From the NCBI RefSeq assembly GCF_007004735.1, contig NZ_SSNL01000006.1, positions 310,001 to 374,000 of the forward strand: a DNA stretch of 64,000 bases. Reading direction: 5' to 3'. Positions within the stretch are counted from its first letter, which is position 1, and the number at the start of each line of letters is the position of its first letter. The position numbers were made by a program, and so were the translations under genes. The notes beneath the pieces are model-generated. The model was not told where the DNA came from. It did no database searches and saw only the letters and a list, made by a program, of their open reading frames with translations. The DNA comes from Salinigranum halophilum. Its GTDB lineage: Archaea > Halobacteriota > Halobacteria > Halobacteriales > Haloferacaceae. Below are positions 1-64,000 of the stretch, piece after piece.

Positions 1-77
1 GCATCAAGAATCCGATTTTGGATACGTTTGATCGTCTCCTCGTCGATCTCGACATCCGCGTCCACATCGTCACTCAT
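1..77 (-). CDS. N-terminal end of an acidic protein cut by the window edge
   Basis: An ATG at 75-77 on the minus strand opens a frame that runs off the left edge. The visible 25 residues begin MSDDVDADVEIDEETIKRI and are strongly acidic, as usual for haloarchaeal soluble proteins. An AT-rich box (AAATATATAC on the minus strand, about 30 bases upstream) fits an archaeal TATA element for a leaderless or short-leader transcript. No family can be named from so short a fragment. Confidence 0.5.
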   Translation of the reverse strand, partial: MSDDVDADVEIDEETIKRIQNRILD

Positions 78-234
78 TATTCGTTAGAAGTACTAACCAT
101 CTGGATGTGTATATATTTGTCCTGGGATTATCAATTCAGATGTCGGGACTGTGATGACATTGGATTGGGTCGCTCGCCCCCGAACAGAGAGCTCCGACAC
201 TCGTAGGAACGCCCACCCAATAGTTGAGTTGAGC

Positions 235-1191
235 TCATGTTGATAAGTACGATACGTTCTCTGGATAAGGGTACTCGTTTTGAAGATAGTTCAAAACCTT
301 CTCCGGATATGGTTTGAACGTAGGCGTCGTCTCAGTCAGCTCCGGCCACAACGACTCGAACACCGCCCGTACGTCGAACGGATTCGAGACCCGGACGACC
401 GCCTTTCCGGTTTCTTTCTCCGTGAGGGTCGGCCGCTTCACTCCGCAGTCACTCATCCACCCTTGAATCGTCTCTGCCCGGTCGACGTTCGACACAGAGA
501 TGTTGAAACCCCCTGTCGAAAAGTAACCACTTGACTCCAGCCATCCGCGCAGAAAATGCGTCTCCAAGCCATCTCCGACGTGAGGAAAATCACCGGCATC
601 GTAGTCCGGGTACGGATATCCCGCATCACGCAAGTGACTGATAAACGTCGGATTCGAAATCTGAGTGCTGGTGAGTATGTTCCCAGTCTGAGAGTGCGTG
701 TTACGTGAGATCGAGTATTCACTGTCGACTGCTTTGGCAAATTCGGTCACAAAATACGACTTCTCTCCAGTTCGGCCAATCAGTAGTGCGGGCTTTTGAT
801 TCTCTCCGTGAAACTGTAGCGACGAATGGGCGACGAGCGCTCCGAACCAGTATGCCTTCTCTGGGGTTGAGATATCTGCAAAGTATGACTCATCTATTTG
901 AATCCGAGGTCCCCCTACGTCGCGGGTTTCGAGACCTGCCGCTTCCTTCGCAGCGTTCCACGAGCCAAACACATACCTGATCGCGTCTGCTGAAGTGGCT
1001 AGATCCAGTGAATTGAATTCCTTATATGAGGGAGACTTACCTAGTTGCTCCGCTGCGTAATGGAGGAGTTGGATCAGGTCAGCCCGTCGCTCTTCGCTCA
1101 CCACACGATTTGACGAATCCTTGAACTCCGAACCGTCTGGGAGTTCCTCTGCAAGGAGTGTATCTAACTCTTCCATCAAATCGTCGTTCAT
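235..1191 (-). CDS. LAGLIDADG-type homing-endonuclease-like protein with HNH-associated repeat, probably catalytically degenerate
   Basis: About 318 residues from the ATG at 1189-1191; a longer reading to 1413 would run through a MITE, so the internal start is preferred. Residues ~35-85 resemble the 'homing endonuclease associated repeat' (a small DNA-binding repeat common in haloarchaea; core SYKEF, FGSWNAAKEAAGLE). Residues ~95-300 look like two LAGLIDADG halves: AYWFGALVAHSSLQF and FLRGWLESSGYFS sit where active enzymes have the LAGLIDADG helices ending in a catalytic Asp. Both acidic metal-binding positions look replaced or shifted. The gene is free-standing, not inside an intein or obvious intron. 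It may be a DNA-binding protein descended from a homing enzyme. Family assignment is by pattern only. Confidence 0.6.
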   Translation of the reverse strand: MNDDLMEELDTLLAEELPDGSEFKDSSNRVVSEERRADLIQLLHYAAEQLGKSPSYKEFNSLDLATSADAIRYVFGSWNAAKEAAGLETRDVGGPRIQIDESYFADISTPEKAYWFGALVAHSSLQFHGENQKPALLIGRTGEKSYFVTEFAKAVDSEYSISRNTHSQTGNILTSTQISNPTFISHLRDAGYPYPDYDAGDFPHVGDGLETHFLRGWLESSGYFSTGGFNISVSNVDRAETIQGWMSDCGVKRPTLTEKETGKAVVRVSNPFDVRAVFESLWPELTETTPTFKPYPEKVLNYLQNEYPYPENVSYLST

Positions 1192-1334
1192 GGAGGAATC
1201 ACTGTATGTCTGATATATAAACATCGGGCAGCAATTCTCAAGTCGTGATACGGTAGGAGTGAGGCTCCTGTGAAGAGGAGTAGCGAGCGGGCTCCAACCA
1301 CGGTTTACGATTACGTGTAGAAGCCAACCGACAG

Positions 1335-1447
1335 CTATAGTAGACTTTGAAACTCTTCGCAGCCGATTGCGCCGCTCTGGCCGTCCCAACGGGTTCACAA
1401 TAGGCCCTGACAATCGAGTGAGTGGATTCTTTCAAAGTCTACTATAG
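1335..1447. mobile_element. 113-bp MITE, copy 1
   Basis: Perfect 17-bp terminal inverted repeats: CTATAGTAGACTTTGAA at 1335-1351 and its reverse complement at 1431-1447. The interior (for example AACTCTTCGCAG, GCCGCTCTGG, TCGAGTGAGT) is shared with a second element of exactly the same length at 44527-44639. It has no coding capacity, so it is a miniature inverted-repeat element presumably moved by a transposase in trans. It lies about 140 bp upstream of the LAGLIDADG-like gene. No clear target-site duplication is visible. Confidence 0.85.
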
Positions 1448-1721
1448 AGTGCGATTGTTGCTCCGGATCGGATTGTGGTCGACGAGACGAAGTATTGATA
1501 ACGCACGCATTGCTGAGTTTCCTGTCGATGATACATCCACGTTGTGGAGTCTAGCCGCGCTTCGTCGGGCAAGTAAGCTAACAGGCGATGATGTCAAGAT
1601 CAAAACCCTATCTCAGTACACAGACGAAGAATCGAGGGAGATCTCGAAACGATGTAAGAAACTGCGTTCGGTTCTCGGCCAGAAGGAATTACAGAGCTTC
1701 CGTCACAAGCACATGAGTTAG
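1422..1721 (+). pseudogene. ORF fragment fused to the MITE end
   Basis: An open frame starts inside the right end of the MITE and continues for about 90 codons past it to TAG at 1719-1721. The part outside the MITE is charged and helical (for example SKLTGDDVKIKTLSQYTDEE). The natural start is therefore missing, and this may be the 3' remnant of a gene interrupted by the MITE. Its last four bases overlap the end of the convergent gene ending at 1718. The family is not recognised, and it could be a chance frame. Confidence 0.25.
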
Positions 1722-3043
1722 TGGTCTGCCGGTGGGATGTATAGCCATACTCTCCCACCCGGTCGCCCAGCGATGCAGTCCATGGACCGGAGAGCCTGTG
1801 AAACCAGGTCCCAGAGTTCACCCGGGGGACGGTTACCAACCGAGATCGACTCTAAGGCAGTCGCTTTGACTGTGCTCGTTCTGGCTACCGACTCCGATCG
1901 TATCAGACGAGCGGTGACGACGGTCGCGTTGAGTATCTCCTCTCGTGTGAACGCACCTAAGCTAGTGGCATCGTCGTGAGGCACTGGGTCTTTCCGATCG
2001 TTGGTTTCGGACCGAGTCTGCGTCTGACGAGAACTGTGCTGCTCACTGGATCCGGATTGTGACGACAGAGAGACATCCGTTTCCGGATTGATAGGACTGT
2101 CTGGTGACGTCGTGTCGTGTCCTGTCGGTTGGTGTGGTTCCGCTCGGATCGAAGTCTCCGTCTCCGATGCCGGTCGAGAGTACTCTGCTGCCTGAGACTC
2201 TCCAACCGCTACCGATGCAAATGATTCGGCGATTTCTCCGAGTATCCCTTCTTCGGCTTGGATCTCCTCTAGTGAGAGAGGTGCCTCGGTCACCTCCTCG
2301 TCTGTCTCAAACTCGCGTAAATGTTTGACTGGATCGAGATCAGGATTTAGTAATAGAGGTTCGAACTCGCCACGGGTGAAGATCCGCTCGTATTCGGTAA
2401 CGATCCCGTCCAACGCTTCTACTCCCTCTTCTGTTATCATGTACGTCGAATCGAGATCTAAGCGCGACGTTGCTTTCGCGGTTTGTGACTGTGGTGGGTT
2501 TCGATGCTGATCACGCTTGCTCGAACTGATCAGATGATGACGTAGAAATCGGGTCAGAAAACTGGCATCCGACGGGTTGAGCCCTGGTGACTGGTCGATA
2601 AGTTCGCGTGGGGTAAATGAGTCGACATCAGTGAGTGCCTTAGCCAATCGAAGATACTCGTCGTAAGTGGCAACAAGCCATAACATATCATAGACGATCG
2701 GGTTGTATTGGTGAGAGGGACGTGGAAAGATATCGAACAGGAAATCGCGATCTGCCTCGGTGAACTGCTGATTATATAATTGCTGTTCACCGGAGAGTCC
2801 ACGGTTCAGTTGGATCTCCAAGATCCATCGATACCGCTTCGCGAGGCGAACCAAGGCCCATGTTCGATGTTCTGGTCGAAAATAGACGGCATGCACACCA
2901 CTGGACGCAGATTTCGCCGGGACTAACCGAAGGGACTCGATCTCAGTTGTTTGTCTGAATTGTTGCGGTGAGACACTCAGTTCGTCACTGAAAACAGGCC
3001 CTTCCAGAATGATCTCGGGAGGGAAGCCACGGGAAGCGCTCAT
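1718..3043 (-). CDS. Unknown protein with long disordered linker and C-terminal winged-helix-like region
   Basis: 441 residues starting at the ATG at 3041-3043, behind an AT-rich promoter region (ATATA runs at 3045-3075). Residues 1-240 look globular and helical. Residues ~240-350 are a Ser/Thr/Glu/Gln-rich disordered stretch. The final ~80 residues (FTREEILNATVVTARLIRSE to GGRVWLYIPPADH) have the helix-helix-beta-wing pattern of a winged helix. A two-domain architecture with flexible linker suits a DNA- or partner-binding protein. No catalytic motif was seen and no family recognised. It is a single gene with no operon partner. Confidence 0.6.
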   Translation of the reverse strand: MSASRGFPPEIILEGPVFSDELSVSPQQFRQTTEIESLRLVPAKSASSGVHAVYFRPEHRTWALVRLAKRYRWILEIQLNRGLSGEQQLYNQQFTEADRDFLFDIFPRPSHQYNPIVYDMLWLVATYDEYLRLAKALTDVDSFTPRELIDQSPGLNPSDASFLTRFLRHHLISSSKRDQHRNPPQSQTAKATSRLDLDSTYMITEEGVEALDGIVTEYERIFTRGEFEPLLLNPDLDPVKHLREFETDEEVTEAPLSLEEIQAEEGILGEIAESFASVAVGESQAAEYSRPASETETSIRAEPHQPTGHDTTSPDSPINPETDVSLSSQSGSSEQHSSRQTQTRSETNDRKDPVPHDDATSLGAFTREEILNATVVTARLIRSESVARTSTVKATALESISVGNRPPGELWDLVSQALRSMDCIAGRPGGRVWLYIPPADH

Positions 3044-3160
3044 ATACAGATATAGTTTAATTCAAATATATGAGTCTATGCTCTCCATTATCATTGATTA
3101 GTGTCTACTGGGTTGGCTGATTACTTTCATTGCGGTGCCTCGAACTCCGTCTTTTTCATT

Positions 3161-3277
3161 GACGAAGTCGTCAGCGCGAGAGCGAACGTCTCGATGGCGG
3201 TTCTGGACGAACACTACGACCGCCGCACCGAGCGTGACAAGATGGAACAACGAAGGCGATACTTGAATCAGGTGTAA
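3161..3277 (+). pseudogene. C-terminal remnant of a haloarchaeal tyrosine integrase
   Basis: The plus strand encodes a tail with [20 protein letters not shown] followed by YLNQV and a stop at 3275-3277. It matches the end of the integrase relic at 7004-7408 ([20 protein letters not shown]). [19 protein letters not shown]-type endings are the known C-terminus of XerC/D-like haloarchaeal integrases and carry the catalytic Tyr (HYD). Nothing upstream encodes the rest of the enzyme, so this is a fragment of about 38 codons. It lies just past the promoter of the 441-residue gene. Confidence 0.75.
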
Positions 3278-3315
3278 CCCTCCGTCTCGGGATGCACCGT
3301 TCGTTAGGATGGTGT

Positions 3316-3837
3316 TCAAATGACGCGAACATCACCATCGCCGTCGACGATGCCATCGCGTCGTAACACGAGTACTGACTCGTCGTACCCGTGTTGTTCG
3401 ACCGCTCGTTCGATTGCCGCCGCAGCGATTCGGTCGTCGGTCAGAATAGCCACCCGTGGGTTCCCCTCACGCAATAATTCGATTGCCATCCCCGCGAACA
3501 CCGTATCGGCTTTCTCGACCCGATGTTCTTCCTTCCCCGTCTGACGCGCAATCTCACGGCGAACGAAATCCATCGCTGCGACTGCATCGGGGTCCGTCGG
3601 GGATGGCGGATCGATGAGTTCTGCCCACCCCTCGTCTACCGCCCTTTCCACTCGGTCGGCGATATGCATCGTACTCAGTTCCTGTTTGACTCGCTGTGGA
3701 ACCAGTAGCGTGAGTTGCCCACGCTCAGCAAACTCTCGAAGCTTCTGGAACTTCGGATGGTTTACCCCACCCACAGCGACAAACAGGTTCGTATCGATGA
3801 GGATGGCGTCCTCGGGACCGAGTTCGTTACTCCCCAT
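3316..3837 (-). CDS. PIN-domain protein (VapC-type RNase candidate)
   Basis: 173 residues. PIN-fold acidic residues are visible in order: ILIDTNLF (Asp ~15), an internal Glu in VKQELS, KADTVFAGMA (Asp ~104) and AILTDDRIA (Asp ~133). PIN proteins are Mg-dependent ribonucleases, often toxins. The start codon lies inside the end of the upstream helix-turn-helix gene (11-base overlap), so the two are cotranscribed with the HTH protein first. That HTH-then-PIN order is a recurrent haloarchaeal pairing. The HTH partner is the likely regulator or antitoxin, which is an inference. Confidence 0.8.
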   Translation of the reverse strand: MGSNELGPEDAILIDTNLFVAVGGVNHPKFQKLREFAERGQLTLLVPQRVKQELSTMHIADRVERAVDEGWAELIDPPSPTDPDAVAAMDFVRREIARQTGKEEHRVEKADTVFAGMAIELLREGNPRVAILTDDRIAAAAIERAVEQHGYDESVLVLRRDGIVDGDGDVRVI

Positions 3838-4441
3838 CGAAGACTAATGCGTCCGGATCGCACGAGATTAGCTGATCGAAGTACGGATCATGTTCTCGGC
3901 CAGCCTCGAGAACCGGGCGGAGCGCGTAGATGATTGCCATCCCCTCGGCAGGCTGGACGCCCATCTCCGTCGCGGCCATTCGCTGCGTGAGTTCACCCGC
4001 GTAGTACTTCGCTGCCGTTTGGACCGCAGCTGTGAGTTTACTCACTCCGTGCCGGTTGTGGAAGTACGCGGCATCGTCGTCAAATTCCGTGAGAGCCACG
4101 GCGTGAATCAGCGTCGGCGTGATCGCGACCTCACGCCCGTCGACGAACGCGAACGGAGTCGCTGTGAGCTGATGCGGGCGCGTCGATTCGTCGCGGTCGA
4201 CGACACCCAGCCGCTCCAGTCGTTCGACATCGTCGTACGCAGTTGCACGAGCGACCTCTAGTTCGTCGATGAGTTCCTGAATCGTCGTCGGGCCGTAGTA
4301 GGAGAGGTATACGTACTCGCGGGCGAGACGAGGATTCTGGAGCAACGTCGTGGCCGCGAGCAAGCCGTCAAGGTCATCTAGTGACCTCGGACTGGCTTCC
4401 TCGGTTGTGGGCGTACCACCGTGGTCGGTGAGTGTGGGCAT
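3827..4441 (-). CDS. Winged-helix transcriptional regulator paired with the PIN protein
   Basis: 204 residues from the ATG at 4439-4441. Residues ~45-100 form a winged HTH (REYVYLSYYGPTTIQELIDE, ARATAYDDVERLERLGVVDR), of the TrmB/ArsR-like sort. The C-terminal ~100 residues are a conserved-looking helical domain (THDYAL-like elements absent; LIHAVALTEFDDDAAYF, GMAIIYALRPVLEAG). Its stop overlaps the PIN gene start, so expression is probably coupled and the protein may repress its own operon. A longer frame to 4606 lacks a better start. Confidence 0.7.
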   Translation of the reverse strand: MPTLTDHGGTPTTEEASPRSLDDLDGLLAATTLLQNPRLAREYVYLSYYGPTTIQELIDELEVARATAYDDVERLERLGVVDRDESTRPHQLTATPFAFVDGREVAITPTLIHAVALTEFDDDAAYFHNRHGVSKLTAAVQTAAKYYAGELTQRMAATEMGVQPAEGMAIIYALRPVLEAGREHDPYFDQLISCDPDALVFDGE

Positions 4442-4833
4442 ACTCGTGATACGAAATCTATGTATTTTAGATTTTTGCCGCTTCAGAACGCAAATTCGTC
4501 CTGGGACAAGTCTGAGTGTAAGGCCACAATCTCCCGAAGTCACGGCTTCTTCGATTCGTTGAACACGCGATGGTGCTGGCTCGTCGTGCGGTTCCACGAT
4601 TCTCAACGCGCTATTCGCCCAAGCGATTTACGCTCCGCCAACACGTTGTTCTGCTCTGTCTCAAGGTGAAACGACGATCACATACCGCGGCCTCGTTGAC
4701 GAATTGATTCCGAGAACTCATCATCAAGTGTGTCGTTCACGACATCGAACAGACACTCGCGTTGTTCCATACAGCATAGTCACGGGTATCAGTAGATATC
4801 GGTTATTTTTTACTTCGACCAAAACGGCGTCAG
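4442..4833. other. Intergenic region, promoter side of the HTH-PIN pair
   Basis: About 390 bases without a convincing gene. The first 40 bases upstream of the HTH start are AT-rich (AAAATACATAGATTTC on the minus strand), a likely promoter. The rest shows short frames on both strands with no recognisable family. A T-rich stretch at 4802-4813 lies next to the end of the HalOD1 gene and could act as its terminator. Confidence 0.4.
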
Positions 4834-5199
4834 TCACACTTGCTCAGGCTCAGACGGTTCGTAGACTTGAATCCAGCCGTCACTCCTGACTTTCACGAGG
4901 TAACGGGTGTACTGAAACTCGACCGTGCCGACGCTCTGTCGAGACTCACCGTCCACGCTCGGCCCGAAGAACGCAGTTTCAATCGCTGGTACGTCTACAA
5001 TTTCGTACAGCGATGGCGATTTTACCTCAACCGGGGAGACACCTTCGGCCTCTGCGATGGCATAGACGATTGCGGTCGTGAGTCCCCCCCCCCGACAATC
5101 GGGTTGGTAGTATCGCTGTCCCACCTGCGACCAGTGCGTATCGACACCACTGGTTGGGTCGTCGTCGCTTCTTATTCCGCCGTTAGTCTTCTCGGTCAT
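4834..5199 (-). CDS. HalOD1 output-domain protein
   Basis: 121 residues. The core LTTAIVYAIAEAEGVSPVEV, then LYEIVDVPAIETAFFG, then TVEFQYTRYLVKVRSDGWIQ and VYEP, matches the halobacterial output domain 1 (HalOD1), a small domain of unknown function restricted to haloarchaea. The start overlaps the end of the DUF7344-like gene by 17 bases, so the two form one transcript. DUF7344 plus HalOD1 is a frequent haloarchaeal neighbourhood thought to be regulatory, which is family knowledge rather than something shown here. Confidence 0.85.
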   Translation of the reverse strand: MTEKTNGGIRSDDDPTSGVDTHWSQVGQRYYQPDCRGGGLTTAIVYAIAEAEGVSPVEVKSPSLYEIVDVPAIETAFFGPSVDGESRQSVGTVEFQYTRYLVKVRSDGWIQVYEPSEPEQV

Positions 5200-5625
5200 T
5201 CATCTCACTCCGTGCATGTGTTTCCTGATACGAGTCGAGACTGCCACCGATGCCTTCGAGAGCGGCCAGAACTTGGTCGGCGTGTTCGGCGGTCGTAATC
5301 GTCTCGGTCGCCTCGTCGTACGCGATGACTCCTTCGTCCACCAACTTCGGAACGTGAGCGTGATACAGTGAAACGTACACCGCTTCGCGCTGGTCTTCTC
5401 GTACTTCGTGTTCGGGAATCGTGTTCTCCCACGCGGCGATTTTGGTCGCCAACTCCGTCAACGACCACTCGGTGTCTTCGAGGAGGGTGTAGCAGATGTA
5501 GCGCTGTCGGGCGTGTCCTAAGGCCTCGTACACCGACTCGATCTATAGGGCGGCGGCAGTTGCGTGTCGGGTGACGCGGACACGTCGGATGCTGCTTCCT
5601 CATCCGCACCCCGTTCGTCAGCCAT
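5183..5625 (-). pseudogene. DUF7344-like winged-helix gene with an apparent frameshift
   Basis: The domain half (5183-5533) encodes VYEALGHARQRYICYTLLED, typical of DUF7344 haloarchaeal regulators, and continues to a wing-like YHAHVPKLVDEGVIAYDEAT. The expected N-terminus, MADERGADEEAASDVSA ending LPPPYRS, lies directly upstream in another frame from an ATG at 5623-5625. The two join if one base is added near 5538-5546. Either the gene carries a one-base deletion, the sequence has an error there, or translation starts late at about 5533. A TATA-like TATATA lies at 5630-5635, just upstream of the ATG. Confidence 0.65.
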
Positions 5626-5819
5626 ATTGGTATATAACACGCAGAGTGCATTAACGATTCTCCCGAGTTGGGGGAAGACGGTGTTTGCCTGTCTTGATTT
5701 ACGAGGGGAGAACAGATAATCGTTTGAGGGTTTCAACGGAGTCATTTCATTTTCATCGATTGCACTCATATCTGTGAGTGGACGGTAATTATATTGACTA
5801 CAACCTCGTGCTAGTCTGT

Positions 5820-6350
5820 ATGAACGTCTCCGACGACGAACGTGGTCCGCCTCGCTCGGATTTCTCGGGAGATTTGGGTGAACGACTCGAAAACGCTCCG
5901 GCGGACGAACGCGTGTACCGAACCGCACTCGAACTCACCAGCCCAACTCGTGTTGTGGAGGTTGCAGAGCGAGCCGACTGTTCAAAGAATTCGGCTCGTC
6001 GGCACCTGCGACGGCTTGCTGACATCGGCGTGTTGACGCGGGTGACGGAAAACCCGGAGGCGTTCGAGCGGAACGAGTCGTACTTCGAGTGGCGGCGACT
6101 CAATCGACTCTCGGAACTGGACGACGACGAGTACCGAGACCGACTCGGTGAACTCCTCTCAGAAGACGAAACGTACCGCGAAACGTACGATGTCGAGACG
6201 CCGGACGAAATCGACCCACTGGAGTACGGAGAGTACGGCGACGCCGAGAAGGTCTGGCTGGACCTGAACAACTGGACTGCGATTCGGAGAGAGATTCGTG
6301 ACCTCAGGCGCTCCCGACGGGAGAGTCCCGTCGACGAAGGGGTCGCCTGA
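5820..6350 (+). CDS. Winged-helix protein (DUF7342-like)
   Basis: 176 residues from the ATG at 5820-5822; an upstream start at 5778 adds a non-acidic leader and is less likely. Residues ~30-85 form a wHTH: RVYRTALELTSPTRVVEVAE, then RADCSKNSARRHLRRLADIG and VL, followed by the NESYFEWRRLNRLSEL segment typical of the haloarchaeal DUF7342 group. The charged C-terminal tail is probably helical. It is divergently transcribed from the DUF7344/HalOD1 pair and followed two bases later by a partner gene. Confidence 0.75.
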   Translation: MNVSDDERGPPRSDFSGDLGERLENAPADERVYRTALELTSPTRVVEVAERADCSKNSARRHLRRLADIGVLTRVTENPEAFERNESYFEWRRLNRLSELDDDEYRDRLGELLSEDETYRETYDVETPDEIDPLEYGEYGDAEKVWLDLNNWTAIRREIRDLRRSRRESPVDEGVA

Positions 6351-6352
6351 CA

Positions 6353-6790
6353 GTGGACGGAAAACACGACCGAACACCGAATCGGGCGCTCCTCCGAGAA
6401 CTCGCGTCGTTGCTGGGGTCCGAGTCGTGGGTCGACAACACGACGGTGTTTCCGGTGAACCGTCCCGACTCGATTGTCATATCCCTCGAACGGCAATACT
6501 ACCCTCACAAGTACGTCTCGGAAGCGTACATCGAGGTGCAGTCGTACACGAACGGCGACTTTCACATCTCGTACGTTGAAGATCATCATGGCGAGAGGTG
6601 GTTGTGCCGATGGGATAGACACGACAGTGAAGACTACACGCGAGACCATTTTCACGCACCGCCGGAGGCTCGTCACGAAGACGGTGAGAATCGGGAGTAC
6701 CCGAGTTCAGTGTGGACAGTGATTTCTCGAGTGGTTGCACCGTGGGTGTACGAGCGAATGGGGACGGTCTGGGACGAGTTCGAATCATGA
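6353..6790 (+). CDS. Unknown partner of the wHTH protein
   Basis: 145 residues read from a GTG at 6353-6355 only two bases after the upstream stop, so the pair is translationally coupled. The protein has an alpha/beta pattern with many aromatic residues (ISLERQYYPHKYVSEAYIEV, FHISYVEDHHGERWLCRWDR). A repeated His/Asp-rich centre (HDSEDYTRDHFHAPPEARH) could bind metal. No family is recognised. The two-gene arrangement resembles a regulator-effector or toxin-antitoxin pair, which is only inference. Confidence 0.65.
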   Translation: MDGKHDRTPNRALLRELASLLGSESWVDNTTVFPVNRPDSIVISLERQYYPHKYVSEAYIEVQSYTNGDFHISYVEDHHGERWLCRWDRHDSEDYTRDHFHAPPEARHEDGENREYPSSVWTVISRVVAPWVYERMGTVWDEFES

Positions 6791-6812
6791 GGGCCGATTC
6801 ACTCGGTGAGTT

Positions 6813-6950
6813 CGTCATGCTTCATGACGGAACCAAGTAAAGAACACGTGGTTACCCTGCCGCAGTACTGCGGTTTTGATTATACGGACCCGACGGGAAT
6901 TCGTCATACCGTATGACGATCCTGAATTAATCGCCGTGCAGTCCGGCGAT
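6813..6950. promoter_or_regulatory. Cluster of four palindromes upstream of the integrase relic
   Basis: Four inverted repeats lie within 138 bases: CGTCATGCTTCATGACG (6813-6829), CCGCAGTACTGCGG (6860-6873), CGTCATACCGTATGACG (6902-6918), and arms ATCGCCG/CGGCGAT (6930-6950). The first and third share the CGTCAT...ATGACG arms and could be operator or recombinase arm sites. A close relative of the first, including the flanking AACCA..AGTAA bases, recurs at 18782-18815. The cluster precedes the integrase start by about 55-190 bases. Confidence 0.6.
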
Positions 6951-7003
6951 TAGGACTTCGGCGCTATGTCGTGGTTGACCCCGATTTGCATCGACACAGA
7001 GCC

Positions 7004-7408
7004 ATGGCACTCGAACCACTCGACCCAGACACAACCGTCGAACCGTACCTCGAAGACCACAAGAGCGAGTTAGCGACCCAATACGCGCACTCCTCACGAC
7101 TCGGCCACCTCATCCGGTGGTGTGACGAACAGGACATCGACAACCTGAACGACCTGACCGGACGGACGCTGCACCGCTACAGACTTCGGCGGCGTGCAGA
7201 TGGCGACCTTGCCCCTCCGAGTGAGAAATCACAGATGGACACCTTGCGAGTATTCATCCGATGGTTCGGAACCATCGACGCTGACGTACCCGAACCGATA
7301 GTGAGTGCGCAAGCGAACGTCTCCACAGCGGTTCTAGACGAACACTACGACCGGCGGACCCAACGCGAGAAGATAGAACAGAGGCGGAAGTATCTCGATC
7401 AGATCTGA
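7004..7408 (+). pseudogene. Tyrosine integrase with its catalytic core deleted
   Basis: From the ATG at 7004 the frame encodes the N-terminal SAM-like DNA-binding domain of a haloarchaeal XerC/D-like integrase (MALEPLDPDTTVEPYLEDHK, LGHLIRWCDEQDIDNL, MDTLRVFIRWFGTIDADV). It then jumps directly to the last ~35 residues ([20 protein letters not shown]). The roughly 180-220 residues that normally carry the catalytic Arg...His-x-x-Arg residues are missing without loss of frame, so the product of 134 residues cannot recombine DNA. It could still bind DNA as a truncated regulator. Full-length family members are about 330-380 residues. Confidence 0.8.
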
Positions 7409-7683
7409 AAGCAGCGAAAGCTCCGAATGTGTCTTGATCTAGTCTCGAGAACATGCCCTCAATCGGAAAACAACTCGCGCCTCACCGATTGACACGACTC
7501 AAACGGTTAAACCGATAGCTGTTTGAGAATTTTGAAACCCTTCCTCAGGTTGAATGGGGAAATATTCAGACAAACCGAATAGTGAGGTGGATGTAAGATT
7601 ATAGTGTCAAATATAGTCGCTTTATCGGAGACCATGCCTCGTTATCATGTGATCTATGACCGCGGTTGCATCTCCTCTCGCGA

Positions 7684-8898
7684 TCACTCTGGCCAGGGGA
7701 ATCTGGTCTGGAACTGACCGCGTATTGAATTTGCAGATTTCGACAATTGGCTCGATGTTAGATCGGCAGAACCGTCACCGGGACTTCTCACCGTCTGTTT
7801 CACCGCGTAACGGACCATGGATTCAATTTCAGCACCGGTTCTACCGTTTATTAACCCCTCATCGGGAGTGGGTGTACCCTTCGTAACAAACTGTTGTAAC
7901 TCAGGCGAAAGTCGGTGCCCATTTTCGGACTTCCGAATCCGCTCAAGATAATGATGAAGCACAGATAGTGCATTCGAGCCAGACAGAGGACTGAACTCAA
8001 TAGATTCTCCGAACCGGCCTGGGCGCGTTAATGCATCATCAAGTACGTCCGGGATGTTTGTCGAAGCAATCACCTGTACTGGACGTCCGGCGGAATTATT
8101 GGTGCGCTCAGTTCCATCAAGCAGGACTAATAGTTGCGCAACGAGTTGTGCAGTATGATCCTGGGTTGCGCCACTTCTCGAGCGGGCAATGGCGTCAATC
8201 TCATCAATATAGAGAACGCCTGCATCACGTGAGCGAGCCTCCTCAAACTTCTCTCGAAGCTGTCGTTCCGACCCTCCCACCCATCGGCTCAATATCTCTG
8301 GGCCAGAAATCACGACGGGAATCGAACCGTATCGTTCCTCGCACACTTCAGTGACGAGTTGAGTCTTCCCAGTACCAGGTGGTCCCTGCAATAAGAGTCC
8401 ACGCTCCGGAGTCAGCCCCCAGTCTGAAGGGACATTTGACAGAAACTCGATGAGATCTTGTTTTTCGGAGTCTAACCCCGAGACTCGACGCACGCCCGCA
8501 GGTGCAAGCTGTTCTCGCCCAGCTGGTTTGAGAAAGCTTCGGTCAGTCGAGAATATCAACTCAGACGGGACCACTTCGTCCTCGAGTTCTTCCGTACACT
8601 CGAGTATGAGCGTACCATGGTTGCCCCCAGACACTTCTCCACCTACAGGTATCTCATACCGATACCACGTCTTGACACCTCCTTCTGTGTACTCGAAATG
8701 TTCAGAGTACTCTTCCAGATTATGTCCCGCGAAATTGAGTTCGGTTTGCGAATTCAACTCACCTGAACGGCGGATACGAAGACTGTTTGACTCCTCAGTG
8801 ATGGTTGGAAGAAATCGCTGCCCATCGGTTGTAAACGCTCGCCGAACGAGTTTGCCGTTAGACACATCGGTGACGAATTCCTCGAAGAATTTACGCAT
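7684..8898 (-). CDS. AAA+ ATPase of CDC48/proteasome-activating type, last gene of a three-gene unit
   Basis: 404 residues. An N-terminal ~130-residue beta-rich region of unknown fold is followed by an AAA+ module: Walker A GPPGTGKT (172-179), pore-loop-like RWVGGSER (~205), Walker B GVLYIDEIDA (227-236), sensor 1 IASTN (277-281), arginine-finger segment TRPGRF (~291-296) and a C-terminal lid. These features predict an oligomeric remodelling or unfolding ATPase. The start overlaps the end of the upstream 613-residue gene by 8 bases, and that gene overlaps the one before it, so all three should act together. Compared with PAN/CDC48 it has a single AAA domain and a unique N-domain. Confidence 0.9.
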   Translation of the reverse strand: MRKFFEEFVTDVSNGKLVRRAFTTDGQRFLPTITEESNSLRIRRSGELNSQTELNFAGHNLEEYSEHFEYTEGGVKTWYRYEIPVGGEVSGGNHGTLILECTEELEDEVVPSELIFSTDRSFLKPAGREQLAPAGVRRVSGLDSEKQDLIEFLSNVPSDWGLTPERGLLLQGPPGTGKTQLVTEVCEERYGSIPVVISGPEILSRWVGGSERQLREKFEEARSRDAGVLYIDEIDAIARSRSGATQDHTAQLVAQLLVLLDGTERTNNSAGRPVQVIASTNIPDVLDDALTRPGRFGESIEFSPLSGSNALSVLHHYLERIRKSENGHRLSPELQQFVTKGTPTPDEGLINGRTGAEIESMVRYAVKQTVRSPGDGSADLTSSQLSKSANSIRGQFQTRFPWPE

Positions 8899-10732
8899 TT
8901 GTCAACGCCCCCTCCACGGCAACGACACCTGAACACCCGTTTCCGTCAAAGCGTGGACTCAAAAGGAGGACTCTTGGTTGGTCGTGAGTCTGGTTCCACT
9001 GAGAAATCATCCTTCGAACCGCGTTTGACTGGAGTCGGTCCAGCTGCAAGACCCAGGGGGGAACAACCACTCCGACGATGTCGACCGTTGATTCATCGTA
9101 TTTCTCAATAGTTTCGTAAATCTTTCTGAACCCAAACGCCCCCTCGGAACGACCTGTCTCAAACTCGAATGCGAGAGTTTCGACCCCATCAAAATCACAC
9201 TGACCCTCAAAAAACGCGTCCAGTATGGACTCAGGTTCGCCAAGCGTAGAACAATCAACGTGTACATCTGCTTCCCCAGAATTGATTTGGTTATTTGATT
9301 CGGTCTGAATTGCCTCCGTTACAACATTGTTGAAGTACGACCGATAGTTTTCGTACTCCGAGGCATCGGTCTGTTCGTAGGCTACTCTCCCGAATTTGCT
9401 CGCGATTAGAGCTTTACTCAAGTAGTGGAAATCGCTCTCACCAATGCCTTCCTGACTGTTCTGGCGGCTGGTTAATGCGATTGCGTACCAATCTGGTTGT
9501 TCGATATTCCGCCAGAAGCGGTCTTCTACCCCTACGAGAGAACAGTCCTCAGTATCTCCGTCATAGCCGAGATACTCCGCCATAACGCGACTCCATTGAG
9601 CAGAGTTGTCCGACCGGGTTACAGAGATAACTGTCGTGTTATCCTCTTCTGGACTCCCAAGCGCATCGATAAGGGCATCGTACACCTGCGTTGCGACACT
9701 TCGTGTCTCGAAGAGCGAATGCCCAACATCACCAGGAACATTGAGCACGAGGTATCCAAGCCTCCCTGAGAACTGTGATTTGGAAACAGCGGTGAGTTTT
9801 GGGAGGACATCAGTACCGTTGTATCTGACTCGGAATCTATCCGAGTCGGTATCAAACTCCCACTCATCTCCGGTCATATCCAACCGCAACACGCTGTTTG
9901 CAAGCGCTGGGATCTGTGGACGATTGGAGACGAACTTGACCGGTTCGACCACCGGTTCACCGCCCTCAATGAAGCTGTACTGGTCTCGAAGCACCCGACA
10001 GAGATACTCGAACGATTCCGGTTCCTTCGGTGGCTGCTCATATACGATTACCTGGGGCCTCCGGCGGCTGAGTGGGGAAAGTTCCCCTCCCTCTGTTCCA
10101 TCCCACTCTTTGAATTCGAACAGTCCCTCAAAGTCGGTCGCTGTCGATGCTTTGGCTTCTGTGTGTCTTTCCTCGAATTTCATTTGTGGCTGGTGCCGTC
10201 GTAACTGGACCGAGTCAACCGTCGTTACTTCCATCGCTGACCTACCAGTCGGTTTGAGAGGATTCAGAACGGTATCCTGCTCGCGGCTAATTGAAACAGC
10301 GGGGGTCTCAAATTGGTGCTGTATATTTGAACTGTCGGTAAGAGTGAGACTCCGTTCCACGTACTCTGTCGACTGAGTGACGACCGCGTTCTGTGTCTTC
10401 TGGTGCCACAGCTGTGATTCCAACTGTCCCTTCGGGTTTCGGAGGGTAATTTCCCGAGCACTCCTTGCACTGACAGAGACTCTAACCGAGTGTATTTCGG
10501 GTTTCTTGAGTCGAGAGCCGAGGTCTTTGCCTCCCGTTCGCTCTGGAGATGGTTCAGTCGCCTGGTTACCGTCTGCCGACTGCTGTGCTTTCTCCAATTC
10601 ATCCTCAGTCTCGTCCGACGTGTCGTCAGAATCGGGGTTGGAGTGGTTTCCGGTCCGGGATGCGTATCCACGATTCCTTGCGTTTCTTTGTGGATCTTCA
10701 TCCAGCCTATCGAGTTCTCTGTCACCATCCAT
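8891..10732 (-). CDS. Unknown 613-residue protein, possible PD-(D/E)XK-like C-terminal domain
   Basis: The N-terminal ~80 residues are disordered and charged (DSDDTSDETEDELEKAQQ). The middle is beta-rich. The C-terminal third has the order helix (YLSKALIASKFGRVAYEQ), ADVHVDCS, then VETLAFEFETGRSEGAFGFR and KIYETIEK, then VDIVGVVVPPWVL. This beta-hairpin/acidic/helix order is compatible with a PD-(D/E)XK nuclease fold, although the lysine is not in the usual place. It overlaps its neighbours on both sides (8 and 11 bases). Family not recognised; nuclease is a hypothesis only. Confidence 0.6.
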   Translation of the reverse strand: MDGDRELDRLDEDPQRNARNRGYASRTGNHSNPDSDDTSDETEDELEKAQQSADGNQATEPSPERTGGKDLGSRLKKPEIHSVRVSVSARSAREITLRNPKGQLESQLWHQKTQNAVVTQSTEYVERSLTLTDSSNIQHQFETPAVSISREQDTVLNPLKPTGRSAMEVTTVDSVQLRRHQPQMKFEERHTEAKASTATDFEGLFEFKEWDGTEGGELSPLSRRRPQVIVYEQPPKEPESFEYLCRVLRDQYSFIEGGEPVVEPVKFVSNRPQIPALANSVLRLDMTGDEWEFDTDSDRFRVRYNGTDVLPKLTAVSKSQFSGRLGYLVLNVPGDVGHSLFETRSVATQVYDALIDALGSPEEDNTTVISVTRSDNSAQWSRVMAEYLGYDGDTEDCSLVGVEDRFWRNIEQPDWYAIALTSRQNSQEGIGESDFHYLSKALIASKFGRVAYEQTDASEYENYRSYFNNVVTEAIQTESNNQINSGEADVHVDCSTLGEPESILDAFFEGQCDFDGVETLAFEFETGRSEGAFGFRKIYETIEKYDESTVDIVGVVVPPWVLQLDRLQSNAVRRMISQWNQTHDQPRVLLLSPRFDGNGCSGVVAVEGALTNA

Positions 10733-11837
10733 TGAACTCTATCTCTTCGAGGGGGAGGATGTCGGCTATGGCTCGGATTCTGGGTTCGTCTTCGGTCGAA
10801 TAATGATTATGCGTTGGCCTTTTTGTTGAATCCAAAGTCACGCTCCCTCTTGAGTTGAGGTAGAACGGAAGCAGGAACAACGCTTTAGCAACAGTATCTT
10901 TATCAGTGGGTACTCGCCCCATACGTTGGAACGCTGCCTGTATTACCTCGTCCACAGCCTCAGTTCGTGGGATGTTGTCCTCCCAGCTCTGGTATCGAAG
11001 TTGTTCAAGAGCATTTAAGCCGCCTTTCTGGTCCTCGACTTCGATTTCTATGTCGAATTCGGACGAGATTTGATATAACTTTGTAATATTGTCAAACAAA
11101 TCCTGGTCTCTTCTCGTGTCCAGACCCGCCTGTTTCAGTGTCTGCTCCACGCCGACTGGAAGAAGTTGATTGTATTCTGGGTCAAGCCCAGTCACGACTA
11201 CATTCAGTGCTTGAAGAGTTGGATTGACCGGAGGACAAAGCTCGAGCACTGCTTCGAAGAACTCTTCGAACTCCTCAGTCACGCGTAGAGTGTCAAACAT
11301 CTCTGTCCCCTCACCCACTCGGTCAAGAACGAACGGATTCTCAGGCAGTTCCAGTCGTTCAAGATTGATATATGGCTCGGTGTTTTCGATATCTAACCTG
11401 CCTTCGAAGTACTCACTGACGTCGTCAAAGGCTTCTAGAGCCATCATAAGGTCTGAACTCTCCAGAGTAGGAAGATTCACTTGTGTTTCGGATGGGTTAC
11501 TCTCCTCAAGTCTCGGTAATTGCTCCACAGTGATGTGCTCAGTTGTGTCAAGCTCAAAGGACCACTCGAACTCTCTCAGCCACCACGGAAGGTTTTCAGT
11601 CCCAGTCTCAGTTCTGGTGTACCCAATCAGATTCTGTGTTTTGTCTGGTAGCTCTGAGAAAGCCACATATTTAGTTCCCTTATGATCTGATTCCTCCCCT
11701 AGCAACACTGAACGAAGTTTCTCTTCGATATGGGTTTTATATCTCTGTTCATTCGGGAGAGCATCAATCGCAGCATGTACCGATTTGAGTTTGTCGATGC
11801 TGAGCGCTTCTTCATATGATGTTTTTGTGGTATCCAT
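10722..11837 (-). CDS. Unknown acidic protein, first gene of the ATPase unit
   Basis: 371 residues from the ATG at 11835-11837 (a GTG two codons earlier is an alternative). It is Glu/Asp-rich and largely helical, with no transmembrane segment, signal peptide or catalytic motif that I recognise. Segments such as FEEFFEAVLELCPPVNPTLQ and ALNVVVTGLDPEYNQLLPVG suggest a folded middle domain, and RMGRVPTDKDTVAKALFLLP looks wHTH-like. Overlapping genes imply it is an obligate partner of the 613-residue protein and the AAA+ ATPase. Confidence 0.6.
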   Translation of the reverse strand: MDTTKTSYEEALSIDKLKSVHAAIDALPNEQRYKTHIEEKLRSVLLGEESDHKGTKYVAFSELPDKTQNLIGYTRTETGTENLPWWLREFEWSFELDTTEHITVEQLPRLEESNPSETQVNLPTLESSDLMMALEAFDDVSEYFEGRLDIENTEPYINLERLELPENPFVLDRVGEGTEMFDTLRVTEEFEEFFEAVLELCPPVNPTLQALNVVVTGLDPEYNQLLPVGVEQTLKQAGLDTRRDQDLFDNITKLYQISSEFDIEIEVEDQKGGLNALEQLRYQSWEDNIPRTEAVDEVIQAAFQRMGRVPTDKDTVAKALFLLPFYLNSRGSVTLDSTKRPTHNHYSTEDEPRIRAIADILPLEEIEFNGW

Positions 11838-11989
11838 TGTCACTGTAGCCGTTCAGATTTAGCTCCGAACCGTTCACTGGTTTCGCAATTGTGGAACACT
11901 GATATATTTCCCCCGACCAAATTACAATGATTGATACTATACTGGTTCGCTTCCACCATTCTTTGCCAGATTGGTCTGAATATTATATT
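11838..11989. promoter_or_regulatory. Probable promoter of the three-gene ATPase unit
   Basis: This 150-base gap is AT-rich. On the minus strand the sequence AAATATATCAGTG sits about 60-75 bases before the ATG at 11837 and is the best TATA-like element. The right half (11940-11989, with TATTATATTTTAG) lies downstream of the next gene and could contain its terminator. Confidence 0.35.
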
Positions 11990-12577
11990 TTAGAAAGCAT
12001 CAAATCCACTCCATACTTGATTGCGAACAATCGATTGAAACCCATGAGCGAACACAAGCAGCAGTCCGCTCTCTAGCCCGTGTGGTTTCACAGACGTCCG
12101 AATCATCACCGGTCCCTGTCGCTCCAGTATCGTGAGGGTATTCTCGAAGTACCCAGCACACCCAGCCTCCGTCACCGCAACAGAGGCCGAATCTGACCCA
12201 ACAGACCACAGTTCTTCGACTTCCCACACCCTTCCCTCTGAATAGCTGAGCGGCGGATTATCACAAGCAGCGTATGCAGCGTCGACGAGTTCCTGATACA
12301 CCATCCCCTCTGGTTCACGGTATTTTTCATTCACCGGCCACAGAACACCCGAGAAGACTGCACCGGGCCGTGTCGCGTCGTAATCGACGTGGTACCTGAC
12401 GAACTCCGCTGCAAATCGTGAGGGTGGGACGGAGATGGTGTCGATAGAACTCCAGTACGTCGAACAGATTCCCTTGACCTCATCGCCGGGAAGTGTCTGT
12501 TCGTAGTCGTCCCAGATATCGGACGGTCGTAGTGCGTACGTCGGCGAAACGGTCTCGTCGTCTGAGTGGTTGGTCAT
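11990..12577 (-). CDS. Unknown haloarchaeal protein
   Basis: 195 residues. It is acidic with mixed alpha/beta character (RFAAEFVRYHVDYDATRPGA, GMVYQELVDAAYAACDNPPL), and ends in a hydrophobic beta-rich part (GLLLVFAHGFQSIVRNQVW). No signal peptide or motif is recognised. Its ATG overlaps the stop of the upstream Tat-signal gene in an ATGA-type 4-base overlap, so it is cotranslated with a probably exported protein. Function unknown. Confidence 0.55.
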   Translation of the reverse strand: MTNHSDDETVSPTYALRPSDIWDDYEQTLPGDEVKGICSTYWSSIDTISVPPSRFAAEFVRYHVDYDATRPGAVFSGVLWPVNEKYREPEGMVYQELVDAAYAACDNPPLSYSEGRVWEVEELWSVGSDSASVAVTEAGCAGYFENTLTILERQGPVMIRTSVKPHGLESGLLLVFAHGFQSIVRNQVWSGFDAF

Positions 12578-13263
12578 TCGAAATCACCGAGTGACAAATC
12601 AGTCGAACCGTCGCCGGCAGCGTTTAGTTTCTCTTGTTGGTACTCTGTGATACGGCTGAGGAACCGCTCGTATGGCCACTCTTGGAACGACTGGTCGACT
12701 GGACCGAACAGGTTCGTCAAGAGTGCCACTGGTCCCCGGAGGTGCAGTCGCATGGTCTCGGTGAACGTGTGCCGCCCGCCTTCTCTCTGTGGTCCCTCTA
12801 GCAGCATCTCATCGATCCAGATGTCGACGTTCCAGTCGAGATATCCCGAGTGCCGCTCGTGCCGATTCTCGAACCTCCACGAGGGAGGTGTTTCCTCGTC
12901 GTATTCGTTGACGAACTCGTGGTGGGAGTCGGTGGTAGCTCTGATAACTGACTCAAGTGGGACTCCATCAGGGACAACATATGCCAGAGTCGTGAGAACC
13001 CACAGTGGATTCTCCTCGGTTCCCCGTGCCCAGAACCCACGGCCTGCAAACGTTGCGTCAGCAAACGACGCGTCGACGGAACGGAGACGTTCGAAGAATG
13101 GCACGTCTTTCGGTGTACTCACGCGGGTGAACGCATCAGGAATCTCGGTGGAGGATACGAGGAACTCTGTAGGAGAGGGTGCTTCCGAGGACGTCGTACT
13201 TCTCGGAAGACTCGAAGACAACGCCGTTGCTCCCATTGCGGTAAGGTACTCACGGCGATTCAT
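12574..13263 (-). CDS. Putative Tat-exported protein of unknown function
   Basis: 229 residues from the ATG at 13261-13263, chosen because it begins directly with a twin-arginine-like signal MNRREYLTAMGATALSSSL. No lipobox Cys follows, so a secreted rather than lipid-anchored protein is likely. The mature part contains WARGTEENPLWVLTTLAYVV and an acidic helical tail. No family is recognised. It forms a two-gene unit with the 195-residue protein and lies beside the unknown gene at 13329-14780. Confidence 0.6.
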   Translation of the reverse strand: MNRREYLTAMGATALSSSLPRSTTSSEAPSPTEFLVSSTEIPDAFTRVSTPKDVPFFERLRSVDASFADATFAGRGFWARGTEENPLWVLTTLAYVVPDGVPLESVIRATTDSHHEFVNEYDEETPPSWRFENRHERHSGYLDWNVDIWIDEMLLEGPQREGGRHTFTETMRLHLRGPVALLTNLFGPVDQSFQEWPYERFLSRITEYQQEKLNAAGDGSTDLSLGDFE

Positions 13264-13328
13264 CGACACCACCACTGTTCGACGCACTTCTGAACCAGCG
13301 AGTGAAGCGTGAGTGTCATGTGTCGAGT

Positions 13329-14780
13329 CTATACCCTCCGAGCGAGTCGAAGCGACTCCGAGTCGAACCCATTAGATCGCTCTGCGATTGCATCCGCCAA
13401 CTGTCTCGAATACCATGCGGCGTGTGTCCAGAGTGGAGCGTACAGGTTCTGACGACCGTCGTGGACTGGACCGAGAACTCGGTTGACAGATGGACGATAC
13501 AGCCGTGTATGACACGAAACGTCGATTACACCGATCTCGCATGGACGAACGCGCGTGATTCCGTACGCGTCCGTGTCTGTGATGGGACAGACGAGACGGT
13601 CTCCGTCAGGCCGCTCGTGTGTTCGTGCGATACTGCCGTCTGCACAACCCGTCGGAGCGGGTACCTCAGCGTATGTGTGTTCTTCGGGGTCCCAGACGTG
13701 CCATCGGAGGTCATCCGTCTCCCCACGGTATGCAGACCACTCGTACTGTTCGACCGCATGGTGTGTGACAGCCTTGGCGAGCGCTGAATGTGAGTGGTTG
13801 GAGCGTCCGGCATCCCAGAGTGGTATCCATATCGTTGCTTCGGCCGCAGCGTCGACGGCGATGTTCTCCGGCCCGATGAGGTGAATCTCGACGAGTGCGA
13901 CGTGAGACGGTAGGTCGTCTGCACCGTCGGCTGGAGGCTGTAACCCGCTCGTCCCTCGCACTGTTACCACCGTCGTCTCGACGCTAAACGGGGTCTGTGA
14001 GACGTCGGAGTCAGACACCTCCAAGTCTGCGAACGTTCGTGTCCGACTGTTCCTCCTGGAATGCTGTCCACTGCCGTCTCCACCACGATCAAAGACGACG
14101 TTGATGGGAGTCCGACCGTGGAACGTTGAGCTCAGCCGCTCGGCAACGGTACGCCCAACCTCGGCTGTGTCGATGGTCGATGAATCGAGTGGTTCGGCTC
14201 GCTTATCGGTGAGATTCCGCCCGTATTCAGCTGAAGGCTTCGTTTCATCGTCGAGTCGCAACTTCGTGTCCACTGAGAGGACACCGATGGGACTCCTCAG
14301 AATTCGGACGTCACGCTCGAGAAACTGGGTTGTCCCTCGTGCGTGGACGAACTCATCAGTCCGTTCCACGATGGAGACGTCTGCACTCTTGGAACTGGGC
14401 GGAAGACTCATCTCCGTGATCTCGAGTGGTGGCTCTTTGATGACCTTCCGTTGGGGACCGCCTGTTCGTTCGTCGACTTCCTGGTGGTACAACGCGTCGA
14501 TTAGCGCGTCTCCGGCAACGACGTCGCCCGCAGGAGTTGTGAGTGTGGTATCGATTCGAAGGTCAGAGCGTCGAGTCGCACCAGAAGAGAGGTAGCTTCT
14601 GAAGATTCCGATGTGTGTCGCTGCGTCGGGCCACTCGAAGGTTTCGTCGGGGATATCAGCGGTTTCTGCGATGGTGCCACTGCGCTCGCACCCGATTACA
14701 GGAAGGTCACTGAACAGTGGAAGCGACGCAAAAAGGTTCGTAAGCGGTACGCTACCGTCGTGGTTGTCTGTGTGTTTCAT
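13329..14780 (-). CDS. Unknown 483-residue protein
   Basis: A large soluble acidic protein without signal peptide or membrane segment. It has beta-rich stretches (DVRILRSPIGVLSVDTKLRL, VALVEIHLIGPENIAVDAAA). The final ~150 residues contain many Trp/His/Cys (ATIWIPLWDAGRSNHS, YEWSAYRGETDDLRWHVW, CHTRLYRPSVNR). No motif is recognised. It is encoded on the same strand as the two genes downstream, 66 bases away, so it may be the first gene of their transcript. Confidence 0.55.
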   Translation of the reverse strand: MKHTDNHDGSVPLTNLFASLPLFSDLPVIGCERSGTIAETADIPDETFEWPDAATHIGIFRSYLSSGATRRSDLRIDTTLTTPAGDVVAGDALIDALYHQEVDERTGGPQRKVIKEPPLEITEMSLPPSSKSADVSIVERTDEFVHARGTTQFLERDVRILRSPIGVLSVDTKLRLDDETKPSAEYGRNLTDKRAEPLDSSTIDTAEVGRTVAERLSSTFHGRTPINVVFDRGGDGSGQHSRRNSRTRTFADLEVSDSDVSQTPFSVETTVVTVRGTSGLQPPADGADDLPSHVALVEIHLIGPENIAVDAAAEATIWIPLWDAGRSNHSHSALAKAVTHHAVEQYEWSAYRGETDDLRWHVWDPEEHTYAEVPAPTGCADGSIARTHERPDGDRLVCPITDTDAYGITRVRPCEIGVIDVSCHTRLYRPSVNRVLGPVHDGRQNLYAPLWTHAAWYSRQLADAIAERSNGFDSESLRLARRV

Positions 14781-14846
14781 TCAGGTTGGATGAATCCGCG
14801 ATCGGTGGTCGAGACACCGGATATCGAGTCACGTATTGCGCGATGA

Positions 14847-15293
14847 TTATCGGTGTCGTCCGTTCTGCTTACTCATGAACTTTCGATGCCTTTCGAGCGG
14901 GTCACCGTCGTCTGCGAATCTCGATGATTGCGGCGTCTGGGTGAGTGTCTGGATGTGAGTTCCACCGCAGTCCTCCCAAATCGCGTCGAGCGTTCCCGGT
15001 GTTGTGGACGAATCAGGAGTAGCTAGACGTTCAGGAGTAACTGGGGGGTCTGGTGTGGCCGGTTCAGTTGGTGCTTCGGCTTCAACCGGTTCAGCTTCGA
15101 TAAACCCCTGCTGCCTGCTGAGAACTGTGACCCATACGGTATCACCGATGGTCCCGTTATCGAGGTGAATGCCGTCCTCTTTCGGGTAGGTCTGCGGTGT
15201 GTAGCCTTCCGGATACGCGATGTAGTCGCCGGATCTTCCCTTTCGGTGGACATTCACTGCGAGGGTCTTGCCGGTGGAGAGGTGTTCTTTCAT
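14847..15293 (-). CDS. Small protein with TRAM/OB-like N-terminal half
   Basis: 148 residues from the ATG at 15291-15293 (M of MKEHLSTGKTLAVNVHRKG). Residues 8-70 read like a TRAM/OB beta barrel: AVNVHRKGRSGDYIAYPEG, then NGTIGDTVWVTVLSRQQGFI. TRAM domains bind RNA. The C-terminal half is Pro/Thr/Glu-rich and probably disordered, ending in a short basic tail. The TRAM resemblance is by pattern only. A longer start at 15356 adds a Pro/Arg-rich leader and is less likely. Confidence 0.5.
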   Translation of the reverse strand: MKEHLSTGKTLAVNVHRKGRSGDYIAYPEGYTPQTYPKEDGIHLDNGTIGDTVWVTVLSRQQGFIEAEPVEAEAPTEPATPDPPVTPERLATPDSSTTPGTLDAIWEDCGGTHIQTLTQTPQSSRFADDGDPLERHRKFMSKQNGRHR

Positions 15294-15786
15294 TGGTTGA
15301 TTTGGGTTGGGAGGGTCGCCGCGTAGGCGGGGGTATTCATAAGGGTTGTACAACACCGCAATCCACCAGACTAAGTTGTGTGAAATTCCCGCTGAATCGA
15401 ACTATCCGAGATCTGAGCCTCAGTCGATTGACTCTTGACGGGAGTTCCGGTTTACTGAGCAATACGGTATGCAGTTGGTGCCGATATGGCGTTCCCACCT
15501 GCCCCATTACCCCGATAGCGAATCGCTCGCTCGGCCTACGGTCTTTCGACCGGTGCTAGGATCACTGGGGGTTACCGCTCGCGCACTAGAGTTCGTGCAG
15601 ATGTCCTGATGGATGCACTTGATGTACAAAGAGGCCAGAAATAAACCCTTCGGATTTTGGCATAATTCAAAGATACGACATTAACTGCTGGAGTTCGGGA
15701 TTAGAATTCGTTCGTCTGGCAGTACGTGGGGACGATTGTACTGGATATTCGGAACGGCTATACTCCCAGAGACTTCACACCGGCGC
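15294..15786. other. Intergenic region with no recognised gene
   Basis: About 490 bases between divergent genes. The 60 bases before 15787 and the region just right of 15293 must contain promoters, but I see only weak AT-rich elements (ATAATTCAAAG near 15662). A frame at 15197-15559 on the plus strand has no family resemblance and crosses the neighbouring gene, so it is treated as chance. Confidence 0.4.
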
Positions 15787-16227
15787 ATGCCACGACCAAG
15801 TATTGACGAGAGTCTTGCCGAGGAGATTAGACGAATCCACCGCGAGACACAGGGCGAGACTGCAGGTAGTTTTCAAGAGGCATTAGATACTGTCGTACAG
15901 TTGGCGTTGCAACAGGCGGGGATGGAGGAACGCACAAAAAACGACTCACAAGGATGGTATCCGGGGAAGTATGCAGGGAAGGTCATCAACCGCGTGATTG
16001 AGAGTGCAAACGTGCAGCGATCGCCAAGAGTCGCGTCTCAGGAGTCCGCGAACGCATTCAATGCATCGCCCGATGCGACGGCTGTGTTTAAAGCTCGACT
16101 CGGTGAGGACCGAACAGTCGAAGTCCCCGAGGCTGAAGTCGCCGCACTGGGGTTCGACCATGGAGATATTCTCCAGTTCTACGCGTACAAACAGGTATCT
16201 GAGAAGAACGAACAGAACGACGAATAA
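15787..16227 (+). CDS. AbrB/SpoVT-like DNA-binding protein
   Basis: 146 residues from the ATG at 15787-15789. The N-terminus (IDESLAEEIRRIHRETQGET) is helical and could be RHH-like. The C-terminal ~45 residues (VFKARLGEDRTVEVPEAEVA, then ALGFDHGDILQFYAYK) follow the swapped-hairpin AbrB pattern: beta strand, VP-x-x-x-x-x-LGF-x-x-GD, then beta strand. Such proteins are transition-state or antitoxin-type regulators. No toxin gene lies directly beside it on the same strand. Confidence 0.55.
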   Translation: MPRPSIDESLAEEIRRIHRETQGETAGSFQEALDTVVQLALQQAGMEERTKNDSQGWYPGKYAGKVINRVIESANVQRSPRVASQESANAFNASPDATAVFKARLGEDRTVEVPEAEVAALGFDHGDILQFYAYKQVSEKNEQNDE

Positions 16228-16377
16228 CTGAGTCAAGGGTCACAGAGAGCTGTCGAGGTCCGCTGTTTCAACTAAACTCTACGTCCTTCGTCTCGGAGAC
16301 GTCCGTACCGTGTAACCGCTAACAACCTGGTGTATTCCTCAACAGTTGGTTCAGCGGATGCCGACCCAGCTGTCCAG

Positions 16378-17289
16378 CTACAATCCGAACTCCGCAATGA
16401 TTGGTGCGTGGTCACTGCAGCTGAACCCTTCTTGATCGTAATAACAATCGACTGGATTCAGTTCGTCCGAGGCGATGATATGATCGAACCGTTTCCCTTT
16501 CACTTCCTCTGGGGGGACTGCTAACGGGTCGTCCGTCTGTGTGGCGTGACTCACATCCAGCATATCCAAGTCACCGTATCCGTGACAATGCCGAAAGACG
16601 TCAACCATACCGTTTTCTTCTAACCCACAGAGGACGTTGAGTTCTGCTTCAACCCACCGCTTGGCGACATCTCCTTCCTTGTTGTGACGCCAGGGGATGG
16701 TGGTTCCATCCGCCAACTCTCTATCTGGTGAGTTGAAGTCGCCAGTTAGTATACACGGAGTCTGACTTCCTTTCATGATTCTGTTGAACGTGTTCTCCAG
16801 AATCTTCACTTTCTCCTCTCCATGCATGCTCCCTGGAACCGCGCGGATGTTCCAGAGTTCGAGTGTCTGGTCACCCAGCTCCATTTCTGCGTGGAGAATT
16901 TTCTCTGGGAGATTCGTGTCCCAGTCTTTCAGATCCGCTCCGTCCCACGGTCCATATCGGATACTCGGCTGCAATCGGGTGAGGTTACGTACGGCTGCAT
17001 CTTCGTGAATTGCAGTCAGATTCCCGTTCACATGGTTGTAGTCTTGATGCGGGGGGATGTCGGACTCTCCTAACTCCTCAGCCCAGTCGAGCGTGTGGAC
17101 GATCTGGTCGTATCCGATACTGACCAGTTCATCTCTCCACACATCACGTCTGTGTCTGCTGACCTCGTTTAACGCGATGATGTCGGGGCACTCAGCTGCC
17201 TCTCGAATATGTTGGACCTGGCTTTGGATACGGTCGATGGGTGTGTAGGGAGGGAACGCCCCCTGAACGTTCCAAGAAAGTAGCTTCAT
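16378..17289 (-). CDS. Endonuclease/exonuclease/phosphatase (EEP) family protein
   Basis: 303 residues covering a complete EEP fold: LLSWNVQG (catalytic Asn ~7), IIALNEVS (Glu ~41), CILTGDFNSPD (Asp/Asn ~188), KRFDHIIASDE (Asp/His ~270) and CSDHAPIIAEF (Asp/His ~294). These residues build the Mg-dependent phosphodiester hydrolysis centre shared by DNase I, ExoIII and phosphatases. There is no signal peptide, so a cytoplasmic nuclease acting on nucleic acid is most likely. Its neighbours include a PD-(D/E)XK nuclease 370 bases away, and both look like accessory nucleic-acid enzymes. Substrate unknown. Confidence 0.85.
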   Translation of the reverse strand: MKLLSWNVQGAFPPYTPIDRIQSQVQHIREAAECPDIIALNEVSRHRRDVWRDELVSIGYDQIVHTLDWAEELGESDIPPHQDYNHVNGNLTAIHEDAAVRNLTRLQPSIRYGPWDGADLKDWDTNLPEKILHAEMELGDQTLELWNIRAVPGSMHGEEKVKILENTFNRIMKGSQTPCILTGDFNSPDRELADGTTIPWRHNKEGDVAKRWVEAELNVLCGLEENGMVDVFRHCHGYGDLDMLDVSHATQTDDPLAVPPEEVKGKRFDHIIASDELNPVDCYYDQEGFSCSDHAPIIAEFGL

Positions 17290-17388
17290 TTCTCATCGAC
17301 ATTCTCACTCACCTTGATTATCTGTTCCGGGGACAATCGCTCTGGTCTAAGGCAAAATTTGTGTACTCTCGGTTCAACTGGTTCTCTC

Positions 17389-17655
17389 ATGCCCGGCTCT
17401 GACGACGAATATCGTAACCAGATTCAGTCCGAATTAGAAGCTCGGTTTTCACCGGATGCAAAAGCACTGGAGCGAGTTTTGGATAAAATCGAACAGGCCA
17501 GAACGACGGATGAACTAAGCGAACTGCACTGGGATGACCTCAGTAAACTCGCGGACGATATCGAGAGTTTCTCCAGAGGATACGGGTTGAAAGCAGGATG
17601 GAATACGTGGATTGGTATTCAGCGTACCGACACATCTCATCTGATCATTGAGTAA
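17389..17655 (+). CDS. Small helical unknown protein
   Basis: 88 residues from the ATG at 17389-17391. It is acidic and helical (YRNQIQSELEARFSPDAKAL, TDELSELHWDDLSKLADDIE), ending in a Trp-rich segment WNTWIGIQRTD. No family recognised. It is convergent with the nuclease gene that ends at 17663. A TATA-like element (CAAAATTTG, 17352-17360) lies about 30 bases upstream. Confidence 0.5.
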   Translation: MPGSDDEYRNQIQSELEARFSPDAKALERVLDKIEQARTTDELSELHWDDLSKLADDIESFSRGYGLKAGWNTWIGIQRTDTSHLIIE

Positions 17656-17662
17656 CCAACGG

Positions 17663-18616
17663 CTAGAACTTTTGATTCGATTCCACGCCAACAGATAACT
17701 TGGAGTGGTAGTGCTTGATGAGCGTACACAGATTGGTGACTACTTCGCTAACGTACTTCTCGTCGATGTTGTGACCCTCTTCGACCTCAACGCTCGTTCG
17801 AACTGCATCCATGATGTTGCCTGTCGCCTCGAACTCGTCTAGTTCTTCGACGTGATCGGACAGAAGAGTCTGTATCGCTTCCTTCTCTGCTTCTGGTACA
17901 CTACTGTCGATCTCGATTCGGACGATTGCGGTTCGCCCGTCGTACTTTCCTGGAACGTATACCTTGTACGAGACTGTTGATGGGTGATCTGGATTTGTCG
18001 ACTCCACGGTGACTTGCGTCGGTGTGACCTTCGAGATAGACAGTTCCGGTAGATGGTCATCTTGTGAGGCAAACTGTCTCCTGATTTCGCCAGTCAACTC
18101 CGAGTGGTCTGTTGCAGTTGGTTTCCGAAGTGCTTCTTCAAACACGCACTCAAAGAACTCACTACTCGGGTGGTCTATCGATTGCATTTGACCCAACATC
18201 TCTTCGTAGGTCACGACTTCATCAACAGCCGCTCGAGCTGAAGCACTTGCGTAGCCTTCTGGAGCGATGAGACAGACGGTAACCCTGTCACAGGAATCTT
18301 TTGAAATATAATGTTCTCCGCGCTCGAAGTATCGGGCGAACTGGCGGTCCTGTTTTGCGGCATTGATTTTGTTTTCCACCAATACTCGAATGCGTTCCCC
18401 AGTCCTCGACGTGAATCCAATCTCAATATCGGATTCTCCGTTCTCGGTCATGACCGAGTGACAGACGCCTGTGAAACTGAACTCTAACTCTCTCTCACCA
18501 ATTGCTTCGAGGAACCACTGCCGGAAATCAGATGATGACTGCACTAACTGCACGAACACTAAGTCCACATCCCTTTCTACAATGTACGCTAATTCGATTC
18601 CATTCGATACACTCAT
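17663..18616 (-). CDS. PD-(D/E)XK nuclease family protein
   Basis: 317 residues. The nuclease core is visible at residues ~55-100: ESDIEIGFTSRTGERIRVLV then ENKINAAKQDRQFARYFERG, giving Asp...Glu-x-Lys (VENKI) and a following Gln-x-x-x-Tyr helix. This is the arrangement of PD-(D/E)XK enzymes found in defence islands. The C-terminal half (VTVESTNPDHPSTVSYKVYV, RTAIVRIEIDSSVPEAEKEA) is a beta-rich domain of unknown role. It stands alone in its own transcript. Candidate DNA-cleaving defence enzyme; the target is not predictable. Confidence 0.8.
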   Translation of the reverse strand: MSVSNGIELAYIVERDVDLVFVQLVQSSSDFRQWFLEAIGERELEFSFTGVCHSVMTENGESDIEIGFTSRTGERIRVLVENKINAAKQDRQFARYFERGEHYISKDSCDRVTVCLIAPEGYASASARAAVDEVVTYEEMLGQMQSIDHPSSEFFECVFEEALRKPTATDHSELTGEIRRQFASQDDHLPELSISKVTPTQVTVESTNPDHPSTVSYKVYVPGKYDGRTAIVRIEIDSSVPEAEKEAIQTLLSDHVEELDEFEATGNIMDAVRTSVEVEEGHNIDEKYVSEVVTNLCTLIKHYHSKLSVGVESNQKF

Positions 18617-19139
18617 TCCTTGGACTGCTACGCTTCGGGTGATGTAGCTTATCCCCTGTCTCTCAGTTTCGATACACTATCTGTACCGAAAATTTTGAGT
18701 TTCAGTTCCAGGTTCATCTGTTGAACTTTTTACTGCCCAGCACTGATTTTGCTCACCACAATTCTTCGTCTCTTCAGAGTCCGTCATGCTGCATGACGAA
18801 CCATAAGTAACATGTTGAGCCAATTCAGCCACAATCTTGCGATTGGTCAGCACCGTGTCCGACGGGATTTGGACCCGTAGCATTCCTCTCAGCAGCCAAT
18901 TCACACGAGTTCTGAAAGTCTTCGGACAACGTTCGGAGTCGAGGAGGGTGCAGTGAAACCCTACTCCGCATCGGTCTGTTTGAGTCGTTCGCGAAGCGTC
19001 TACCTCAAAACGACGTCGTTGCCTCACGGACCCCCTCGAGTACAGGCTCGAATTGTGCCAGTGCGAGTTGCCTCCAAACTCTGGCGGACGGTCAGCCGTG
19101 ATTTGTGACTCGATGCGTCGTCCGCTTGACCGTCTCAAC
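18617..19139. other. Gene-poor region with a repeated palindromic motif
   Basis: About 520 bases without a convincing gene. It holds CGTCATGCTGCATGACG at 18782-18798 followed by AACCATAAGTAACA, nearly the same as the motif at 6813-6842. A minus-strand frame of 153 codons covers most of it but has no recognisable family and unusual Ser/Arg/Cys content. The region adjoins a decayed transposase and may be the remains of a mobile element. Confidence 0.4.
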
Positions 19140-19640
19140 TATAGCCTGTGGATTGAACAGCAGGTCGTTCGCCGTCCGTCTCCACGCAACTGGTTGTTCA
19201 CTCAGTGAAACAGACGCGACTCGCGTTCTCTCAGCGTGGAACGGTCTCATAAGCGATCTAACCGTGGGTAGATCGGCTGGCTGACAGCGTTTCAGACCTG
19301 TCGTCGTTCTCGAGAGCGAAACTCTCGTGAGCCAACCAGAACGCAACGCGTTCTGGTGACGGTCCAGTCGACGCGGGTCACAGTCAGCGAGAGCGCTGTC
19401 AGAATCGATGGCAAGTGGTCGTGGTTGTCTGCTGCAATAGATTTGACTCGAAGTTACTCTTTGTCGTCAGCCTCTTCGAACGTCGAGGCACCGATCTAGC
19501 AACTAAGTTTCTCCAACAACTCATCACGGAACACGATCTCTCAGACACCGATTTTCTCGTCGATGGCTACGGCTATCTGACTCCCTTCTTTCGATTAGGT
19601 GCCTCGGAACCCGAACTACCCCTGACTGAAATCGGATGTG
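19140..19640 (+). pseudogene. Decayed IS6-type (ISH14-like) transposase
   Basis: Fragments in three different plus-strand frames line up with haloarchaeal IS6-family DDE transposases, in order: VRLHATGCSLSET (from ~19177), DRLADSVSDL (19271), then VRIDGKWSWLSAAIDL (~19395), then FERRGTDLATKFLQQLITEH plus DLSDTDFLVDGYG (from 19475). The family pattern is LHATGLSLRET, HRLADS, VNGEWxWLYAAID, FGRxGTD, FLxxLxEKHDLSD, FLVD. At least three frameshifts separate them and the C-terminal catalytic Glu part is missing, so it is inactive. No terminal inverted repeats were identified. Confidence 0.75.
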
Positions 19641-19748
19641 AGAGAGCGACCATCAGGACAGAAAGAACGGATCCGCGACCAGTAGCCTATTATAGTATTT
19701 GATACTCTGGCACAATGATTAAGATGCAGAGAAGAATACCTCCGAGGA

Positions 19749-20675
19749 GTGACAAACGTCGGAAGCACTACGTCATGCCCGGTGGCTGGGTGCTCCTATC
19801 GCGGACCACCGGCCTCCGTCGCAGGTCACGTGAGTGGAAAACGAGACGGCGCTCACGACTGGAATCGGTTAGGATACCGAGGAGCGAACCACTACAAGCG
19901 AGTTCAAGCAGCGGGCCCAGTAAATATGACGACGCTCGGATGGGTAAGCGATAGCCACATCGGCAAACGAACGGGTGGATACGGCCGGAAGCGCTGGGCA
20001 CTCCACCCAGAAGAAGACCTGGTCAGAGTCGTTCGCCCCCTGTGCGATCCCGCGCCGGCTGCGGTGATACACACTGGAGACGTCTTTCACGAAGACAGCA
20101 GTGGCGTCACACCACAGAACCGATCACTCGTCCGAGAGGTCCTCGAGCGGTTCGCACAGACGGACGTGCCAGTGCTGTACATTCGCGGAAACCACGCACG
20201 ACAGGAGAGTTCGATAGTACTGAGGCGCTTTGAGCGAGCAGGGTTGCTTACGCGCCTCCAACACGTGCCCACCGAGATCGGGTCGGTCGCCGTCTACGGG
20301 ATCGATTACCACGACAAAGAGTGGTGGAGCGAGTCAGTACCGAGACTGCAGCCGTCCGATGCCCCCACGAGTGTCCTCTGTCTGCATCAGTCCCTCCGAC
20401 CGTACGTTACGCATACACGTGCACTTTCAGTCCACGAACTGCTTCAGCGACTCAGTCAGAATCTCCGGCGCCCACCGGACGTGGTACTCGTCGGGCATAT
20501 GCACCGACTCATCGATGACATGATCGAAATCGACGGTCATACCACTCGCGTCCTGAGTTGTGGTGCGACGACCCGGATCGGAAAATCCAGGGATTCGTTC
20601 GGACCGAGTCGCGGCGAATTACAGTTTGTGGACGGACAGATACACTACCAGCGGATATCCGAACCAGCGAACTGA
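19749..20675 (+). CDS. Mre11-like metallophosphoesterase with N-terminal zinc-finger-like segment
   Basis: 308 residues from a GTG at 19749-19751, directly after GAGGA. Residues 10-36 carry Cys10, Cys15, His27 and His36 (CPVAGCSYRG, VAGHVSGKRDGAHDW), a possible C2H2-type zinc finger. The calcineurin-like phosphoesterase core follows: SDSHIG (~67), TGDVFHED (~109), RGNHAR (~146), LHQS (~215) and VLVGHMHR (~247-254). This motif set is that of Mre11/SbcD exonucleases. The next gene, a RecB-like helicase-nuclease, starts about 30 bases downstream on the same strand, so the two probably form a DNA-processing pair. No Rad50-type ATPase is present. Confidence 0.85.
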   Translation: MTNVGSTTSCPVAGCSYRGPPASVAGHVSGKRDGAHDWNRLGYRGANHYKRVQAAGPVNMTTLGWVSDSHIGKRTGGYGRKRWALHPEEDLVRVVRPLCDPAPAAVIHTGDVFHEDSSGVTPQNRSLVREVLERFAQTDVPVLYIRGNHARQESSIVLRRFERAGLLTRLQHVPTEIGSVAVYGIDYHDKEWWSESVPRLQPSDAPTSVLCLHQSLRPYVTHTRALSVHELLQRLSQNLRRPPDVVLVGHMHRLIDDMIEIDGHTTRVLSCGATTRIGKSRDSFGPSRGELQFVDGQIHYQRISEPAN

Positions 20676-20705
20676 GGCGTTCTACAAAGAGACACGGTGA
20701 AATCC

Positions 20706-23700
20706 ATGAACACGATATCTCTCCAGGAGTTTGAACGGAAATGGGACGAACTGAACGGGTGGGAGATCGAGGGCGGAAAATCCGATATCCTCCACCACGA
20801 GAAAGGGCCACTGTGGGTCCTTGCAGGCCCGGGAAGCGGTAAGACAGAGGCGCTCATCATCAGGACCCTCCGACTGCTCGTCGTCGATGGCGTTGATCCC
20901 GAGTCGATCATGCTCACGACTTTCACGGAGAAGGGGGCCGAAGAACTCGAAGATCGCATTGCAGTTGCGGTTCAGGCGTTTGGATACGATGACGAAATCG
21001 ATGTGACGAACCTCCGGAGCGGCACGCTTCATAGCCTCTGCGACGCCCTCATGGACGAGTACCGCTACCCACAGTACCTCGATCTCCAGTTGCTGGATCA
21101 GCACGACCAAGAGTTCTTTGTGAGGCGGCATGCTGGCGACCTTCTGTCGTGGCTCAAGGATGCCGACAGTGGGGCACACCAGTTCTTCGAGTCGCTTCGG
21201 TTACCGTGGAAACGGACGTACCCACCCAACACCTGGGAGGCGACTCGTCTAGCGATACAGTTGCTCAACAAGTCCCGTCAGTATCGGACTGATCCGGACG
21301 CGCTCGCCAACAGCGATGAATCGGTGTTACGTGACTTGGGTGCCCATCTGGTGGCGTACGAGGAACTGCTCGGCGACCCCGACCAACAGCGGTGTGATTT
21401 CGCCGCGTTACAGGAGCATTTCTTGGACTTCATCGAGTCGACATCGAGCGACCGGTTGTTCGAGGGTGACCCAGAGGTGGAGAAACCTCCGCTCGAGTAC
21501 GTCCTCGTCGACGAGTACCAAGACACTAATCCGCTTCAAGAACGGATCTACTTCGAGCTCGCAAAGCGGTGCAGTCAGAACCTGACGGTCGTCGGTGATG
21601 ACGATCAAGCGCTCTACCGGTTCCGGGGCGGCACCGTCGAGTGTATGGTTCGATTCGGAGCGAAGTGTGAAGACGAACTCGGCGTGTCTCCGAACACGGC
21701 GCAACTGACGGAGAACTTCCGCTCACACGGCGAAATCGTCCAGTGGATCAACCGATACATCCACAATCATCGTGAGCTCAGTTCGGATCTGCGGGCGCCG
21801 AACAAAGAGCAGTTGGAACCGGCTGCCGGCATTGAAGCCGAATACCCCGCAGTCAATGCTATTTTCGGAGAGAGCAGGCGTGAGACGGCTGAACTCACCG
21901 CCGAACTCATCGAATACGTTCTCGAGGAAGGCGTTCTGGACGACCCCAGCCAGATCGCATTGCTCGTCCGGAGTTCACGTGAGTCTCCGCAGAACGCCGG
22001 TCCATTCGTCGAGGAACTCCAAAATCGAGGGATCAACGTGTACAACCCACGAAACAAGGCACTCATGGATCAAGAGGAGGTTCGATTAGCCTTGGGCGGC
22101 CTCATTACGGTATTAGACCGTGAGCTCGCGCTACTCGAAAGCGACAGAATACGGGGGAACTTCCAGGAGACGGCACACGAATGGATCGCCGAATTCGAGG
22201 CGCTTCGGACTGAAACCCGGGGGGACGGACTCGATGAGTACGTGAAGAATGCGCATGCGAATCTCGATAACCGCGACACTGAGGAGTGGCTCGAGTCGGT
22301 GATGGACGTCTTTTACCGACTCGTCTCTCACGAACCGTTCAGTTCGTGGCGTGAAACCGAACCGAACCGAGCGAAACGCCTTGCGACGCTGACGAACCTC
22401 CTCGAAGCGTACACGAACGTCTACAGCGGAAAGCTCCGGACGTCGGGTCACTACGAAGGGCACATCTCACATGGATGGCTGATGGGGTTCTACTACAACT
22501 TCATCCAGTACGTCGCGAACTCGGGGTTCGACGAACCGGAGGACCCCTACGACCAGATTCCGGCGGGATACGTCCAGGTGATGACCGTCCACCAGGCGAA
22601 GGGGCTCGAATTCCCGTTCGTCATCGCTGGTGACGTCGACAAGAGTGACGGCCCCGACGGGACCCACTTCATGGAAGACGTCCTCGCGCCGTATTCGGAC
22701 CTGAACACTGACGGGAGTAGTGCCGAAGTGCGTGCAGCAGGCGATACTATCAGGCGATTCTTCGTCCAGTACTCGCGGGCACAGGACGCGCTGGTTCTCG
22801 CCGGGACAAAATCTGGCACAAAGCAGGTCGCGCTGGGGAACGACACCGGTGGACGAGCAGTGACGCCAGACTCACTGGCAGCCCGAGGTCGGGTACTCAG
22901 TGACCGGACCGACTTCGCCCGATTCGAGGCCATCGACAGAGAGTACGAGCCGAACGACGGCGTTAGACGGCGGTACAGTGTCACCGGTGACATCCTCTCG
23001 TACCGTCGATGTGCACGTCAGTATGGTCACTTCTCTGACTATGGATTCTCACCCGCCCAGGCTGCACAACTGTACTTCGGGACAGTTGTTCACGAAACCC
23101 TCGACCGGATGCACCAGCAGTATCGTGGGCAATTAGATGACGTACCTGAAGGGATTCCGAACGAGGCGGATATCGAGCGATATTTCACTCAGGTGAGTAA
23201 CGCCCTCATCGCTCATGGAACGAAACCGATGAGTGGTGATGCCAAAGACCGGGCACTCGCATACATCAAACGTTTCAACGAACAGATGGCTGATGAACTG
23301 TATCCACGAGTCAAAGACACCGAACACCGACTCCAGTCACAACAGGAGAGCTTCGTCATCGAGGGGACTGTCGACGTCCTCGTGCGGGACGAGGGGTCGC
23401 TGGAAACCGACGACCCGGACGAGTGGGAGATATGGGACTACAAGGCGGCACAACTGCCTACAGACGGTAACATCGACATCGAGAACTACCGCTACCAGAT
23501 GCAGGTCTATGCCGGACTCTACGAGCAAAAAAACGGCGTGCTCCCGTCCCGCGCAGTTCTGTACTTCATGGGCGAGTCAGACCCCGAGCAGGCACAGGTC
23601 GAAATCGAATTCGACAGGACGCAAATCGACCGCGCTCTGGAGACGTTCAGAGCGACCGTCGGCGATATCGAACAGAGTCGGGACACACAGGAGTGGCGAC

Positions 23701-23798
23701 CGCCGAGCGAGGCCCCGTCCGAAGAGACGTGTTCGGCCTGCGACCTTCGGTGGGACTGTCCCACCGTCGATGCGCAGTACCCGATGCGTGCTCCCTGA
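20706..23798 (+). CDS. UvrD/RecB-like helicase fused to PD-(D/E)XK nuclease with probable Fe-S cluster
   Basis: 1030 residues from ATG 20706 (GTG at 20697 is an alternative). Superfamily 1A helicase motifs: LAGPGSGKT (~42), LTTFTEKGAEELEDR (motif Ia), LVDEYQDTN (~270), GDDDQALYRFRG, LTENFRSH and MTVHQAKGLEFPFV (~628). The C-terminal ~260 residues form a RecB-type nuclease: GTVDVLVRD, WEIWDYKAA (~910) and the YQMQVYAGLY helix. A Cys near 770 (YRRCARQY) and the cluster CSACDLRWDC (~1011) match the four-Cys Fe-S staple of AddB/Cas4-like nucleases. It should unwind and cut DNA ends. Partner to the upstream Mre11-like protein. Confidence 0.9.
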   Translation: MNTISLQEFERKWDELNGWEIEGGKSDILHHEKGPLWVLAGPGSGKTEALIIRTLRLLVVDGVDPESIMLTTFTEKGAEELEDRIAVAVQAFGYDDEIDVTNLRSGTLHSLCDALMDEYRYPQYLDLQLLDQHDQEFFVRRHAGDLLSWLKDADSGAHQFFESLRLPWKRTYPPNTWEATRLAIQLLNKSRQYRTDPDALANSDESVLRDLGAHLVAYEELLGDPDQQRCDFAALQEHFLDFIESTSSDRLFEGDPEVEKPPLEYVLVDEYQDTNPLQERIYFELAKRCSQNLTVVGDDDQALYRFRGGTVECMVRFGAKCEDELGVSPNTAQLTENFRSHGEIVQWINRYIHNHRELSSDLRAPNKEQLEPAAGIEAEYPAVNAIFGESRRETAELTAELIEYVLEEGVLDDPSQIALLVRSSRESPQNAGPFVEELQNRGINVYNPRNKALMDQEEVRLALGGLITVLDRELALLESDRIRGNFQETAHEWIAEFEALRTETRGDGLDEYVKNAHANLDNRDTEEWLESVMDVFYRLVSHEPFSSWRETEPNRAKRLATLTNLLEAYTNVYSGKLRTSGHYEGHISHGWLMGFYYNFIQYVANSGFDEPEDPYDQIPAGYVQVMTVHQAKGLEFPFVIAGDVDKSDGPDGTHFMEDVLAPYSDLNTDGSSAEVRAAGDTIRRFFVQYSRAQDALVLAGTKSGTKQVALGNDTGGRAVTPDSLAARGRVLSDRTDFARFEAIDREYEPNDGVRRRYSVTGDILSYRRCARQYGHFSDYGFSPAQAAQLYFGTVVHETLDRMHQQYRGQLDDVPEGIPNEADIERYFTQVSNALIAHGTKPMSGDAKDRALAYIKRFNEQMADELYPRVKDTEHRLQSQQESFVIEGTVDVLVRDEGSLETDDPDEWEIWDYKAAQLPTDGNIDIENYRYQMQVYAGLYEQKNGVLPSRAVLYFMGESDPEQAQVEIEFDRTQIDRALETFRATVGDIEQSRDTQEWRPPSEAPSEETCSACDLRWDCPTVDAQYPMRAP

Positions 23799-23911
23799 GT
23801 TCAGCCCTCTCCGTGTAGCGACCCACACCAGAGGTCTGCAGGACTGGTTCTCTCACAGTACCGAGGAGTTCCTCGAGCACAGAACGACGCAAAGACAATA
23901 CAGCATTGAGC

Positions 23912-25165
23912 TCAGCTGTTCAATGGCGTCTCAAGTGCCCACACGTCTGTCGTGGGGTCCAGGGTAGATTTTTTATCATGGCCACGCTCGGTGAGTAGTC
24001 CGCAATGATACAAGATCGCCTTGTACTGGAAGGTAGTGTGCGTCGAGTAGACCGCTCCACTCTCGAAAGCCTCCAGATCAAGTGGTTGATCATCGTTTCC
24101 TGTGAGGACACGTTCGCGAGAGTGTGCAACCGGACTCACGAAGAGGTCAAGCGCGAAATCCGGTCGATCCCTCGCGATCGCCCGTGCGACTGTCGAGAGC
24201 GAGGGCTGATCGGTTCCCTCATCGGCCAATGCTCGCAACGTGTCGATCAACACGTGCGTCGGAGGATACCCGAGGATAGCCTGCCGAGCCACTGTACCCA
24301 TCACCGGAAGGGCGTCGATAAGCCGAGTGCGAGATCGCGTCTGTGCATCGATCGCCTTTAGTGCCGAATCGAGACTACCGTGGTGGTATGCGATTGTGCG
24401 GACGGCTTCACGACCGGTTGGCGTCAGCACAGTACCGTCGACCCCGCTGGTTACCAATCCGAGTGCTGTGGCGTCTCGACACGCATCGCCAACGGATCGG
24501 ATGACGTATCGCTTGAACACGGAGTCGGTATCGTTCTCGTGAGCTACTGCTATCGCGTATCCAAGCGCGTTCTTTGGGTGGTTTTTTGTGAAGTTCTCGA
24601 CAGGTGCTCCGCCGACCGCCCCGTGAAACCTGATGGTCCTGACCGCCGGTGTCTCATCGGTACCGACCAGTCTGGGAGATTCGATCAGTTCGACGGTACC
24701 CTCCTCGACCGAGAGAAGGCCGATGTTCAGCTCTCGTGCCAACGACCGGTCTTCGTCTCGAATCAATACCCGTGGGACAGCGGCATACCCCACATTCGTT
24801 TCTCCGAGGTGGCTGTGAGCCTGGGTGATTGCAACCCTGGTTGCGTTTCGGTCGTGTCCATGACCTGAGGCGGTCACTCCTTTTGCCTCGACGACAGCAA
24901 CGGGGAGCGACCTCTCACCATCGGTGGCGTGGCCTCGATACGCTTCAGGCGTTGGCGGGGCGATGAGCGCATCAGGCAGACCACCGCGCAACTGAAGCGT
25001 GTTGATCGGCCGGAGACTCCTCCGAACGGCTCTCGGAACCGGTGTCGAGCCCCAGTTCTCGACGCCGAATTGCGAGTCGACGACCGCATATCCTGGCGTG
25101 TTCTCCCCTGGGAGCAAGAACTCCTTCGCCGCCAACAGAACACGGGGCTCGATGAGAGTGGTCAT
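23912..25165 (-). CDS. Restriction-endonuclease-like protein with C-terminal helical/wHTH region
   Basis: 417 residues from the ATG at 25163-25165 (MTTLIEPRVLLAAKEFLLPG). Residues ~60-150 carry a PD-(D/E)XK-like arrangement: GGLPDALIAPP (Asp), SLPVAVVEAKG (Glu-x-Lys), then a helix with Gln (RVAITQAHSHLGETNVGYAA) and VPRVLIRDED. This resembles Mrr/AddA-type nuclease cores. The C-terminal ~200 residues look helical with a wing-like QYKAILYHCGLLTERG. Convergent with the helicase-nuclease gene. Nuclease assignment is by motif order and needs a profile search. Confidence 0.6.
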   Translation of the reverse strand: MTTLIEPRVLLAAKEFLLPGENTPGYAVVDSQFGVENWGSTPVPRAVRRSLRPINTLQLRGGLPDALIAPPTPEAYRGHATDGERSLPVAVVEAKGVTASGHGHDRNATRVAITQAHSHLGETNVGYAAVPRVLIRDEDRSLARELNIGLLSVEEGTVELIESPRLVGTDETPAVRTIRFHGAVGGAPVENFTKNHPKNALGYAIAVAHENDTDSVFKRYVIRSVGDACRDATALGLVTSGVDGTVLTPTGREAVRTIAYHHGSLDSALKAIDAQTRSRTRLIDALPVMGTVARQAILGYPPTHVLIDTLRALADEGTDQPSLSTVARAIARDRPDFALDLFVSPVAHSRERVLTGNDDQPLDLEAFESGAVYSTHTTFQYKAILYHCGLLTERGHDKKSTLDPTTDVWALETPLNS

Positions 25166-25395
25166 AGCATCAGATATTGAGGAGGCGTGCTGAGAGGAGT
25201 AAATTCCTTTCCTCTCAGATGTCAGCATGAACAATTTTCGTCGACTGCGGTCTATGAAGAGTATCTCACACTACCGCGTCCGACTCACGCGATTGCCTGG
25301 ACGTGGGCCTTCACGGCTTACGGTCACGGTTTTCGAGTCGGACGAAGCACGATGGTCCCGCGAGCACGTGAGAATCCTGTTCGACCCCTAAGTGG

Positions 25396-26757
25396 TCACT
25401 GAACAGTTGGGAAATCGTCTAATCGGAGCAGCTCGTCGCTTACTGTGGCGATTGCACTCTCCCCGAGTGGAACGATCGGGTGTGGCTCGCCACCAAGTAT
25501 GTACGTCGCGAACTGCTCGCCAGTTTCGATATCTACGCAGTAGATCGTCCCATCACTATCTAGGGCGACTGTGGTGCGCTCTCCAATGAGATGAGCAGAA
25601 CGGAATCGATGGAGGGGTTTGTTCTCTGTCGGGTCGAATCGCCATTCGATGGCACCCGTGTCCCGGGTGAGACAGAACACCCCATTCAACGTCGGGACGA
25701 GGAGTCGGCCGACTGTGACACAGATCGGGCCATTGACCGGTGCTTTATACTGTTTTCGTGTGGTCTCGTCCGTCTCAGTCCCTTGCTTTCGGACCTCCTT
25801 CGTTACCGTGAATTCAGTCTGCCACTCGCGAGACCCATCAGACAGCGAGATGGCCTCGACTCGATGGCCGGCGGTTACGTACATCACGTCCTCGCGTACT
25901 GGACCGAATCCAAAGCTCCGGTCTTGTGCCCATCTCGGTGTGCCAGCAGGTTCGACCGCGTACACGGAGCCATCCGCCGTCCCGACAAGGAGGCCGTGAT
26001 CGGTGTAGGCTACCTGAACGACAGCACTCTCAAACCTGCTGTGAACCGTGCAGGACCCGTCTGTTCTCGAAAGAGCAAGTACTGATCCACCACGTGTGCC
26101 GATGTAGACTGATTCCGGGCCGATCTCGACTCGAGCATCGATCAAATCTTTATCGGGGTCCTCGCCCGTCGTGAAGTCCCAGAGTAACTCTCCACTCACC
26201 GCCTCGTACGCTCGGACCGAGAACGAGCCTTTCACGACTACAATTCCGTTAGCCACTTCAGGCACACTGGTGATTCGCTCACATTCACGCTCCCATATCA
26301 AGTCTCCAGACGCCACGTCTACCGCAAAGACGGATCTTGATGTTGCATGGTAGAGATATCCCTCGTCTGTTCGTGGCATATTGTCAAGTAGATCGAACGA
26401 CTGACGCCAGGAAATCCGTGGCTGATCGATCCCGATATTGACCACCTGGAGGATGATGTGGGCGCTCGGATTTTTCACTGACCGGCCGTGTTCCATATTC
26501 AACGGACGCTCGTGTCTGAATACGTCTCCATCGTCGTACAGCTCGGCGAGTTCGCTCCGCACACGCCCGACTTGCTCGAGATTATCTGCTCGGGCCTCGA
26601 ATAACGTGGTCGCGAACTCTACCTCCGAATCACTGAACAGCAAGTCGCCATCATCAACGATCGGAAATCCTTCCGCAGTCAGTATCTCACAGATGCGATC
26701 CCACCGGTACTCGTCATCTTCCGGTGTTAATACGTGTAGCTGGAGCAATCGTTCCAT
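25396..26757 (-). CDS. PQQ-type beta-propeller repeat protein
   Basis: 453 residues from the ATG at 26755-26757, preceded by a TATA-like TTATAC about 20 bases upstream; a longer frame to 27066 overlaps the divergent gene and is rejected. After an N-terminal helical domain of ~130 residues comes a propeller built from repeated [G-x-x-x-A-x-D-x-x-x-G-x-x-x-W] blades: SVFAVDVASGDLIWE, VRAYEAVSGELLWDF, VFCLTRDTGAIEWRF, IYCVDIETGEQFATY. No signal peptide is seen, so unlike most PQQ propellers it is probably cytoplasmic, serving as a protein-interaction platform rather than a quinoprotein dehydrogenase. Divergent from the 514-residue gene. Confidence 0.75.
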   Translation of the reverse strand: MERLLQLHVLTPEDDEYRWDRICEILTAEGFPIVDDGDLLFSDSEVEFATTLFEARADNLEQVGRVRSELAELYDDGDVFRHERPLNMEHGRSVKNPSAHIILQVVNIGIDQPRISWRQSFDLLDNMPRTDEGYLYHATSRSVFAVDVASGDLIWERECERITSVPEVANGIVVVKGSFSVRAYEAVSGELLWDFTTGEDPDKDLIDARVEIGPESVYIGTRGGSVLALSRTDGSCTVHSRFESAVVQVAYTDHGLLVGTADGSVYAVEPAGTPRWAQDRSFGFGPVREDVMYVTAGHRVEAISLSDGSREWQTEFTVTKEVRKQGTETDETTRKQYKAPVNGPICVTVGRLLVPTLNGVFCLTRDTGAIEWRFDPTENKPLHRFRSAHLIGERTTVALDSDGTIYCVDIETGEQFATYILGGEPHPIVPLGESAIATVSDELLRLDDFPTVQ

Positions 26758-27033
26758 AGTTCGTGCAGACGGAATTTCATGTATAATCTTGTGCGTCTGA
26801 GAATCTGAATTGATATCTAAACATACCTCCGTCCCCTTCTGAGATGACCGTGGACGACAGTACCCTCGTCTCAAATTGTCGAACATGCTCCACTGATACG
26901 TGAACGGCAGTTTTGTCTCGACATCATCACTCCGAGTGCGTCCAGACCACTGGCGGACCGTTACCCACACATTGAAAATCGAACGAGATAATGAGGGAGA
27001 TAGGTTCTTCAGGTCGACAATATCTATCCCAGT
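26758..27033. promoter_or_regulatory. Divergent promoter region
   Basis: 276 bases between the start of the propeller gene (minus strand) and the start at 27034 (plus strand). AT-rich elements lie near both ends (ATGTATAATCTTG at 26781-26793; CGAACGAGATAATGAG at 26978-26993). It is the only place for promoters of both genes, so the two may be co-regulated. Confidence 0.4.
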
Positions 27034-28578
27034 ATGGTCGACTCTGACGTTTTTCGAGTGCTCCATATGACCGAGGATGAACTCATTGTGAATCCAATCT
27101 CGGAGGAGAACGGCCGATTTGTCGATACTGCTGCGGACGCGATCCCCGTCGAGAGGACCACCGCAGACCCGAGCGTCGCTCAGGTGCTCTCATTCGTCGA
27201 ACCGGGGCACCTCCTGCGGGGACCCCTTGTCGAATCGGATTCGTCATACCGGTTCGAATCAGTCGAACATCGTGGTGGGTTCTCGCTCGTCGAAATTGAC
27301 CCGAAGGTGATTCCCTACCTCGTCCAGAACTATTGGGACCAGGAACCGGAACACGACAGAGCACACCGTCGTGACAACGTTCGGATCGCACCGTTGTCGG
27401 CAATTGATGCTTTCGAGGATGATGATGAGTTCCGCGGTGAGTTGGTTATCCAGCCCCGGTCGAATCCCGAGACACACACGTGGGACGAGTTCCGGCAAGG
27501 AGTCGGGAGCGAAGCAGTCTTCGGTGGTTTCGAAGCCACTGATAGGAAACCCCAGGAGGTCTTCATAGGAAATCCTGCCGGAGAGGCGTACTGGTATTGC
27601 CTACTCTTTCCGGAGTACCGATCAGATCCTGCACGTCGGGTGCAAACTCAGGTCGGATTTCTCTATGACGATCAGTATCTCCCAACCCCCACATGGGAGA
27701 GTACGGCTCTTATCGACCCCGAGAAACTGCCAGAAGATATCCAGCGCGATCCGAAGGGAGTCTTTGCTCCAGGATCCCAGGTCCACAGCAGCGCGATTCC
27801 CGAGCGGTTCGGCTACGATACGGTCGAATTGCTCGCAGAACTCGTCTACGTCGGCGCCCAGTTCGAAGCCACGCTTTCCAGCGGAATGGGCGACTCACTC
27901 GATCCCGATGAGACCTTCTCGTACTCTCCAAGAGAGGTCAGTGATGCAACGGTCTCAGTCCTCACGGCATACCGATTCTACACGACGGTTCTGATCGATC
28001 TCTACGAGTGTCTCGACGACATCGGTGATGTGACCGTCGAGTCGGCAGTCGAAGATGGCGTGTTGCCAGACCCTGAACTCCTCTATCGAGCCCAGCTGAA
28101 ATTCACCTCGCACGTTTACGAACTCGAGGCGTATCTCGAGAAGATGCGACAGGTTCCCGTCGAAGAATACGTCGTTGAACAGTTCAAGGGAGCGATGCCC
28201 GATAAGAAGAAGCAATTACGAGAGGAGTTTGGCGTCGAAGGATTTCCCCTGATGATTCGACATATCCTCTACGATATCGAACGACAACTGGGCACTCTCA
28301 CGGACGTACTCAAGATAAGTGAGTACGTTGCGACCGCTGAGCAAACAGACGACGGGTTCCGCTACGAGATCAGTGCCGAGGAACAGGCGTATGCGTTCCT
28401 CAAGCGACATCAAGACCGCGTTTCGGAGCACTTGACACCTGCCGAACTCGGTGGAGAGGGATCTGAGGTGTTCATGCTCGTACTTGGGCGATTAGGTCGT
28501 CGTCACGACTGGTTAGATACCTCTTCTCTGGGACCGATGGGGATGTTGTTCACTCAGATGGACGGGGTGATGCGGTGA
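27034..28578 (+). CDS. Unknown 514-residue haloarchaeal protein
   Basis: An acidic protein with an N-terminal alpha/beta half (residues 1-230) and a helical C-terminal half containing YRFYTTVLIDLYECLDDIGD and VYELEAYLEKMRQVPVEEYV. An ATG at 27067 is an alternative start. No catalytic motif, signal peptide or membrane segment. It sits head-to-head with the cytoplasmic PQQ propeller gene and 3 kb from the helicase-nuclease, suggesting membership of the same accessory module. Function not recognised. Confidence 0.6.
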   Translation: MVDSDVFRVLHMTEDELIVNPISEENGRFVDTAADAIPVERTTADPSVAQVLSFVEPGHLLRGPLVESDSSYRFESVEHRGGFSLVEIDPKVIPYLVQNYWDQEPEHDRAHRRDNVRIAPLSAIDAFEDDDEFRGELVIQPRSNPETHTWDEFRQGVGSEAVFGGFEATDRKPQEVFIGNPAGEAYWYCLLFPEYRSDPARRVQTQVGFLYDDQYLPTPTWESTALIDPEKLPEDIQRDPKGVFAPGSQVHSSAIPERFGYDTVELLAELVYVGAQFEATLSSGMGDSLDPDETFSYSPREVSDATVSVLTAYRFYTTVLIDLYECLDDIGDVTVESAVEDGVLPDPELLYRAQLKFTSHVYELEAYLEKMRQVPVEEYVVEQFKGAMPDKKKQLREEFGVEGFPLMIRHILYDIERQLGTLTDVLKISEYVATAEQTDDGFRYEISAEEQAYAFLKRHQDRVSEHLTPAELGGEGSEVFMLVLGRLGRRHDWLDTSSLGPMGMLFTQMDGVMR

Positions 28579-28645
28579 GGAACGACCGGAGCGTCGTCGT
28601 TTCGAGCGGTAATTGTCGCGTGATTAAATCCCTCTGAGCGACACT

Positions 28646-29212
28646 CTATGACTCATCAGGAACTCGCGCTGAAGAGGCAGCTATCTGGGTCATCGTCAGC
28701 AACGGTGTGTCGCCATCCTCGTCGTCACCGTCGAATTCCGTGTTCTCACCAGACTCATCGAAGGTGAGTGCGTTTCGCACCGTCTCCGGAAGCGACGGAC
28801 GTGGGGCCTCCGCGTGTGTTTCGACCTTCTCGTCTTTTTTTGTTCGAGCGTAGAGGGCGCGCATCACGGGCAGACCGGAGAGGTAGTTGTACTGGTCGAG
28901 AACGCGAACGCCGTACGGGGTGAACCCGTAGAACTTCGCGGGATACTCGCGCTCGTCCATGTTCTCTGGGTATGGGTACATATCGATGATGTCGGCCTCC
29001 TCTAGTTCGTTGAGTTGATTCCGAATCGCTCCACTACTCTTCCCGGTCATGTATACGAGCTCATCGAGCGACGCGAGGTGGTCAGGATGGCCGAGGAGCA
29101 TCTGGATGATCTTGTGACGAGTGTCCTGAGAGAGGAGTTTGAACAACCGTTGTTGTGCTCCGAAAGGGTCAGACACAGGTTCGTCCGCTCTGGCGTCGTC
29201 GATTTTAGACAT
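28646..29212 (-). CDS. ArsR/MarR-like winged-helix regulator
   Basis: 188 residues. Residues ~15-100 form a wHTH: QQRLFKLLSQDTRHKIIQML, SLDELVYMTGKSSGAIRNQL, NELEEADIIDMYPYP, then the wing KFYGFTPYGVRVLDQYNY. The C-terminal ~70 residues are acidic and disordered (ENTEFDGDDEDGD). It is divergently transcribed from the TIR/deoxyribosyltransferase-like gene with 112 bases between the starts, so it may control that gene. Confidence 0.8.
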   Translation of the reverse strand: MSKIDDARADEPVSDPFGAQQRLFKLLSQDTRHKIIQMLLGHPDHLASLDELVYMTGKSSGAIRNQLNELEEADIIDMYPYPENMDEREYPAKFYGFTPYGVRVLDQYNYLSGLPVMRALYARTKKDEKVETHAEAPRPSLPETVRNALTFDESGENTEFDGDDEDGDTPLLTMTQIAASSARVPDES

Positions 29213-29324
29213 AATTGGGTGTAGGTCTCCACCACCTATAATGATTCACCTGCATTGGTGCTAAAAATACTCTCAGAATAACACTGGTCGGAAGAGATAT
29301 ACATGACACGATAGAGGTCCTTCC

Positions 29325-30071
29325 ATGGAAGACCCCTCCCCTCCGGAACACGCCGCACAACTCTTCGAGTACGTCGATCACGCGATCGGAGAAGGTGTCG
29401 AACTTGAGCAAGAGGAACTCCACGCGATTCTCGAGTTCGACGCCAACGAAATCGCTCCGCTTCGGTCACCAGTCATCTCCTACTTCATCCTTGGAAGCTA
29501 TCGCTCGCCGTACCGGTACCGCCTCCGAAGTGCGGCCCATGAGCTCAAAAAAATCGGCGCATACACCGTCATCCTTGGCGATGTCAAGCAACTCCGAACC
29601 AGCCGACTGCCTGATGAGGATATCATGTTTACTCTCATCGCCGCGTTTAGCAGCTACATCGTCGCGATCTACGAGAAAGACAGTGGCGGCGAAGCGCCTG
29701 AGCTGGGAGAAATAGACGATCCCCCATTCTTTGAGAAAGCCCACGTCTACGTTCGTGATCACGACCCGAATACCGACCCCGATCTCGAACTCGTCGTCGA
29801 GACACTCGAAGATCACTTCGATTCTCAATTCGACGATGACGAGCGCGAACTGCGGTTCACGAGACGGCTGGCCGCGAGCGACGCCACGGTCAGCCGTGAA
29901 GAGGTAGAGGCCATCGTCGAGAGAAGAGTCAAGGAAAACGAACCACCTGCATCGTACAGTTGGCCCCACAAGAACAAGTTCAAGAAGTTCGATCTCCACA
30001 GCCGTTTCCACTCGTGGGTGGATCCGGATGCCGTACCTGATCTCGTTGTCGAAACAATACCGGGCCCATAG
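29325..30071 (+). CDS. TIR/nucleoside-deoxyribosyltransferase-like protein
   Basis: 248 residues. Residues ~45-135 have a flavodoxin-like pattern: strand SYFILGSYRSPYR, helix YRLRSAAHELKKIG, strand AYTVILGD, helix DIMFTLIAAFSSY, strand YIVAIYEKDSGGEAPELGEI. The last element matches the D-x-G-x-x-E-x-G signature of deoxyribosyltransferase/TIR-related nucleotide-processing folds, where the Glu is catalytic. The remaining ~110 residues are charged and helical with a basic segment (PHKNKFKKFDLHSRFH). TIR-fold proteins of defence systems cleave NAD, so that role is possible here. A wHTH regulator sits divergently upstream. Moderately sure of fold, unsure of function. Confidence 0.5.
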   Translation: MEDPSPPEHAAQLFEYVDHAIGEGVELEQEELHAILEFDANEIAPLRSPVISYFILGSYRSPYRYRLRSAAHELKKIGAYTVILGDVKQLRTSRLPDEDIMFTLIAAFSSYIVAIYEKDSGGEAPELGEIDDPPFFEKAHVYVRDHDPNTDPDLELVVETLEDHFDSQFDDDERELRFTRRLAASDATVSREEVEAIVERRVKENEPPASYSWPHKNKFKKFDLHSRFHSWVDPDAVPDLVVETIPGP

Positions 30072-30350
30072 GTTGAGGGGCCTTAGGAGGTTGCCACAAC
30101 AATAGGCGCCGCGATGGTTGTCTAGATTCCATACGCACCTCACGCCGTCACTCTCGATTCGTAGTCGTATGTTAGATGTCATCGAACGTCGAGTGGGGGT
30201 CCGGTCGGTCCTGAATCGAGCGGTTCGACAACGTATACGGACGCATTGCTCGGCCTTGACATCGAGTCACGTTTTGTATCTCTGTGTGAAGTTGTCCTAC
30301 ATCGGACGGAGTCCCGAGTCGAATCGATTGCCGAGCGAGCGCCTGCTCGC

Positions 30351-30482
30351 TCAGGTCAAACTCGAATCCTCTGGAAGTTCCCAGAAGTCCTGATAGAACT
30401 CGGCGAACCGCTTACTCATTCGCATGCTGCTCACGTCCGTCTTCGTTACGTCGTCCGATAAGGCCGACTTGTCCCTGGACAC
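30351..30482 (-). CDS. Possible small protein of 43 residues
   Basis: A GTG at 30480-30482 opens a frame with haloarchaeal-looking composition: VSRDKSALSDDVTKTDVSS, then MRMSKRFAEFYQDFWELPED. The C-terminal part is amphipathic and aromatic. No family recognised. It could also be the tail of a lost larger gene, since the upstream frame stays open through GC-rich repeat sequence. Low certainty. Confidence 0.3.
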   Translation of the reverse strand: MSRDKSALSDDVTKTDVSSMRMSKRFAEFYQDFWELPEDSSLT

Positions 30483-30524
30483 GCTCAGCTCATTCTTGTG
30501 GTCATTACCAGCGGGAGACTTGGA

Positions 30525-30551
30525 AGAACGGTTGTGGCTGCGCGCGCAGCG
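30525..30551 (+). repeat. GC-rich dispersed repeat, segment A
   Basis: GAACGGTTGTGGCTGCGCGC continuing to the palindrome end at 30551 matches 61950-61975 with one mismatch over 26 bases. The perfect palindrome CTGCGCGCGCAG could form a hairpin. It lies beyond the 3' end of the RPA-like gene. Confidence 0.6.
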
Positions 30552-30631
30552 CCCTTGGCGCGAGCACGGAGCGGTGGGTGGGGAGGTGGGGCTGGTCCGG
30601 CACACAGCAAAAAAGAGCCCGCGGCGACCGG

Positions 30632-31525
30632 CTATTCCCACCACCGACCGCGCTCGGGGAACCTCACGTCCGACCAGCCCGTCACAGCCAGGGATACACG
30701 CCCCTGGTACCAGTTTCGCGCCGCCCCGTGAATCCGCACAAGTTCGCCCTCTCGAATCTGGGGGGCATCCGACCGCTTCCAGATGGTCACACGCGTCCGG
30801 CCGCTCTCGTCTCCAATCAGCCCGACCTGGGCGATACTCGGATGGGAGGGCACCCACAACGTCTCGACGCGACCTTCGATACTCACCTCTCGACGGCGCA
30901 CGTCCTCCAGTGCTCCAATCGGCACGACCCGCCCAGGCTCGGTCTGTAGCTCCTCGAACGTCCCGACGACGGCCGTCATCATCCCCTGGCCGTTCACGAC
31001 CTTCTCAGCCAGCCGCCGACTGATCGCCGCTCGCGACCACCCCTTCAGCTTCCTGGCCATCCGCATCGACTCGCGGTTCACCATCGCCAACTCGTCTCGA
31101 GAGAGTTCTTCACGAGGATCACCCTCCTGGCCGAACAGCGAATCCACAGCCGCCGCCCGTTCGTCGAACTCCTCACGTCGCCGCGCACTCATCGCACCCA
31201 CCACATCGGACGTCCGCTGTGCTCGCCCCTCCTGGGTTCCGAGCGTCGCTTTCGTACTGATGGACGCCAGTTCCGCCGCTCTTGCGTTGATGCGCTCTTC
31301 TTGGGCCAGGGTCGCACCGTAGATTCGCTCCTGACCAGTGTCGACCATCCCCTCAGGGTGGTTCGCATCCACCTTCGCCTGCACTTCCATCTGCACCGTC
31401 GCTCTGAACTCAGGAGTCTCGTCGACGACCTCGAAGCCGTTTTCATCCACGACCCGCTCGTTCACCTGTTCGTACGCCTGTTCATCGACCGAAACTTCTT
31501 GTCCGAATACGTTTGTACTAGACAT
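30632..31525 (-). CDS. RPA-like single-stranded-DNA-binding protein (OB fold)
   Basis: 297 residues from the ATG at 31523-31525. The C-terminal ~110 residues make an OB fold: VVPIGALEDVRRREVSIEGR, VETLWVPSHPSIAQVGLIGD, ESGRTRVTIWKRSDAPQIRE, GELVRIHGAARNWYQGRVSL. This is the pattern of haloarchaeal RPA-family ssDNA-binding proteins. The N-terminal part is helical and charged with repeated Ala/Arg/Glu motifs (AARRREEFDERAAAVDSLFG). Such proteins are commonly encoded on haloarchaeal plasmids and chromosomes near GC-rich repeats, as here. Expected role is protecting ssDNA in replication or repair. Confidence 0.8.
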   Translation of the reverse strand: MSSTNVFGQEVSVDEQAYEQVNERVVDENGFEVVDETPEFRATVQMEVQAKVDANHPEGMVDTGQERIYGATLAQEERINARAAELASISTKATLGTQEGRAQRTSDVVGAMSARRREEFDERAAAVDSLFGQEGDPREELSRDELAMVNRESMRMARKLKGWSRAAISRRLAEKVVNGQGMMTAVVGTFEELQTEPGRVVPIGALEDVRRREVSIEGRVETLWVPSHPSIAQVGLIGDESGRTRVTIWKRSDAPQIREGELVRIHGAARNWYQGRVSLAVTGWSDVRFPERGRWWE

Positions 31526-32523
31526 TGCTGTAGCTCTGAAGGCGCTCACTCGGCGTCTTCACCCCACTCCACGACTCTCCAGCCGCGGCTCTTCTCTCAT
31601 CGACGGACATCCACTCAACGCGCTCTCGCTCGCGCCTTCGTGAGCGCCCCTTGGGGCGCGAGCGAGAGCGCTCAGAAGGAGAGAAGAAACCAGCCGCGCG
31701 CGCCGCGGGCGGGGACCTGAGCGGCCAGCGCCAAGGTGGTTCGCGGTCCGTCCCGTTCTGCGGGTTCGTGTCCAGGCCGACTGTCGCGAGCACGGTGGCG
31801 CGCCGACGGCAGGAGGTGCGCCAGCGCGCACAGCGGCATCAAGGGCTGGAACGCGAAAGCCCGCAAGGGGCGAAAACCGCAACCACACTTGGCTGCTGGC
31901 GCACCGGGAAGGTGCGAGCGAAGTGAGACGCGAGCACCGCGAGCGTCTCAGTAGCCCCCGCCCCGTGGAGGCGAGCGCGGCGAGGCGGGAACGGAATCCC
32001 CGATGAGGGTCACGATTGCGCCCCACTGAGTAGCTGACTGAACCGAGTGAGGTGTTCCATGCCGAAGGGTCCCGAGACTGGCTCAGTTGAACCCCTCACT
32101 AGGACAAGAAGCGCGTGACACAGACAGTGGATAGAGTCATCATAGAGTCCAACACGTCTCCCCCTCTACTGCGCGAGACCTTCGCGGTAGCCGGCCAGCG
32201 GCGGTCACCGAAGGCTGCTCGCGTGGGGTCGGCGTCTGCACACGCCTTGCAGAGCGAGTGTTCGGACAAGTCCTGCAGGCCGGAGGCGACGACACAATAC
32301 AGGAGTCTTTGCCGAGGAGTCGCATCTTGCAAACCGCTCACGATCACGGCGTGATTCGTCGTTATCCGATTTTTCACCGTCTAGGATGCGACCCTCCGAA
32401 GTGGTCTCTCCCCGGATGCTCTGCCACCCTCTCACCCGAATTTTAGATAAAGACACCGTTCAGTCGAATCAAAGTACGAAGGCTCACGGAAATACTGATA
32501 GATGGCCGAAACTTTGAATTGAA
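31526..32523. other. 1-kb non-coding GC-rich region
   Basis: No credible gene. Left half (31550-32030) is extremely GC-rich with short inverted repeats (for example GCGCTCTCGCTCGCGCC near 31620 and GGCGCGAGCGAGAGCGC near 31655). Right half (32030-32500) is ordinary in composition with only short frames; one minus-strand frame of 92 codons (32099-32377) shows an internal SGLQD duplication but no family. Candidates are a relic, a non-coding RNA region or a replication-related region. An AT-rich stretch before 32524 serves as promoter for the next gene. Confidence 0.4.
31709..31990 (-). repeat. GC-rich dispersed repeat, segments B and C
   Basis: Segment B at 31709-31744 read on the minus strand (ACCACCTTGGCGCTGGCCGC, then TCAGG) matches 62024-62048 almost exactly. 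Segment C at 31955-31976 (CCCCCGCCCC and GGAGGCGAGCG) matches 62048-62070. Together with segment A, the same three blocks occur as one composite unit at 61950-62080. The blocks surround the RPA-like gene here. Confidence 0.6.
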
Positions 32524-33018
32524 ATGATTTCAACTGGACATGTGATGGTGGAAGAAATCGACATCAAGATGACCAACGTGGTCCGTCGGAGTCCGATATA
32601 CCGGATCGCAACGCCGAACGTCGCCATCGCTAAAGGGTTCACACCGGACGAGAGGGAAGTCGAAGGAATCGGGGTATCCCTTCTCTCCGAGGACCGGGCG
32701 CTCGATGCAGCGGTAGAGAACCTCAAGGAGAACGCCCGGGAGGTCGACTTCTCGTTTCACATCAAACTTCTAAAAGGAGGGAACATGGGCGGACACATCG
32801 AAATTTGGGAGGAAGGAATCAAGCAACGGCCCGGGTCGTCCTCTGGGCGGCCGGTTGTCGAAATCAATGCGATGCGGGACGGCAACGCCGTAGACGCGAA
32901 AGGGAAGCCCGGATGGCTCGAAAACGCCGGCTGGACTCCATCGTTCGACACCGCCCTGTCGTCGGCGCTCGACTCCGCTGAGTCGCAGTTCGACCGGGTG
33001 GGACGGACGTCGGTGTGA
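32524..33018 (+). CDS. Unknown 164-residue protein
   Basis: Reads from ATG 32524 (or ATG 32545). Alternating beta/alpha composition with MTNVVRRSPIYRIATPNVAI, REVDFSFHIKLLKGGNMGGH and a C-terminal helix SFDTALSSALDSAESQFDRV. No motif or membrane segment recognised. It ends one base before the stop of the convergent channel gene, so the two transcripts converge tightly. Confidence 0.5.
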   Translation: MISTGHVMVEEIDIKMTNVVRRSPIYRIATPNVAIAKGFTPDEREVEGIGVSLLSEDRALDAAVENLKENAREVDFSFHIKLLKGGNMGGHIEIWEEGIKQRPGSSSGRPVVEINAMRDGNAVDAKGKPGWLENAGWTPSFDTALSSALDSAESQFDRVGRTSV

Positions 33019-33019
33019 G

Positions 33020-34921
33020 TCATCGCGCCGCTCGTCGACCGAGAATGAACACCAAGAGAGCGAGCAACACCGCCCCGAAACTCGTCTCTATCGTGGTCAA
33101 GACGCGACCGAACCCGACCGGCTGGAAGTCGCCGAAGCCGAGTGCGGTGAACGTGAGGGTCGAGTAGTAGAGTGAGTTTCCGAACTCGGCGACGCTCGCG
33201 AGGCCGTCGTACGTGACCGGTTCACCTCCCTCCGGTCGCATCCAGCCACCGAGGGGATACAGCAGTGCGAACCCGATGACGGTGACGAAGCTGTAGCCGA
33301 TGACTCGCCACGGACTCTCGCCGTAGAGCAGCATCGCCCGTGCTACCGCCGACCGACCCCATCGTGCCCCTGCCACAAGCCGCTCTTCGGCGGTCACGTC
33401 GGCGGCCGTCGCATCGTCCCAGTAGCCGTCTTTCTGGAGATCCTGCCGTCGGACGAAACAGCGGGCTTGGAGCCGAGACCGGCCCGTTCGCCGGCCGAGG
33501 TCCTCCAGCGTCCGGTAGACCGATTTAGCCGTGTCAGTGTCAGCGTGCCCGTCGTCGCCGTAGGCCGGGTCGTAGACGCACGGATGGCTGGCGCGGATCG
33601 CCGCGATGGTATGCGGCGAGCGGGTGTCGTCGCCGGGACGACCGAGAAATCGCGTGTCTTCGTCGACGTGTACGTCGCCTATGACCGCTCCCGAGAGTGT
33701 GGCACCGCGCAGGTCGGCGCCGGTCAGCCTCGCACGGCTCAGCAACGTGGACTCGAGGTCTGCCCGGCACAGGGTCGCGTCACCGAAGTCTGCGTCGGTC
33801 AGGTCCGCACCATGGAACTGTTGCCCGGTGAGATCCACGCCCTGGAATCCGGCGGTGCCCCCGAACGTGGCCTTGCGGAACGACACTGCCGCCACGAACT
33901 CACACCCCAGGAAATCAGCGTCCGAACCGAAGGTCGCGCTCATGAAATCGGCCTCTGCGCCGAAGGTGGTCTGGTGGAAGTCGGCATTCTCCCCGAACGT
34001 AGCGAGTGCGAAGTCGGCTTGGACCTCGAAGGTCGAACAGGAAAGTTCTGCCCCCCGCTCGAACGTTGCGCCGCCGAACCACGCCGCCGGCTCGATAGCG
34101 TACGGCTCGTCGGGCACGTGGGCGTCAGCGAACGTCGACTCGAAGAAATCGGCTCGCTCGCTGAACGTGGCGTGTTCGAAGCTGACGAGCTTCTCGAACA
34201 CCGCCTCCCTGAACCTCGAAACGTCCTCGAAGACGGCACTGTCGAAGCCCAGCATCTCCTCGGAGTGTACGCCTGCGAACGATGCCCGTGCTTCGAAGGT
34301 CGCGCCCGTGAACGTCGTTGGAAGCTCGAAGGCGGCGTCTTCGAAGGTCGTCTCTGATTTGAATGTGGCCCCTTCGAATGACGCTTCGGTCGCGGTATCG
34401 GCGTCAGACTGGGGAGACTGGAACGTTGCGCCGACGAACGAGACGCTCCCTTCGAACACCACTTCGGAGAAATCCACTGAGCCACTAATCGTGGCGTACG
34501 ACAGTCGGAGGTTGCCCGACACCCGCTGTAGACGCTCGGCACCACGCGGGTCAAGGCGACCGAACGCCGCCCCGAGGAACTGTCCTGTTTGGTCGTCCGT
34601 CGCCGTGTCGGCCTCGTCTCTCGATTTGACGGCGGCCACGAATGCGTCGAGTACCGCCGTCTCGTCTTTCTCCGCCAGTGGGCGATGGAAGATACACCGG
34701 TCGTCGTCTCCTTCGGCATCGTGTGGGCAGGTCCAGACACCATCCTCGTTCAACACTGCCTCGTCCACGCGACATTCGTTGTCCCGGCCGCCGCTCCACG
34801 TCTCGGGATTGGACCAATTGAACGCCGCATTGCCGTTCTGACACTCGTTGTGGTCGTCACCCCGTCTCTCGAAATCAGTCGGGTCGAAAACGTACTGGCA
34901 GGTGCCACCAGTAATCGACAT
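33020..34921 (-). CDS. Pentapeptide-repeat protein fused to a potassium-type two-TM ion channel
   Basis: 633 residues from the ATG at 34919-34921. The N-terminal ~90 residues contain Cys/His pairs (MSITGGTCQYVF, DDHNECQNGN, WTCPHDAEGDDDRC, IFHRP) that may bind metal. Residues ~140-400 are pentapeptide repeats of the A(D/N)LxF kind (VSFRKATFGGTAGFQG, AELSCSTFEVQADFALATFG), which form a right-handed beta helix. The C-terminal ~110 residues are a 2-TM pore: helix VIGYSFVTVIGFALLYPLGG, selectivity filter TFTALGFGDFQP and helix SFGAVLLALLVFILG. TxGFGD-type filters conduct K+. The repeats could sense a ligand or partner. Known haloarchaeal architecture; physiological role unclear. Confidence 0.85.
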   Translation of the reverse strand: MSITGGTCQYVFDPTDFERRGDDHNECQNGNAAFNWSNPETWSGGRDNECRVDEAVLNEDGVWTCPHDAEGDDDRCIFHRPLAEKDETAVLDAFVAAVKSRDEADTATDDQTGQFLGAAFGRLDPRGAERLQRVSGNLRLSYATISGSVDFSEVVFEGSVSFVGATFQSPQSDADTATEASFEGATFKSETTFEDAAFELPTTFTGATFEARASFAGVHSEEMLGFDSAVFEDVSRFREAVFEKLVSFEHATFSERADFFESTFADAHVPDEPYAIEPAAWFGGATFERGAELSCSTFEVQADFALATFGENADFHQTTFGAEADFMSATFGSDADFLGCEFVAAVSFRKATFGGTAGFQGVDLTGQQFHGADLTDADFGDATLCRADLESTLLSRARLTGADLRGATLSGAVIGDVHVDEDTRFLGRPGDDTRSPHTIAAIRASHPCVYDPAYGDDGHADTDTAKSVYRTLEDLGRRTGRSRLQARCFVRRQDLQKDGYWDDATAADVTAEERLVAGARWGRSAVARAMLLYGESPWRVIGYSFVTVIGFALLYPLGGWMRPEGGEPVTYDGLASVAEFGNSLYYSTLTFTALGFGDFQPVGFGRVLTTIETSFGAVLLALLVFILGRRAAR

Positions 34922-35483
34922 ACAGAAATTAAAATACAGATATATTGTGTTAAAGCCTGCTCTCACTCGCAATAAATAACTATATCACAAGATATTGGAC
35001 GAATCGTATTACGAATCAAAATAATTAATGATGTATTCTTGACAACAATCGCCTCCTTATTTCCGTTCTGAGACGGAGACCGTAGAGGAACCCAGTGGTC
35101 ACACTGACGACCACCAGTACTGCCTTCGAGCTGGGAGCTGACACGAGCAAAAGGAGAGTGATACCTCCGAGTAGGGCCCAGAGACACAGCTGGCGAGATT
35201 GCTTACCTCTGAAGTGCGTATTGACAATATGATGTGCACGAGAGAATCATAAAAACAATAACATGACATTCGAGATAGTATGGCCCCATTCTAGAAGGGC
35301 TCGTCTTCCTGTACGTTCCTTGCTGGTGTCCGACTGAACAATTGCATTGGTTTTCTCGATCCAATACTCTGACTCTGATAATTAGTTCGGATACTGAGTT
35401 CAATTCTACTGTTCGAACTTATCAGCCAATTTTGATGCGTCCAAATACATTAATAACGAACTGTCAAAAGTAAATCGCGGCCC
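34922..35483. other. Intergenic region before the ABC binding-protein gene
   Basis: About 560 bases. It contains AT-rich promoter sequence for the channel gene (TATATCTGTAT on the minus strand near 34937), one hydrophobic minus-strand frame without a normal start codon (35025-35246), and an AT-rich stretch CATTAATAACG (35448-35458) that should serve as promoter of the gene at 35484. Confidence 0.4.
35025..35246 (-). pseudogene. Hydrophobic ORF without start codon, possible membrane-protein remnant
   Basis: On the minus strand an open stretch of about 73 codons encodes two likely membrane helices, LCLWALLGGITLLLLVSA and VLVVVSVTTGFLYGL, preceded by RGKQSRQ and followed by LRLRTEIRRRLLSRIHH, a clear positive-inside pattern. 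No ATG or GTG exists in frame. It is either a decayed 3' fragment or a gene whose beginning is frameshifted. Not a recognised family. Confidence 0.3.
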
Positions 35484-36767
35484 ATGGAACGGACAACGAA
35501 CAGGCTGTCACGGCGCAACGTGCTGAAGTCAGTCGGTGCGGCCGGAGCGATGGCGCTCGCTGGTTGCTCGAGCAGTGGTGGAAGCAGCGGTAGTAGTAGT
35601 ACAGACCGAGAAATTATGCAGGGGTTCCTCCTACCGCTAACCGGTGACCTGGGGGCGTTGGGGACGGCAATGCGAGATGCGGGTATCATGGCCTCCAACC
35701 AGGTCAACGACGCCGACAACGGCATCACCGTCAGCACCCAAGAGGAAGACACTCAAACCACCGTTCCCGATGCCATCAGCGGGGCCAACGCCTTGGTCAA
35801 CGCTGATTACCCGATGATGGTCGGTGGGGCAACCTCGAACATTGAAATCGGCAACCAAGTGTTCGTGCCGAATGAGATGGTCGCTTGCTCCCCGTCAAAC
35901 ACGCTTCCAACGCTACGGACGTTTGAGGACGACGGCTTCTTTTTCAGAACAACCCCCGGTGATCGTTATCAGGGGTTCGCGATGGCTCAAGCCGCTTCGG
36001 AACAACTAGACGGTATCGAGACTGCGGCGACGACCTACATCAACGACGACTACGGTCAGTTGCTCTCACAGTGGTTCACTGACCACTTTGAGCAGGGCTT
36101 CGGCGGGAGCGTCCAGCAACAGGTCGTCCACGACCCGACAGAGTCGTCCTACAGTTCGGCTCTTCAGACCGCCTTACAGGATGATCCGGACCTGTTCGTT
36201 GTCATCACATACCCTCAAAGTGGAACCCAACTGTTCCGAGATTACTACGCCGACTTCGACACCGGCCGTCCGATCATGTTGACCGACGGTACAAAAGCAC
36301 CAACGCTGCCCGATGAGGTCGGTCAGGACATGAGCAATGCAATCGGGACGATGCCGGCAGCAGACGGTCCGACGTACGATACCTTCGTGTCGCAGTATGA
36401 AGAAGAGTACGGCAATGCGGCCGCCGCTTTCACCGCCCAAACGTACGACGCCTCAGCGATTACCTTGTTGGCGAACGCCGCAGCCGGCGAAAATAGTGGA
36501 CCGGCAGTTCGCGACCAGATGCAGAACGTCGCGAACCCAGAAGGGACCGAAGTCACCATCGATAACCTCGCGGAGGGTGTCGAAATGGCCGCGAACGGCG
36601 AAGAAATTCAGTACGTCGGTGCCTCTTCGGCCGTTGACTTCGATGATGAGGGTGACCTTCGAGCTGGAACCTATGAGCTCTGGGAGTTCGACGACAGCGA
36701 GTCAGGCATCAACCGGCTCGACCTCGTGACTGTCAATCGAGACCAAGCAATTGAGCCGGGGAGCTGA
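35484..36767 (+). CDS. Branched-chain-amino-acid-type ABC substrate-binding lipoprotein
   Basis: 427 residues. Tat-type lipoprotein signal SRRNVLKSVGAAGAMALAGC with a Ser/Gly-rich tether, so it is anchored outside the membrane. The body is a type I periplasmic-binding fold (MQGFLLPLTGDLGALGTAMR, MMVGGATSNIEIGNQVFVPN, ATTYINDDYGQLLSQWFTDH, PDLFVVITYPQSGTQLFRDY, VEMAANGEEIQYVGASSAVD, FDDEGDL). This is the Liv/amide-binding family. The permease and ATPase genes lie 120 bases away on the opposite strand, so the binding protein has its own promoter. With the formamidase nearby, an amide or short-chain ligand is plausible. Confidence 0.9.
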   Translation: MERTTNRLSRRNVLKSVGAAGAMALAGCSSSGGSSGSSSTDREIMQGFLLPLTGDLGALGTAMRDAGIMASNQVNDADNGITVSTQEEDTQTTVPDAISGANALVNADYPMMVGGATSNIEIGNQVFVPNEMVACSPSNTLPTLRTFEDDGFFFRTTPGDRYQGFAMAQAASEQLDGIETAATTYINDDYGQLLSQWFTDHFEQGFGGSVQQQVVHDPTESSYSSALQTALQDDPDLFVVITYPQSGTQLFRDYYADFDTGRPIMLTDGTKAPTLPDEVGQDMSNAIGTMPAADGPTYDTFVSQYEEEYGNAAAAFTAQTYDASAITLLANAAAGENSGPAVRDQMQNVANPEGTEVTIDNLAEGVEMAANGEEIQYVGASSAVDFDDEGDLRAGTYELWEFDDSESGINRLDLVTVNRDQAIEPGS

Positions 36768-36887
36768 CTGACGGACCAGCCGAAAACCGCTGAATCATCT
36801 TTCCTTTCAGCGGCCATGGACTGAGGACTTCTACGACTAACGTAACACCGTCTGTGCCAGTATGCATAGAGTCGATGTCGGATCCGG

Positions 36888-37592
36888 TCAGCCGCCCAGG
36901 AAATCCTTGCGGACCTGTTCGTCTGAGAGTAACGCGTCACCAGTGTCGGCGTAGCGGTTCTTACCGTTGACGAGAACGTATCCTCGGTCACAGTGGCGTA
37001 GCGCGGCCTTAGCGTTCTGTTCAACCATCAAGACGGCGGTGCCCGACTCGACGATTCGGTCGATTCGCTCGAACATCTCTTCGACCAAGTCGGGCGCAAG
37101 ACCTGCGCTGGGCTCATCCAGTAAGAGCAGTTCGGGGTCAAGCATCAACGCCCGGCCCATCGCGAGCATCTGTTGTTGCCCACCTGAGAGTGTCCCGGCC
37201 TTCTGTGCGGCTCGCTCCCGAAGCACTGGGAATCTCTCGTAGACGTCTTCAAACGTGTCTTCGGGTACTTGATCGAGAATGTACGCACCCATCTCGAGGT
37301 TTTCGCGGACTGAGAGTGGTGGAAACACGTTGTCGGTCTGCGGGACGTATCCAATCCCCTCGTGGATGATTTCCTCGGGATCCATCGTCGTGATTTCAGT
37401 CTCATCGAAAGCGACGGTTCCATCCATCCGGTCAGTCAAGCCGAATACGGATTTCATCATCGTCGATTTGCCTGCACCGTTTGGACCGACAATCGTGACA
37501 TACTCCCCATGGTTGACATGCATATCGACGTCGGTCAATACTTTGAGGTCGCCGTAGCCGGCGGAAAGACCATCCACTTCGAGGAGACTCAC
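36888..37592 (-). CDS. livF: Liv-type ABC transporter ATPase (LivF)
   Basis: 234 residues. Walker A GPNGAGKS (~36-43), signature LSGGQQQMLAMGRAL (~137), Walker B LLLLDEPSAGLAP and the H-loop-equivalent VLMVEQNAKAAL. Its length and the LSVRENLEMGAYI segment are typical of LivF, the shorter of the two ATPases. It is the last gene of livH-livM-livG-livF with a 4-base overlap with livG. It powers uptake of the ligand delivered by the lipoprotein at 35484. Confidence 0.9.
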   Translation of the reverse strand: MSLLEVDGLSAGYGDLKVLTDVDMHVNHGEYVTIVGPNGAGKSTMMKSVFGLTDRMDGTVAFDETEITTMDPEEIIHEGIGYVPQTDNVFPPLSVRENLEMGAYILDQVPEDTFEDVYERFPVLRERAAQKAGTLSGGQQQMLAMGRALMLDPELLLLDEPSAGLAPDLVEEMFERIDRIVESGTAVLMVEQNAKAALRHCDRGYVLVNGKNRYADTGDALLSDEQVRKDFLGG

Positions 37593-38440
37593 GCTACTTC
37601 ACCCCCGAGATACGCCTCGATGACTCGTTCTTCGGATCGGACTTCTTCGGGTGACCCAGTCACCAGCGTCTGTCCCTGATGCATCACGATGACTCGCTCA
37701 CAATGTTGCATGATAAGGTCCATGTCGTGTTCGACGAGAAGGAAGGTCCGTCCACGGTCTCTCAAATCCTCGAGACGGTCGAGCAACTCTTTCTCAAGCG
37801 ACGGATTCACACCCGCGAAGGGTTCGTCGAGTAGGAGTACGTCAGGGTCGAGCATCAGCGACCGAGCCAACTCTAGAAGCTTTCGCTGGCCTCCCGACAA
37901 CGTTCCCGCATCCTTCAGCGCCAGATGATCGATGTCGAAGAACTCGAGCATCTCCCACGCACGCTCAAACAACTCCTCTTCGTCCCGCTGCACATCGTTA
38001 CGCATTCCCGGCAGAACAGACCGCCACGCCGTCTCCCCACGTTGGTTCTTCGGTGGTAACATCATGTTCTCGAGAACGGTCATGTTCTCGAACTCACGGG
38101 CGATTTGGAACGTCCGGACGAGCCCTCGGGATGACGTTTGGTATGGTTCCAACCCTGTGATGTCTTCGCCATCGAAGGTGATCCGGCCTGCATCCGGTTC
38201 GATGGCACCGCTAATGACGTTGAACGTCGTCGATTTTCCAGCGCCATTTGGGCCGATGAGTCCCGTGAGCGTCTCGGACTCGACGTCGAAGGAGACGCCG
38301 TCGAGCGCAGTCACGCCTTGGAAGCTCTTCTGTAAGCCGTTAACGGAGAGTACTGGATTGGCCTGCCAGTCAAGCCCGTGCGGGTCACCGGCATCGGCAT
38401 CGTCATTAGTAGTATCCTCAGCTCTGGATTGTCGGCTCAA
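37589..38440 (-). CDS. livG: Liv-type ABC transporter ATPase (LivG)
   Basis: 283 residues. After a ~25-residue acidic extension come Walker A GLIGPNGAGKST (~60-71), the LivG-characteristic TFNVISGAIEPDAGRITFDG and LVRTFQIAREFENMTVLENM, signature LSGGQRKLLELARSL, Walker B LLLDEPFAGVNP and FLLVEHDMDLIM. Overlaps livM and livF by 4 bases on each side, so translation is coupled. Confidence 0.9.
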   Translation of the reverse strand: MSRQSRAEDTTNDDADAGDPHGLDWQANPVLSVNGLQKSFQGVTALDGVSFDVESETLTGLIGPNGAGKSTTFNVISGAIEPDAGRITFDGEDITGLEPYQTSSRGLVRTFQIAREFENMTVLENMMLPPKNQRGETAWRSVLPGMRNDVQRDEEELFERAWEMLEFFDIDHLALKDAGTLSGGQRKLLELARSLMLDPDVLLLDEPFAGVNPSLEKELLDRLEDLRDRGRTFLLVEHDMDLIMQHCERVIVMHQGQTLVTGSPEEVRSEERVIEAYLGGEVA

Positions 38441-39771
38441 TCTCCGTCACCTCCCTGTACCTGCGCACCTGATTTATTTTCCCGTCGCTCTGCGACTAAC
38501 CTCTTGAGGTCGACACTTGAGGCAATCTCCTGACGATTCCCGAACAGCCCTTGTGGGCGCCGCTTCAGCAGCCAAATCAGCACCAGTCCAGTGAGGATGA
38601 CCCTGAGCGCACTGGTTTGATCGAAGAGGTACAGCACGAGCGGATCGATGTTCCCGCCCACGAGCGCACCGAGCGCGTCTGGGAACGTCGGAACAGACCC
38701 AGACAGTCCGACGAACTCTTCAACAACTCGGCGTACCTGACCAGGTCCTTCGAGAATGAGCCCAACGAACAGAATCGTCCCAACGACCGTCCCAGTGTTT
38801 GAGCCGGCGCCACCCACGATGACAGCAATCCAAATAAAAAATGTCAGCTCGGGGATAAAGCGGTCAGGAGTGACGTAGCCGCTGCTTGCGCCCTGCCAGA
38901 CGATGCCCAGAAGGCCCAGTATCGCACACCCAATCACGAACGCACGAATCTTGAACGAGGACGTGTGCTTTGCGAGGGATTGCGTCGCCTCTTCGTCGTC
39001 GCGAATCCCCTTCAACACGCGTCCAAAGGGCGAGGCCGAGAGACGGGCGATCAGCCAGTAAGTGCCGATCAAGATGACGAGCAGGACAAACACGAAGGAC
39101 CAGTCAGGGACGACACGGCCGTCGACACCAACCGTCTCGACGGCGGTGACGAGCGGCTGACCGGACGTTTCAAAGAAGTCTCGAACCGGATTGGAGAACG
39201 TTCGGATTCCACGCCCCCCGCCAGTTCCGAAGGTCCACCCGAAGACCGTGACCTCCTGAAGCTCGGAGGATTTGAACGTAATTCGGAGTATCTCAGCGAA
39301 GGCCAGCGTGACAATGGCGAAGTAGTCGTCACGAAGACGTAGCGAGGGGAGTGCGGCTACGTAGCCGGCCGCAGCGGCTGTGAGCACGCCAGCGATAACG
39401 GCCAGTGGAAGTGGGACGCCGAAGCCAGGGAGCGAGCCGGTCGGATTTTGGCCAGCGACCGGCCGTGAGAGGATTGTCGCCGTGTAGACGCCGACAGCCA
39501 TGAATCCGACAACGCCGATATTGAACAGCCCACTGTACCCCCAGTGGAGATTCACGACCAAGGCGGCGATTCCGTAGACGACAATCAGGAACGTGAGCCG
39601 ACGCAACGAGTTGAGCTGGCCGAAGAGGTCGTATCCTAACAAGAGGCCGACAAACAGATACAGAGCGTACACCACCGCGAGCGTGCCGAGTATTTTGATG
39701 AGGTCCTGCTCCCAGTATGTCGCTACCCAGTCGGGGAGCCGGCGCCCGATTGGGTCGGTCGGTCCGCTCAT
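38437..39771 (-). CDS. livM: Liv-type ABC transporter permease (LivM)
   Basis: 444 residues with about ten hydrophobic segments. The family hallmark region YVAALPSLRLRDDYFAIVTL followed by AFAEILR (~145-170) and the EAA-loop-like SPFGRVLKGIRDDEEATQSL (~265) identify LivM. A loop of ~50 residues (SSELQEVTVFGWTFGTGGGR) faces outside. The tail VDLKRLVAERRENK is charged and cytoplasmic. Overlaps livH and livG by 4 bases. Confidence 0.9.
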   Translation of the reverse strand: MSGPTDPIGRRLPDWVATYWEQDLIKILGTLAVVYALYLFVGLLLGYDLFGQLNSLRRLTFLIVVYGIAALVVNLHWGYSGLFNIGVVGFMAVGVYTATILSRPVAGQNPTGSLPGFGVPLPLAVIAGVLTAAAAGYVAALPSLRLRDDYFAIVTLAFAEILRITFKSSELQEVTVFGWTFGTGGGRGIRTFSNPVRDFFETSGQPLVTAVETVGVDGRVVPDWSFVFVLLVILIGTYWLIARLSASPFGRVLKGIRDDEEATQSLAKHTSSFKIRAFVIGCAILGLLGIVWQGASSGYVTPDRFIPELTFFIWIAVIVGGAGSNTGTVVGTILFVGLILEGPGQVRRVVEEFVGLSGSVPTFPDALGALVGGNIDPLVLYLFDQTSALRVILTGLVLIWLLKRRPQGLFGNRQEIASSVDLKRLVAERRENKSGAQVQGGDGD

Positions 39772-40871
39772 AGCGCATCACTCCCGAAGATGCCTGACGG
39801 GCGAGTGAGCAGGATGGCGATCATCACGGCGAATCCGACGGCTTCCGCGAAGCTGGCTGGAATCCAGATCTGTGAGACGCGCGTCACCAGTCCAATCAGG
39901 ACGCCACCAGCGATGGCGCCATAGACCGACCCGATTCCGCCCATGATGACACCGGCGAATACCAACAGTAGAAGTGTCCAGCCGAGCTGATAATTAATCG
40001 TCCCCTGAAACAGAGCAATCATGAATCCGGCGAGGCCAGCGAGTGCGCCACCGAGTAGCCACGTCGCAGTAATTACTCGCTCAGAGGGAATTCCAGTCAC
40101 CCGAGCGAGGTCGCGGTTGGCAGACATCGCCCGCATCGCCTTGCCGAGTTTCGTCCGTGTCAACAGGAGGTGGACACTCACCATCGAGGCGACGGCGACA
40201 GTCACGAGCATGAGATCCGGAGCGCTGATGTTGACCGCTCCGCCCGGGAGCGAAAGTGCGTAGGTCCACGCTCCGACCGTCAGACCGAACGAGTTCTGTG
40301 TGTATAAGAACACGATCAGAAAACGGAGTGTGAACGCCACCCCAATCGAGGCAATGAGGAGGGTAATCGCTCCGGTTTTTCGTATCGACTGGTAGACGAA
40401 GCGGTCCAAGAGTAGCGCAACTGTTGCTCCTCCCACTGCGGCGACGACCAACCCGAAGATTACCGCCCCTGGCGTGTTCGTCACGCTTATGCCCACGTCG
40501 CGTGGGAACACCGTGTCCCCCACACCGAGAAAAAACAGGTTCAGTGGGCTAAACTCGCCAAGGCCGGCGACGAGATACGTAGAACCCCAGCCGATGAACG
40601 CGGAGATACTAATGTAGTCCCCATGTGCGAAATTGGCGAATCCGAGTAAATCATATGTTAGCGAGAGGCCGACTCCTGCCAACCCAATAACTAACCCGAA
40701 GACAAGTCCGTTCCAGAGATAGCCTGTTAACAGCGCTGGCGCGAGTGACTCCCCGAGCAGACGGCGTAGGATGTCAAGAAGTAGCACGGCCAGAACGGCA
40801 CCGAACAGAGCCGCTCTGATCCGAGTCGAATCCTGAAACCACTCAGGTGTTATATCATGTAACAGGGACAT
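39768..40871 (-). CDS. livH: Liv-type ABC transporter permease (LivH)
   Basis: 367 residues from the ATG at 40869-40871 (MSLLHDITPEWF). Around eight membrane segments. Family signatures LIGLAGVGLSLTYDLLGFAN then FAHGDYISISAFIGW and the EAA loop TKLGKAMRAMSANRDLARVT are present. First gene of the transporter operon; its promoter must lie between 40872 and 41005, shared divergently with the formamidase gene. Confidence 0.9.
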   Translation of the reverse strand: MSLLHDITPEWFQDSTRIRAALFGAVLAVLLLDILRRLLGESLAPALLTGYLWNGLVFGLVIGLAGVGLSLTYDLLGFANFAHGDYISISAFIGWGSTYLVAGLGEFSPLNLFFLGVGDTVFPRDVGISVTNTPGAVIFGLVVAAVGGATVALLLDRFVYQSIRKTGAITLLIASIGVAFTLRFLIVFLYTQNSFGLTVGAWTYALSLPGGAVNISAPDLMLVTVAVASMVSVHLLLTRTKLGKAMRAMSANRDLARVTGIPSERVITATWLLGGALAGLAGFMIALFQGTINYQLGWTLLLLVFAGVIMGGIGSVYGAIAGGVLIGLVTRVSQIWIPASFAEAVGFAVMIAILLTRPSGIFGSDAL

Positions 40872-41005
40872 TTTCGACAGCAATTCTGACAGGTCGTAGT
40901 CCTAAATAAATGACTAATACGGCGAGCACTCTGTCTATCGAAAAACCCGGCAAATCGTCGAGACGGGGAAGGGTTTTTTGTGTCGATTGTCCGAAGACTT
41001 CCTGT
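40872..41005. promoter_or_regulatory. Divergent promoter between livH and the formamidase gene
   Basis: 134 bases separate the two start codons. TAAATAAATGACTAATA at 40903-40919 is AT-rich and serves the minus strand; AGGGTTTTTTGTG at 40969-40981 lies about 25-35 bases before the formamidase ATG. The head-to-head arrangement suggests joint control of amide uptake and hydrolysis. Confidence 0.45.
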
Positions 41006-41914
41006 ATGTCACGTGAGGTCGTTTCCTACGATGATGATGGACATGTGTATGAGTTCGCACCGGACATGGAGTCCGTCTACACCGCCGCAGATGGGGAATC
41101 GCTCACGGTTGAGACGATCGACAGCCTCAACAAGGAGATTCAGACCGATGACGACTTGCTTAGTTCAATCCCCGAGGAGGTTAATGCCGCAACTGGCCCT
41201 ATCGCTGTCGAAGGTGCTGCGCCCGGCGACATCCTGGAAGTAGAAATCGAAGACGTCCGAGTCAACGAGGACCGCGGCCGTGTCATCACCGCACCCGGAT
41301 TCGGCCTTCTCAAAGACGATGAGGACATCGCACACCCCGCGACACGAATCACCGATGTCGAAGACGAGACGATTGACTTCGACGGGATCGACGTCACTAT
41401 CGACCCGGTAATTGGAACCATCGGCGTTGCCACCGCTGAAGAGACTATCACCACACTAACGCCTCACGACCACGGCGGAAACCTCGACACCACGGACATG
41501 ACCGGAGGCACGACCGCTTACTTCCCGGTCTTCCAAGAGGGTGGCATGCTTGCGATGGGGGATTCCAAGGCTGCCATGGCCGACGGAGAGATGTGCGGTA
41601 CTGGCGCTGAAATCGGGACCGACATCGATATCACCGTCTCGGTTATTTCTGACCCCGAGGTAGGAATCGATCGCCCGGTTGTCGACACTGGAGACGCCGT
41701 CAAGTCCATCGCCAGCGCCGAGACGATGGAGGAGGCTGTTGCACTCGCAAATCAGGACGTTTTGTCGCTGCTGCAGGCCGACCACGGCATGTCGAAGACC
41801 GAGGCGTATTTGTTTTCGAGCCTCGTTGGCGGGTTGGAGATCAGCCAGGTCGTTGACCCGCTCGTGACCGTCAGAAACGCCGTCCCAGCCGAACATCTCT
41901 CGCTGCCGTTCTGA
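41006..41914 (+). CDS. fmdA: Acetamidase/formamidase family amidase
   Basis: 302 residues from the ATG at 41006-41008; an earlier start at 40910 lacks the expected acidic N-terminus. The FmdA/AmdA family core is visible: AAPGDILEVEIEDVRVNEDR, then PVIGTIGVATAEE, then PHDHGGNLDTTDMTGGTTAY, FPVFQEGGMLAMGDSKAAM and DGEMCGTGAEI. Family members hydrolyse formamide or acetamide to ammonium and the acid, using metal-binding His/Asp residues in the PHDHGGN and GD-x-K regions. The divergent Liv importer would supply the amide. The specific substrate cannot be told from sequence. Confidence 0.85.
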   Translation: MSREVVSYDDDGHVYEFAPDMESVYTAADGESLTVETIDSLNKEIQTDDDLLSSIPEEVNAATGPIAVEGAAPGDILEVEIEDVRVNEDRGRVITAPGFGLLKDDEDIAHPATRITDVEDETIDFDGIDVTIDPVIGTIGVATAEETITTLTPHDHGGNLDTTDMTGGTTAYFPVFQEGGMLAMGDSKAAMADGEMCGTGAEIGTDIDITVSVISDPEVGIDRPVVDTGDAVKSIASAETMEEAVALANQDVLSLLQADHGMSKTEAYLFSSLVGGLEISQVVDPLVTVRNAVPAEHLSLPF

Positions 41915-42337
41915 ACTGAACCGGGACTCTCGGGATGAGTATCCTGTTGCCTCCCGGTACCAAGTTCCCCGCGTGAGCGGTAGGCCGGTCTTCGGTTATG
42001 AACGTCAGTTCAGCTGGATGTTCGCCGCTTATTCGAGGGTCTGGCGTTGAATCTGAGTGATTCACTTTGGTCACGTAGAGCGCCGAAGCGATGACCGACT
42101 CGCGCCTTGCATTCAGCACGGCCACAGAAACCTCACTGAACCCGATCAGAAGTGCCGTGTGAGATACAGAGGGTGTATGCAGCAGGTATAGTTATCATTG
42201 AAAACTGACAGAAGACATACTAGATATATTCCCTGACATACAGAAATACGCTTATAACTCCGTCCAAAAGCGTCTAAACCGGAATTTCCCATTACCATTA
42301 AAAACATATATTTACTTACCTGTTTAATAGTTAAGGT
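41915..42337. other. Intergenic region with repeat copy R1
   Basis: About 420 bases. Holds R1 (42093-42185) and, from 42200 on, a strongly AT-rich promoter region (ACATATATTTACTTAC at 42303-42318; TTTAATAGTTAAGG just before the ATG at 42338) for the alpha/beta hydrolase gene. Confidence 0.45.
42093..42185 (+). repeat. Dispersed repeat R1
   Basis: Shares GACCGACTCGCG, ATTCAGCACGGCCACAGAAA, CCTCACTGAACCC and a CAGAGGGTGT/CAGCAG tail with copies at 43331-43412 and 45163-45257, all in the same orientation. Function unknown; likely derived from an insertion-sequence end. Confidence 0.7.
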
Positions 42338-43180
42338 ATGGCATACCTAGAGATGCCGGACCACATACCCCTGTACTACGAAGAACGTGGCGAGGGCGAG
42401 ACCATCCTCTTGGTACACGGCTGGTCGTGCAACGGCGGATACTGGTGGCAGAAGAACGTCGAATCGCTCTCCGAGTCGTACCACGTCGTCACAGTGGACC
42501 TGCGGGGCCACGGCCAATCAGGGAAGACCGACCACAATCACACTCTCTCCCAGTACGCACAGGACATCCGGCACCTCATGGAGTCACTGAACCTCACGGA
42601 CGTGACGCTGGTTGGGTGGTCGATGGGAACTGCTATCGCGCTTTCGTACTTCGACCAGTTCGGAAGCGACCGGCTCCGCTCGTTCGTCTTCGTCGACATG
42701 AGTCCGTACATGTTCTCCGAAGAGGGCTGGGAGTATCCGCTGTTCGGAGAGTTCACACCTGAAGCGCTGGATGGGGTGGTCGAAGCCCTGCAGAACGACC
42801 GGCCGTCATTTGTCAAGGAACAGATATTGGAGGCATTCTTTATCGAACGACCATCAGAGGATGTCATCGACGAGATGTACGCGGAGATGATGAAAACGCC
42901 AACCGGCGTGACAGTCGCCGCGTTTCAGGCGTTCTGTGATAACGACTTCCGTGACGTCGTTGGGAAGATCGACATCCCGACACTCCTAATGTACGCCGAA
43001 GGGAGCGCCATCTTCCCCGGCGACGTTGGTGCGTGGATGCACGAGCAGATTCCCGACTCGGAACTCGTGGTTTTCGAGAACAGTAGTCACTGTCCGTTCT
43101 GGGAAGAGCCCGAGCGGTTCAACCACGAGCTAGCGACGTTCGTCGCGGGACTCAAAGACAGAATGATCGGGGCACCATAG
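42338..43180 (+). CDS. Alpha/beta-fold hydrolase
   Basis: 280 residues. Oxyanion region ILLVHGWSCNGGYWW, DLRGHGQS, nucleophile elbow LVGWSMGTA (Ser ~97), acid in the LLMYAEGSAIF region and His in NSSHCPFWEEPERF (~255). This is a classic serine hydrolase triad without signal peptide, so cytoplasmic. It is about 420 bases downstream of the formamidase on the same strand but separated by a repeat and its own promoter. It may hydrolyse an ester or amide linked to the same catabolic route. Confidence 0.85.
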   Translation: MAYLEMPDHIPLYYEERGEGETILLVHGWSCNGGYWWQKNVESLSESYHVVTVDLRGHGQSGKTDHNHTLSQYAQDIRHLMESLNLTDVTLVGWSMGTAIALSYFDQFGSDRLRSFVFVDMSPYMFSEEGWEYPLFGEFTPEALDGVVEALQNDRPSFVKEQILEAFFIERPSEDVIDEMYAEMMKTPTGVTVAAFQAFCDNDFRDVVGKIDIPTLLMYAEGSAIFPGDVGAWMHEQIPDSELVVFENSSHCPFWEEPERFNHELATFVAGLKDRMIGAP

Positions 43181-43330
43181 TCAACGAGCATCCTCGGACG
43201 CTCCAGCGGGCACCTACTCGACAGTTGAGATGTCACGCAATTATGTGACTTCCACTCAGTACTTCAGCCAGTTTGGAACCGACTGTTCGCGTCGGTCCGC
43301 TGGATAATATGTAGTCTGTGCTGACCTCGT

Positions 43331-43412
43331 GACCGACTCGCGCGCTGTATTCAGCACGGCCACAGAAACCTCACTGAACCCTGTCAGACGCGGCGTACAA
43401 CAGACAGAGAGC
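43331..43412 (+). repeat. Dispersed repeat R2
   Basis: Second direct copy of the repeat family: GACCGACTCGCGCG, CTGTATTCAGCACGGCCACA, GAAACCTCACTGAACCCTGT, CAGACGCGGCG. More than 85 percent like R1 by eye over the first 60 bases. It lies between the alpha/beta hydrolase and the toxin-antitoxin pair. Confidence 0.75.
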
Positions 43413-43514
43413 TTCTCTTTCTCTTTATGTTGGGACTGCCACCAGAGCAGTGTGTCATGACACGGATGGCGGGTCACAACAAATATATTCGCAGAGCGAT
43501 TATCTCCGGTTACC

Positions 43515-43826
43515 ATGGCAACAAGCAACGACAAAATCCAATTCAGGGGGGCTGACGAGAAGCGGGCAAGTCAACGCCTCAGTGAGATGCGTCTGGGAGG
43601 GATTAACATCAGTGAACTCGCTCGAGAGGGACTCAAGGAGAAGCTTCGGGAAGTGCTCTCAAATGAGGAGCGAGTCGAGTTGCACCAACAGTACCTCGAC
43701 GGAGAACTGGACGAAGGCGTTGCAAAGGTTCTCATCGGCGATCTGCTCGAGGATATCGAGCGTGAACGCGAGGCAGTCGGGAAGGCGGAGACGCTCAGTA
43801 CCGATGGCGTCTTCCAGAACGAGTAA
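43515..43826 (+). CDS. Ribbon-helix-helix-like antitoxin candidate
   Basis: 103 residues. N-terminal KIQFRGADEKRASQRLSEMR, then LGGINISELAREGLKEKL, is an RHH-like strand-helix-helix. The helical, acidic C-terminus (LLEDIERERE) could wrap a toxin. The PIN gene starts 3 bases after its stop, so it is the likely antitoxin and autorepressor. Confidence 0.65.
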   Translation: MATSNDKIQFRGADEKRASQRLSEMRLGGINISELAREGLKEKLREVLSNEERVELHQQYLDGELDEGVAKVLIGDLLEDIEREREAVGKAETLSTDGVFQNE

Positions 43827-43829
43827 CGA

Positions 43830-44438
43830 ATGGGTTCAGACGAGATACGGCACCCTGTTCTTGTGGATACTGACGCACTTATTTCTGTAGCAAATACATC
43901 TCTGTGGCCGACGGCTGTAGGCAATCTCAACCTGACGACGACGAACGTCTGTATTCATGAGTTGAAACGACACACCCGCGAAAAGTCTGAATATGCGCCT
44001 GATGGAAGCCGTCAAAAGTGGATTTACGATGGGAGTGTAGCGGCACTCGAACCGTTTGAAGGCAACGCAAACACGGCGTTCACCACGATCAACAGCGTTC
44101 CCCGACCGCACGGACCGGACGCTGGGGAACAGTCGTTAGAACAAGAACTCGAACAGCACCCAGAAAGCTACACGTTCGTCGTTCTCATGGATCAGAGAGG
44201 TCGAGAATCTATAAGTCGAACCTTCGAGGAACGAGACCAATACGGTGTTGCAGTCGCTCCCTCCTATCTGCTCTACTTACTCCACAAGAACGGGAACTGT
44301 TCGAAGCAGGAATTCTGTGAGGCGTGTGGAGAGCTTCTGGAGGGAGAGGGGTGGACGAGTTACAGTGCGATACAAGCGATTTGGCAGGAAATCCCGATTG
44401 ACTGCAGTTCGTACTTAGATGGAAGCCTATTGCCCTGA
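43830..44438 (+). CDS. PIN-like toxin candidate
   Basis: 202 residues, longer than usual VapC (~130). N-terminal VLVDTDALISVANTSLW matches the first PIN motif with Asp residues, and VCIHELKRHTRE supplies the usual Glu. A later YTFVVLMDQRGRESI may hold the third acidic site, and the C-terminal part has CSKQEFCEACGELL. Coupled to the RHH-like gene. Toxin role inferred from gene pairing. Confidence 0.6.
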   Translation: MGSDEIRHPVLVDTDALISVANTSLWPTAVGNLNLTTTNVCIHELKRHTREKSEYAPDGSRQKWIYDGSVAALEPFEGNANTAFTTINSVPRPHGPDAGEQSLEQELEQHPESYTFVVLMDQRGRESISRTFEERDQYGVAVAPSYLLYLLHKNGNCSKQEFCEACGELLEGEGWTSYSAIQAIWQEIPIDCSSYLDGSLLP

Positions 44439-44480
44439 CTCACCAGAATGTCTTTTTCGCTTTGGCGTGCCGAAATAAAT

Positions 44481-45078
44481 ATGGAGAGACGTAGGTTCTT
44501 CGCTGGGTGCTCGATTGCAGCGGTTACTGTAGTAGCGTTTGAAACTCTTCGCAGTCGGTCACGTCGCTCTGGTCGTCACAGAACGTTCACAGCGGGTCTT
44601 TGAAATCGAGTGAGTAGATTCTTTCAAACTCTACTATAGTCTATCCGGATGTACAAGTGGGTCGCTCGGGGACGTAGCGTATTCAGGCCGCTATTCTGGG
44701 GACGAACTTCCATCGGCTGAGCCAATATTCCAAGCCGAAGAGGGGGTGCGGTTAGAACAAGGAGAAACAGCCACATTCTTAGCGAACTCAAAAGCGGAAC
44801 TTCGCAAGCAGATGGTCGCGGAGTCTAGTGCGATTGAATCTCGGGAAAGCAACCAAGCGGTTGCCTTTCTGACCGCGATTAGTGTCGTGCTCCCGATTCG
44901 TAGTCAGGTCAGCTTCACTGAATCGAGGATTGTAGGGGACACGGTCCGGATGAATGTCAAGCCACAACCGGATAATGAAGATGAATCCGACCAATTAGGA
45001 TTCCATCGCATGATGATTTATTGGACCCAAGACTATCCAGTCGCTAATGAACCGACGAGCATCGAACTGATCGAATAA
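44481..45078 (+). pseudogene. Lipoprotein gene interrupted by a MITE in its signal peptide
   Basis: ATG 44481 encodes MERRRFFAGCSIAAVT, the beginning of an export signal, then runs into the MITE and stops at about 44602. Directly after the MITE, from 44641, a second frame encodes the lipobox LSGC followed by TSGSLGDVAYSGRYSGDELP and continues without a stop to 45078 (LEQGETATFLANSKAELRKQ, VRMNVKPQPDNEDESDQLGF). Removing the 113-bp insert with a small duplication would join signal, lipobox and mature domain. The mature ~145 residues are of unknown family. Confidence 0.75.
44527..44639. mobile_element. 113-bp MITE, copy 2
   Basis: Same length and internal sequence as copy 1 at 1335-1447 (GAAACTCTTCGCAGTCGGTC and TCGAGTGAGTAGATTCTTTC are shared with few changes). 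Terminal inverted repeats CTGTAGTAGCGTTTGAA and TTCAAACTCTACTATAG differ from perfect by two bases, so this copy is older or more degraded. It disrupts a lipoprotein gene between the signal start and the lipobox. Confidence 0.85.
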
Positions 45079-45162
45079 ATCGTCGTTTCAAACAGTCAAC
45101 GCTCTGCTGAATATATACTCTGTATCTACCATTGCCGATTCCCCGCCAGATGACGACTAACC

Positions 45163-45257
45163 AGTGACACACACGCGCTGTATTCAGCACGCCCGCAGAA
45201 ACCTCACTGAGCCCTGTCAGAAGCGGCGCGCAACACTCAGAGAGTGTCGTCAGCAGC
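45163..45257 (+). repeat. Dispersed repeat R3
   Basis: Third direct copy: CGCGCTGTATTCAGCACG, CCCGCAGAAACCTCACTGAG, CCCTGTCAGAAGCGGCGCG, then AGAGAGTGTCGTCAGCAG. It ends a few bases before the stop of the cyclase gene. A partial fourth copy (CCTGTATTCAGCAG) is at 46030 and an inverted one near 63117. Confidence 0.75.
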
Positions 45258-45262
45258 GCATT

Positions 45263-45943
45263 TCAGCGTAGTTCTGCAAAGGCCCGAATTGGCATCGCAG
45301 CCGTCTGTTCCGCTTTAACTGGGACCGCAAACAGCCGGAAGGACTCTCCGTGAAGCGCGTCCAGCCCGGTCATATTCTCGACGATAAAGACGTCCTCGTC
45401 GAGAAGGCGCGTATGTGCAGGTCGTGACGGATTGCGGTGATCATCGATGTTGATCGTATCGACACCGACAAGACCCACGTTTTCATCGATTAGCCTGTCG
45501 ATTAGCGCCTCCGAGAGAAACGGATATGACCGATACTGTTCTGTGCCCCAGTGGTCGTCCCACCCGAAGTTGAACAGGACAGCCCGATTGCTGAGAGTCC
45601 GGTCGGTGGGCAACACATCAACATCGAGTTCATCACCTGGCTCCAGCCCCCGGGCTTCAACGACGACACCCGGTAACACGAGTTCGTCGATATCGAGGTC
45701 ACCAATGTCACGACCATCTGGATATCGATGATACGGCGAGTCGAGGTACGTGCCGACCGATGTCTGAAACGTGACCTCCGTGACCTCGAACGCGGCCTCT
45801 CCGTCGTAGTGTGATTCGGACTCTTCGTGAGTGAAGAACGGTTGTATCTCTGCCGTATACTCGGTAACTGTCCCGTCTTCATTTTCCATACGGAAGCCCG
45901 GCATCTCGTCCTCAAACGAATGGCTGAGATCTATGAAAGTCAT
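45263..45943 (-). CDS. Cyclase-family (kynurenine-formamidase-like) metal hydrolase
   Basis: 226 residues. The family metal motif normally reads H-x-G-T-H-x-D-x-P-x-H. Here it is TSVGTYLDSPYHRYPDG (~60-76): the first two His are Ser and Tyr, while Asp and the last His remain. Later family elements VVVEARGL, VLFNFGWDDHWG, VGLVGVDTINIDDHRNP, HTRLLDEDVFIVENM are intact. Members hydrolyse N-formyl or cyclic amide bonds. Its location beside the formamidase and Liv importer supports a shared amide pathway. The altered motif suggests a subfamily with different metal binding. Confidence 0.8.
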   Translation of the reverse strand: MTFIDLSHSFEDEMPGFRMENEDGTVTEYTAEIQPFFTHEESESHYDGEAAFEVTEVTFQTSVGTYLDSPYHRYPDGRDIGDLDIDELVLPGVVVEARGLEPGDELDVDVLPTDRTLSNRAVLFNFGWDDHWGTEQYRSYPFLSEALIDRLIDENVGLVGVDTINIDDHRNPSRPAHTRLLDEDVFIVENMTGLDALHGESFRLFAVPVKAEQTAAMPIRAFAELR

Positions 45944-46358
45944 AGAGTCACCAACGAAGACACGGCAGTAAACATTTTAGATCGGTTCAGCTGTATCGAC
46001 CACAAGCGGTACTGCTGCTGCATAAGGCCCTGTATTCAGCAGCCACTAACATTGTATCAGCAACGAACGAGTTCAACAGCAGTGCTGACGTCTCACACAA
46101 TGCCAGTCGATGGGGTCTTCTGAGGCGTTCTCGCGGGGAATGACTTGTCGGAGAAGAAGCTGGAGAGGGTTGTATGCTACCATCTTAACCAACAAAAGGA
46201 CGGCCACCCACACGAGTTGTTGGTTAACAGACGAAGGCACGACCCGTCTCGTGAACTCGCACACTTGCGTTCAGCTCGTATCTGAGACCCTCACCGTGCC
46301 ATAAATCGGCACCGACGCTGGGGGCGCGACGCACTACTCCTCGACGTCTCTCGGCACC
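45944..46358. other. Intergenic region at the left border of the CRISPR side
   Basis: About 415 bases. Contains a partial copy of the R repeat (CCTGTATTCAGCAG near 46029) and an inverted pair TTAACCAACA (46185-46194) / TGTTGGTTAA (46218-46227). The same decamer occurs twice, as direct repeats, at 62956 and 62976 beyond the cas locus. No gene convincingly fits; short frames lack family resemblance. Confidence 0.4.
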
Positions 46359-46658
46359 GTGTGGACCGTCGTCGACGACACTATCGAGCACGTCGAAGCC
46401 ACCCGTGACCTCGACAAGTGGCGGCGCTTCATCGACGCCCGCCGCAGGTGGGTCGCACACCGCATCGATTCCCGGTCGACTACCGAGTTCGTCTGTGACG
46501 CCGTCGCGGAGGCGCTGTCGATGGTCCGCGCACGCCTCTACGGCGGTCGCTGTGCGAAATGCGGCACCTGTCTGTTGTCCTCCGACGGTGACCGATACGG
46601 CCGCTGTGCGGGCTGTGTCGTCGACGAAGAACGCGCTCGCGACCAGGGAGCGCTCTGA
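46359..46658 (+). CDS. Small zinc-ribbon protein
   Basis: 99 residues from a GTG at 46359-46361. The C-terminal part holds two Cys pairs, CAKCGTCLLSSDGDRYGRCA followed by GC, in a treble-clef or ribbon spacing (Cys-x2-Cys ... Cys-x2-Cys). The N-terminal half is helical and basic (DKWRRFIDARRRWVAHRI). Small zinc proteins of this type are frequent on haloarchaeal plasmids and viruses. Its stop overlaps the start of the next gene. Confidence 0.6.
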   Translation: MWTVVDDTIEHVEATRDLDKWRRFIDARRRWVAHRIDSRSTTEFVCDAVAEALSMVRARLYGGRCAKCGTCLLSSDGDRYGRCAGCVVDEERARDQGAL

Positions 46659-46849
46659 TGGCGTCGCTGACCGAAGCGCTCGCGGACGCCCGGATGGCCC
46701 TCGCCCAAGCGGAGACCCGCGCTGAGAATCCCGACGCAGTGCGGGCGCACTGTCAGGCTGCGCGGGCACACCTCGATGACGCGCTAGTCGAGTGTCCCGT
46801 CTGTGGGCGGGTCGGGCTCCCTGAGCGGATCGTCGCCCACGACTGCTGA
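46658..46849 (+). CDS. Small protein with C-terminal Cys/His zinc motif
   Basis: 63 residues. A helical N-terminus (LTEALADARMALAQAETRAE) is followed by a single zinc finger-like C-x2-C-x10-H-x-C motif in ALVECPVCGRVGLPERIVAH then DC. Its ATG overlaps the stop of the preceding zinc-ribbon gene, so the two are cotranslated. It borders the distal end of the CRISPR array. Confidence 0.6.
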   Translation: MASLTEALADARMALAQAETRAENPDAVRAHCQAARAHLDDALVECPVCGRVGLPERIVAHDC

Positions 46850-47057
46850 GGCGACGGCGACTCTGCTTTTTTGTTCGGCCGGCATCTCGAGCGCACACAT
46901 CGGGTGGTCGATGACCGACTCAATAGGCCGTCCGGGGGTGGTTCCGGTAGGTTCGTGCGAGTGGTGACTTGGCGGGTTTCAGTGGGGTTACTGGGGTGAT
47001 GAGTGGTGATTTCCGGATGTTTCTGGATGTGTCGCTGGTGGGTGGATAGAGAACCAG

Positions 47058-50000
47058 TATTCAACCCCACAAGGGTTCGTCTGAATCGACCCTTAGCCGA
47101 AGACCGCCGAAATCGGGAGTTTGCTTCAACCCCACAAGGGTTCGTCTGAATCCATGTTCGGCCACTCGAGCACCTGGACGGTCTTGTAGCTTCAACCCCA
47201 CAAGGGTTCGTCTGAATCCCGGCGTCTCGGTTGTTGCGCCCCGAGCCCCAGACGCTTCAACCCCACAAGGGTTCGTCTGAATCTCGTGTTCTCTAAGATT
47301 CATCGTGTCCGTTGAGCTCGCTTCAACCCCACAAGGGTTCGTCTGAATCAAGGAACTCACAGAAGACTCGCCTGGAGGTGCGGTTACGCTTCAACCCCAC
47401 AAGGGTTCGTCTGAATCTGGGCGAACGTCACGGCCCACGACGGCGTCCCATCGGCGCTTCAACCCCACAAGGGTTCGTCTGAATCGCGCGCCGTCAGGGA
47501 GGCGCTCGCGGATGGCCGCCGCGCTTCAACCCCACAAGGGTTCGTCTGAATCCGCCATCGTCACGGAGCCCTCCGCCGACAAGCTCCGCTTCAACCCCAC
47601 AAGGGTTCGTCTGAATCGACGGTCCTCGACGTCGCTCGACTGCTCGGAGGTCTGCTTCAACCCCACAAGGGTTCGTCTGAATCTCGCGAGAGCTGGTGGA
47701 TGAGCAAGATGGTGAGCTTCAACCCCACAAGGGTTCGTCTGAATCTGAAGCAGCATTCGGAGTTCGCGCGGCACCGTCTCGCTTCAACCCCACAAGGGTT
47801 CGTCTGAATCCGCCGTCTCACTCGACGTCGCGGGCTTCGAAATCGAGCTTCAACCCCACAAGGGTTCGTCTGAATCTCCCGTATCGGCGTTCCACGGTTC
47901 CCTGTCCCTCGCAGCTTCAACCCCACAAGGGTTCGTCTGAATCTCGATGTAGTAGCTCATGCTGGTTTCACCCATCCGCTTCAACCCCACAAGGGTTCGT
48001 CTGAATCACTTGTCTGCCCGCGCCATCGGCTTGCCCAGGCGTGCTTCAACCCCACAAGGGTTCGTCTGAATCTCGTCGCTGAAGAATACTTCTGCGGCCA
48101 TGACTCAGAGCTTCAACCCCACAAGGGTTCGTCTGAATCTTGTTGTTCCAATCGGAGTTCTCCAGCAGGTGCCGGCTTCAACCCCACAAGGGTTCGTCTG
48201 AATCTCTTGGCGTCGCACGCCGAGCACGGCAGCCCGTCGTCGCTTCAACCCCACAAGGGTTCGTCTGAATCGTTTCACACACGACAAACATACGGGTGAG
48301 TGAGTTTGCTTCAACCCCACAAGGGTTCGTCTGAATCTTTGAGGCGCGGGAGACCCACACCGGGTTTCCGAGGCTTCAACCCCACAAGGGTTCGTCTGAA
48401 TCGACACCGAGCGCCTCCGCCGCGAGGAGACCGGCTCCGGCGCTTCAACCCCACAAGGGTTCGTCTGAATCCAGCGTCGTTATCGAGCCCGCTTCCCAGT
48501 CGACTTCGCTTCAACCCCACAAGGGTTCGTCTGAATCCGCGCTCCAGGCGGAGGCGCGAGGAGTGGACGGCGGCTTCAACCCCACAAGGGTTCGTCTGAA
48601 TCAGGGCTCCTCGGGCTTCGACGACTCTCGAGAAGCGCTTCAACCCCACAAGGGTTCGTCTGAATCCTTGAGTCGAGCGGCCAGCGTCCCGTCGAGATGG
48701 CTTCAACCCCACAAGGGTTCGTCTGAATCAACCGCTGTGTCGACCGCCCGTGCTTGGCTGGATCGCTTCAACCCCACAAGGGTTCGTCTGAATCCGATAA
48801 CGCACTCGACGGCGTCGGCCTGCCAGGGACGCTTCAACCCCACAAGGGTTCGTCTGAATCCCCACAGTGCCGCGAGCAGTTCGATGACGGGAGCGAGCTT
48901 CAACCCCACAAGGGTTCGTCTGAATCGAAGGGGTACGCCCACGACACCACCTCGTCGCGGAAGCTTCAACCCCACAAGGGTTCGTCTGAATCGACGGGGG
49001 CTGCGGTCGCCGAAGGAACACGTCGAGCTTCAACCCCACAAGGGTTCGTCTGAATCTCTGGGTCGGGCACTCGATACGTCAACAACGTCTCGCTTCAACC
49101 CCACAAGGGTTCGTCTGAATCACGGCGGTAAGGCCGACCGCTTGCATCTCCGTGCCGCTTCAACCCCACAAGGGTTCGTCTGAATCACGGCGGTAAGGCC
49201 GACCGCTTGCATCTCCGTGCCGCTTCAACCCCACAAGGGTTCGTCTGAATCCCGTCGACAAATCCCTCCGGAGACACTATCGAAGGGCTTCAACCCCACA
49301 AGGGTTCGTCTGAATCAATTATCTTCTTTGCACTGGCGACAGCCGCGTCTTGGCTTCAACCCCACAAGGGTTCGTCTGAATCCCATGAGTGTGATGTCGC
49401 TCATGCTACCGTCTTTAAGTCTTCAACCCCACAAGGGTTCGTCTGAATCAGGCTTGGAAATCATCGAGTGGCTAGAAGCCAATGGGCTTCAACCCCACAA
49501 GGGTTCGTCTGAATCATACATCAACTCGTACACTTCGTTGACGGGGAGGTCGCTTCAACCCCACAAGGGTTCGTCTGAATCACGCCGACAGCGACGCCAC
49601 GCCGACGCTCGCGCCTTCAGCTTCAACCCCACAAGGGTTCGTCTGAATCCTTCTGTGTGCGCTTCTCGCCCGACTCGCAGAGGACGCTTCAACCCCACAA
49701 GGGTTCGTCTGAATCGACGCGGCACAGGCCGCCCTCGACGCCAAAGCCGAGCTTCAACCCCACAAGGGTTCGTCTGAATCGCGTGGCTCGACGGCGAGTT
49801 CGTGGCGCTCGCGCTGCTTCAACCCCACAAGGGTTCGTCTGAATCGCGCCGTCTTTTTACGCCCCCGTAACGTATCGATGCGCTTCAACCCCACAAGGGT
49901 TCGTCTGAATCTGCGCGGGAAGCGTTGCCTCCCCCGTCGTAAGTCCCTGCTTCAACCCCACAAGGGTTCGTCTGAATCTTCCAGCAGAGTGCCATTACGG

Positions 50001-50904
50001 GTGTCACGCGCTGGCTTCAACCCCACAAGGGTTCGTCTGAATCCTGGGTCCCTCTGTCAGCAGTCCTCGGAATTGTCGGCGCTTCAACCCCACAAGGGTT
50101 CGTCTGAATCGTCTCTCTGCTGTCGAACATGAACGGCGTCACGTCGCTTCAACCCCACAAGGGTTCGTCTGAATCTCGGAAGGCTTCCACGGCCTTGACA
50201 AGCGCTGTCGGCTTCAACCCCACAAGGGTTCGTCTGAATCGGTCAGGGCAGGTACTGGACGCCGACCGTGAGGCCGCTTCAACCCCACAAGGGTTCGTCT
50301 GAATCAGTCGCCCGCCGTCGAGATGTCGATGATGGGAGCGAGCTTCAACCCCACAAGGGTTCGTCTGAATCCCTGATCTGGCCTTTCCGGGTTGTTCTGG
50401 GTCGCTTGAGCTTCAACCCCACAAGGGTTCGTCTGAATCATGCTTCAGACGCTCGTCCCGCCGCTCATCGGCGCGCTGCTTCAACCCCACAAGGGTTCGT
50501 CTGAATCCAGCGACGCGTTGGACCATATTGACGCCGACTGCTCGCTTCAACCCCACAAGGGTTCGTCTGAATCCCTCGTACTCGGTGTGAAAGAGTCGGC
50601 GCGGCCTCGGCTTCAACCCCACAAGGGTTCGTCTGAATCTCCAGAGCGTCTTCATCAGCCCGTGTTCGTCGTCGAAGCTTCAACCCCACAAGGGTTCGTC
50701 TGAATCCGTCGGGGTCAGACGAGGTCGCCATCAGAGACCCTCCGCTTCAACCCCACAAGGGTTCGTCTGAATCGCGGTCACTCCGAGGCCGAGGCCGAGC
50801 GCCTCTGGGAGCTTCAACCCCACAAGGGTTCGTCTGAATCAACTCCGTGAACTCCTCGGGGCACCCGGTATCGAGCTTCAACCCCACAAGGGTTCGTCTG
50901 AATC
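47058..50904 (-). CRISPR. Type I-B CRISPR array, 59 repeats and 58 spacers
   Basis: The 30-bp repeat starts GCTTCAACCCC and ends GTCTGAATC on the plus strand. On the minus strand it starts GATTCAGACGAACCC and ends GGGGTTGAAGC, the known haloarchaeal type I-B form, so transcription runs leftward from the leader at 50905. I counted 59 units by position, with spacers of 32-39 bases. All are identical except the distal first unit (TA for GC at its left end) and the unit at 49420 (T for G at its first base). A degenerate unit at the left end agrees with the leader being on the right. Expected crRNA 5' handle GTTGAAGC. One spacer is duplicated (49122-49156 and 49187-49221). Confidence 0.98.
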
Positions 50905-51039
50905 CCGCCATGGAATGACGGTATAGATGCCTGTAACAGCTGAATTCCAATCAGTGTTTTCATCGACCCCCAATTCACCGCTCCCCCCGGGGGGTCGATG
51001 GAAGTTGCTCACTCTCGTGAAGAAGACTACCTGCTACAA
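50905..51039 (-). promoter_or_regulatory. CRISPR leader
   Basis: The 135 bases between array and cas2 hold an inverted repeat CATCGACCCC...GGGGTCGATG (50961-50970 and 50991-51000) able to form a hairpin in which GGGGGGTCGATGG faces CCATCGA-type arms. Leaders adjacent to the newest repeat carry the promoter and integration-host elements. AATTCCAATC and the G-run region are candidates for conserved leader boxes. Identification rests on repeat polarity and position beside cas2-cas1. Confidence 0.75.
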
Positions 51040-51300
51040 TCAGGTAAACCGGCTTCCAGGAGCCTCTGCAGCGCCGAACGTTGTGAAATCGAACGCCGCC
51101 TGGTTTGTTGTCTCGAAGACCACGATCGAATCATCATCCTCCAACTCCGACTCAATCTCGTTTTTCATGGCCTCAACCTGTCCTGGAGTGAGTTGCCCAT
51201 AGAACACGGAGTACTGGAGGTGTTCAAGACGTCTTCGCAGCAGCTTGCGATAGACGTGCGTTCGGTCGGCTGGGACATCGTACACAACAATGACTTGCAT
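51040..51300 (-). CDS. cas2: CRISPR adaptation endonuclease Cas2
   Basis: 86 residues from the ATG at 51298-51300; a GTG four codons earlier would overlap cas1. Ferredoxin-like fold start MQVIVVYDVPADRTHVYRKL, with the catalytic-type Asp in YDVP, then LEHLQYSVFYGQLT and IVVFETTNQAAFDF. Forms the spacer integrase with Cas1. Last gene of cas4-cas1-cas2, directly beside the leader. Confidence 0.95.
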   Translation of the reverse strand: MQVIVVYDVPADRTHVYRKLLRRRLEHLQYSVFYGQLTPGQVEAMKNEIESELEDDDSIVVFETTNQAAFDFTTFGAAEAPGSRFT

Positions 51301-51302
51301 CC

Positions 51303-52295
51303 TTACCACCACCGCTCTGTTGCTTGATATGGTTCTCCAGTTAGGAGGTGCTTTTTTAGACTGTACACATCTGTCTGGACCAATGTTTTGAAGCTCACTT
51401 TCCGGTTGAGTCGTGGATGCTCAATTGTCCGATCGAGAGTCTCTTCATACTCCTGCAGAACCGTCAGACGACCGTCCTCGGTTAGGAGACACCCGTCTAA
51501 GTCAGATTCAAAATCATCAACGGTTATCTGTTGGCGGTTCACCAACCGGAACACGAGCCGATCCGCAAGAATCGGCTTAAATATGTCTGCGATATCGAGC
51601 GAAAGGGTGAATCGTCGCTCTCCGGGTTCATGAACGAACCCGACGGTTGGGTCGAGTGCGGTTTTCCTAATCGCGGATACACACGTCGTGTAGACCATTC
51701 CATTGAGAAACGACACAAGCGCGTTTGCCTCGTTTGACGGTGGGTTGTACTCACGCCTTTCCAACGCAAAGGGTTCGCGAAGAATCGTGTCGAAACACCG
51801 ATAGTACTGTTTCCGTGCATTCCCCTCAACAGCTCGGAGATTGTCGATTGTCTCTGTACTGGTGACTCGTTCCTTTAGTTCGCTGAGCTTGTCCAACGTG
51901 GTGGAGAAATCTCCTTTGCGGCTAGAGTAATACCGAATATTAGCCCGCATATTGTGGATGCTCGCTTCAATGACCTGGTGAGCAATCCTTAGTCGTCGCT
52001 TATCATCGTAAGCCCGCACTTGTTCGACAACTGTATTCCCCGAGACTTGGCCTCGTTTCGGAAGGTATGACCCTTTGTAGTAATCCTTCCAACCGAAGAC
52101 GTGTACCGGAACGCCGTGGTCGTTCAATAGCCCCAGCGCACGGGTGTTGAAATCAATCTGCCCGTGGAGATACAACGAATCGACGGATTCGACCGGGAGG
52201 TACTTTGTCTCTCCGTCAAGGGTGTCGATTCTCAGTGTACTCTCATTGCGGGACAATTCCCCATCAGCGAAGATATGATGATTTGGTTTTGTCAT
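51303..52295 (-). CDS. cas1: CRISPR integrase Cas1
   Basis: 330 residues, the usual length. Catalytic residues are visible: Glu in VEGNARKQYY (~160), His in VGFVHEPGERRF (~223) and Asp in LSLDIADIFKPILADRLVFR (~237). The N-terminal beta domain (TLDGETKYLPVESVDSLYLH) matches the family. It inserts new spacers with Cas2 and Cas4. Four bases separate it from cas4. Confidence 0.95.
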   Translation of the reverse strand: MTKPNHHIFADGELSRNESTLRIDTLDGETKYLPVESVDSLYLHGQIDFNTRALGLLNDHGVPVHVFGWKDYYKGSYLPKRGQVSGNTVVEQVRAYDDKRRLRIAHQVIEASIHNMRANIRYYSSRKGDFSTTLDKLSELKERVTSTETIDNLRAVEGNARKQYYRCFDTILREPFALERREYNPPSNEANALVSFLNGMVYTTCVSAIRKTALDPTVGFVHEPGERRFTLSLDIADIFKPILADRLVFRLVNRQQITVDDFESDLDGCLLTEDGRLTVLQEYEETLDRTIEHPRLNRKVSFKTLVQTDVYSLKKHLLTGEPYQATERWW

Positions 52296-52299
52296 AGTT

Positions 52300-52851
52300 T
52301 TACATCCAACAGAGGTCTTGATACAGACAGGAATCGCAGTATGGTTTCTTTGACAACTCGGGGGGTGTCTCTTCTGCCACTAAATCAAGAATTCCGATGA
52401 TGGTCCGCTCAACCTCGGCGGTAGCCCGTTCATCCAACCGCACCGATTCCCGTTTTCGCTCGGTTGGGTATGCAAGAACGCCGTCTTTCTCGATATCATA
52501 GACGTATTTCAGGAACCACAAGTAGAACAGAAGCTGCATTCGAGCTGGCTTTTCTAATGTGGAAGACACCTTTATTTCCATTACAGCCCCTGAATCGAGC
52601 AAATCAAGTTGAATACGATTGCCGATCATGAACGACCGGCGTGAGTCCTGATAGCTTGTTTCGTCAACGTGAGTGCCACGTTGAATGTTCGTCGTTTCGC
52701 GGTCGATATCGATTCCACGAGACATGAACCACAGCTCCCGCTCACAAACATGGTAATACTGTACCATCAGCCCAGTGACCGGCGTTGCTGGTCGGGTCCC
52801 AATCTCACGCTCTTCTTGGGTGTACTCATCAATCCGATCACCAGTACTCAT
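52300..52851 (-). CDS. cas4: Cas4 Fe-S exonuclease
   Basis: 183 residues. First cluster Cys in YYHVCERELWFM (~35); the last three in YCDSCLYQDLCWM at the C-terminus (Cys-x2-Cys-x5-Cys). The nuclease centre is visible as GTHVDETSY, LDLLDSGAVMEIKVSS (Asp...Glu-x-Lys) and MQLLFYLWFLK. Cas4 trims prespacers and helps select the PAM. First gene of a short cas4-cas1-cas2 unit, separated from cas3 by a 153-base gap. Confidence 0.95.
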   Translation of the reverse strand: MSTGDRIDEYTQEEREIGTRPATPVTGLMVQYYHVCERELWFMSRGIDIDRETTNIQRGTHVDETSYQDSRRSFMIGNRIQLDLLDSGAVMEIKVSSTLEKPARMQLLFYLWFLKYVYDIEKDGVLAYPTERKRESVRLDERATAEVERTIIGILDLVAEETPPELSKKPYCDSCLYQDLCWM

Positions 52852-53004
52852 TGTCGTGCCTCACAGTAGTGACAGACTGTGACCAATTATGACTCATCAG
52901 AAATTCCATATAGACAGATTGTTTTGTCATGCTATTGGTCTTTCCCCTAGTCGGACTACTCGGCCCTACGGTCGTCTTGTTCCATCAGGCGGATATCCCC
53001 CCAA
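52852..53004. promoter_or_regulatory. Gap between cas3 and cas4, probable second cas promoter
   Basis: All other cas genes are at most 40 bases apart, so this 153-base gap suggests a separate transcript for cas4-cas1-cas2. On the minus strand, upstream of the cas4 ATG, TCATAATTGG (52884-52893) is about 32-42 bases away and is TATA-like. An incomplete inverted repeat (AGTGACAGACTGTGAC, 52867-52882) lies between it and the gene. Confidence 0.45.
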
Positions 53005-55755
53005 TTAGAGGGTGAACCGACCACCGACGCTGTCTTCGCGTCCCTGAAGGCCCCCATCCGTCAGCGAATACTGTAATGCCGAGTCCTCAACGTAACAGAA
53101 CACATTGACCCCGTCTTCATTCCGTCTTTTCCCGTCGAGTCGTGCAATCCCTGGCGCGTCTTCGACGATCGTGGCTGGAAGCGAGACACGCATTCGGGAC
53201 GCTGTATCCAACTCGTCGTACGCGGTCACATCCCCCTGCGTAAACCGCTCAGTGAGTGTATTCACGAACTCGACCTCGGCGTCGGTTACAGCCACAAGCA
53301 CATCGACTGTCTGGTAACCACCGATGAGTGACTGCCGGGCCAGCCAAGCTGCATTTGCGAGGTCGATATTCTCTCTGATTTCTGTCGAACTGAGTGACTT
53401 GTCACTGAGTGCGTCGAAGTACCTGTCGACCGCTCGTTTCGAGAAATCAACATCGGAGATGTCTGTGGGATTCTCGACCGTCGCAAGAACATCAGCGATT
53501 AGCTGGAGGTGAGCGGGAATCCCGCGGTTGTACACGTAGTGAGCCGGTGGGTGCGTGGACTCATCGTTCGGTGGGCCCAGCGTCCAGACGGTGACTCGCC
53601 CTCCGTTCTGCCCCCACTCATATGACCGATTACAGCGGCCAGCAGCTTGGACGATGCTATCTAACGGTGCGATATCTCGGTAGACACGCTTGAAGCTGAG
53701 GTCGACACCCGCTTCGATTGCTTGCGTCGAGACCAACACGAAGGGGACGGCACTCGTAGAGAGGGTATCGGCTAGCTCGATGATGACTTGCCGGTCGAAT
53801 GGCCGATACCGCGAATTGAGGGTCAACACGAACGGCCCGGCCGTTGTTTCACCCCGTGATTCAGGCGGCTCACGCTCTTGGAGATCGTGTCTCGCGAGCA
53901 CTTCCTGAGCAATCTGGGTCGATGTCACCGCTGGCTCGAATGCGGTGACATTCCGCTCGCGTACAACTGCCTCGATAGTGTCACCGAGGTGTGTGACATC
54001 TCCGTGGTTACAGAGGTGTGTGGTCAGGGTTTGCGAACTCTCAATCGTATTGCACACCGTAAGAACCGAGCCATCGTCGGTTGTTGCACGGTGAATTCGG
54101 TCGGCTGCCGTCTGATGCTCGAGATATGTATCCTCGACAGCGAGTTGGTGACTGAGCGCCGTCTCGTCGATTGTGTACCGGACACGCTCGGCGCGCTCGA
54201 AATACGCTGTTTCAGCAACCGGTGGGAGAGTCCTCGAGTACTCTGGGCCTGTTGCACACCACTGGCAGCCGTCTTCCTCGTGGATTTCACCCGCCTCTAG
54301 TAGCGAGACGGTTTCTAAGTCACGAAGGAGACTGGGTTGGGTCGCAGTCATCGCGATGATTCGCGTCCCATACTCGTCGGTCAGCAAGTCCAATTCACGC
54401 GCAATGGCATCCCACCACGCCTTTGGCAGCGCTTGTGGTTCGTCTAAGATGACGAGGCCCTCATCCAGCGCTGACAGCTTCAGTCCTTGTCTGTTCGAGG
54501 GGCCAGTCAGACTCTCAAAGAGTTGGACGAACGTCGTGAGAATCGTGCCATCCCGCCACGACTCTCCCAACAACTGCGCACTCTCGTTTGCGTCCGAATC
54601 TCCGACATCACTCGTGTCTTGTTCGCCGTGGTAGACGACAGTCTCACTCAGATAGTGATGAACCGTCAGACCTGACTGGGTTGGGTCTGCACCCCATAGG
54701 TCGGGGTCTTCAAAGAGCGCCCTCGTCTGTTCGATAATCGAGGTGTACGGCAGCGCGTACACGATTGGGTGCTCTGACCCTCCTTCCGTGAGCATATCAC
54801 GGGCCTCAAACGCAGCTGAAAGTCCCGTCAGTGTCTTTCCGAGCCCCGTCGGGAGCGTCAAGGTTGCAATCGGGGTGCCGTCTCCAATCCACTCGTGAAC
54901 TCCACGGAGTGCTTGCCGTCGGGCGCGTTCGCGATCAGTATTGAGTGCCGTTTGTTCCGAAGTCTCTGCAGAGTCATTCCTCAGACTCTGGACATAGTCT
55001 TCAATCGTGGCCCGGTCAAGGGTCTCGATATCGAATATGTGTTCAGGAGTGATATCCATCGCGTGGCTCTTATCCGCCAGCGTGATGGCCGCCCAGTAGT
55101 GCAGTGTACGGTCGTACAACCGCTCCGGAAGCTGTCTAGCGTTCGATTCTGGCCCTGTGAGTTCGCGTCGAGCGGCCGCATCGTACAGGTCCTCGGCGAT
55201 GGCCCCGTCGTTGACCCAGGCCTCGAACTTCTCCCACGACACAGCCACTCCGGTAAGGTTGAGTAGTTCGGCCGCAGCAACCGGCCACTCGTCACTGATG
55301 GAGGCGCACTGGGCACGAATCACAGGTCCAGTAAACGCTTCTGCAAGCGTATCGACCGTGTACGGTGCCGCGTCTGGAAGGGCCTGATGATGGCGAGCAA
55401 CCGCTAGTGTCGCCGCGAGACAGTCCCGTGGTGGGGCTCCCTGTTCTGCGAGGACAAACCACGTCGCGAGGGCACCCAGCCGGGCGTGAAAGCGTTCTTC
55501 GTCGGGTCCTTCGTAATGCTCTCCAGGACGCACATAGGCTTGGAACTGCGGTGTGGCCTTCCCGAAGTCATGGAGTGTCGCCGCCGCGTGAAGGTAGGAC
55601 GCCCGCTCGTCAGTCGGCCCAAACAGTCGGGTGGCTCTATCGGCGACGACTGAGCTATGTGCGGTGAGCCGAAGGTCGCCACGCGAGGTAAGTTGTGACG
55701 AGGGATAGTCGTGGGTCGTTCCTGCAGTAGGGTGTGAAATAAGCGGTGGGTCCAT
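53005..55755 (-). CDS. cas3: Cas3 nuclease-helicase
   Basis: 916 residues from the ATG at 55753-55755 (MDPPLISHPT); an upstream extension to 55965 overlaps cas5 and is unlikely. HD nuclease domain: His in LTAHSSVV (~33), LHDFGKA (~62) and RHHQ (~121). Helicase: Walker A TLPTGLGKT (~300), LVILDEPQALP (DEAD-like), MTATQPS, and motif VI VQAAGRCNRSYEWG after STQAIEAGVDLSFKRVYRDI. This degrades DNA recruited by Cascade. It follows cas5 by 40 bases. Confidence 0.95.
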   Translation of the reverse strand: MDPPLISHPTAGTTHDYPSSQLTSRGDLRLTAHSSVVADRATRLFGPTDERASYLHAAATLHDFGKATPQFQAYVRPGEHYEGPDEERFHARLGALATWFVLAEQGAPPRDCLAATLAVARHHQALPDAAPYTVDTLAEAFTGPVIRAQCASISDEWPVAAAELLNLTGVAVSWEKFEAWVNDGAIAEDLYDAAARRELTGPESNARQLPERLYDRTLHYWAAITLADKSHAMDITPEHIFDIETLDRATIEDYVQSLRNDSAETSEQTALNTDRERARRQALRGVHEWIGDGTPIATLTLPTGLGKTLTGLSAAFEARDMLTEGGSEHPIVYALPYTSIIEQTRALFEDPDLWGADPTQSGLTVHHYLSETVVYHGEQDTSDVGDSDANESAQLLGESWRDGTILTTFVQLFESLTGPSNRQGLKLSALDEGLVILDEPQALPKAWWDAIARELDLLTDEYGTRIIAMTATQPSLLRDLETVSLLEAGEIHEEDGCQWCATGPEYSRTLPPVAETAYFERAERVRYTIDETALSHQLAVEDTYLEHQTAADRIHRATTDDGSVLTVCNTIESSQTLTTHLCNHGDVTHLGDTIEAVVRERNVTAFEPAVTSTQIAQEVLARHDLQEREPPESRGETTAGPFVLTLNSRYRPFDRQVIIELADTLSTSAVPFVLVSTQAIEAGVDLSFKRVYRDIAPLDSIVQAAGRCNRSYEWGQNGGRVTVWTLGPPNDESTHPPAHYVYNRGIPAHLQLIADVLATVENPTDISDVDFSKRAVDRYFDALSDKSLSSTEIRENIDLANAAWLARQSLIGGYQTVDVLVAVTDAEVEFVNTLTERFTQGDVTAYDELDTASRMRVSLPATIVEDAPGIARLDGKRRNEDGVNVFCYVEDSALQYSLTDGGLQGREDSVGGRFTL

Positions 55756-55795
55756 CTGGTATCTGAAAGATGAGGGTGGGTTGTGCTGGGCCAGC

Positions 55796-56593
55796 CTACC
55801 GGAACACGACGGTTCTCTCACCGATCTCGACCGGCACAATATCTGTATCCTCGCGGACGCGAACCGGCTTGGGACCTTGTTGTGCGTAGACGTAATCGTC
55901 GAAGCGCGTCGTCCGCCGGCCATCGCCGTCTGCTTCCATAATTGCAGGTGACCGCTCCGTCCCATACGTCACCCCTCCCTGTGGGACTGCGTCCGACAGC
56001 GAAATCGGGACGACTGAATCAATATCGAGCGACCCATCAACACCATGTGTGGTCGGTGTACGGTCGGCTTTGACGTCTTCAATAGTCGCGAGGTATTCTG
56101 ATTTACCTAGGCTTGGGGTATAGATGGCCGTTCCATTTATCAAGTGCTCACGCAGAGTACTGTAGAACGCTTCATCCTCGAGTGCGACATCGATTCGATA
56201 GCTTGGGTCGGCCAGCACCTCATACGCATGCAGTTGGCGGTCGCGGTCCGTTTCCTGATAGGTCAACTGGTACGACGCCCAGTGTCCGGCCGTCGTCGTG
56301 ACGTCCTGCTTTGGGTCTGTTCCGAGGCCAGTTGTTGGGATATTGACCGTCCGAAGGTTCGACAGTGGTGTAATCGCGACCGCCGAGTTGTCCGCGCTGA
56401 AGATATCGTAGTACGAATCTCGGTCAGCACCGACGATCGCCGCGAGCAACCCGGCGACGGTGGTCCGCGGCGGGATACGATAGGTTTGCTTCGTCACGCT
56501 TCGGCCGACCCGCTTGAAGTGGCCCCAAGTAGACCGGATGGTAAACGACAGACAGCGGTCCGGAACGCCATCGTCGTCGATGGTAGGTGCCAT
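55796..56593 (-). CDS. cas5: Cascade subunit Cas5 (type I-B)
   Basis: 265 residues. N-terminal RAMP strand [18 protein letters not shown] and the conserved [20 protein letters not shown] are diagnostic of Cas5h/b. The C-terminus ([13 protein letters not shown]) is a short beta segment. It caps the crRNA 5' handle. Located 8 bases after cas7. Confidence 0.95.
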
Positions 56594-56601
56594 GACGAGG
56601 G

Positions 56602-57627
56602 TTATGCCGCGAGATCGCGCTCTTCAATCACGTCGATTTCGTGCACGTTGTGGCCCTGTCCTTCGAGATGCATTCCGAGTTCATCACCGCGGATGGTTTC
56701 GTCGCCGACCTCAAGCGTTAGGCGGTCATCGCCAACGAGGTGGATGGTATCGATGCGGTCTGCCCGATGGCCCAGCGAATCAACGAGAGCAGTTACGTCG
56801 ATGACGACATCGTTAATCGAGCGAAGTGAGTCGGCACTCGAGTCAGAGAGCTCGATGAGTTCCTGTAGGCCGCCGAGATGGTAGTCCTTTTCTTGATACT
56901 CGACACGAACGTATAGTCGCGGTTGTTGGCCGAGTTTCGAACGCGAGGTTGTCTGATTCTTCAGTGCACGCCAACAGAGGGTATCGAGTCGACTGACGTC
57001 TGTTTCAGACAGCTTCGTCGACTCGGCTCCATTGTTGTCGACGAGTCCCCAGAACGGGAAGATGCCGTATTTGATTCGCTTGTCGTCGAGGTCGAATCCA
57101 CCCTGGCGGTTCTCCTCACCCGTACTGATGACGCTTGTCAGAGAATCATACTCTTCGTTCTCCTCGACGACGTTCAGTGATTTCGCGGGAAGGAATTGGA
57201 CAGGCCCCTGGTAATTGTTTGGGAAGACACTGTTGAGTGCTGTTCGGAATTCCTCATCTGCCTTGTTGTCGCTTTTCTCGAAGCTCAGCGTGGCTCCGAA
57301 ATACCGGACGTCAGTTGCCGTGTTGAGGAATTCATCCCCGACGTCGTTGATTTCTTCGAGGTCGTCGGCATCATCGACGCCGTCAAGAACATCTTTGACG
57401 AGTGCAGTTCGCGTTCGAGATTCGCCGTTGAGCTTCTTGACATAAATGCCGAAGCCATCGTCCTGAAGCTGATCTCGGAGGTATCGCTTCAACCGGACGT
57501 CGGTGATGATTCCGTGGCCGGTATCAGGGTCGCGGCGTGGCCGGTTATCGCCGATTGGGTTCCCGTTGGGGTTGCAGTCACGGGCGTCGTACACGAACAG
57601 GATTTCGGAGCGGTTGAGTGTCGTCAT
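56602..57627 (-). CDS. cas7: Cascade backbone subunit Cas7 (Csh2)
   Basis: 341 residues. Conserved beginning [40 protein letters not shown] and [16 protein letters not shown] match Csh2-type Cas7. Contains [20 protein letters not shown] and [20 protein letters not shown]. Multiple copies line the crRNA. 15 bases after cas8b. Confidence 0.95.
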
Positions 57628-57642
57628 TGGTATGGGAGTGAA

Positions 57643-59775
57643 TTACTCAGCAGTCTGTGCGTCGGGTTCCTCGTCCGTGCTACCCTCATACAGGTCGAAC
57701 GCGACCGGCATCGAGCGACGGCCATGTGCGTGACCGAGTACGTAACAGAACTGGAGTTCCCGTTTCTCGATATCCCACGCAGAGGGCATCTCCTCGGTCG
57801 CCTCAAGCAGTCGGTCGACTGTCTCCGGGAATAACAGGTCTCGGTCTGAGTCGAAATCCGAGTCAAGCGCGTAGACTTTCGCCTTCTCAAGCGCACTTGT
57901 CAATGCGTTTTCAAGGCTGTTTTTATTCAGTTGGTCACCCTTGGTGGTTGAGTCTAGTGGGCGACCAATCTCCCGTTGATTCTCTTGATGCCAACTCACC
58001 TGCCCAACCAAGACTCCAGATAGCGCTGCTGCACTACGCGCTGAATCCTCGAAGAGGGGTCGGTCAAGGAACGATTCCAGTCGGTACTCCCGGATGGACG
58101 GGAGGTCAGACGTGTCGAGGGTTGTGTGTGTACTCATTGTCGTATCAGTTGGTTCGATTACAACATCAAGGCCGTCAAGTAATCCTGCTCGTGAGAGTGC
58201 TTCTAGTTGGACTAACTGCTGGACGACGATCTGGTGCGGTGGTATCTCACCATCTTCGCTCGCATCATCGTATCGCCGCATATACTCATCAAGCAGCATC
58301 GATGCATCAAGTGGGGTCCCTGCGATTAATCGGGCGTCGACGACCCTGCGGAAATCGTCTCCTTCGTCATCACCACGATATGCAAACGTTGCATTGGTGA
58401 ACTCCTGCCCTGTGATGCAGTAGAACGCAGATTTCCGTGCCTGGTCTCGGTTGTCACTGAAGTCGAGGAGGGGCCAGTTGTCGAAACGCTTGAACCCACC
58501 CACAGCCGGGTCGAGCGTTGGTCCATGAACCGTCTGTTCGAGAGAATCCGCGAGTTCGGACACCCAGTAGGTCGCCGCAGCAGGCTCTTCTGCGATGACG
58601 TTTTTGTCATCACTAATCGGGAGTGTGATCGTGTAGAAGCGTAGTTCAGTCTCGGCCAACTCCCTGACCGCCTCCGTATCTGACTCGCGGAGCTTGTACG
58701 TCACGCGGGCCATGGGCGCGCTCGTACCGCTGCTGTACTCACTTTCACTATCGAGCGACTGAATCGCTCCATAGAGCAACTCGGCCTTTGCTGCAGTGAG
58801 TTCTCCAGCGAAGTATGGCAACGCGTAGGTTTCGACCCCACCACTCCGAAGAACACACTTCTCGATGAGGTCCTGTCCCTTGCTGAATAACATCGCGACA
58901 TCCGGACTCACTGGGTAATTCCGCCAAGATTGATCGCGACGGAGCCCCGGTTGTGCATCGGGATGTTTGACCGAAAAAACGCCGAGAGGACTCTCTGGGG
59001 TACCGACGACACGTCCTTCGGTTCCCGTAACGACGCAGACGCCTCGACCTTCGGATGATCCCGAGTCTAGGTTCTTGTTCGCGGCGTTCTCTGTTGCGTA
59101 CCGCTTCATCGCCTCGTTGAGGACTGGTAGCCCCGCTGGCCAGAACCACTGCTCTCCTGTCACACCACTCTCTGTCTTCTCGAGGTCGGCTGCATCGATT
59201 CGGAGCCGCACTGTGAACGCCGTCGGAATCGATTCATCTGCCGGAAGGAGGGCTTCGACCTTCTCTTTCAGTTCTGCAAGCGTCTGGCTGTCTTTCTCGA
59301 AAACGGCCGCGAGCCGTTCGATTACCCATCCATCTGGATGGCCATCCTCACTGTCGGTGACGCTCAACACACTGTCTTGGGTGGTCCACGAACGGACTCG
59401 ACCGAGGACGGTGCTGGCGACGCCCGTCGCGTCGTTCCCGTTCTTTGACCCAATCTGTGTCAGGCTGTACTTCGCACCTCTCCCGGAAGACTTGTGTGAG
59501 TATGCCAGCTTCGAGACGTGCTCTTTGCGGAGCGTGTCGACCTTTGGGTCACTGACGACGGGGGTCTCACCTGTGAGGTCGATATCGACCCACACAAGCC
59601 GACCGTCATCGATGAAAGGGTCGAGTTTGCTTGCGGTCCCATACAGTTCCCCACCACTCTCGGCCACAGCAAGGACACCGTACAGTGCCATCACGTCTTC
59701 CAGACTTGCTGGCGGCCGGTCATGCCAGTACTGCTCAATCGCGTCAGCAAAATCCTGGCGAGTGACCCCGCTCAT
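57643..59775 (-). CDS. cas8b: Cascade large subunit Cas8b (Csh1)
   Basis: 710 residues, within the Cas8b size range. N-terminal [20 protein letters not shown], central [40 protein letters not shown] and [20 protein letters not shown], and C-terminal [38 protein letters not shown]-type motifs belong to haloarchaeal Csh1. Cas8b recognises the PAM. Start overlaps the cas6 stop by 4 bases. Confidence 0.92.
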
Positions 59776-60605
59776 GATGTCTCAGCTCGTGGTGGCTGTT
59801 GATTGATGAGGTTCACGAATCCAAAGCCGTGTTCACGGCGTTGGCCAATTCCGGCATCCAATGCAAGGTTGAGGTGATACCGATGCGTCTCGTCCCGAAC
59901 CCGGTAGCCATACCGCCACTTCGAGAGTATCACAGTACGGTCGACAGCTGTTGCCGGTTGGAAGTGAATCGCGTATGTGACGTCGTCTTTGATGGGCTCG
60001 ACTGATTCGAACAACGGTTCGTCAACCTCGGCCGGGCCGGTGTAGTAATCATCACCGTGCTGTTCATGGGTCCGTTGGAGCGATCGACGAATCGTTTCCT
60101 GAAGTGGGTCTAGCCCATGTTTTGGACGCCAGAACAGCTTCGTCTCCGAATCACCCTCATCGATCTTTGTCGTGTCCAGCCCATGCTCTTCGGCGAGACG
60201 TCGATCGAGCGCACAGAATACGCCCGTCGCGGTATCGATGACACCGGTCGCGCCGGGCTCGCCAACATCGGGTGCATGCCCAGAGATTTCATCAATCTCG
60301 AAGCGCATTTGTCCGACGTCGAACGTGCGGTCGCGACCGAAATGCCGGACGAGGTCGTCTAACACCGAACGTTGAGGAGACGCGATGCGGAGGTACCGCT
60401 GGTCACCGGTTTCGATATCGCCCCACGGATAGATGTTCGAGAATGCGAACCCGACACCGCGGTTGGTATCGTGGGCAGCAGCATACTCATCTACATCCTC
60501 AAGGGCTTTCCAGATTCGACCGCGAAGCTTGTGATGAGCGGAAGTATCGTAGGCCGCATCTGCAATCGCATCAAGCGAAAGTTCGATTCGCACGCGCCGT
60601 ACCAC
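59772..60605 (-). CDS. cas6: CRISPR RNA endonuclease Cas6
   Basis: 277 residues from a GTG at 60603-60605; no in-frame ATG is available. Cas6 features: N-terminal [20 protein letters not shown], helix [10 protein letters not shown], the [20 protein letters not shown] segment and the C-terminal Gly-rich loop [17 protein letters not shown]. It cuts the repeat 8 bases upstream of each spacer. First gene of the cas operon. Confidence 0.93.
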
Positions 60606-60788
60606 CTCTGTTGTTATACAAACCGGACAACATGAACAGACAGTGACGTACTATTGAGTTATACCTTGTGTGATAAGGTTTTTACACTTGCATTTTGCCC
60701 GAGTTGGGACTTTGTTGGTGGCCGTACGGCAGTGGATATTATTCACATAACAATCAGACGAGTTCACCGACGCCAGAGGTGTCCACAC
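60606..60788. promoter_or_regulatory. Promoter region of the cas operon with inverted repeat
   Basis: The inverted repeat ACCTTGTGTGATAAGGT (60663-60679; arms ACCTT/AAGGT) lies about 58-75 bases before the cas6 start. On the minus strand the TATA-like AAGGTATAACTC overlaps its left end, so a protein bound to the repeat could block TBP. Operator role is an inference from position. Confidence 0.5.
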
Positions 60789-61187
60789 TCACTCCTCGCT
60801 CCCCTCAAACCCGACCTCCAGACACTCCACAAGCAGCGATTGCACCGCTGGCAGCGCGTCTGCATCGACAGAAAAGCCGATGGCCCGCCCACCACGGTCG
60901 AGGAGATGCACGACAACCACCGCTCGGAAGTAGTGCAGCGAGGCTTCAAGCTGGCCGAGTTCTGGGTCCGCCTCAATCGGGGCCCGGTTGACACGCGTCG
61001 TTTGGTACAGATTGTCGACGCGAACAAGGCGTTTGTTCGCGGTCGCCGCATCGACATCCTCTCGCAAATACAGGATGCGTTTTGACTGGGGGCGATACTC
61101 GACACAACTGCGGAGCGACGCGCCGAACCGCGTCTCGAGAAGGCCGATGAGGTCTGCGACGGACGCGGGGTGTGATGGCGGTCTCAT
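60789..61187 (-). CDS. DUF7522-like haloarchaeal protein
   Basis: 132 residues from the ATG at 61185-61187. Pattern SVADLIGLLETRFGASLRSC, then RILYLREDVDAATANKRLVR, then ASLHYFRAVVVVHLLDRGGR and AIGFSVDADAL, resembles small haloarchaeal regulatory-type proteins of the DUF7522 kind. No catalytic motif. It lies just outside the cas operon and is probably not part of it. Confidence 0.55.
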   Translation of the reverse strand: MRPPSHPASVADLIGLLETRFGASLRSCVEYRPQSKRILYLREDVDAATANKRLVRVDNLYQTTRVNRAPIEADPELGQLEASLHYFRAVVVVHLLDRGGRAIGFSVDADALPAVQSLLVECLEVGFEGSEE

Positions 61188-61386
61188 TTTCAAGAACGTT
61201 ACTCGCGGTAGAGTATCTCCACCACGGTCTGTTATAGACGTTCGTCTCCATCTCTCACACTTGAGAGACGATGCGGTACCTCACTCCCATCGTAACCGCA
61301 CTAGAGGCGAAAGGACAACCGAAGTGCCGATGCGAACCCACCCACGAGACTCGGGCAGTGCTCACTCGACCTAGGGACAGACCACC

Positions 61387-61638
61387 TCAGGCATTCGAGC
61401 CGCCCTCCCGACGCACGCCCACAAGGCCGAGTCGCCGAACCACTGGGACGACCCACGCCGGCACCGACTGGTCTGTCACCGCAACGTCGCGGTCGATCTC
61501 GAACCGATACGCCTGGTCGGCGGTGAGTGTCAACACCATCGTCTCTCCACGATGGTCGATTGCGACGGTGACCTCGCCCTGCTCGAGGGCCATCGTGCGG
61601 CCGCTCGTGTGTTCACCGGTCTGTGTTCGCGTGCCCAT
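61387..61638 (-). CDS. Small unknown beta-rich protein
   Basis: 83 residues from the ATG at 61636-61638. ALEQGEVTVAIDHRGETMVL then TLTADQAYRFEIDRDVAV suggests a small beta sheet, with a Gly/Arg C-terminus RRLGLVGVRREGGS. Not a recognised family. It sits between the cas operon and the relic CRISPR repeats. Confidence 0.5.
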   Translation of the reverse strand: MGTRTQTGEHTSGRTMALEQGEVTVAIDHRGETMVLTLTADQAYRFEIDRDVAVTDQSVPAWVVPVVRRLGLVGVRREGGSNA

Positions 61639-61731
61639 ATCAGCCCCTCACGTGCGCACATAAATCGAATACGAGCACTGCACTACATCAACACTATGCG
61701 ACACCTGACCGTACAAAAACCGACGCTGAGA

Positions 61732-61830
61732 GATTCAACCCCACGAGCGTTCGTCTGAAACAGGGCCGTCGCATCAACCCCACAAGAGTTCGTCTGGCTT
61801 CAACCTCACCGCATGAGTGCATCTGAAATC
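61732..61830 (-). CRISPR. Relic of a second CRISPR array, three decayed repeats
   Basis: Three degenerate copies of the same repeat lie almost back to back: 61732-61761 (GATTCAACCCCACGAGCG..., ends CGTCTGAAAC), 61771-61796 (GCATCAACCCCACAAGAG, ends CGTCTG, shortened by about 4 bases) and 61797-61830 (GCTTCAACCTCACC with extra bases, ends ATCTGAAATC). The gaps are only 9 and 0 bases, so spacers have been lost. Orientation matches the main array. This looks like the remains of an array on the other flank of the cas genes. Confidence 0.8.
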
Positions 61831-61949
61831 GTGGTCGGGACGGCCAACACGAGTCCTTTAGTTCGTGTTCACATATCATTATTCCCAACGACCCGCAATC
61901 ACTCAATCGATGAAGGAAATCCGGGAAAGACGACATACACCGACCATCG

Positions 61950-62080
61950 GAACGGTCGTGGCTGCGCGCGCAGCGGAGTCCTTGTGAGCATCGTGAACGA
62001 GACGCCTCGTTCAGGGTGAAACAACCACCTTGGCGCTGGCCGCTCAGGCCCCCGCCCCGGGGAGGCGAGCGAAGCGGGAT
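61950..62080 (+). repeat. GC-rich dispersed repeat, composite copy
   Basis: Contains segment A (61950-61975, with palindrome CTGCGCGCGCAG), segment B (ACCACCTTGGCGCTGGCCGC from 62024) and segment C (CCCCCGCCCC, GGAGGCGAGCG at 62048-62070) in one block, where the neighbourhood of the RPA-like gene has them apart. An AGACGCCTCGTTCAGGGTGA segment lies between A and B. Function unknown. Confidence 0.65.
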
Positions 62081-62250
62081 TCGAGTACAGCGAGAAGGAT
62101 GAGCGCCGAGAGCCGACACAAACAAAGTGGCCTGAACGGGTCCGGGCGGTCAAGACTAGCCGCTCGCCTAGCTTCAAGCTCCCAGGTAAACGGTGCGGGT
62201 ACCTCGAATCAGCCGAACGTATATAAATGTACACAACCTTCTGTGTACAC

Positions 62251-62484
62251 ATGGGCACGAAAACGATCTCGCTCGACGACGAAGCCTACGAGCGGCTGAA
62301 AGCGCACAAGCGCGAGGGGGAGAGTTTCAGTGCCGTCGTCAAGCGGCTCGCGGGCGAGCGGTCGTGGCGTGAAGTCGCCGGCATCTGGGAGGGTGAGACA
62401 GACGATCTCGAAGAGGCAATCGCAGAGGGTCGCGAGCGGTCACGGGAGCGTCGTGAGCGACTCCATGACGAGTTGTCCGAATGA
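62251..62484 (+). CDS. vapB: VapB-type antitoxin
   Basis: 77 residues from the ATG at 62251-62253. GTKTISLDDEAYERLKAHKR, then EGESFSAVVKRLAG, is the VapB (UPF0330-type) DNA-binding segment of archaea; the Arg/Glu-rich rest binds the toxin. A TATATAAATG element at 62220-62229 is positioned as TATA box for a leaderless transcript. Overlaps vapC by 4 bases. Confidence 0.88.
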   Translation: MGTKTISLDDEAYERLKAHKREGESFSAVVKRLAGERSWREVAGIWEGETDDLEEAIAEGRERSRERRERLHDELSE

Positions 62485-62873
62485 TTCAGGACACGAGTTT
62501 CATCATCGACGTCCTCAACGGTGACCCCGATGCACGGGACGTCCTCGAGCTCATAGAACGCGAGAACCGTCCGGAGAAGATCGCGTCGATCACATCGCTC
62601 GAACTGTACGAAGGTGTCCAACGGTCACGAAAACCAGAGCGCGAGAAGCAGACGGTGCTGAGCGTACTCGACTCGAAACACGTGATTCCCGCCGACCACA
62701 GCATCATGAAGCAAGCCGGGGAACTGAGTGGTCGGCTCATCACCGACGGAGAGCGAATCGACCGTGAGGACTGTATCATTGCAGCGACGGCGATTCAAGA
62801 GAACGAACCGGTCCTCACGCGAAACGCCTCGCACTTCGACCGAATTCCAAATCTCGACGTCGAGACGTACTGA
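62481..62873 (+). CDS. vapC: VapC-type PIN toxin
   Basis: 130 residues, normal VapC length. Acidic site residues: MIQDTSFIIDVLNGD (Asp4), SLELYEGV (Glu ~40), IDREDCIIAATAI (Asp ~95) and VLTRNASHFDRIP (Asp ~117). PIN RNase that typically cleaves tRNA or rRNA. The ATGA overlap with vapB couples synthesis of toxin to antitoxin. Confidence 0.9.
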   Translation: MIQDTSFIIDVLNGDPDARDVLELIERENRPEKIASITSLELYEGVQRSRKPEREKQTVLSVLDSKHVIPADHSIMKQAGELSGRLITDGERIDREDCIIAATAIQENEPVLTRNASHFDRIPNLDVETY

Positions 62874-63241
62874 AGGGGGGCCGGACTGCTGGGGCAGCGT
62901 GACTACTGAGACGGGCCAATGCGTCGGTTCGAACAATGAGAGTCCGCGATCAGTGTTAACCAACAGCCTCGGTAGTTAACCAACACACGGTGGTTGGTGC
63001 AGTTGAGATACGATACCGAGTGCCCTCTTCGAGTGAGTCACTGTTGATAGCGAGAGAAATATGTATGTGAAATTCGGCTCTGTTAAAATCCTCAGTAGTT
63101 GATACAAACGGCGTGCTGAATAGAGAGCGTGTAGTCAGCACTGAAAGTTGATAATTTTCACCAAACAAATTATAAATAAATTACAAACGGCCGCACGCAC
63201 TCTCTTTGATGAGTCCGACCAGTTCCGGTCGGAGAACGGTC
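62874..63241. other. Intergenic region with repeat motifs
   Basis: About 370 bases. Two direct copies of TTAACCAACA (62956-62965, 62976-62985) also found inverted at 46185-46227, and an inverted fragment of the R repeat (CGTGCTGAATAGAGAGCG near 63113). The right part is AT-rich with stop-codon-dense sequence (TTATAAATAAATTACAAAC). No gene seen. Confidence 0.45.
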
Positions 63242-64000
63242 TCAGTTCACAGCCTTCGACAGCTCCGCGCCTGCCTTGAACTTCACATCTTGCGACGCCC
63301 GACTCGCACTCACCAAGTGACGCACCGGCGCATCCACCGCCACATGCGTCACGAACCCGTATTCGTCGCCGGGCTCACCGTCATCACCGCTCATAGCCCA
63401 ATCTCCCCCTCGACTGGTGATGACATCGATAATGTCATTCGACACGCCTTCGAGACCGTCTTCACGACCGAACTCTTTCACCGCCCCGGAATCCAGCCGC
63501 CCGCCCCGCCGGACGCGTGGCCAGTCCCAGTCGGCTGCTCCACCGGCTACATCCTCAAACGAACCCCCAAGGTCAGAAAGCTCGACGCCCACCACCTCAG
63601 TCGGACCCGCCATCGACAGCACCGTCATCGAATCCTCGTACAACGCAGCGTCGTCGATGACCCACCCACCCGTGTACACGAGCTGGTCGTTGCTCTCACA
63701 CCGTTGGACGTACAGCAGCGCGGGGAACGGCTTCGGACACCGCGGCGGTTGCACCATCATCTGATACACCGATACACCGGTCGACGCTCCAGACTCTGTC
63801 GCCTCTGGCCACCCCGCCTGACCACACTCTCTCATCGTCATCATCCCAACTCGTCCCTGCCCACCAGACTCACACGAACGTTCAGCCTCCGACGAAACCG
63901 CCGACCCCGACAGCAGGAACACCGACCCATCCTCCGTCCGGACGACCTCCAGACCCCCGCCCGCCGCCGTCGGTCCCGACACCTCCGCAACGAAGTGAGG
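63242..64000 (-). CDS. Unknown protein, runs off the right edge
   Basis: At least 252 codons; GTG at 63980-63982 is one possible start but the frame stays open to the window end (HFVAEV precedes it), so the true N-terminus is probably outside. Cys-rich N-terminal part (ERSCESGG, MRECGQAG, QPPRCPKP, VQRCESND), alpha/beta middle and a tail ending VRHLVSASRASQDVKFKAGA. Not a recognised family. Confidence 0.5.
   Translation of the reverse strand, partial: PHFVAEVSGPTAAGGGLEVVRTEDGSVFLLSGSAVSSEAERSCESGGQGRVGMMTMRECGQAGWPEATESGASTGVSVYQMMVQPPRCPKPFPALLYVQRCESNDQLVYTGGWVIDDAALYEDSMTVLSMAGPTEVVGVELSDLGGSFEDVAGGAADWDWPRVRRGGRLDSGAVKEFGREDGLEGVSNDIIDVITSRGGDWAMSGDDGEPGDEYGFVTHVAVDAPVRHLVSASRASQDVKFKAGAELSKAVN

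Follow-up and report, generated by a model that had tools for sequence, protein, structure and literature searches.

Within the window, by which is meant the whole 64,000-nucleotide stretch that was analysed and which sits within a 645-kb contig, three genes on the minus strand, here termed A, B and C, follow one another with overlaps at both junctions, A/B sharing 10722-10732 (11 bp) and B/C sharing 8891-8898 (8 bp). The coordinates of the genes and the overlaps of 11 and 8 bases given in the original prediction were reproduced by ORF analysis; for gene A, an alternative start is possible at a GTG (11843). The features of the unit, of its proteins and of its surroundings are collected in Table 1.

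Table 1. Positions of the A-B-C genes, the domains and motifs of their products and the neighbouring or related genes
Feature	Sequence	Position	Strand	Remarks
Gene A, 371 aa	Window	10722-11837	Minus	ORF from ATG
Gene B, 613 aa	Window	8891-10732	Minus	ORF
Gene C, 404 aa	Window	7684-8898	Minus	ORF
B head, residues 1-205	Window	10118-10732	Minus	Low hydrophobicity, D/E/S/T-rich (~206 residues)
B middle domain, residues 227-395	Window	9548-10054	Minus	Conserved alpha/beta; GGEP and LGYLVxNVP motifs; alignments A1/A2/A6
B nuclease domain (predicted, CoiA type), residues 395-613	Window	8894-9550	Minus	Alignment A7, hhalign, Foldseek
C Walker A GPPGTGKT, residues 172-179	Window	8362-8385	Minus	Invariant in 12/12 aligned copies
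C aromatic pore loop W206-V207-G208	Window	8275-8283	Minus	Invariant in 12/12
C Walker B LYIDEID, residues 229-235	Window	8194-8214	Minus	L229, Y230, I231, D232, E233 and D235 invariant in 12/12
C arginine fingers R292 and R295 (RPGR)	Window	8014-8025	Minus	Invariant in 12/12
Decayed tyrosine recombinase (apparent), 145-aa ORF	Window	6971-7408	Plus	~275 bp past C
Overlapping gene pair, 195 and 237 aa	Window	11990-13287	Minus	Directly upstream of A
UvrD-type helicase, 1033 aa	Window	20697-23798	Plus	PADLOC match (1.7e-34) to DRT-associated helicase and GajB models
Cas3	Window	53005-55965	Minus	Type I-B
Cas7b	Window	56602-57627	Minus	Type I-B
Cas8b	Window	57643-59775	Minus	Type I-B
Tiamat (TmtA)-like, 2136 aa	L015	11975-18385	Minus	Directly upstream of A
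Tiamat (TmtA)-like, 2153 aa	L037	11817-18278	Minus	Directly upstream of A
Distant B relative, 573 aa	L074	7735-9456	Minus	In a BREX operon; PglX on one side, genes leading to BrxC/BrxB on the other

Conservation and distribution of the A-B-C unit

The gene-neighbourhood survey that the original prediction had called for found A, B and C together in 15 of 15 distinct loci (the window, L013-L019, L037-L040, L073, L093 and L094), in each case on one strand with A 5' of B and B 5' of C; a loss of this order, named beforehand as speaking against the unit, was seen at none of them. These loci represent many genera of haloarchaea as well as one archaeon outside the haloarchaeal class. Junction overlaps of a few base pairs are also seen in several other copies of the unit, and in a metagenome-assembled copy (L016) gene A is broken into two frames. 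When the ORFs around 17 loci were compared all-against-all, the only genuine families common to all 15 loci were A, B and C, the next commonest groups of neighbours being antisense shadow ORFs inside C (nine loci), followed by further shadows and a metallophosphoesterase (four loci). Because A, B and C alone recur in this manner, the system consists of exactly three genes. Gene A was never found without B, i.e. a profile of A matches 10 of 382 genomes of the class, all of which are also B-positive, and homologues of A were seen only adjoining B. Judged by this shared order and co-occurrence, A, B and C form one conserved unit, in keeping with the single functional module that had been proposed.

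With the window's own B as the query, seven relatives were found among 146 other archaeal genomes, and a profile of the B family disclosed further copies within 391 genomes of the class plus one genome outside it; tblastn added two plasmid copies of the unit. The full unit is patchily distributed over many genera, in approximately 11 of the 391 class genomes, and three copies are plasmid-borne. Named carriers include Halorutilus salinus (L020) and plasmids of Haloplanus sp. GDY1, Haloplanus rubicundus and Haladaptatus sp. DYSN1. The viral contigs and phage records that were searched gave no relative of B, and thus there is no sign of viruses carrying it. This distribution bears upon whether the unit could be an accessory complex for DNA repair or recombination, its nuclease and remodeller working on damage in the DNA of the host itself. 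PD-(D/E)XK nucleases and Cdc48-like remodellers, the types of protein considered below for B and C, both occur in repair. Nothing obtained in this analysis points that way, however, and a unit that is rare (~3 % of haloarchaeal genomes), low in G+C (50.7 % vs 55.9 % for the whole window) and fast-diverging (~25 % identity) is unlike core repair genes, and such a role is highly improbable.

The three encoded proteins

The one AAA domain of protein C is of the classical type (PF00004, 2.8e-32, far above AAA_5) and follows an unrecognised N-terminal region of ~130 residues; the nearest NCBIfam models of the protein are CDC48 (5.6e-37) and PAN (7.9e-31), with both matches falling far below the cut-offs. 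The Walker A and B motifs, the pore loop and the arginine fingers (Table 1), along with the sensor 1 residue N281, are invariant in the 12 aligned copies. AAA proteins that thread polypeptides, including Cdc48, Vps4 and FtsH, are characterised by a pore loop of the order aromatic-hydrophobic-glycine. By its sequence, then, C is predicted to be a classical AAA ATPase of the Cdc48/PAN/Vps4-like kind that is competent for both hydrolysis and threading, which bears out the earlier description of a single-AAA CDC48/PAN-like remodeller with an odd N-terminus. Most relatives of C are longer at the C-terminus by 140-180 residues, which by hhalign (P 0.0011) resemble a second AAA domain in degenerate form. 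This extension is absent from the window's C as well as from L016, L017 and L039, and no remnant of it was seen downstream of the window's C.

Protein A was described at the outset as unrecognised, and indeed has no match in Pfam, NCBIfam or PADLOC. Its alignment contains an invariant PWW (P84, W85 and W86) together with F90 and W92, making up a P-W-W ... F-x-W patch, in addition to two more conserved regions. Because of its gene position, its standing as the least characterised of the three and its restriction to the unit, A is a putative recognition/adaptor or sensor subunit.

Protein B also has no match in Pfam, NCBIfam or PADLOC, and a comparison of B profiles with PDB sequences found nothing. 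Based on alignments A2 and A7 and on hhalign, its architecture comprises a disordered head, an alpha/beta middle domain and a C-terminal PD-(D/E)XK domain. The head, which had been expected from the original prediction, was found as a low-hydrophobicity segment of ~206 residues. In several relatives of B the head has two to four degenerate [ST]V-x3-V-x-P motifs at a spacing of ~35 residues, and the copies in the window's own B are degenerate. Ten such motifs were observed in B heads vs 0.7 expected, with a maximum of four in 500 shuffles, a comparison whose true significance is lower because the B sequences are related and not independent. The middle domain is covered by an AF2 model with a mean pLDDT of 69. 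The possibility that this domain is a degenerate AAA domain was rejected on the basis of a profile comparison (P 0.12).

Within the C-terminal domain of B, residues E432, H436, K440, E478, D489, E523 and E525 vary hardly or not at all, and the same acidic, histidine and lysine residues are kept in distant B relatives (540-600 aa) from other archaea. Their order, E-S-x-x-H-x3-K ... E ... D ... E-x-E, is the same as that in CoiA nucleases, which end in E-x-Q. In an hhalign comparison with a purpose-built haloarchaeal CoiA alignment, the B domain scored 36.5 (P 8.6e-5), as against no more than 19.7 for 200 column-shuffled CoiA profiles, 13.9 for reversed CoiA and P values of 0.4-0.5 for unrelated profiles. 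The confident part of this alignment spans 25 columns only, around E-S-x-x-H-x3-K; a permissive, low-confidence extension puts D489 on the D of CoiA and E523-x-E525 on its E-x-Q. None of 15 B members matches PF06054, even at E 10, and none reaches the Pfam gathering score. Both AF2 models, which were built from only four sequences and are of moderate confidence (pLDDT 69, pTM 0.7), have by DSSP an alpha-beta-beta-beta-alpha-beta order with D489 on the second strand and E523-x-E525 on the third, and the core order and acidic positions are conserved across 24 sequences (alignment A7). The structural search that had been advised, done by Foldseek with the isolated domain, returned SfsA (4dap) as the best PDB match, a weak one (E 0.012, prob 0.77, TM 0.26), and assigned the domain to no known non-nuclease family; SfsA itself belongs to the PD-(D/E)XK superfamily (PMC1189080). 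A Foldseek run with the 413-residue core of B against the PDB and viral models was set aside, as its matches were at chance level, some of them AAA-like and with no nuclease among the leading ones. The profile result is strong support for a nuclease fold in B, whereas each structural item is weak. With the CoiA profile exceeding all of its shuffles and the catalytic positions in register, the claim that the strand and acidic-residue order is compatible with PD-(D/E)XK held up, and a relationship of the domain to CoiA PD-(D/E)XK nucleases, with a variant D...E-x-E site, is supported.

In nearly all B members, E525 stands at the position of the canonical (D/E)xK lysine, for which either K440 or R536/K537 could stand in. 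CoiA represents a PD-EXQ variant of the PD-(D/E)XK superfamily, within which an acidic residue in place of the lysine is a described variant (PMC1189080); the missing lysine therefore lowers confidence in catalysis by B but not in its fold. It is conceivable, albeit unlikely, that the PD-(D/E)XK domain of B is dead or only binds nucleic acid, in which case C, within the same module, would remodel a B-DNA or B-protein complex and thereby block replication or transcription of an invader without cutting. The lack of the lysine from E-x-E would fit such a scheme, as would the type III-A CoCoNuT extensions, where an inactivated PD-(D/E)xK fold accompanies a CDC48-like AAA protein (PMC11090510), and the haloarchaeal PbeABCD system, which protects without DNA cleavage (PMC6459918). 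However, near-invariance of the active-site residues out to distant relatives is unusual for a dead site, and CoiA-type sites (E-x-Q) are missing the lysine too. In the reading preferred here, B is a candidate DNA-cutting protein.

Genomic context and proposed function

The window also contains a type I-B CRISPR-Cas system (~51000-60600, minus strand) and a UvrD/GajB-like helicase that is a possible further defence gene. In L015 and L037, a TmtA-like gene lies 160-250 bp upstream of A on the same strand; because these two loci are close relatives, their Tiamat neighbours count as one event. The Haladaptatus copy has HsdR-like and MazF genes nearby.

Three other sets of neighbours are recorded here in their own right. 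Of the two overlapping genes directly upstream of the window's A, the longer encodes a 237-aa protein that has a Tat-like N-terminus and is without a family match, and its relatives, each forming a pair with another, overlapping gene, occur ~10 kb or less from the unit in L039 (4189-4866) and in L093 (17578-18273). A DUF6036 nucleotidyltransferase and an HVO_2833-like winged-helix regulator, which look like a toxin-antitoxin-type pair, are encoded near the unit in L013 (4698-6514) and L019 (284-2070) and inside a BREX operon in L074 (10214-11955). The 145-aa ORF beside the unit can be aligned with two segments (residues 90-186 and residues 361-402) of an L037 protein of 403 aa (4936-6147), skipping ~175 residues, and looks like an integrase with its catalytic middle deleted.

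The three plasmid-borne copies, the decayed integrase adjoining the window copy and the action of CoiA itself in DNA uptake are the sort of evidence that would favour a housekeeping unit of plasmids or integrative elements, concerned with replicon maintenance or with DNA processing at transfer or integration, and not with defence. Plasmids and viruses of archaea also frequently encode CDC48-family ATPases that serve other ends, and the family is listed as associated with these elements (arCOG01308, PMC4158269). Nevertheless, most copies of the unit are on large contigs with neighbours that differ each time, and in the comparison of neighbouring ORFs at 17 loci no relaxase, Rep or Par gene recurred with it, making a housekeeping role rather improbable.

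B is encountered in other settings as well. The distant B relative in L074 is encoded in an operon with PglZ, PglX, BrxC and BrxB; the BREX models of PADLOC do not include it, and this protein is possibly an unrecognised BREX component. An unnamed family of ~320-480 aa is encoded directly upstream of distant B in five archaeal loci (L042, L079, L080, L081 and L082), and a family of ~180-250 aa is upstream of it in L075, L076 and L078. These two partner families are mutually related (P 3.8e-5), a relationship between them and A was not detectable (P 0.3-0.4), and distant B with its upstream partner apparently makes up a second, two-gene system. B, with its BREX and two-gene contexts, is thus an effector-like protein that recurs in archaea and whose upstream partners can be exchanged, A-C being one of its settings.

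Support for a role in defence is contextual only and consists of the accessory location, the plasmids, the patchiness, the Tiamat and BREX neighbours and the CRISPR-Cas genes of the window. The evidence inclines, by a modest degree, toward A-B-C being a mobile three-gene conflict module of archaea that most likely acts against viruses or plasmids and whose nuclease is under the control of a Cdc48-like ring. In this scheme, A would recognise a target or a state, and B, bound by A and inactive or unloaded, would be the DNA-cutting effector. Using ATP, a hexamer of C would engage a polypeptide, for which the disordered head of B with its motifs is a plausible candidate, and the action of the hexamer would assemble, activate (load and fire) or recycle the nuclease complex of A and B on the DNA of an invader. 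Because C is proposed to engage polypeptide, it would be a protein remodeller and not, like McrB, a DNA motor. Against this reading, no sensor, modification or immunity gene was recognised. A more specific version, put forward tentatively and as plausible rather than probable, is that of an immune system of archaea, hitherto undescribed, whose protein-threading Cdc48/Vps4-like ring licenses a CoiA-type nuclease by pulling on the disordered, motif-bearing head of the latter, with B as a shared effector that is deployed with A-C, with the two-gene partner family or with BREX.

If true, a compact, mobile three-gene system would be added to archaeal immunity, a field in which, to our knowledge, few systems have been tested so far, and protein unfoldase rings may gate nucleases in defence. 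A and B are two protein families without an entry in the databases searched. Since the B family connects the standalone system, the two-gene units and the BREX operon, one experiment may explain several unannotated genes; at ~4.2 kb, the unit is transferable into Haloferax volcanii.

Comparison with known systems

The original prediction saw in this gene order no resemblance to a named system, and none of A-B-C composition was found in PADLOC 2.0.0, NCBIfam or the literature searched, an absence that is unproven. McrBC type IV restriction consists of the AAA+ GTPase McrB and the PD-(D/E)XK nuclease McrC, and it is like the present unit in that the genes for a PD-(D/E)XK nuclease and for an AAA+ protein that forms rings are neighbours. 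However, C is a classical AAA protein with paired arginine fingers and an aromatic threading pore loop, and where McrB carries its signature C has a classical AAA sensor-1 region, STNIPDVLDDAL; the third gene A is present; and membership was rejected on that replaced signature, on the excess of PF00004 over AAA_5 and on the lack of any match of A or B to McrC models in PADLOC. IetAS pairs the AAA ATPase IetA with the subtilisin-like protease IetS. Among defence models, C matches those of IetA in PADLOC best, by way of the AAA domain only (6e-16), but C scores 48 bits vs an NCBIfam cut-off of 510, and the unit is without a protease partner, A and B having no peptidase match in Pfam, PADLOC or NCBIfam; membership was thus rejected here also.

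Among individual proteins, CoiA (PF06054) is like B in the order E-S-x-x-H-x3-K, E, D, E-x-(Q/E) and in significant profile similarity, whereas B has E-x-E instead of E-x-Q, is without the cysteine-containing N-terminus, has its nuclease-like domain joined to a disordered head and an alpha/beta domain, and lies below PF06054 detection. The BREX operon of L074 has a B-like protein with the same two folded domains, between PglX and the BrxC side, but A and C are absent there. Membership of the Pbe system of haloarchaea was rejected, because the described Pbe proteins differ (PMC6459918) and A, B and C have no Pbe match in PADLOC. The nearest published parallel is the type III-A CoCoNuT extension, in which a Cdc48-like AAA protein adjoins a PD-(D/E)xK-fold protein in a defence context (PMC11090510). 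According to its published description, that extension is bacterial, has a double-AAA ATPase and is attached to CoCoNuT and VWA genes (PMC11090510), whereas A-B-C is archaeal, stands alone as three genes, has in C a single intact AAA domain, to which most relatives add a segment resembling a degenerate second one, and conserves the active-site residues of B.
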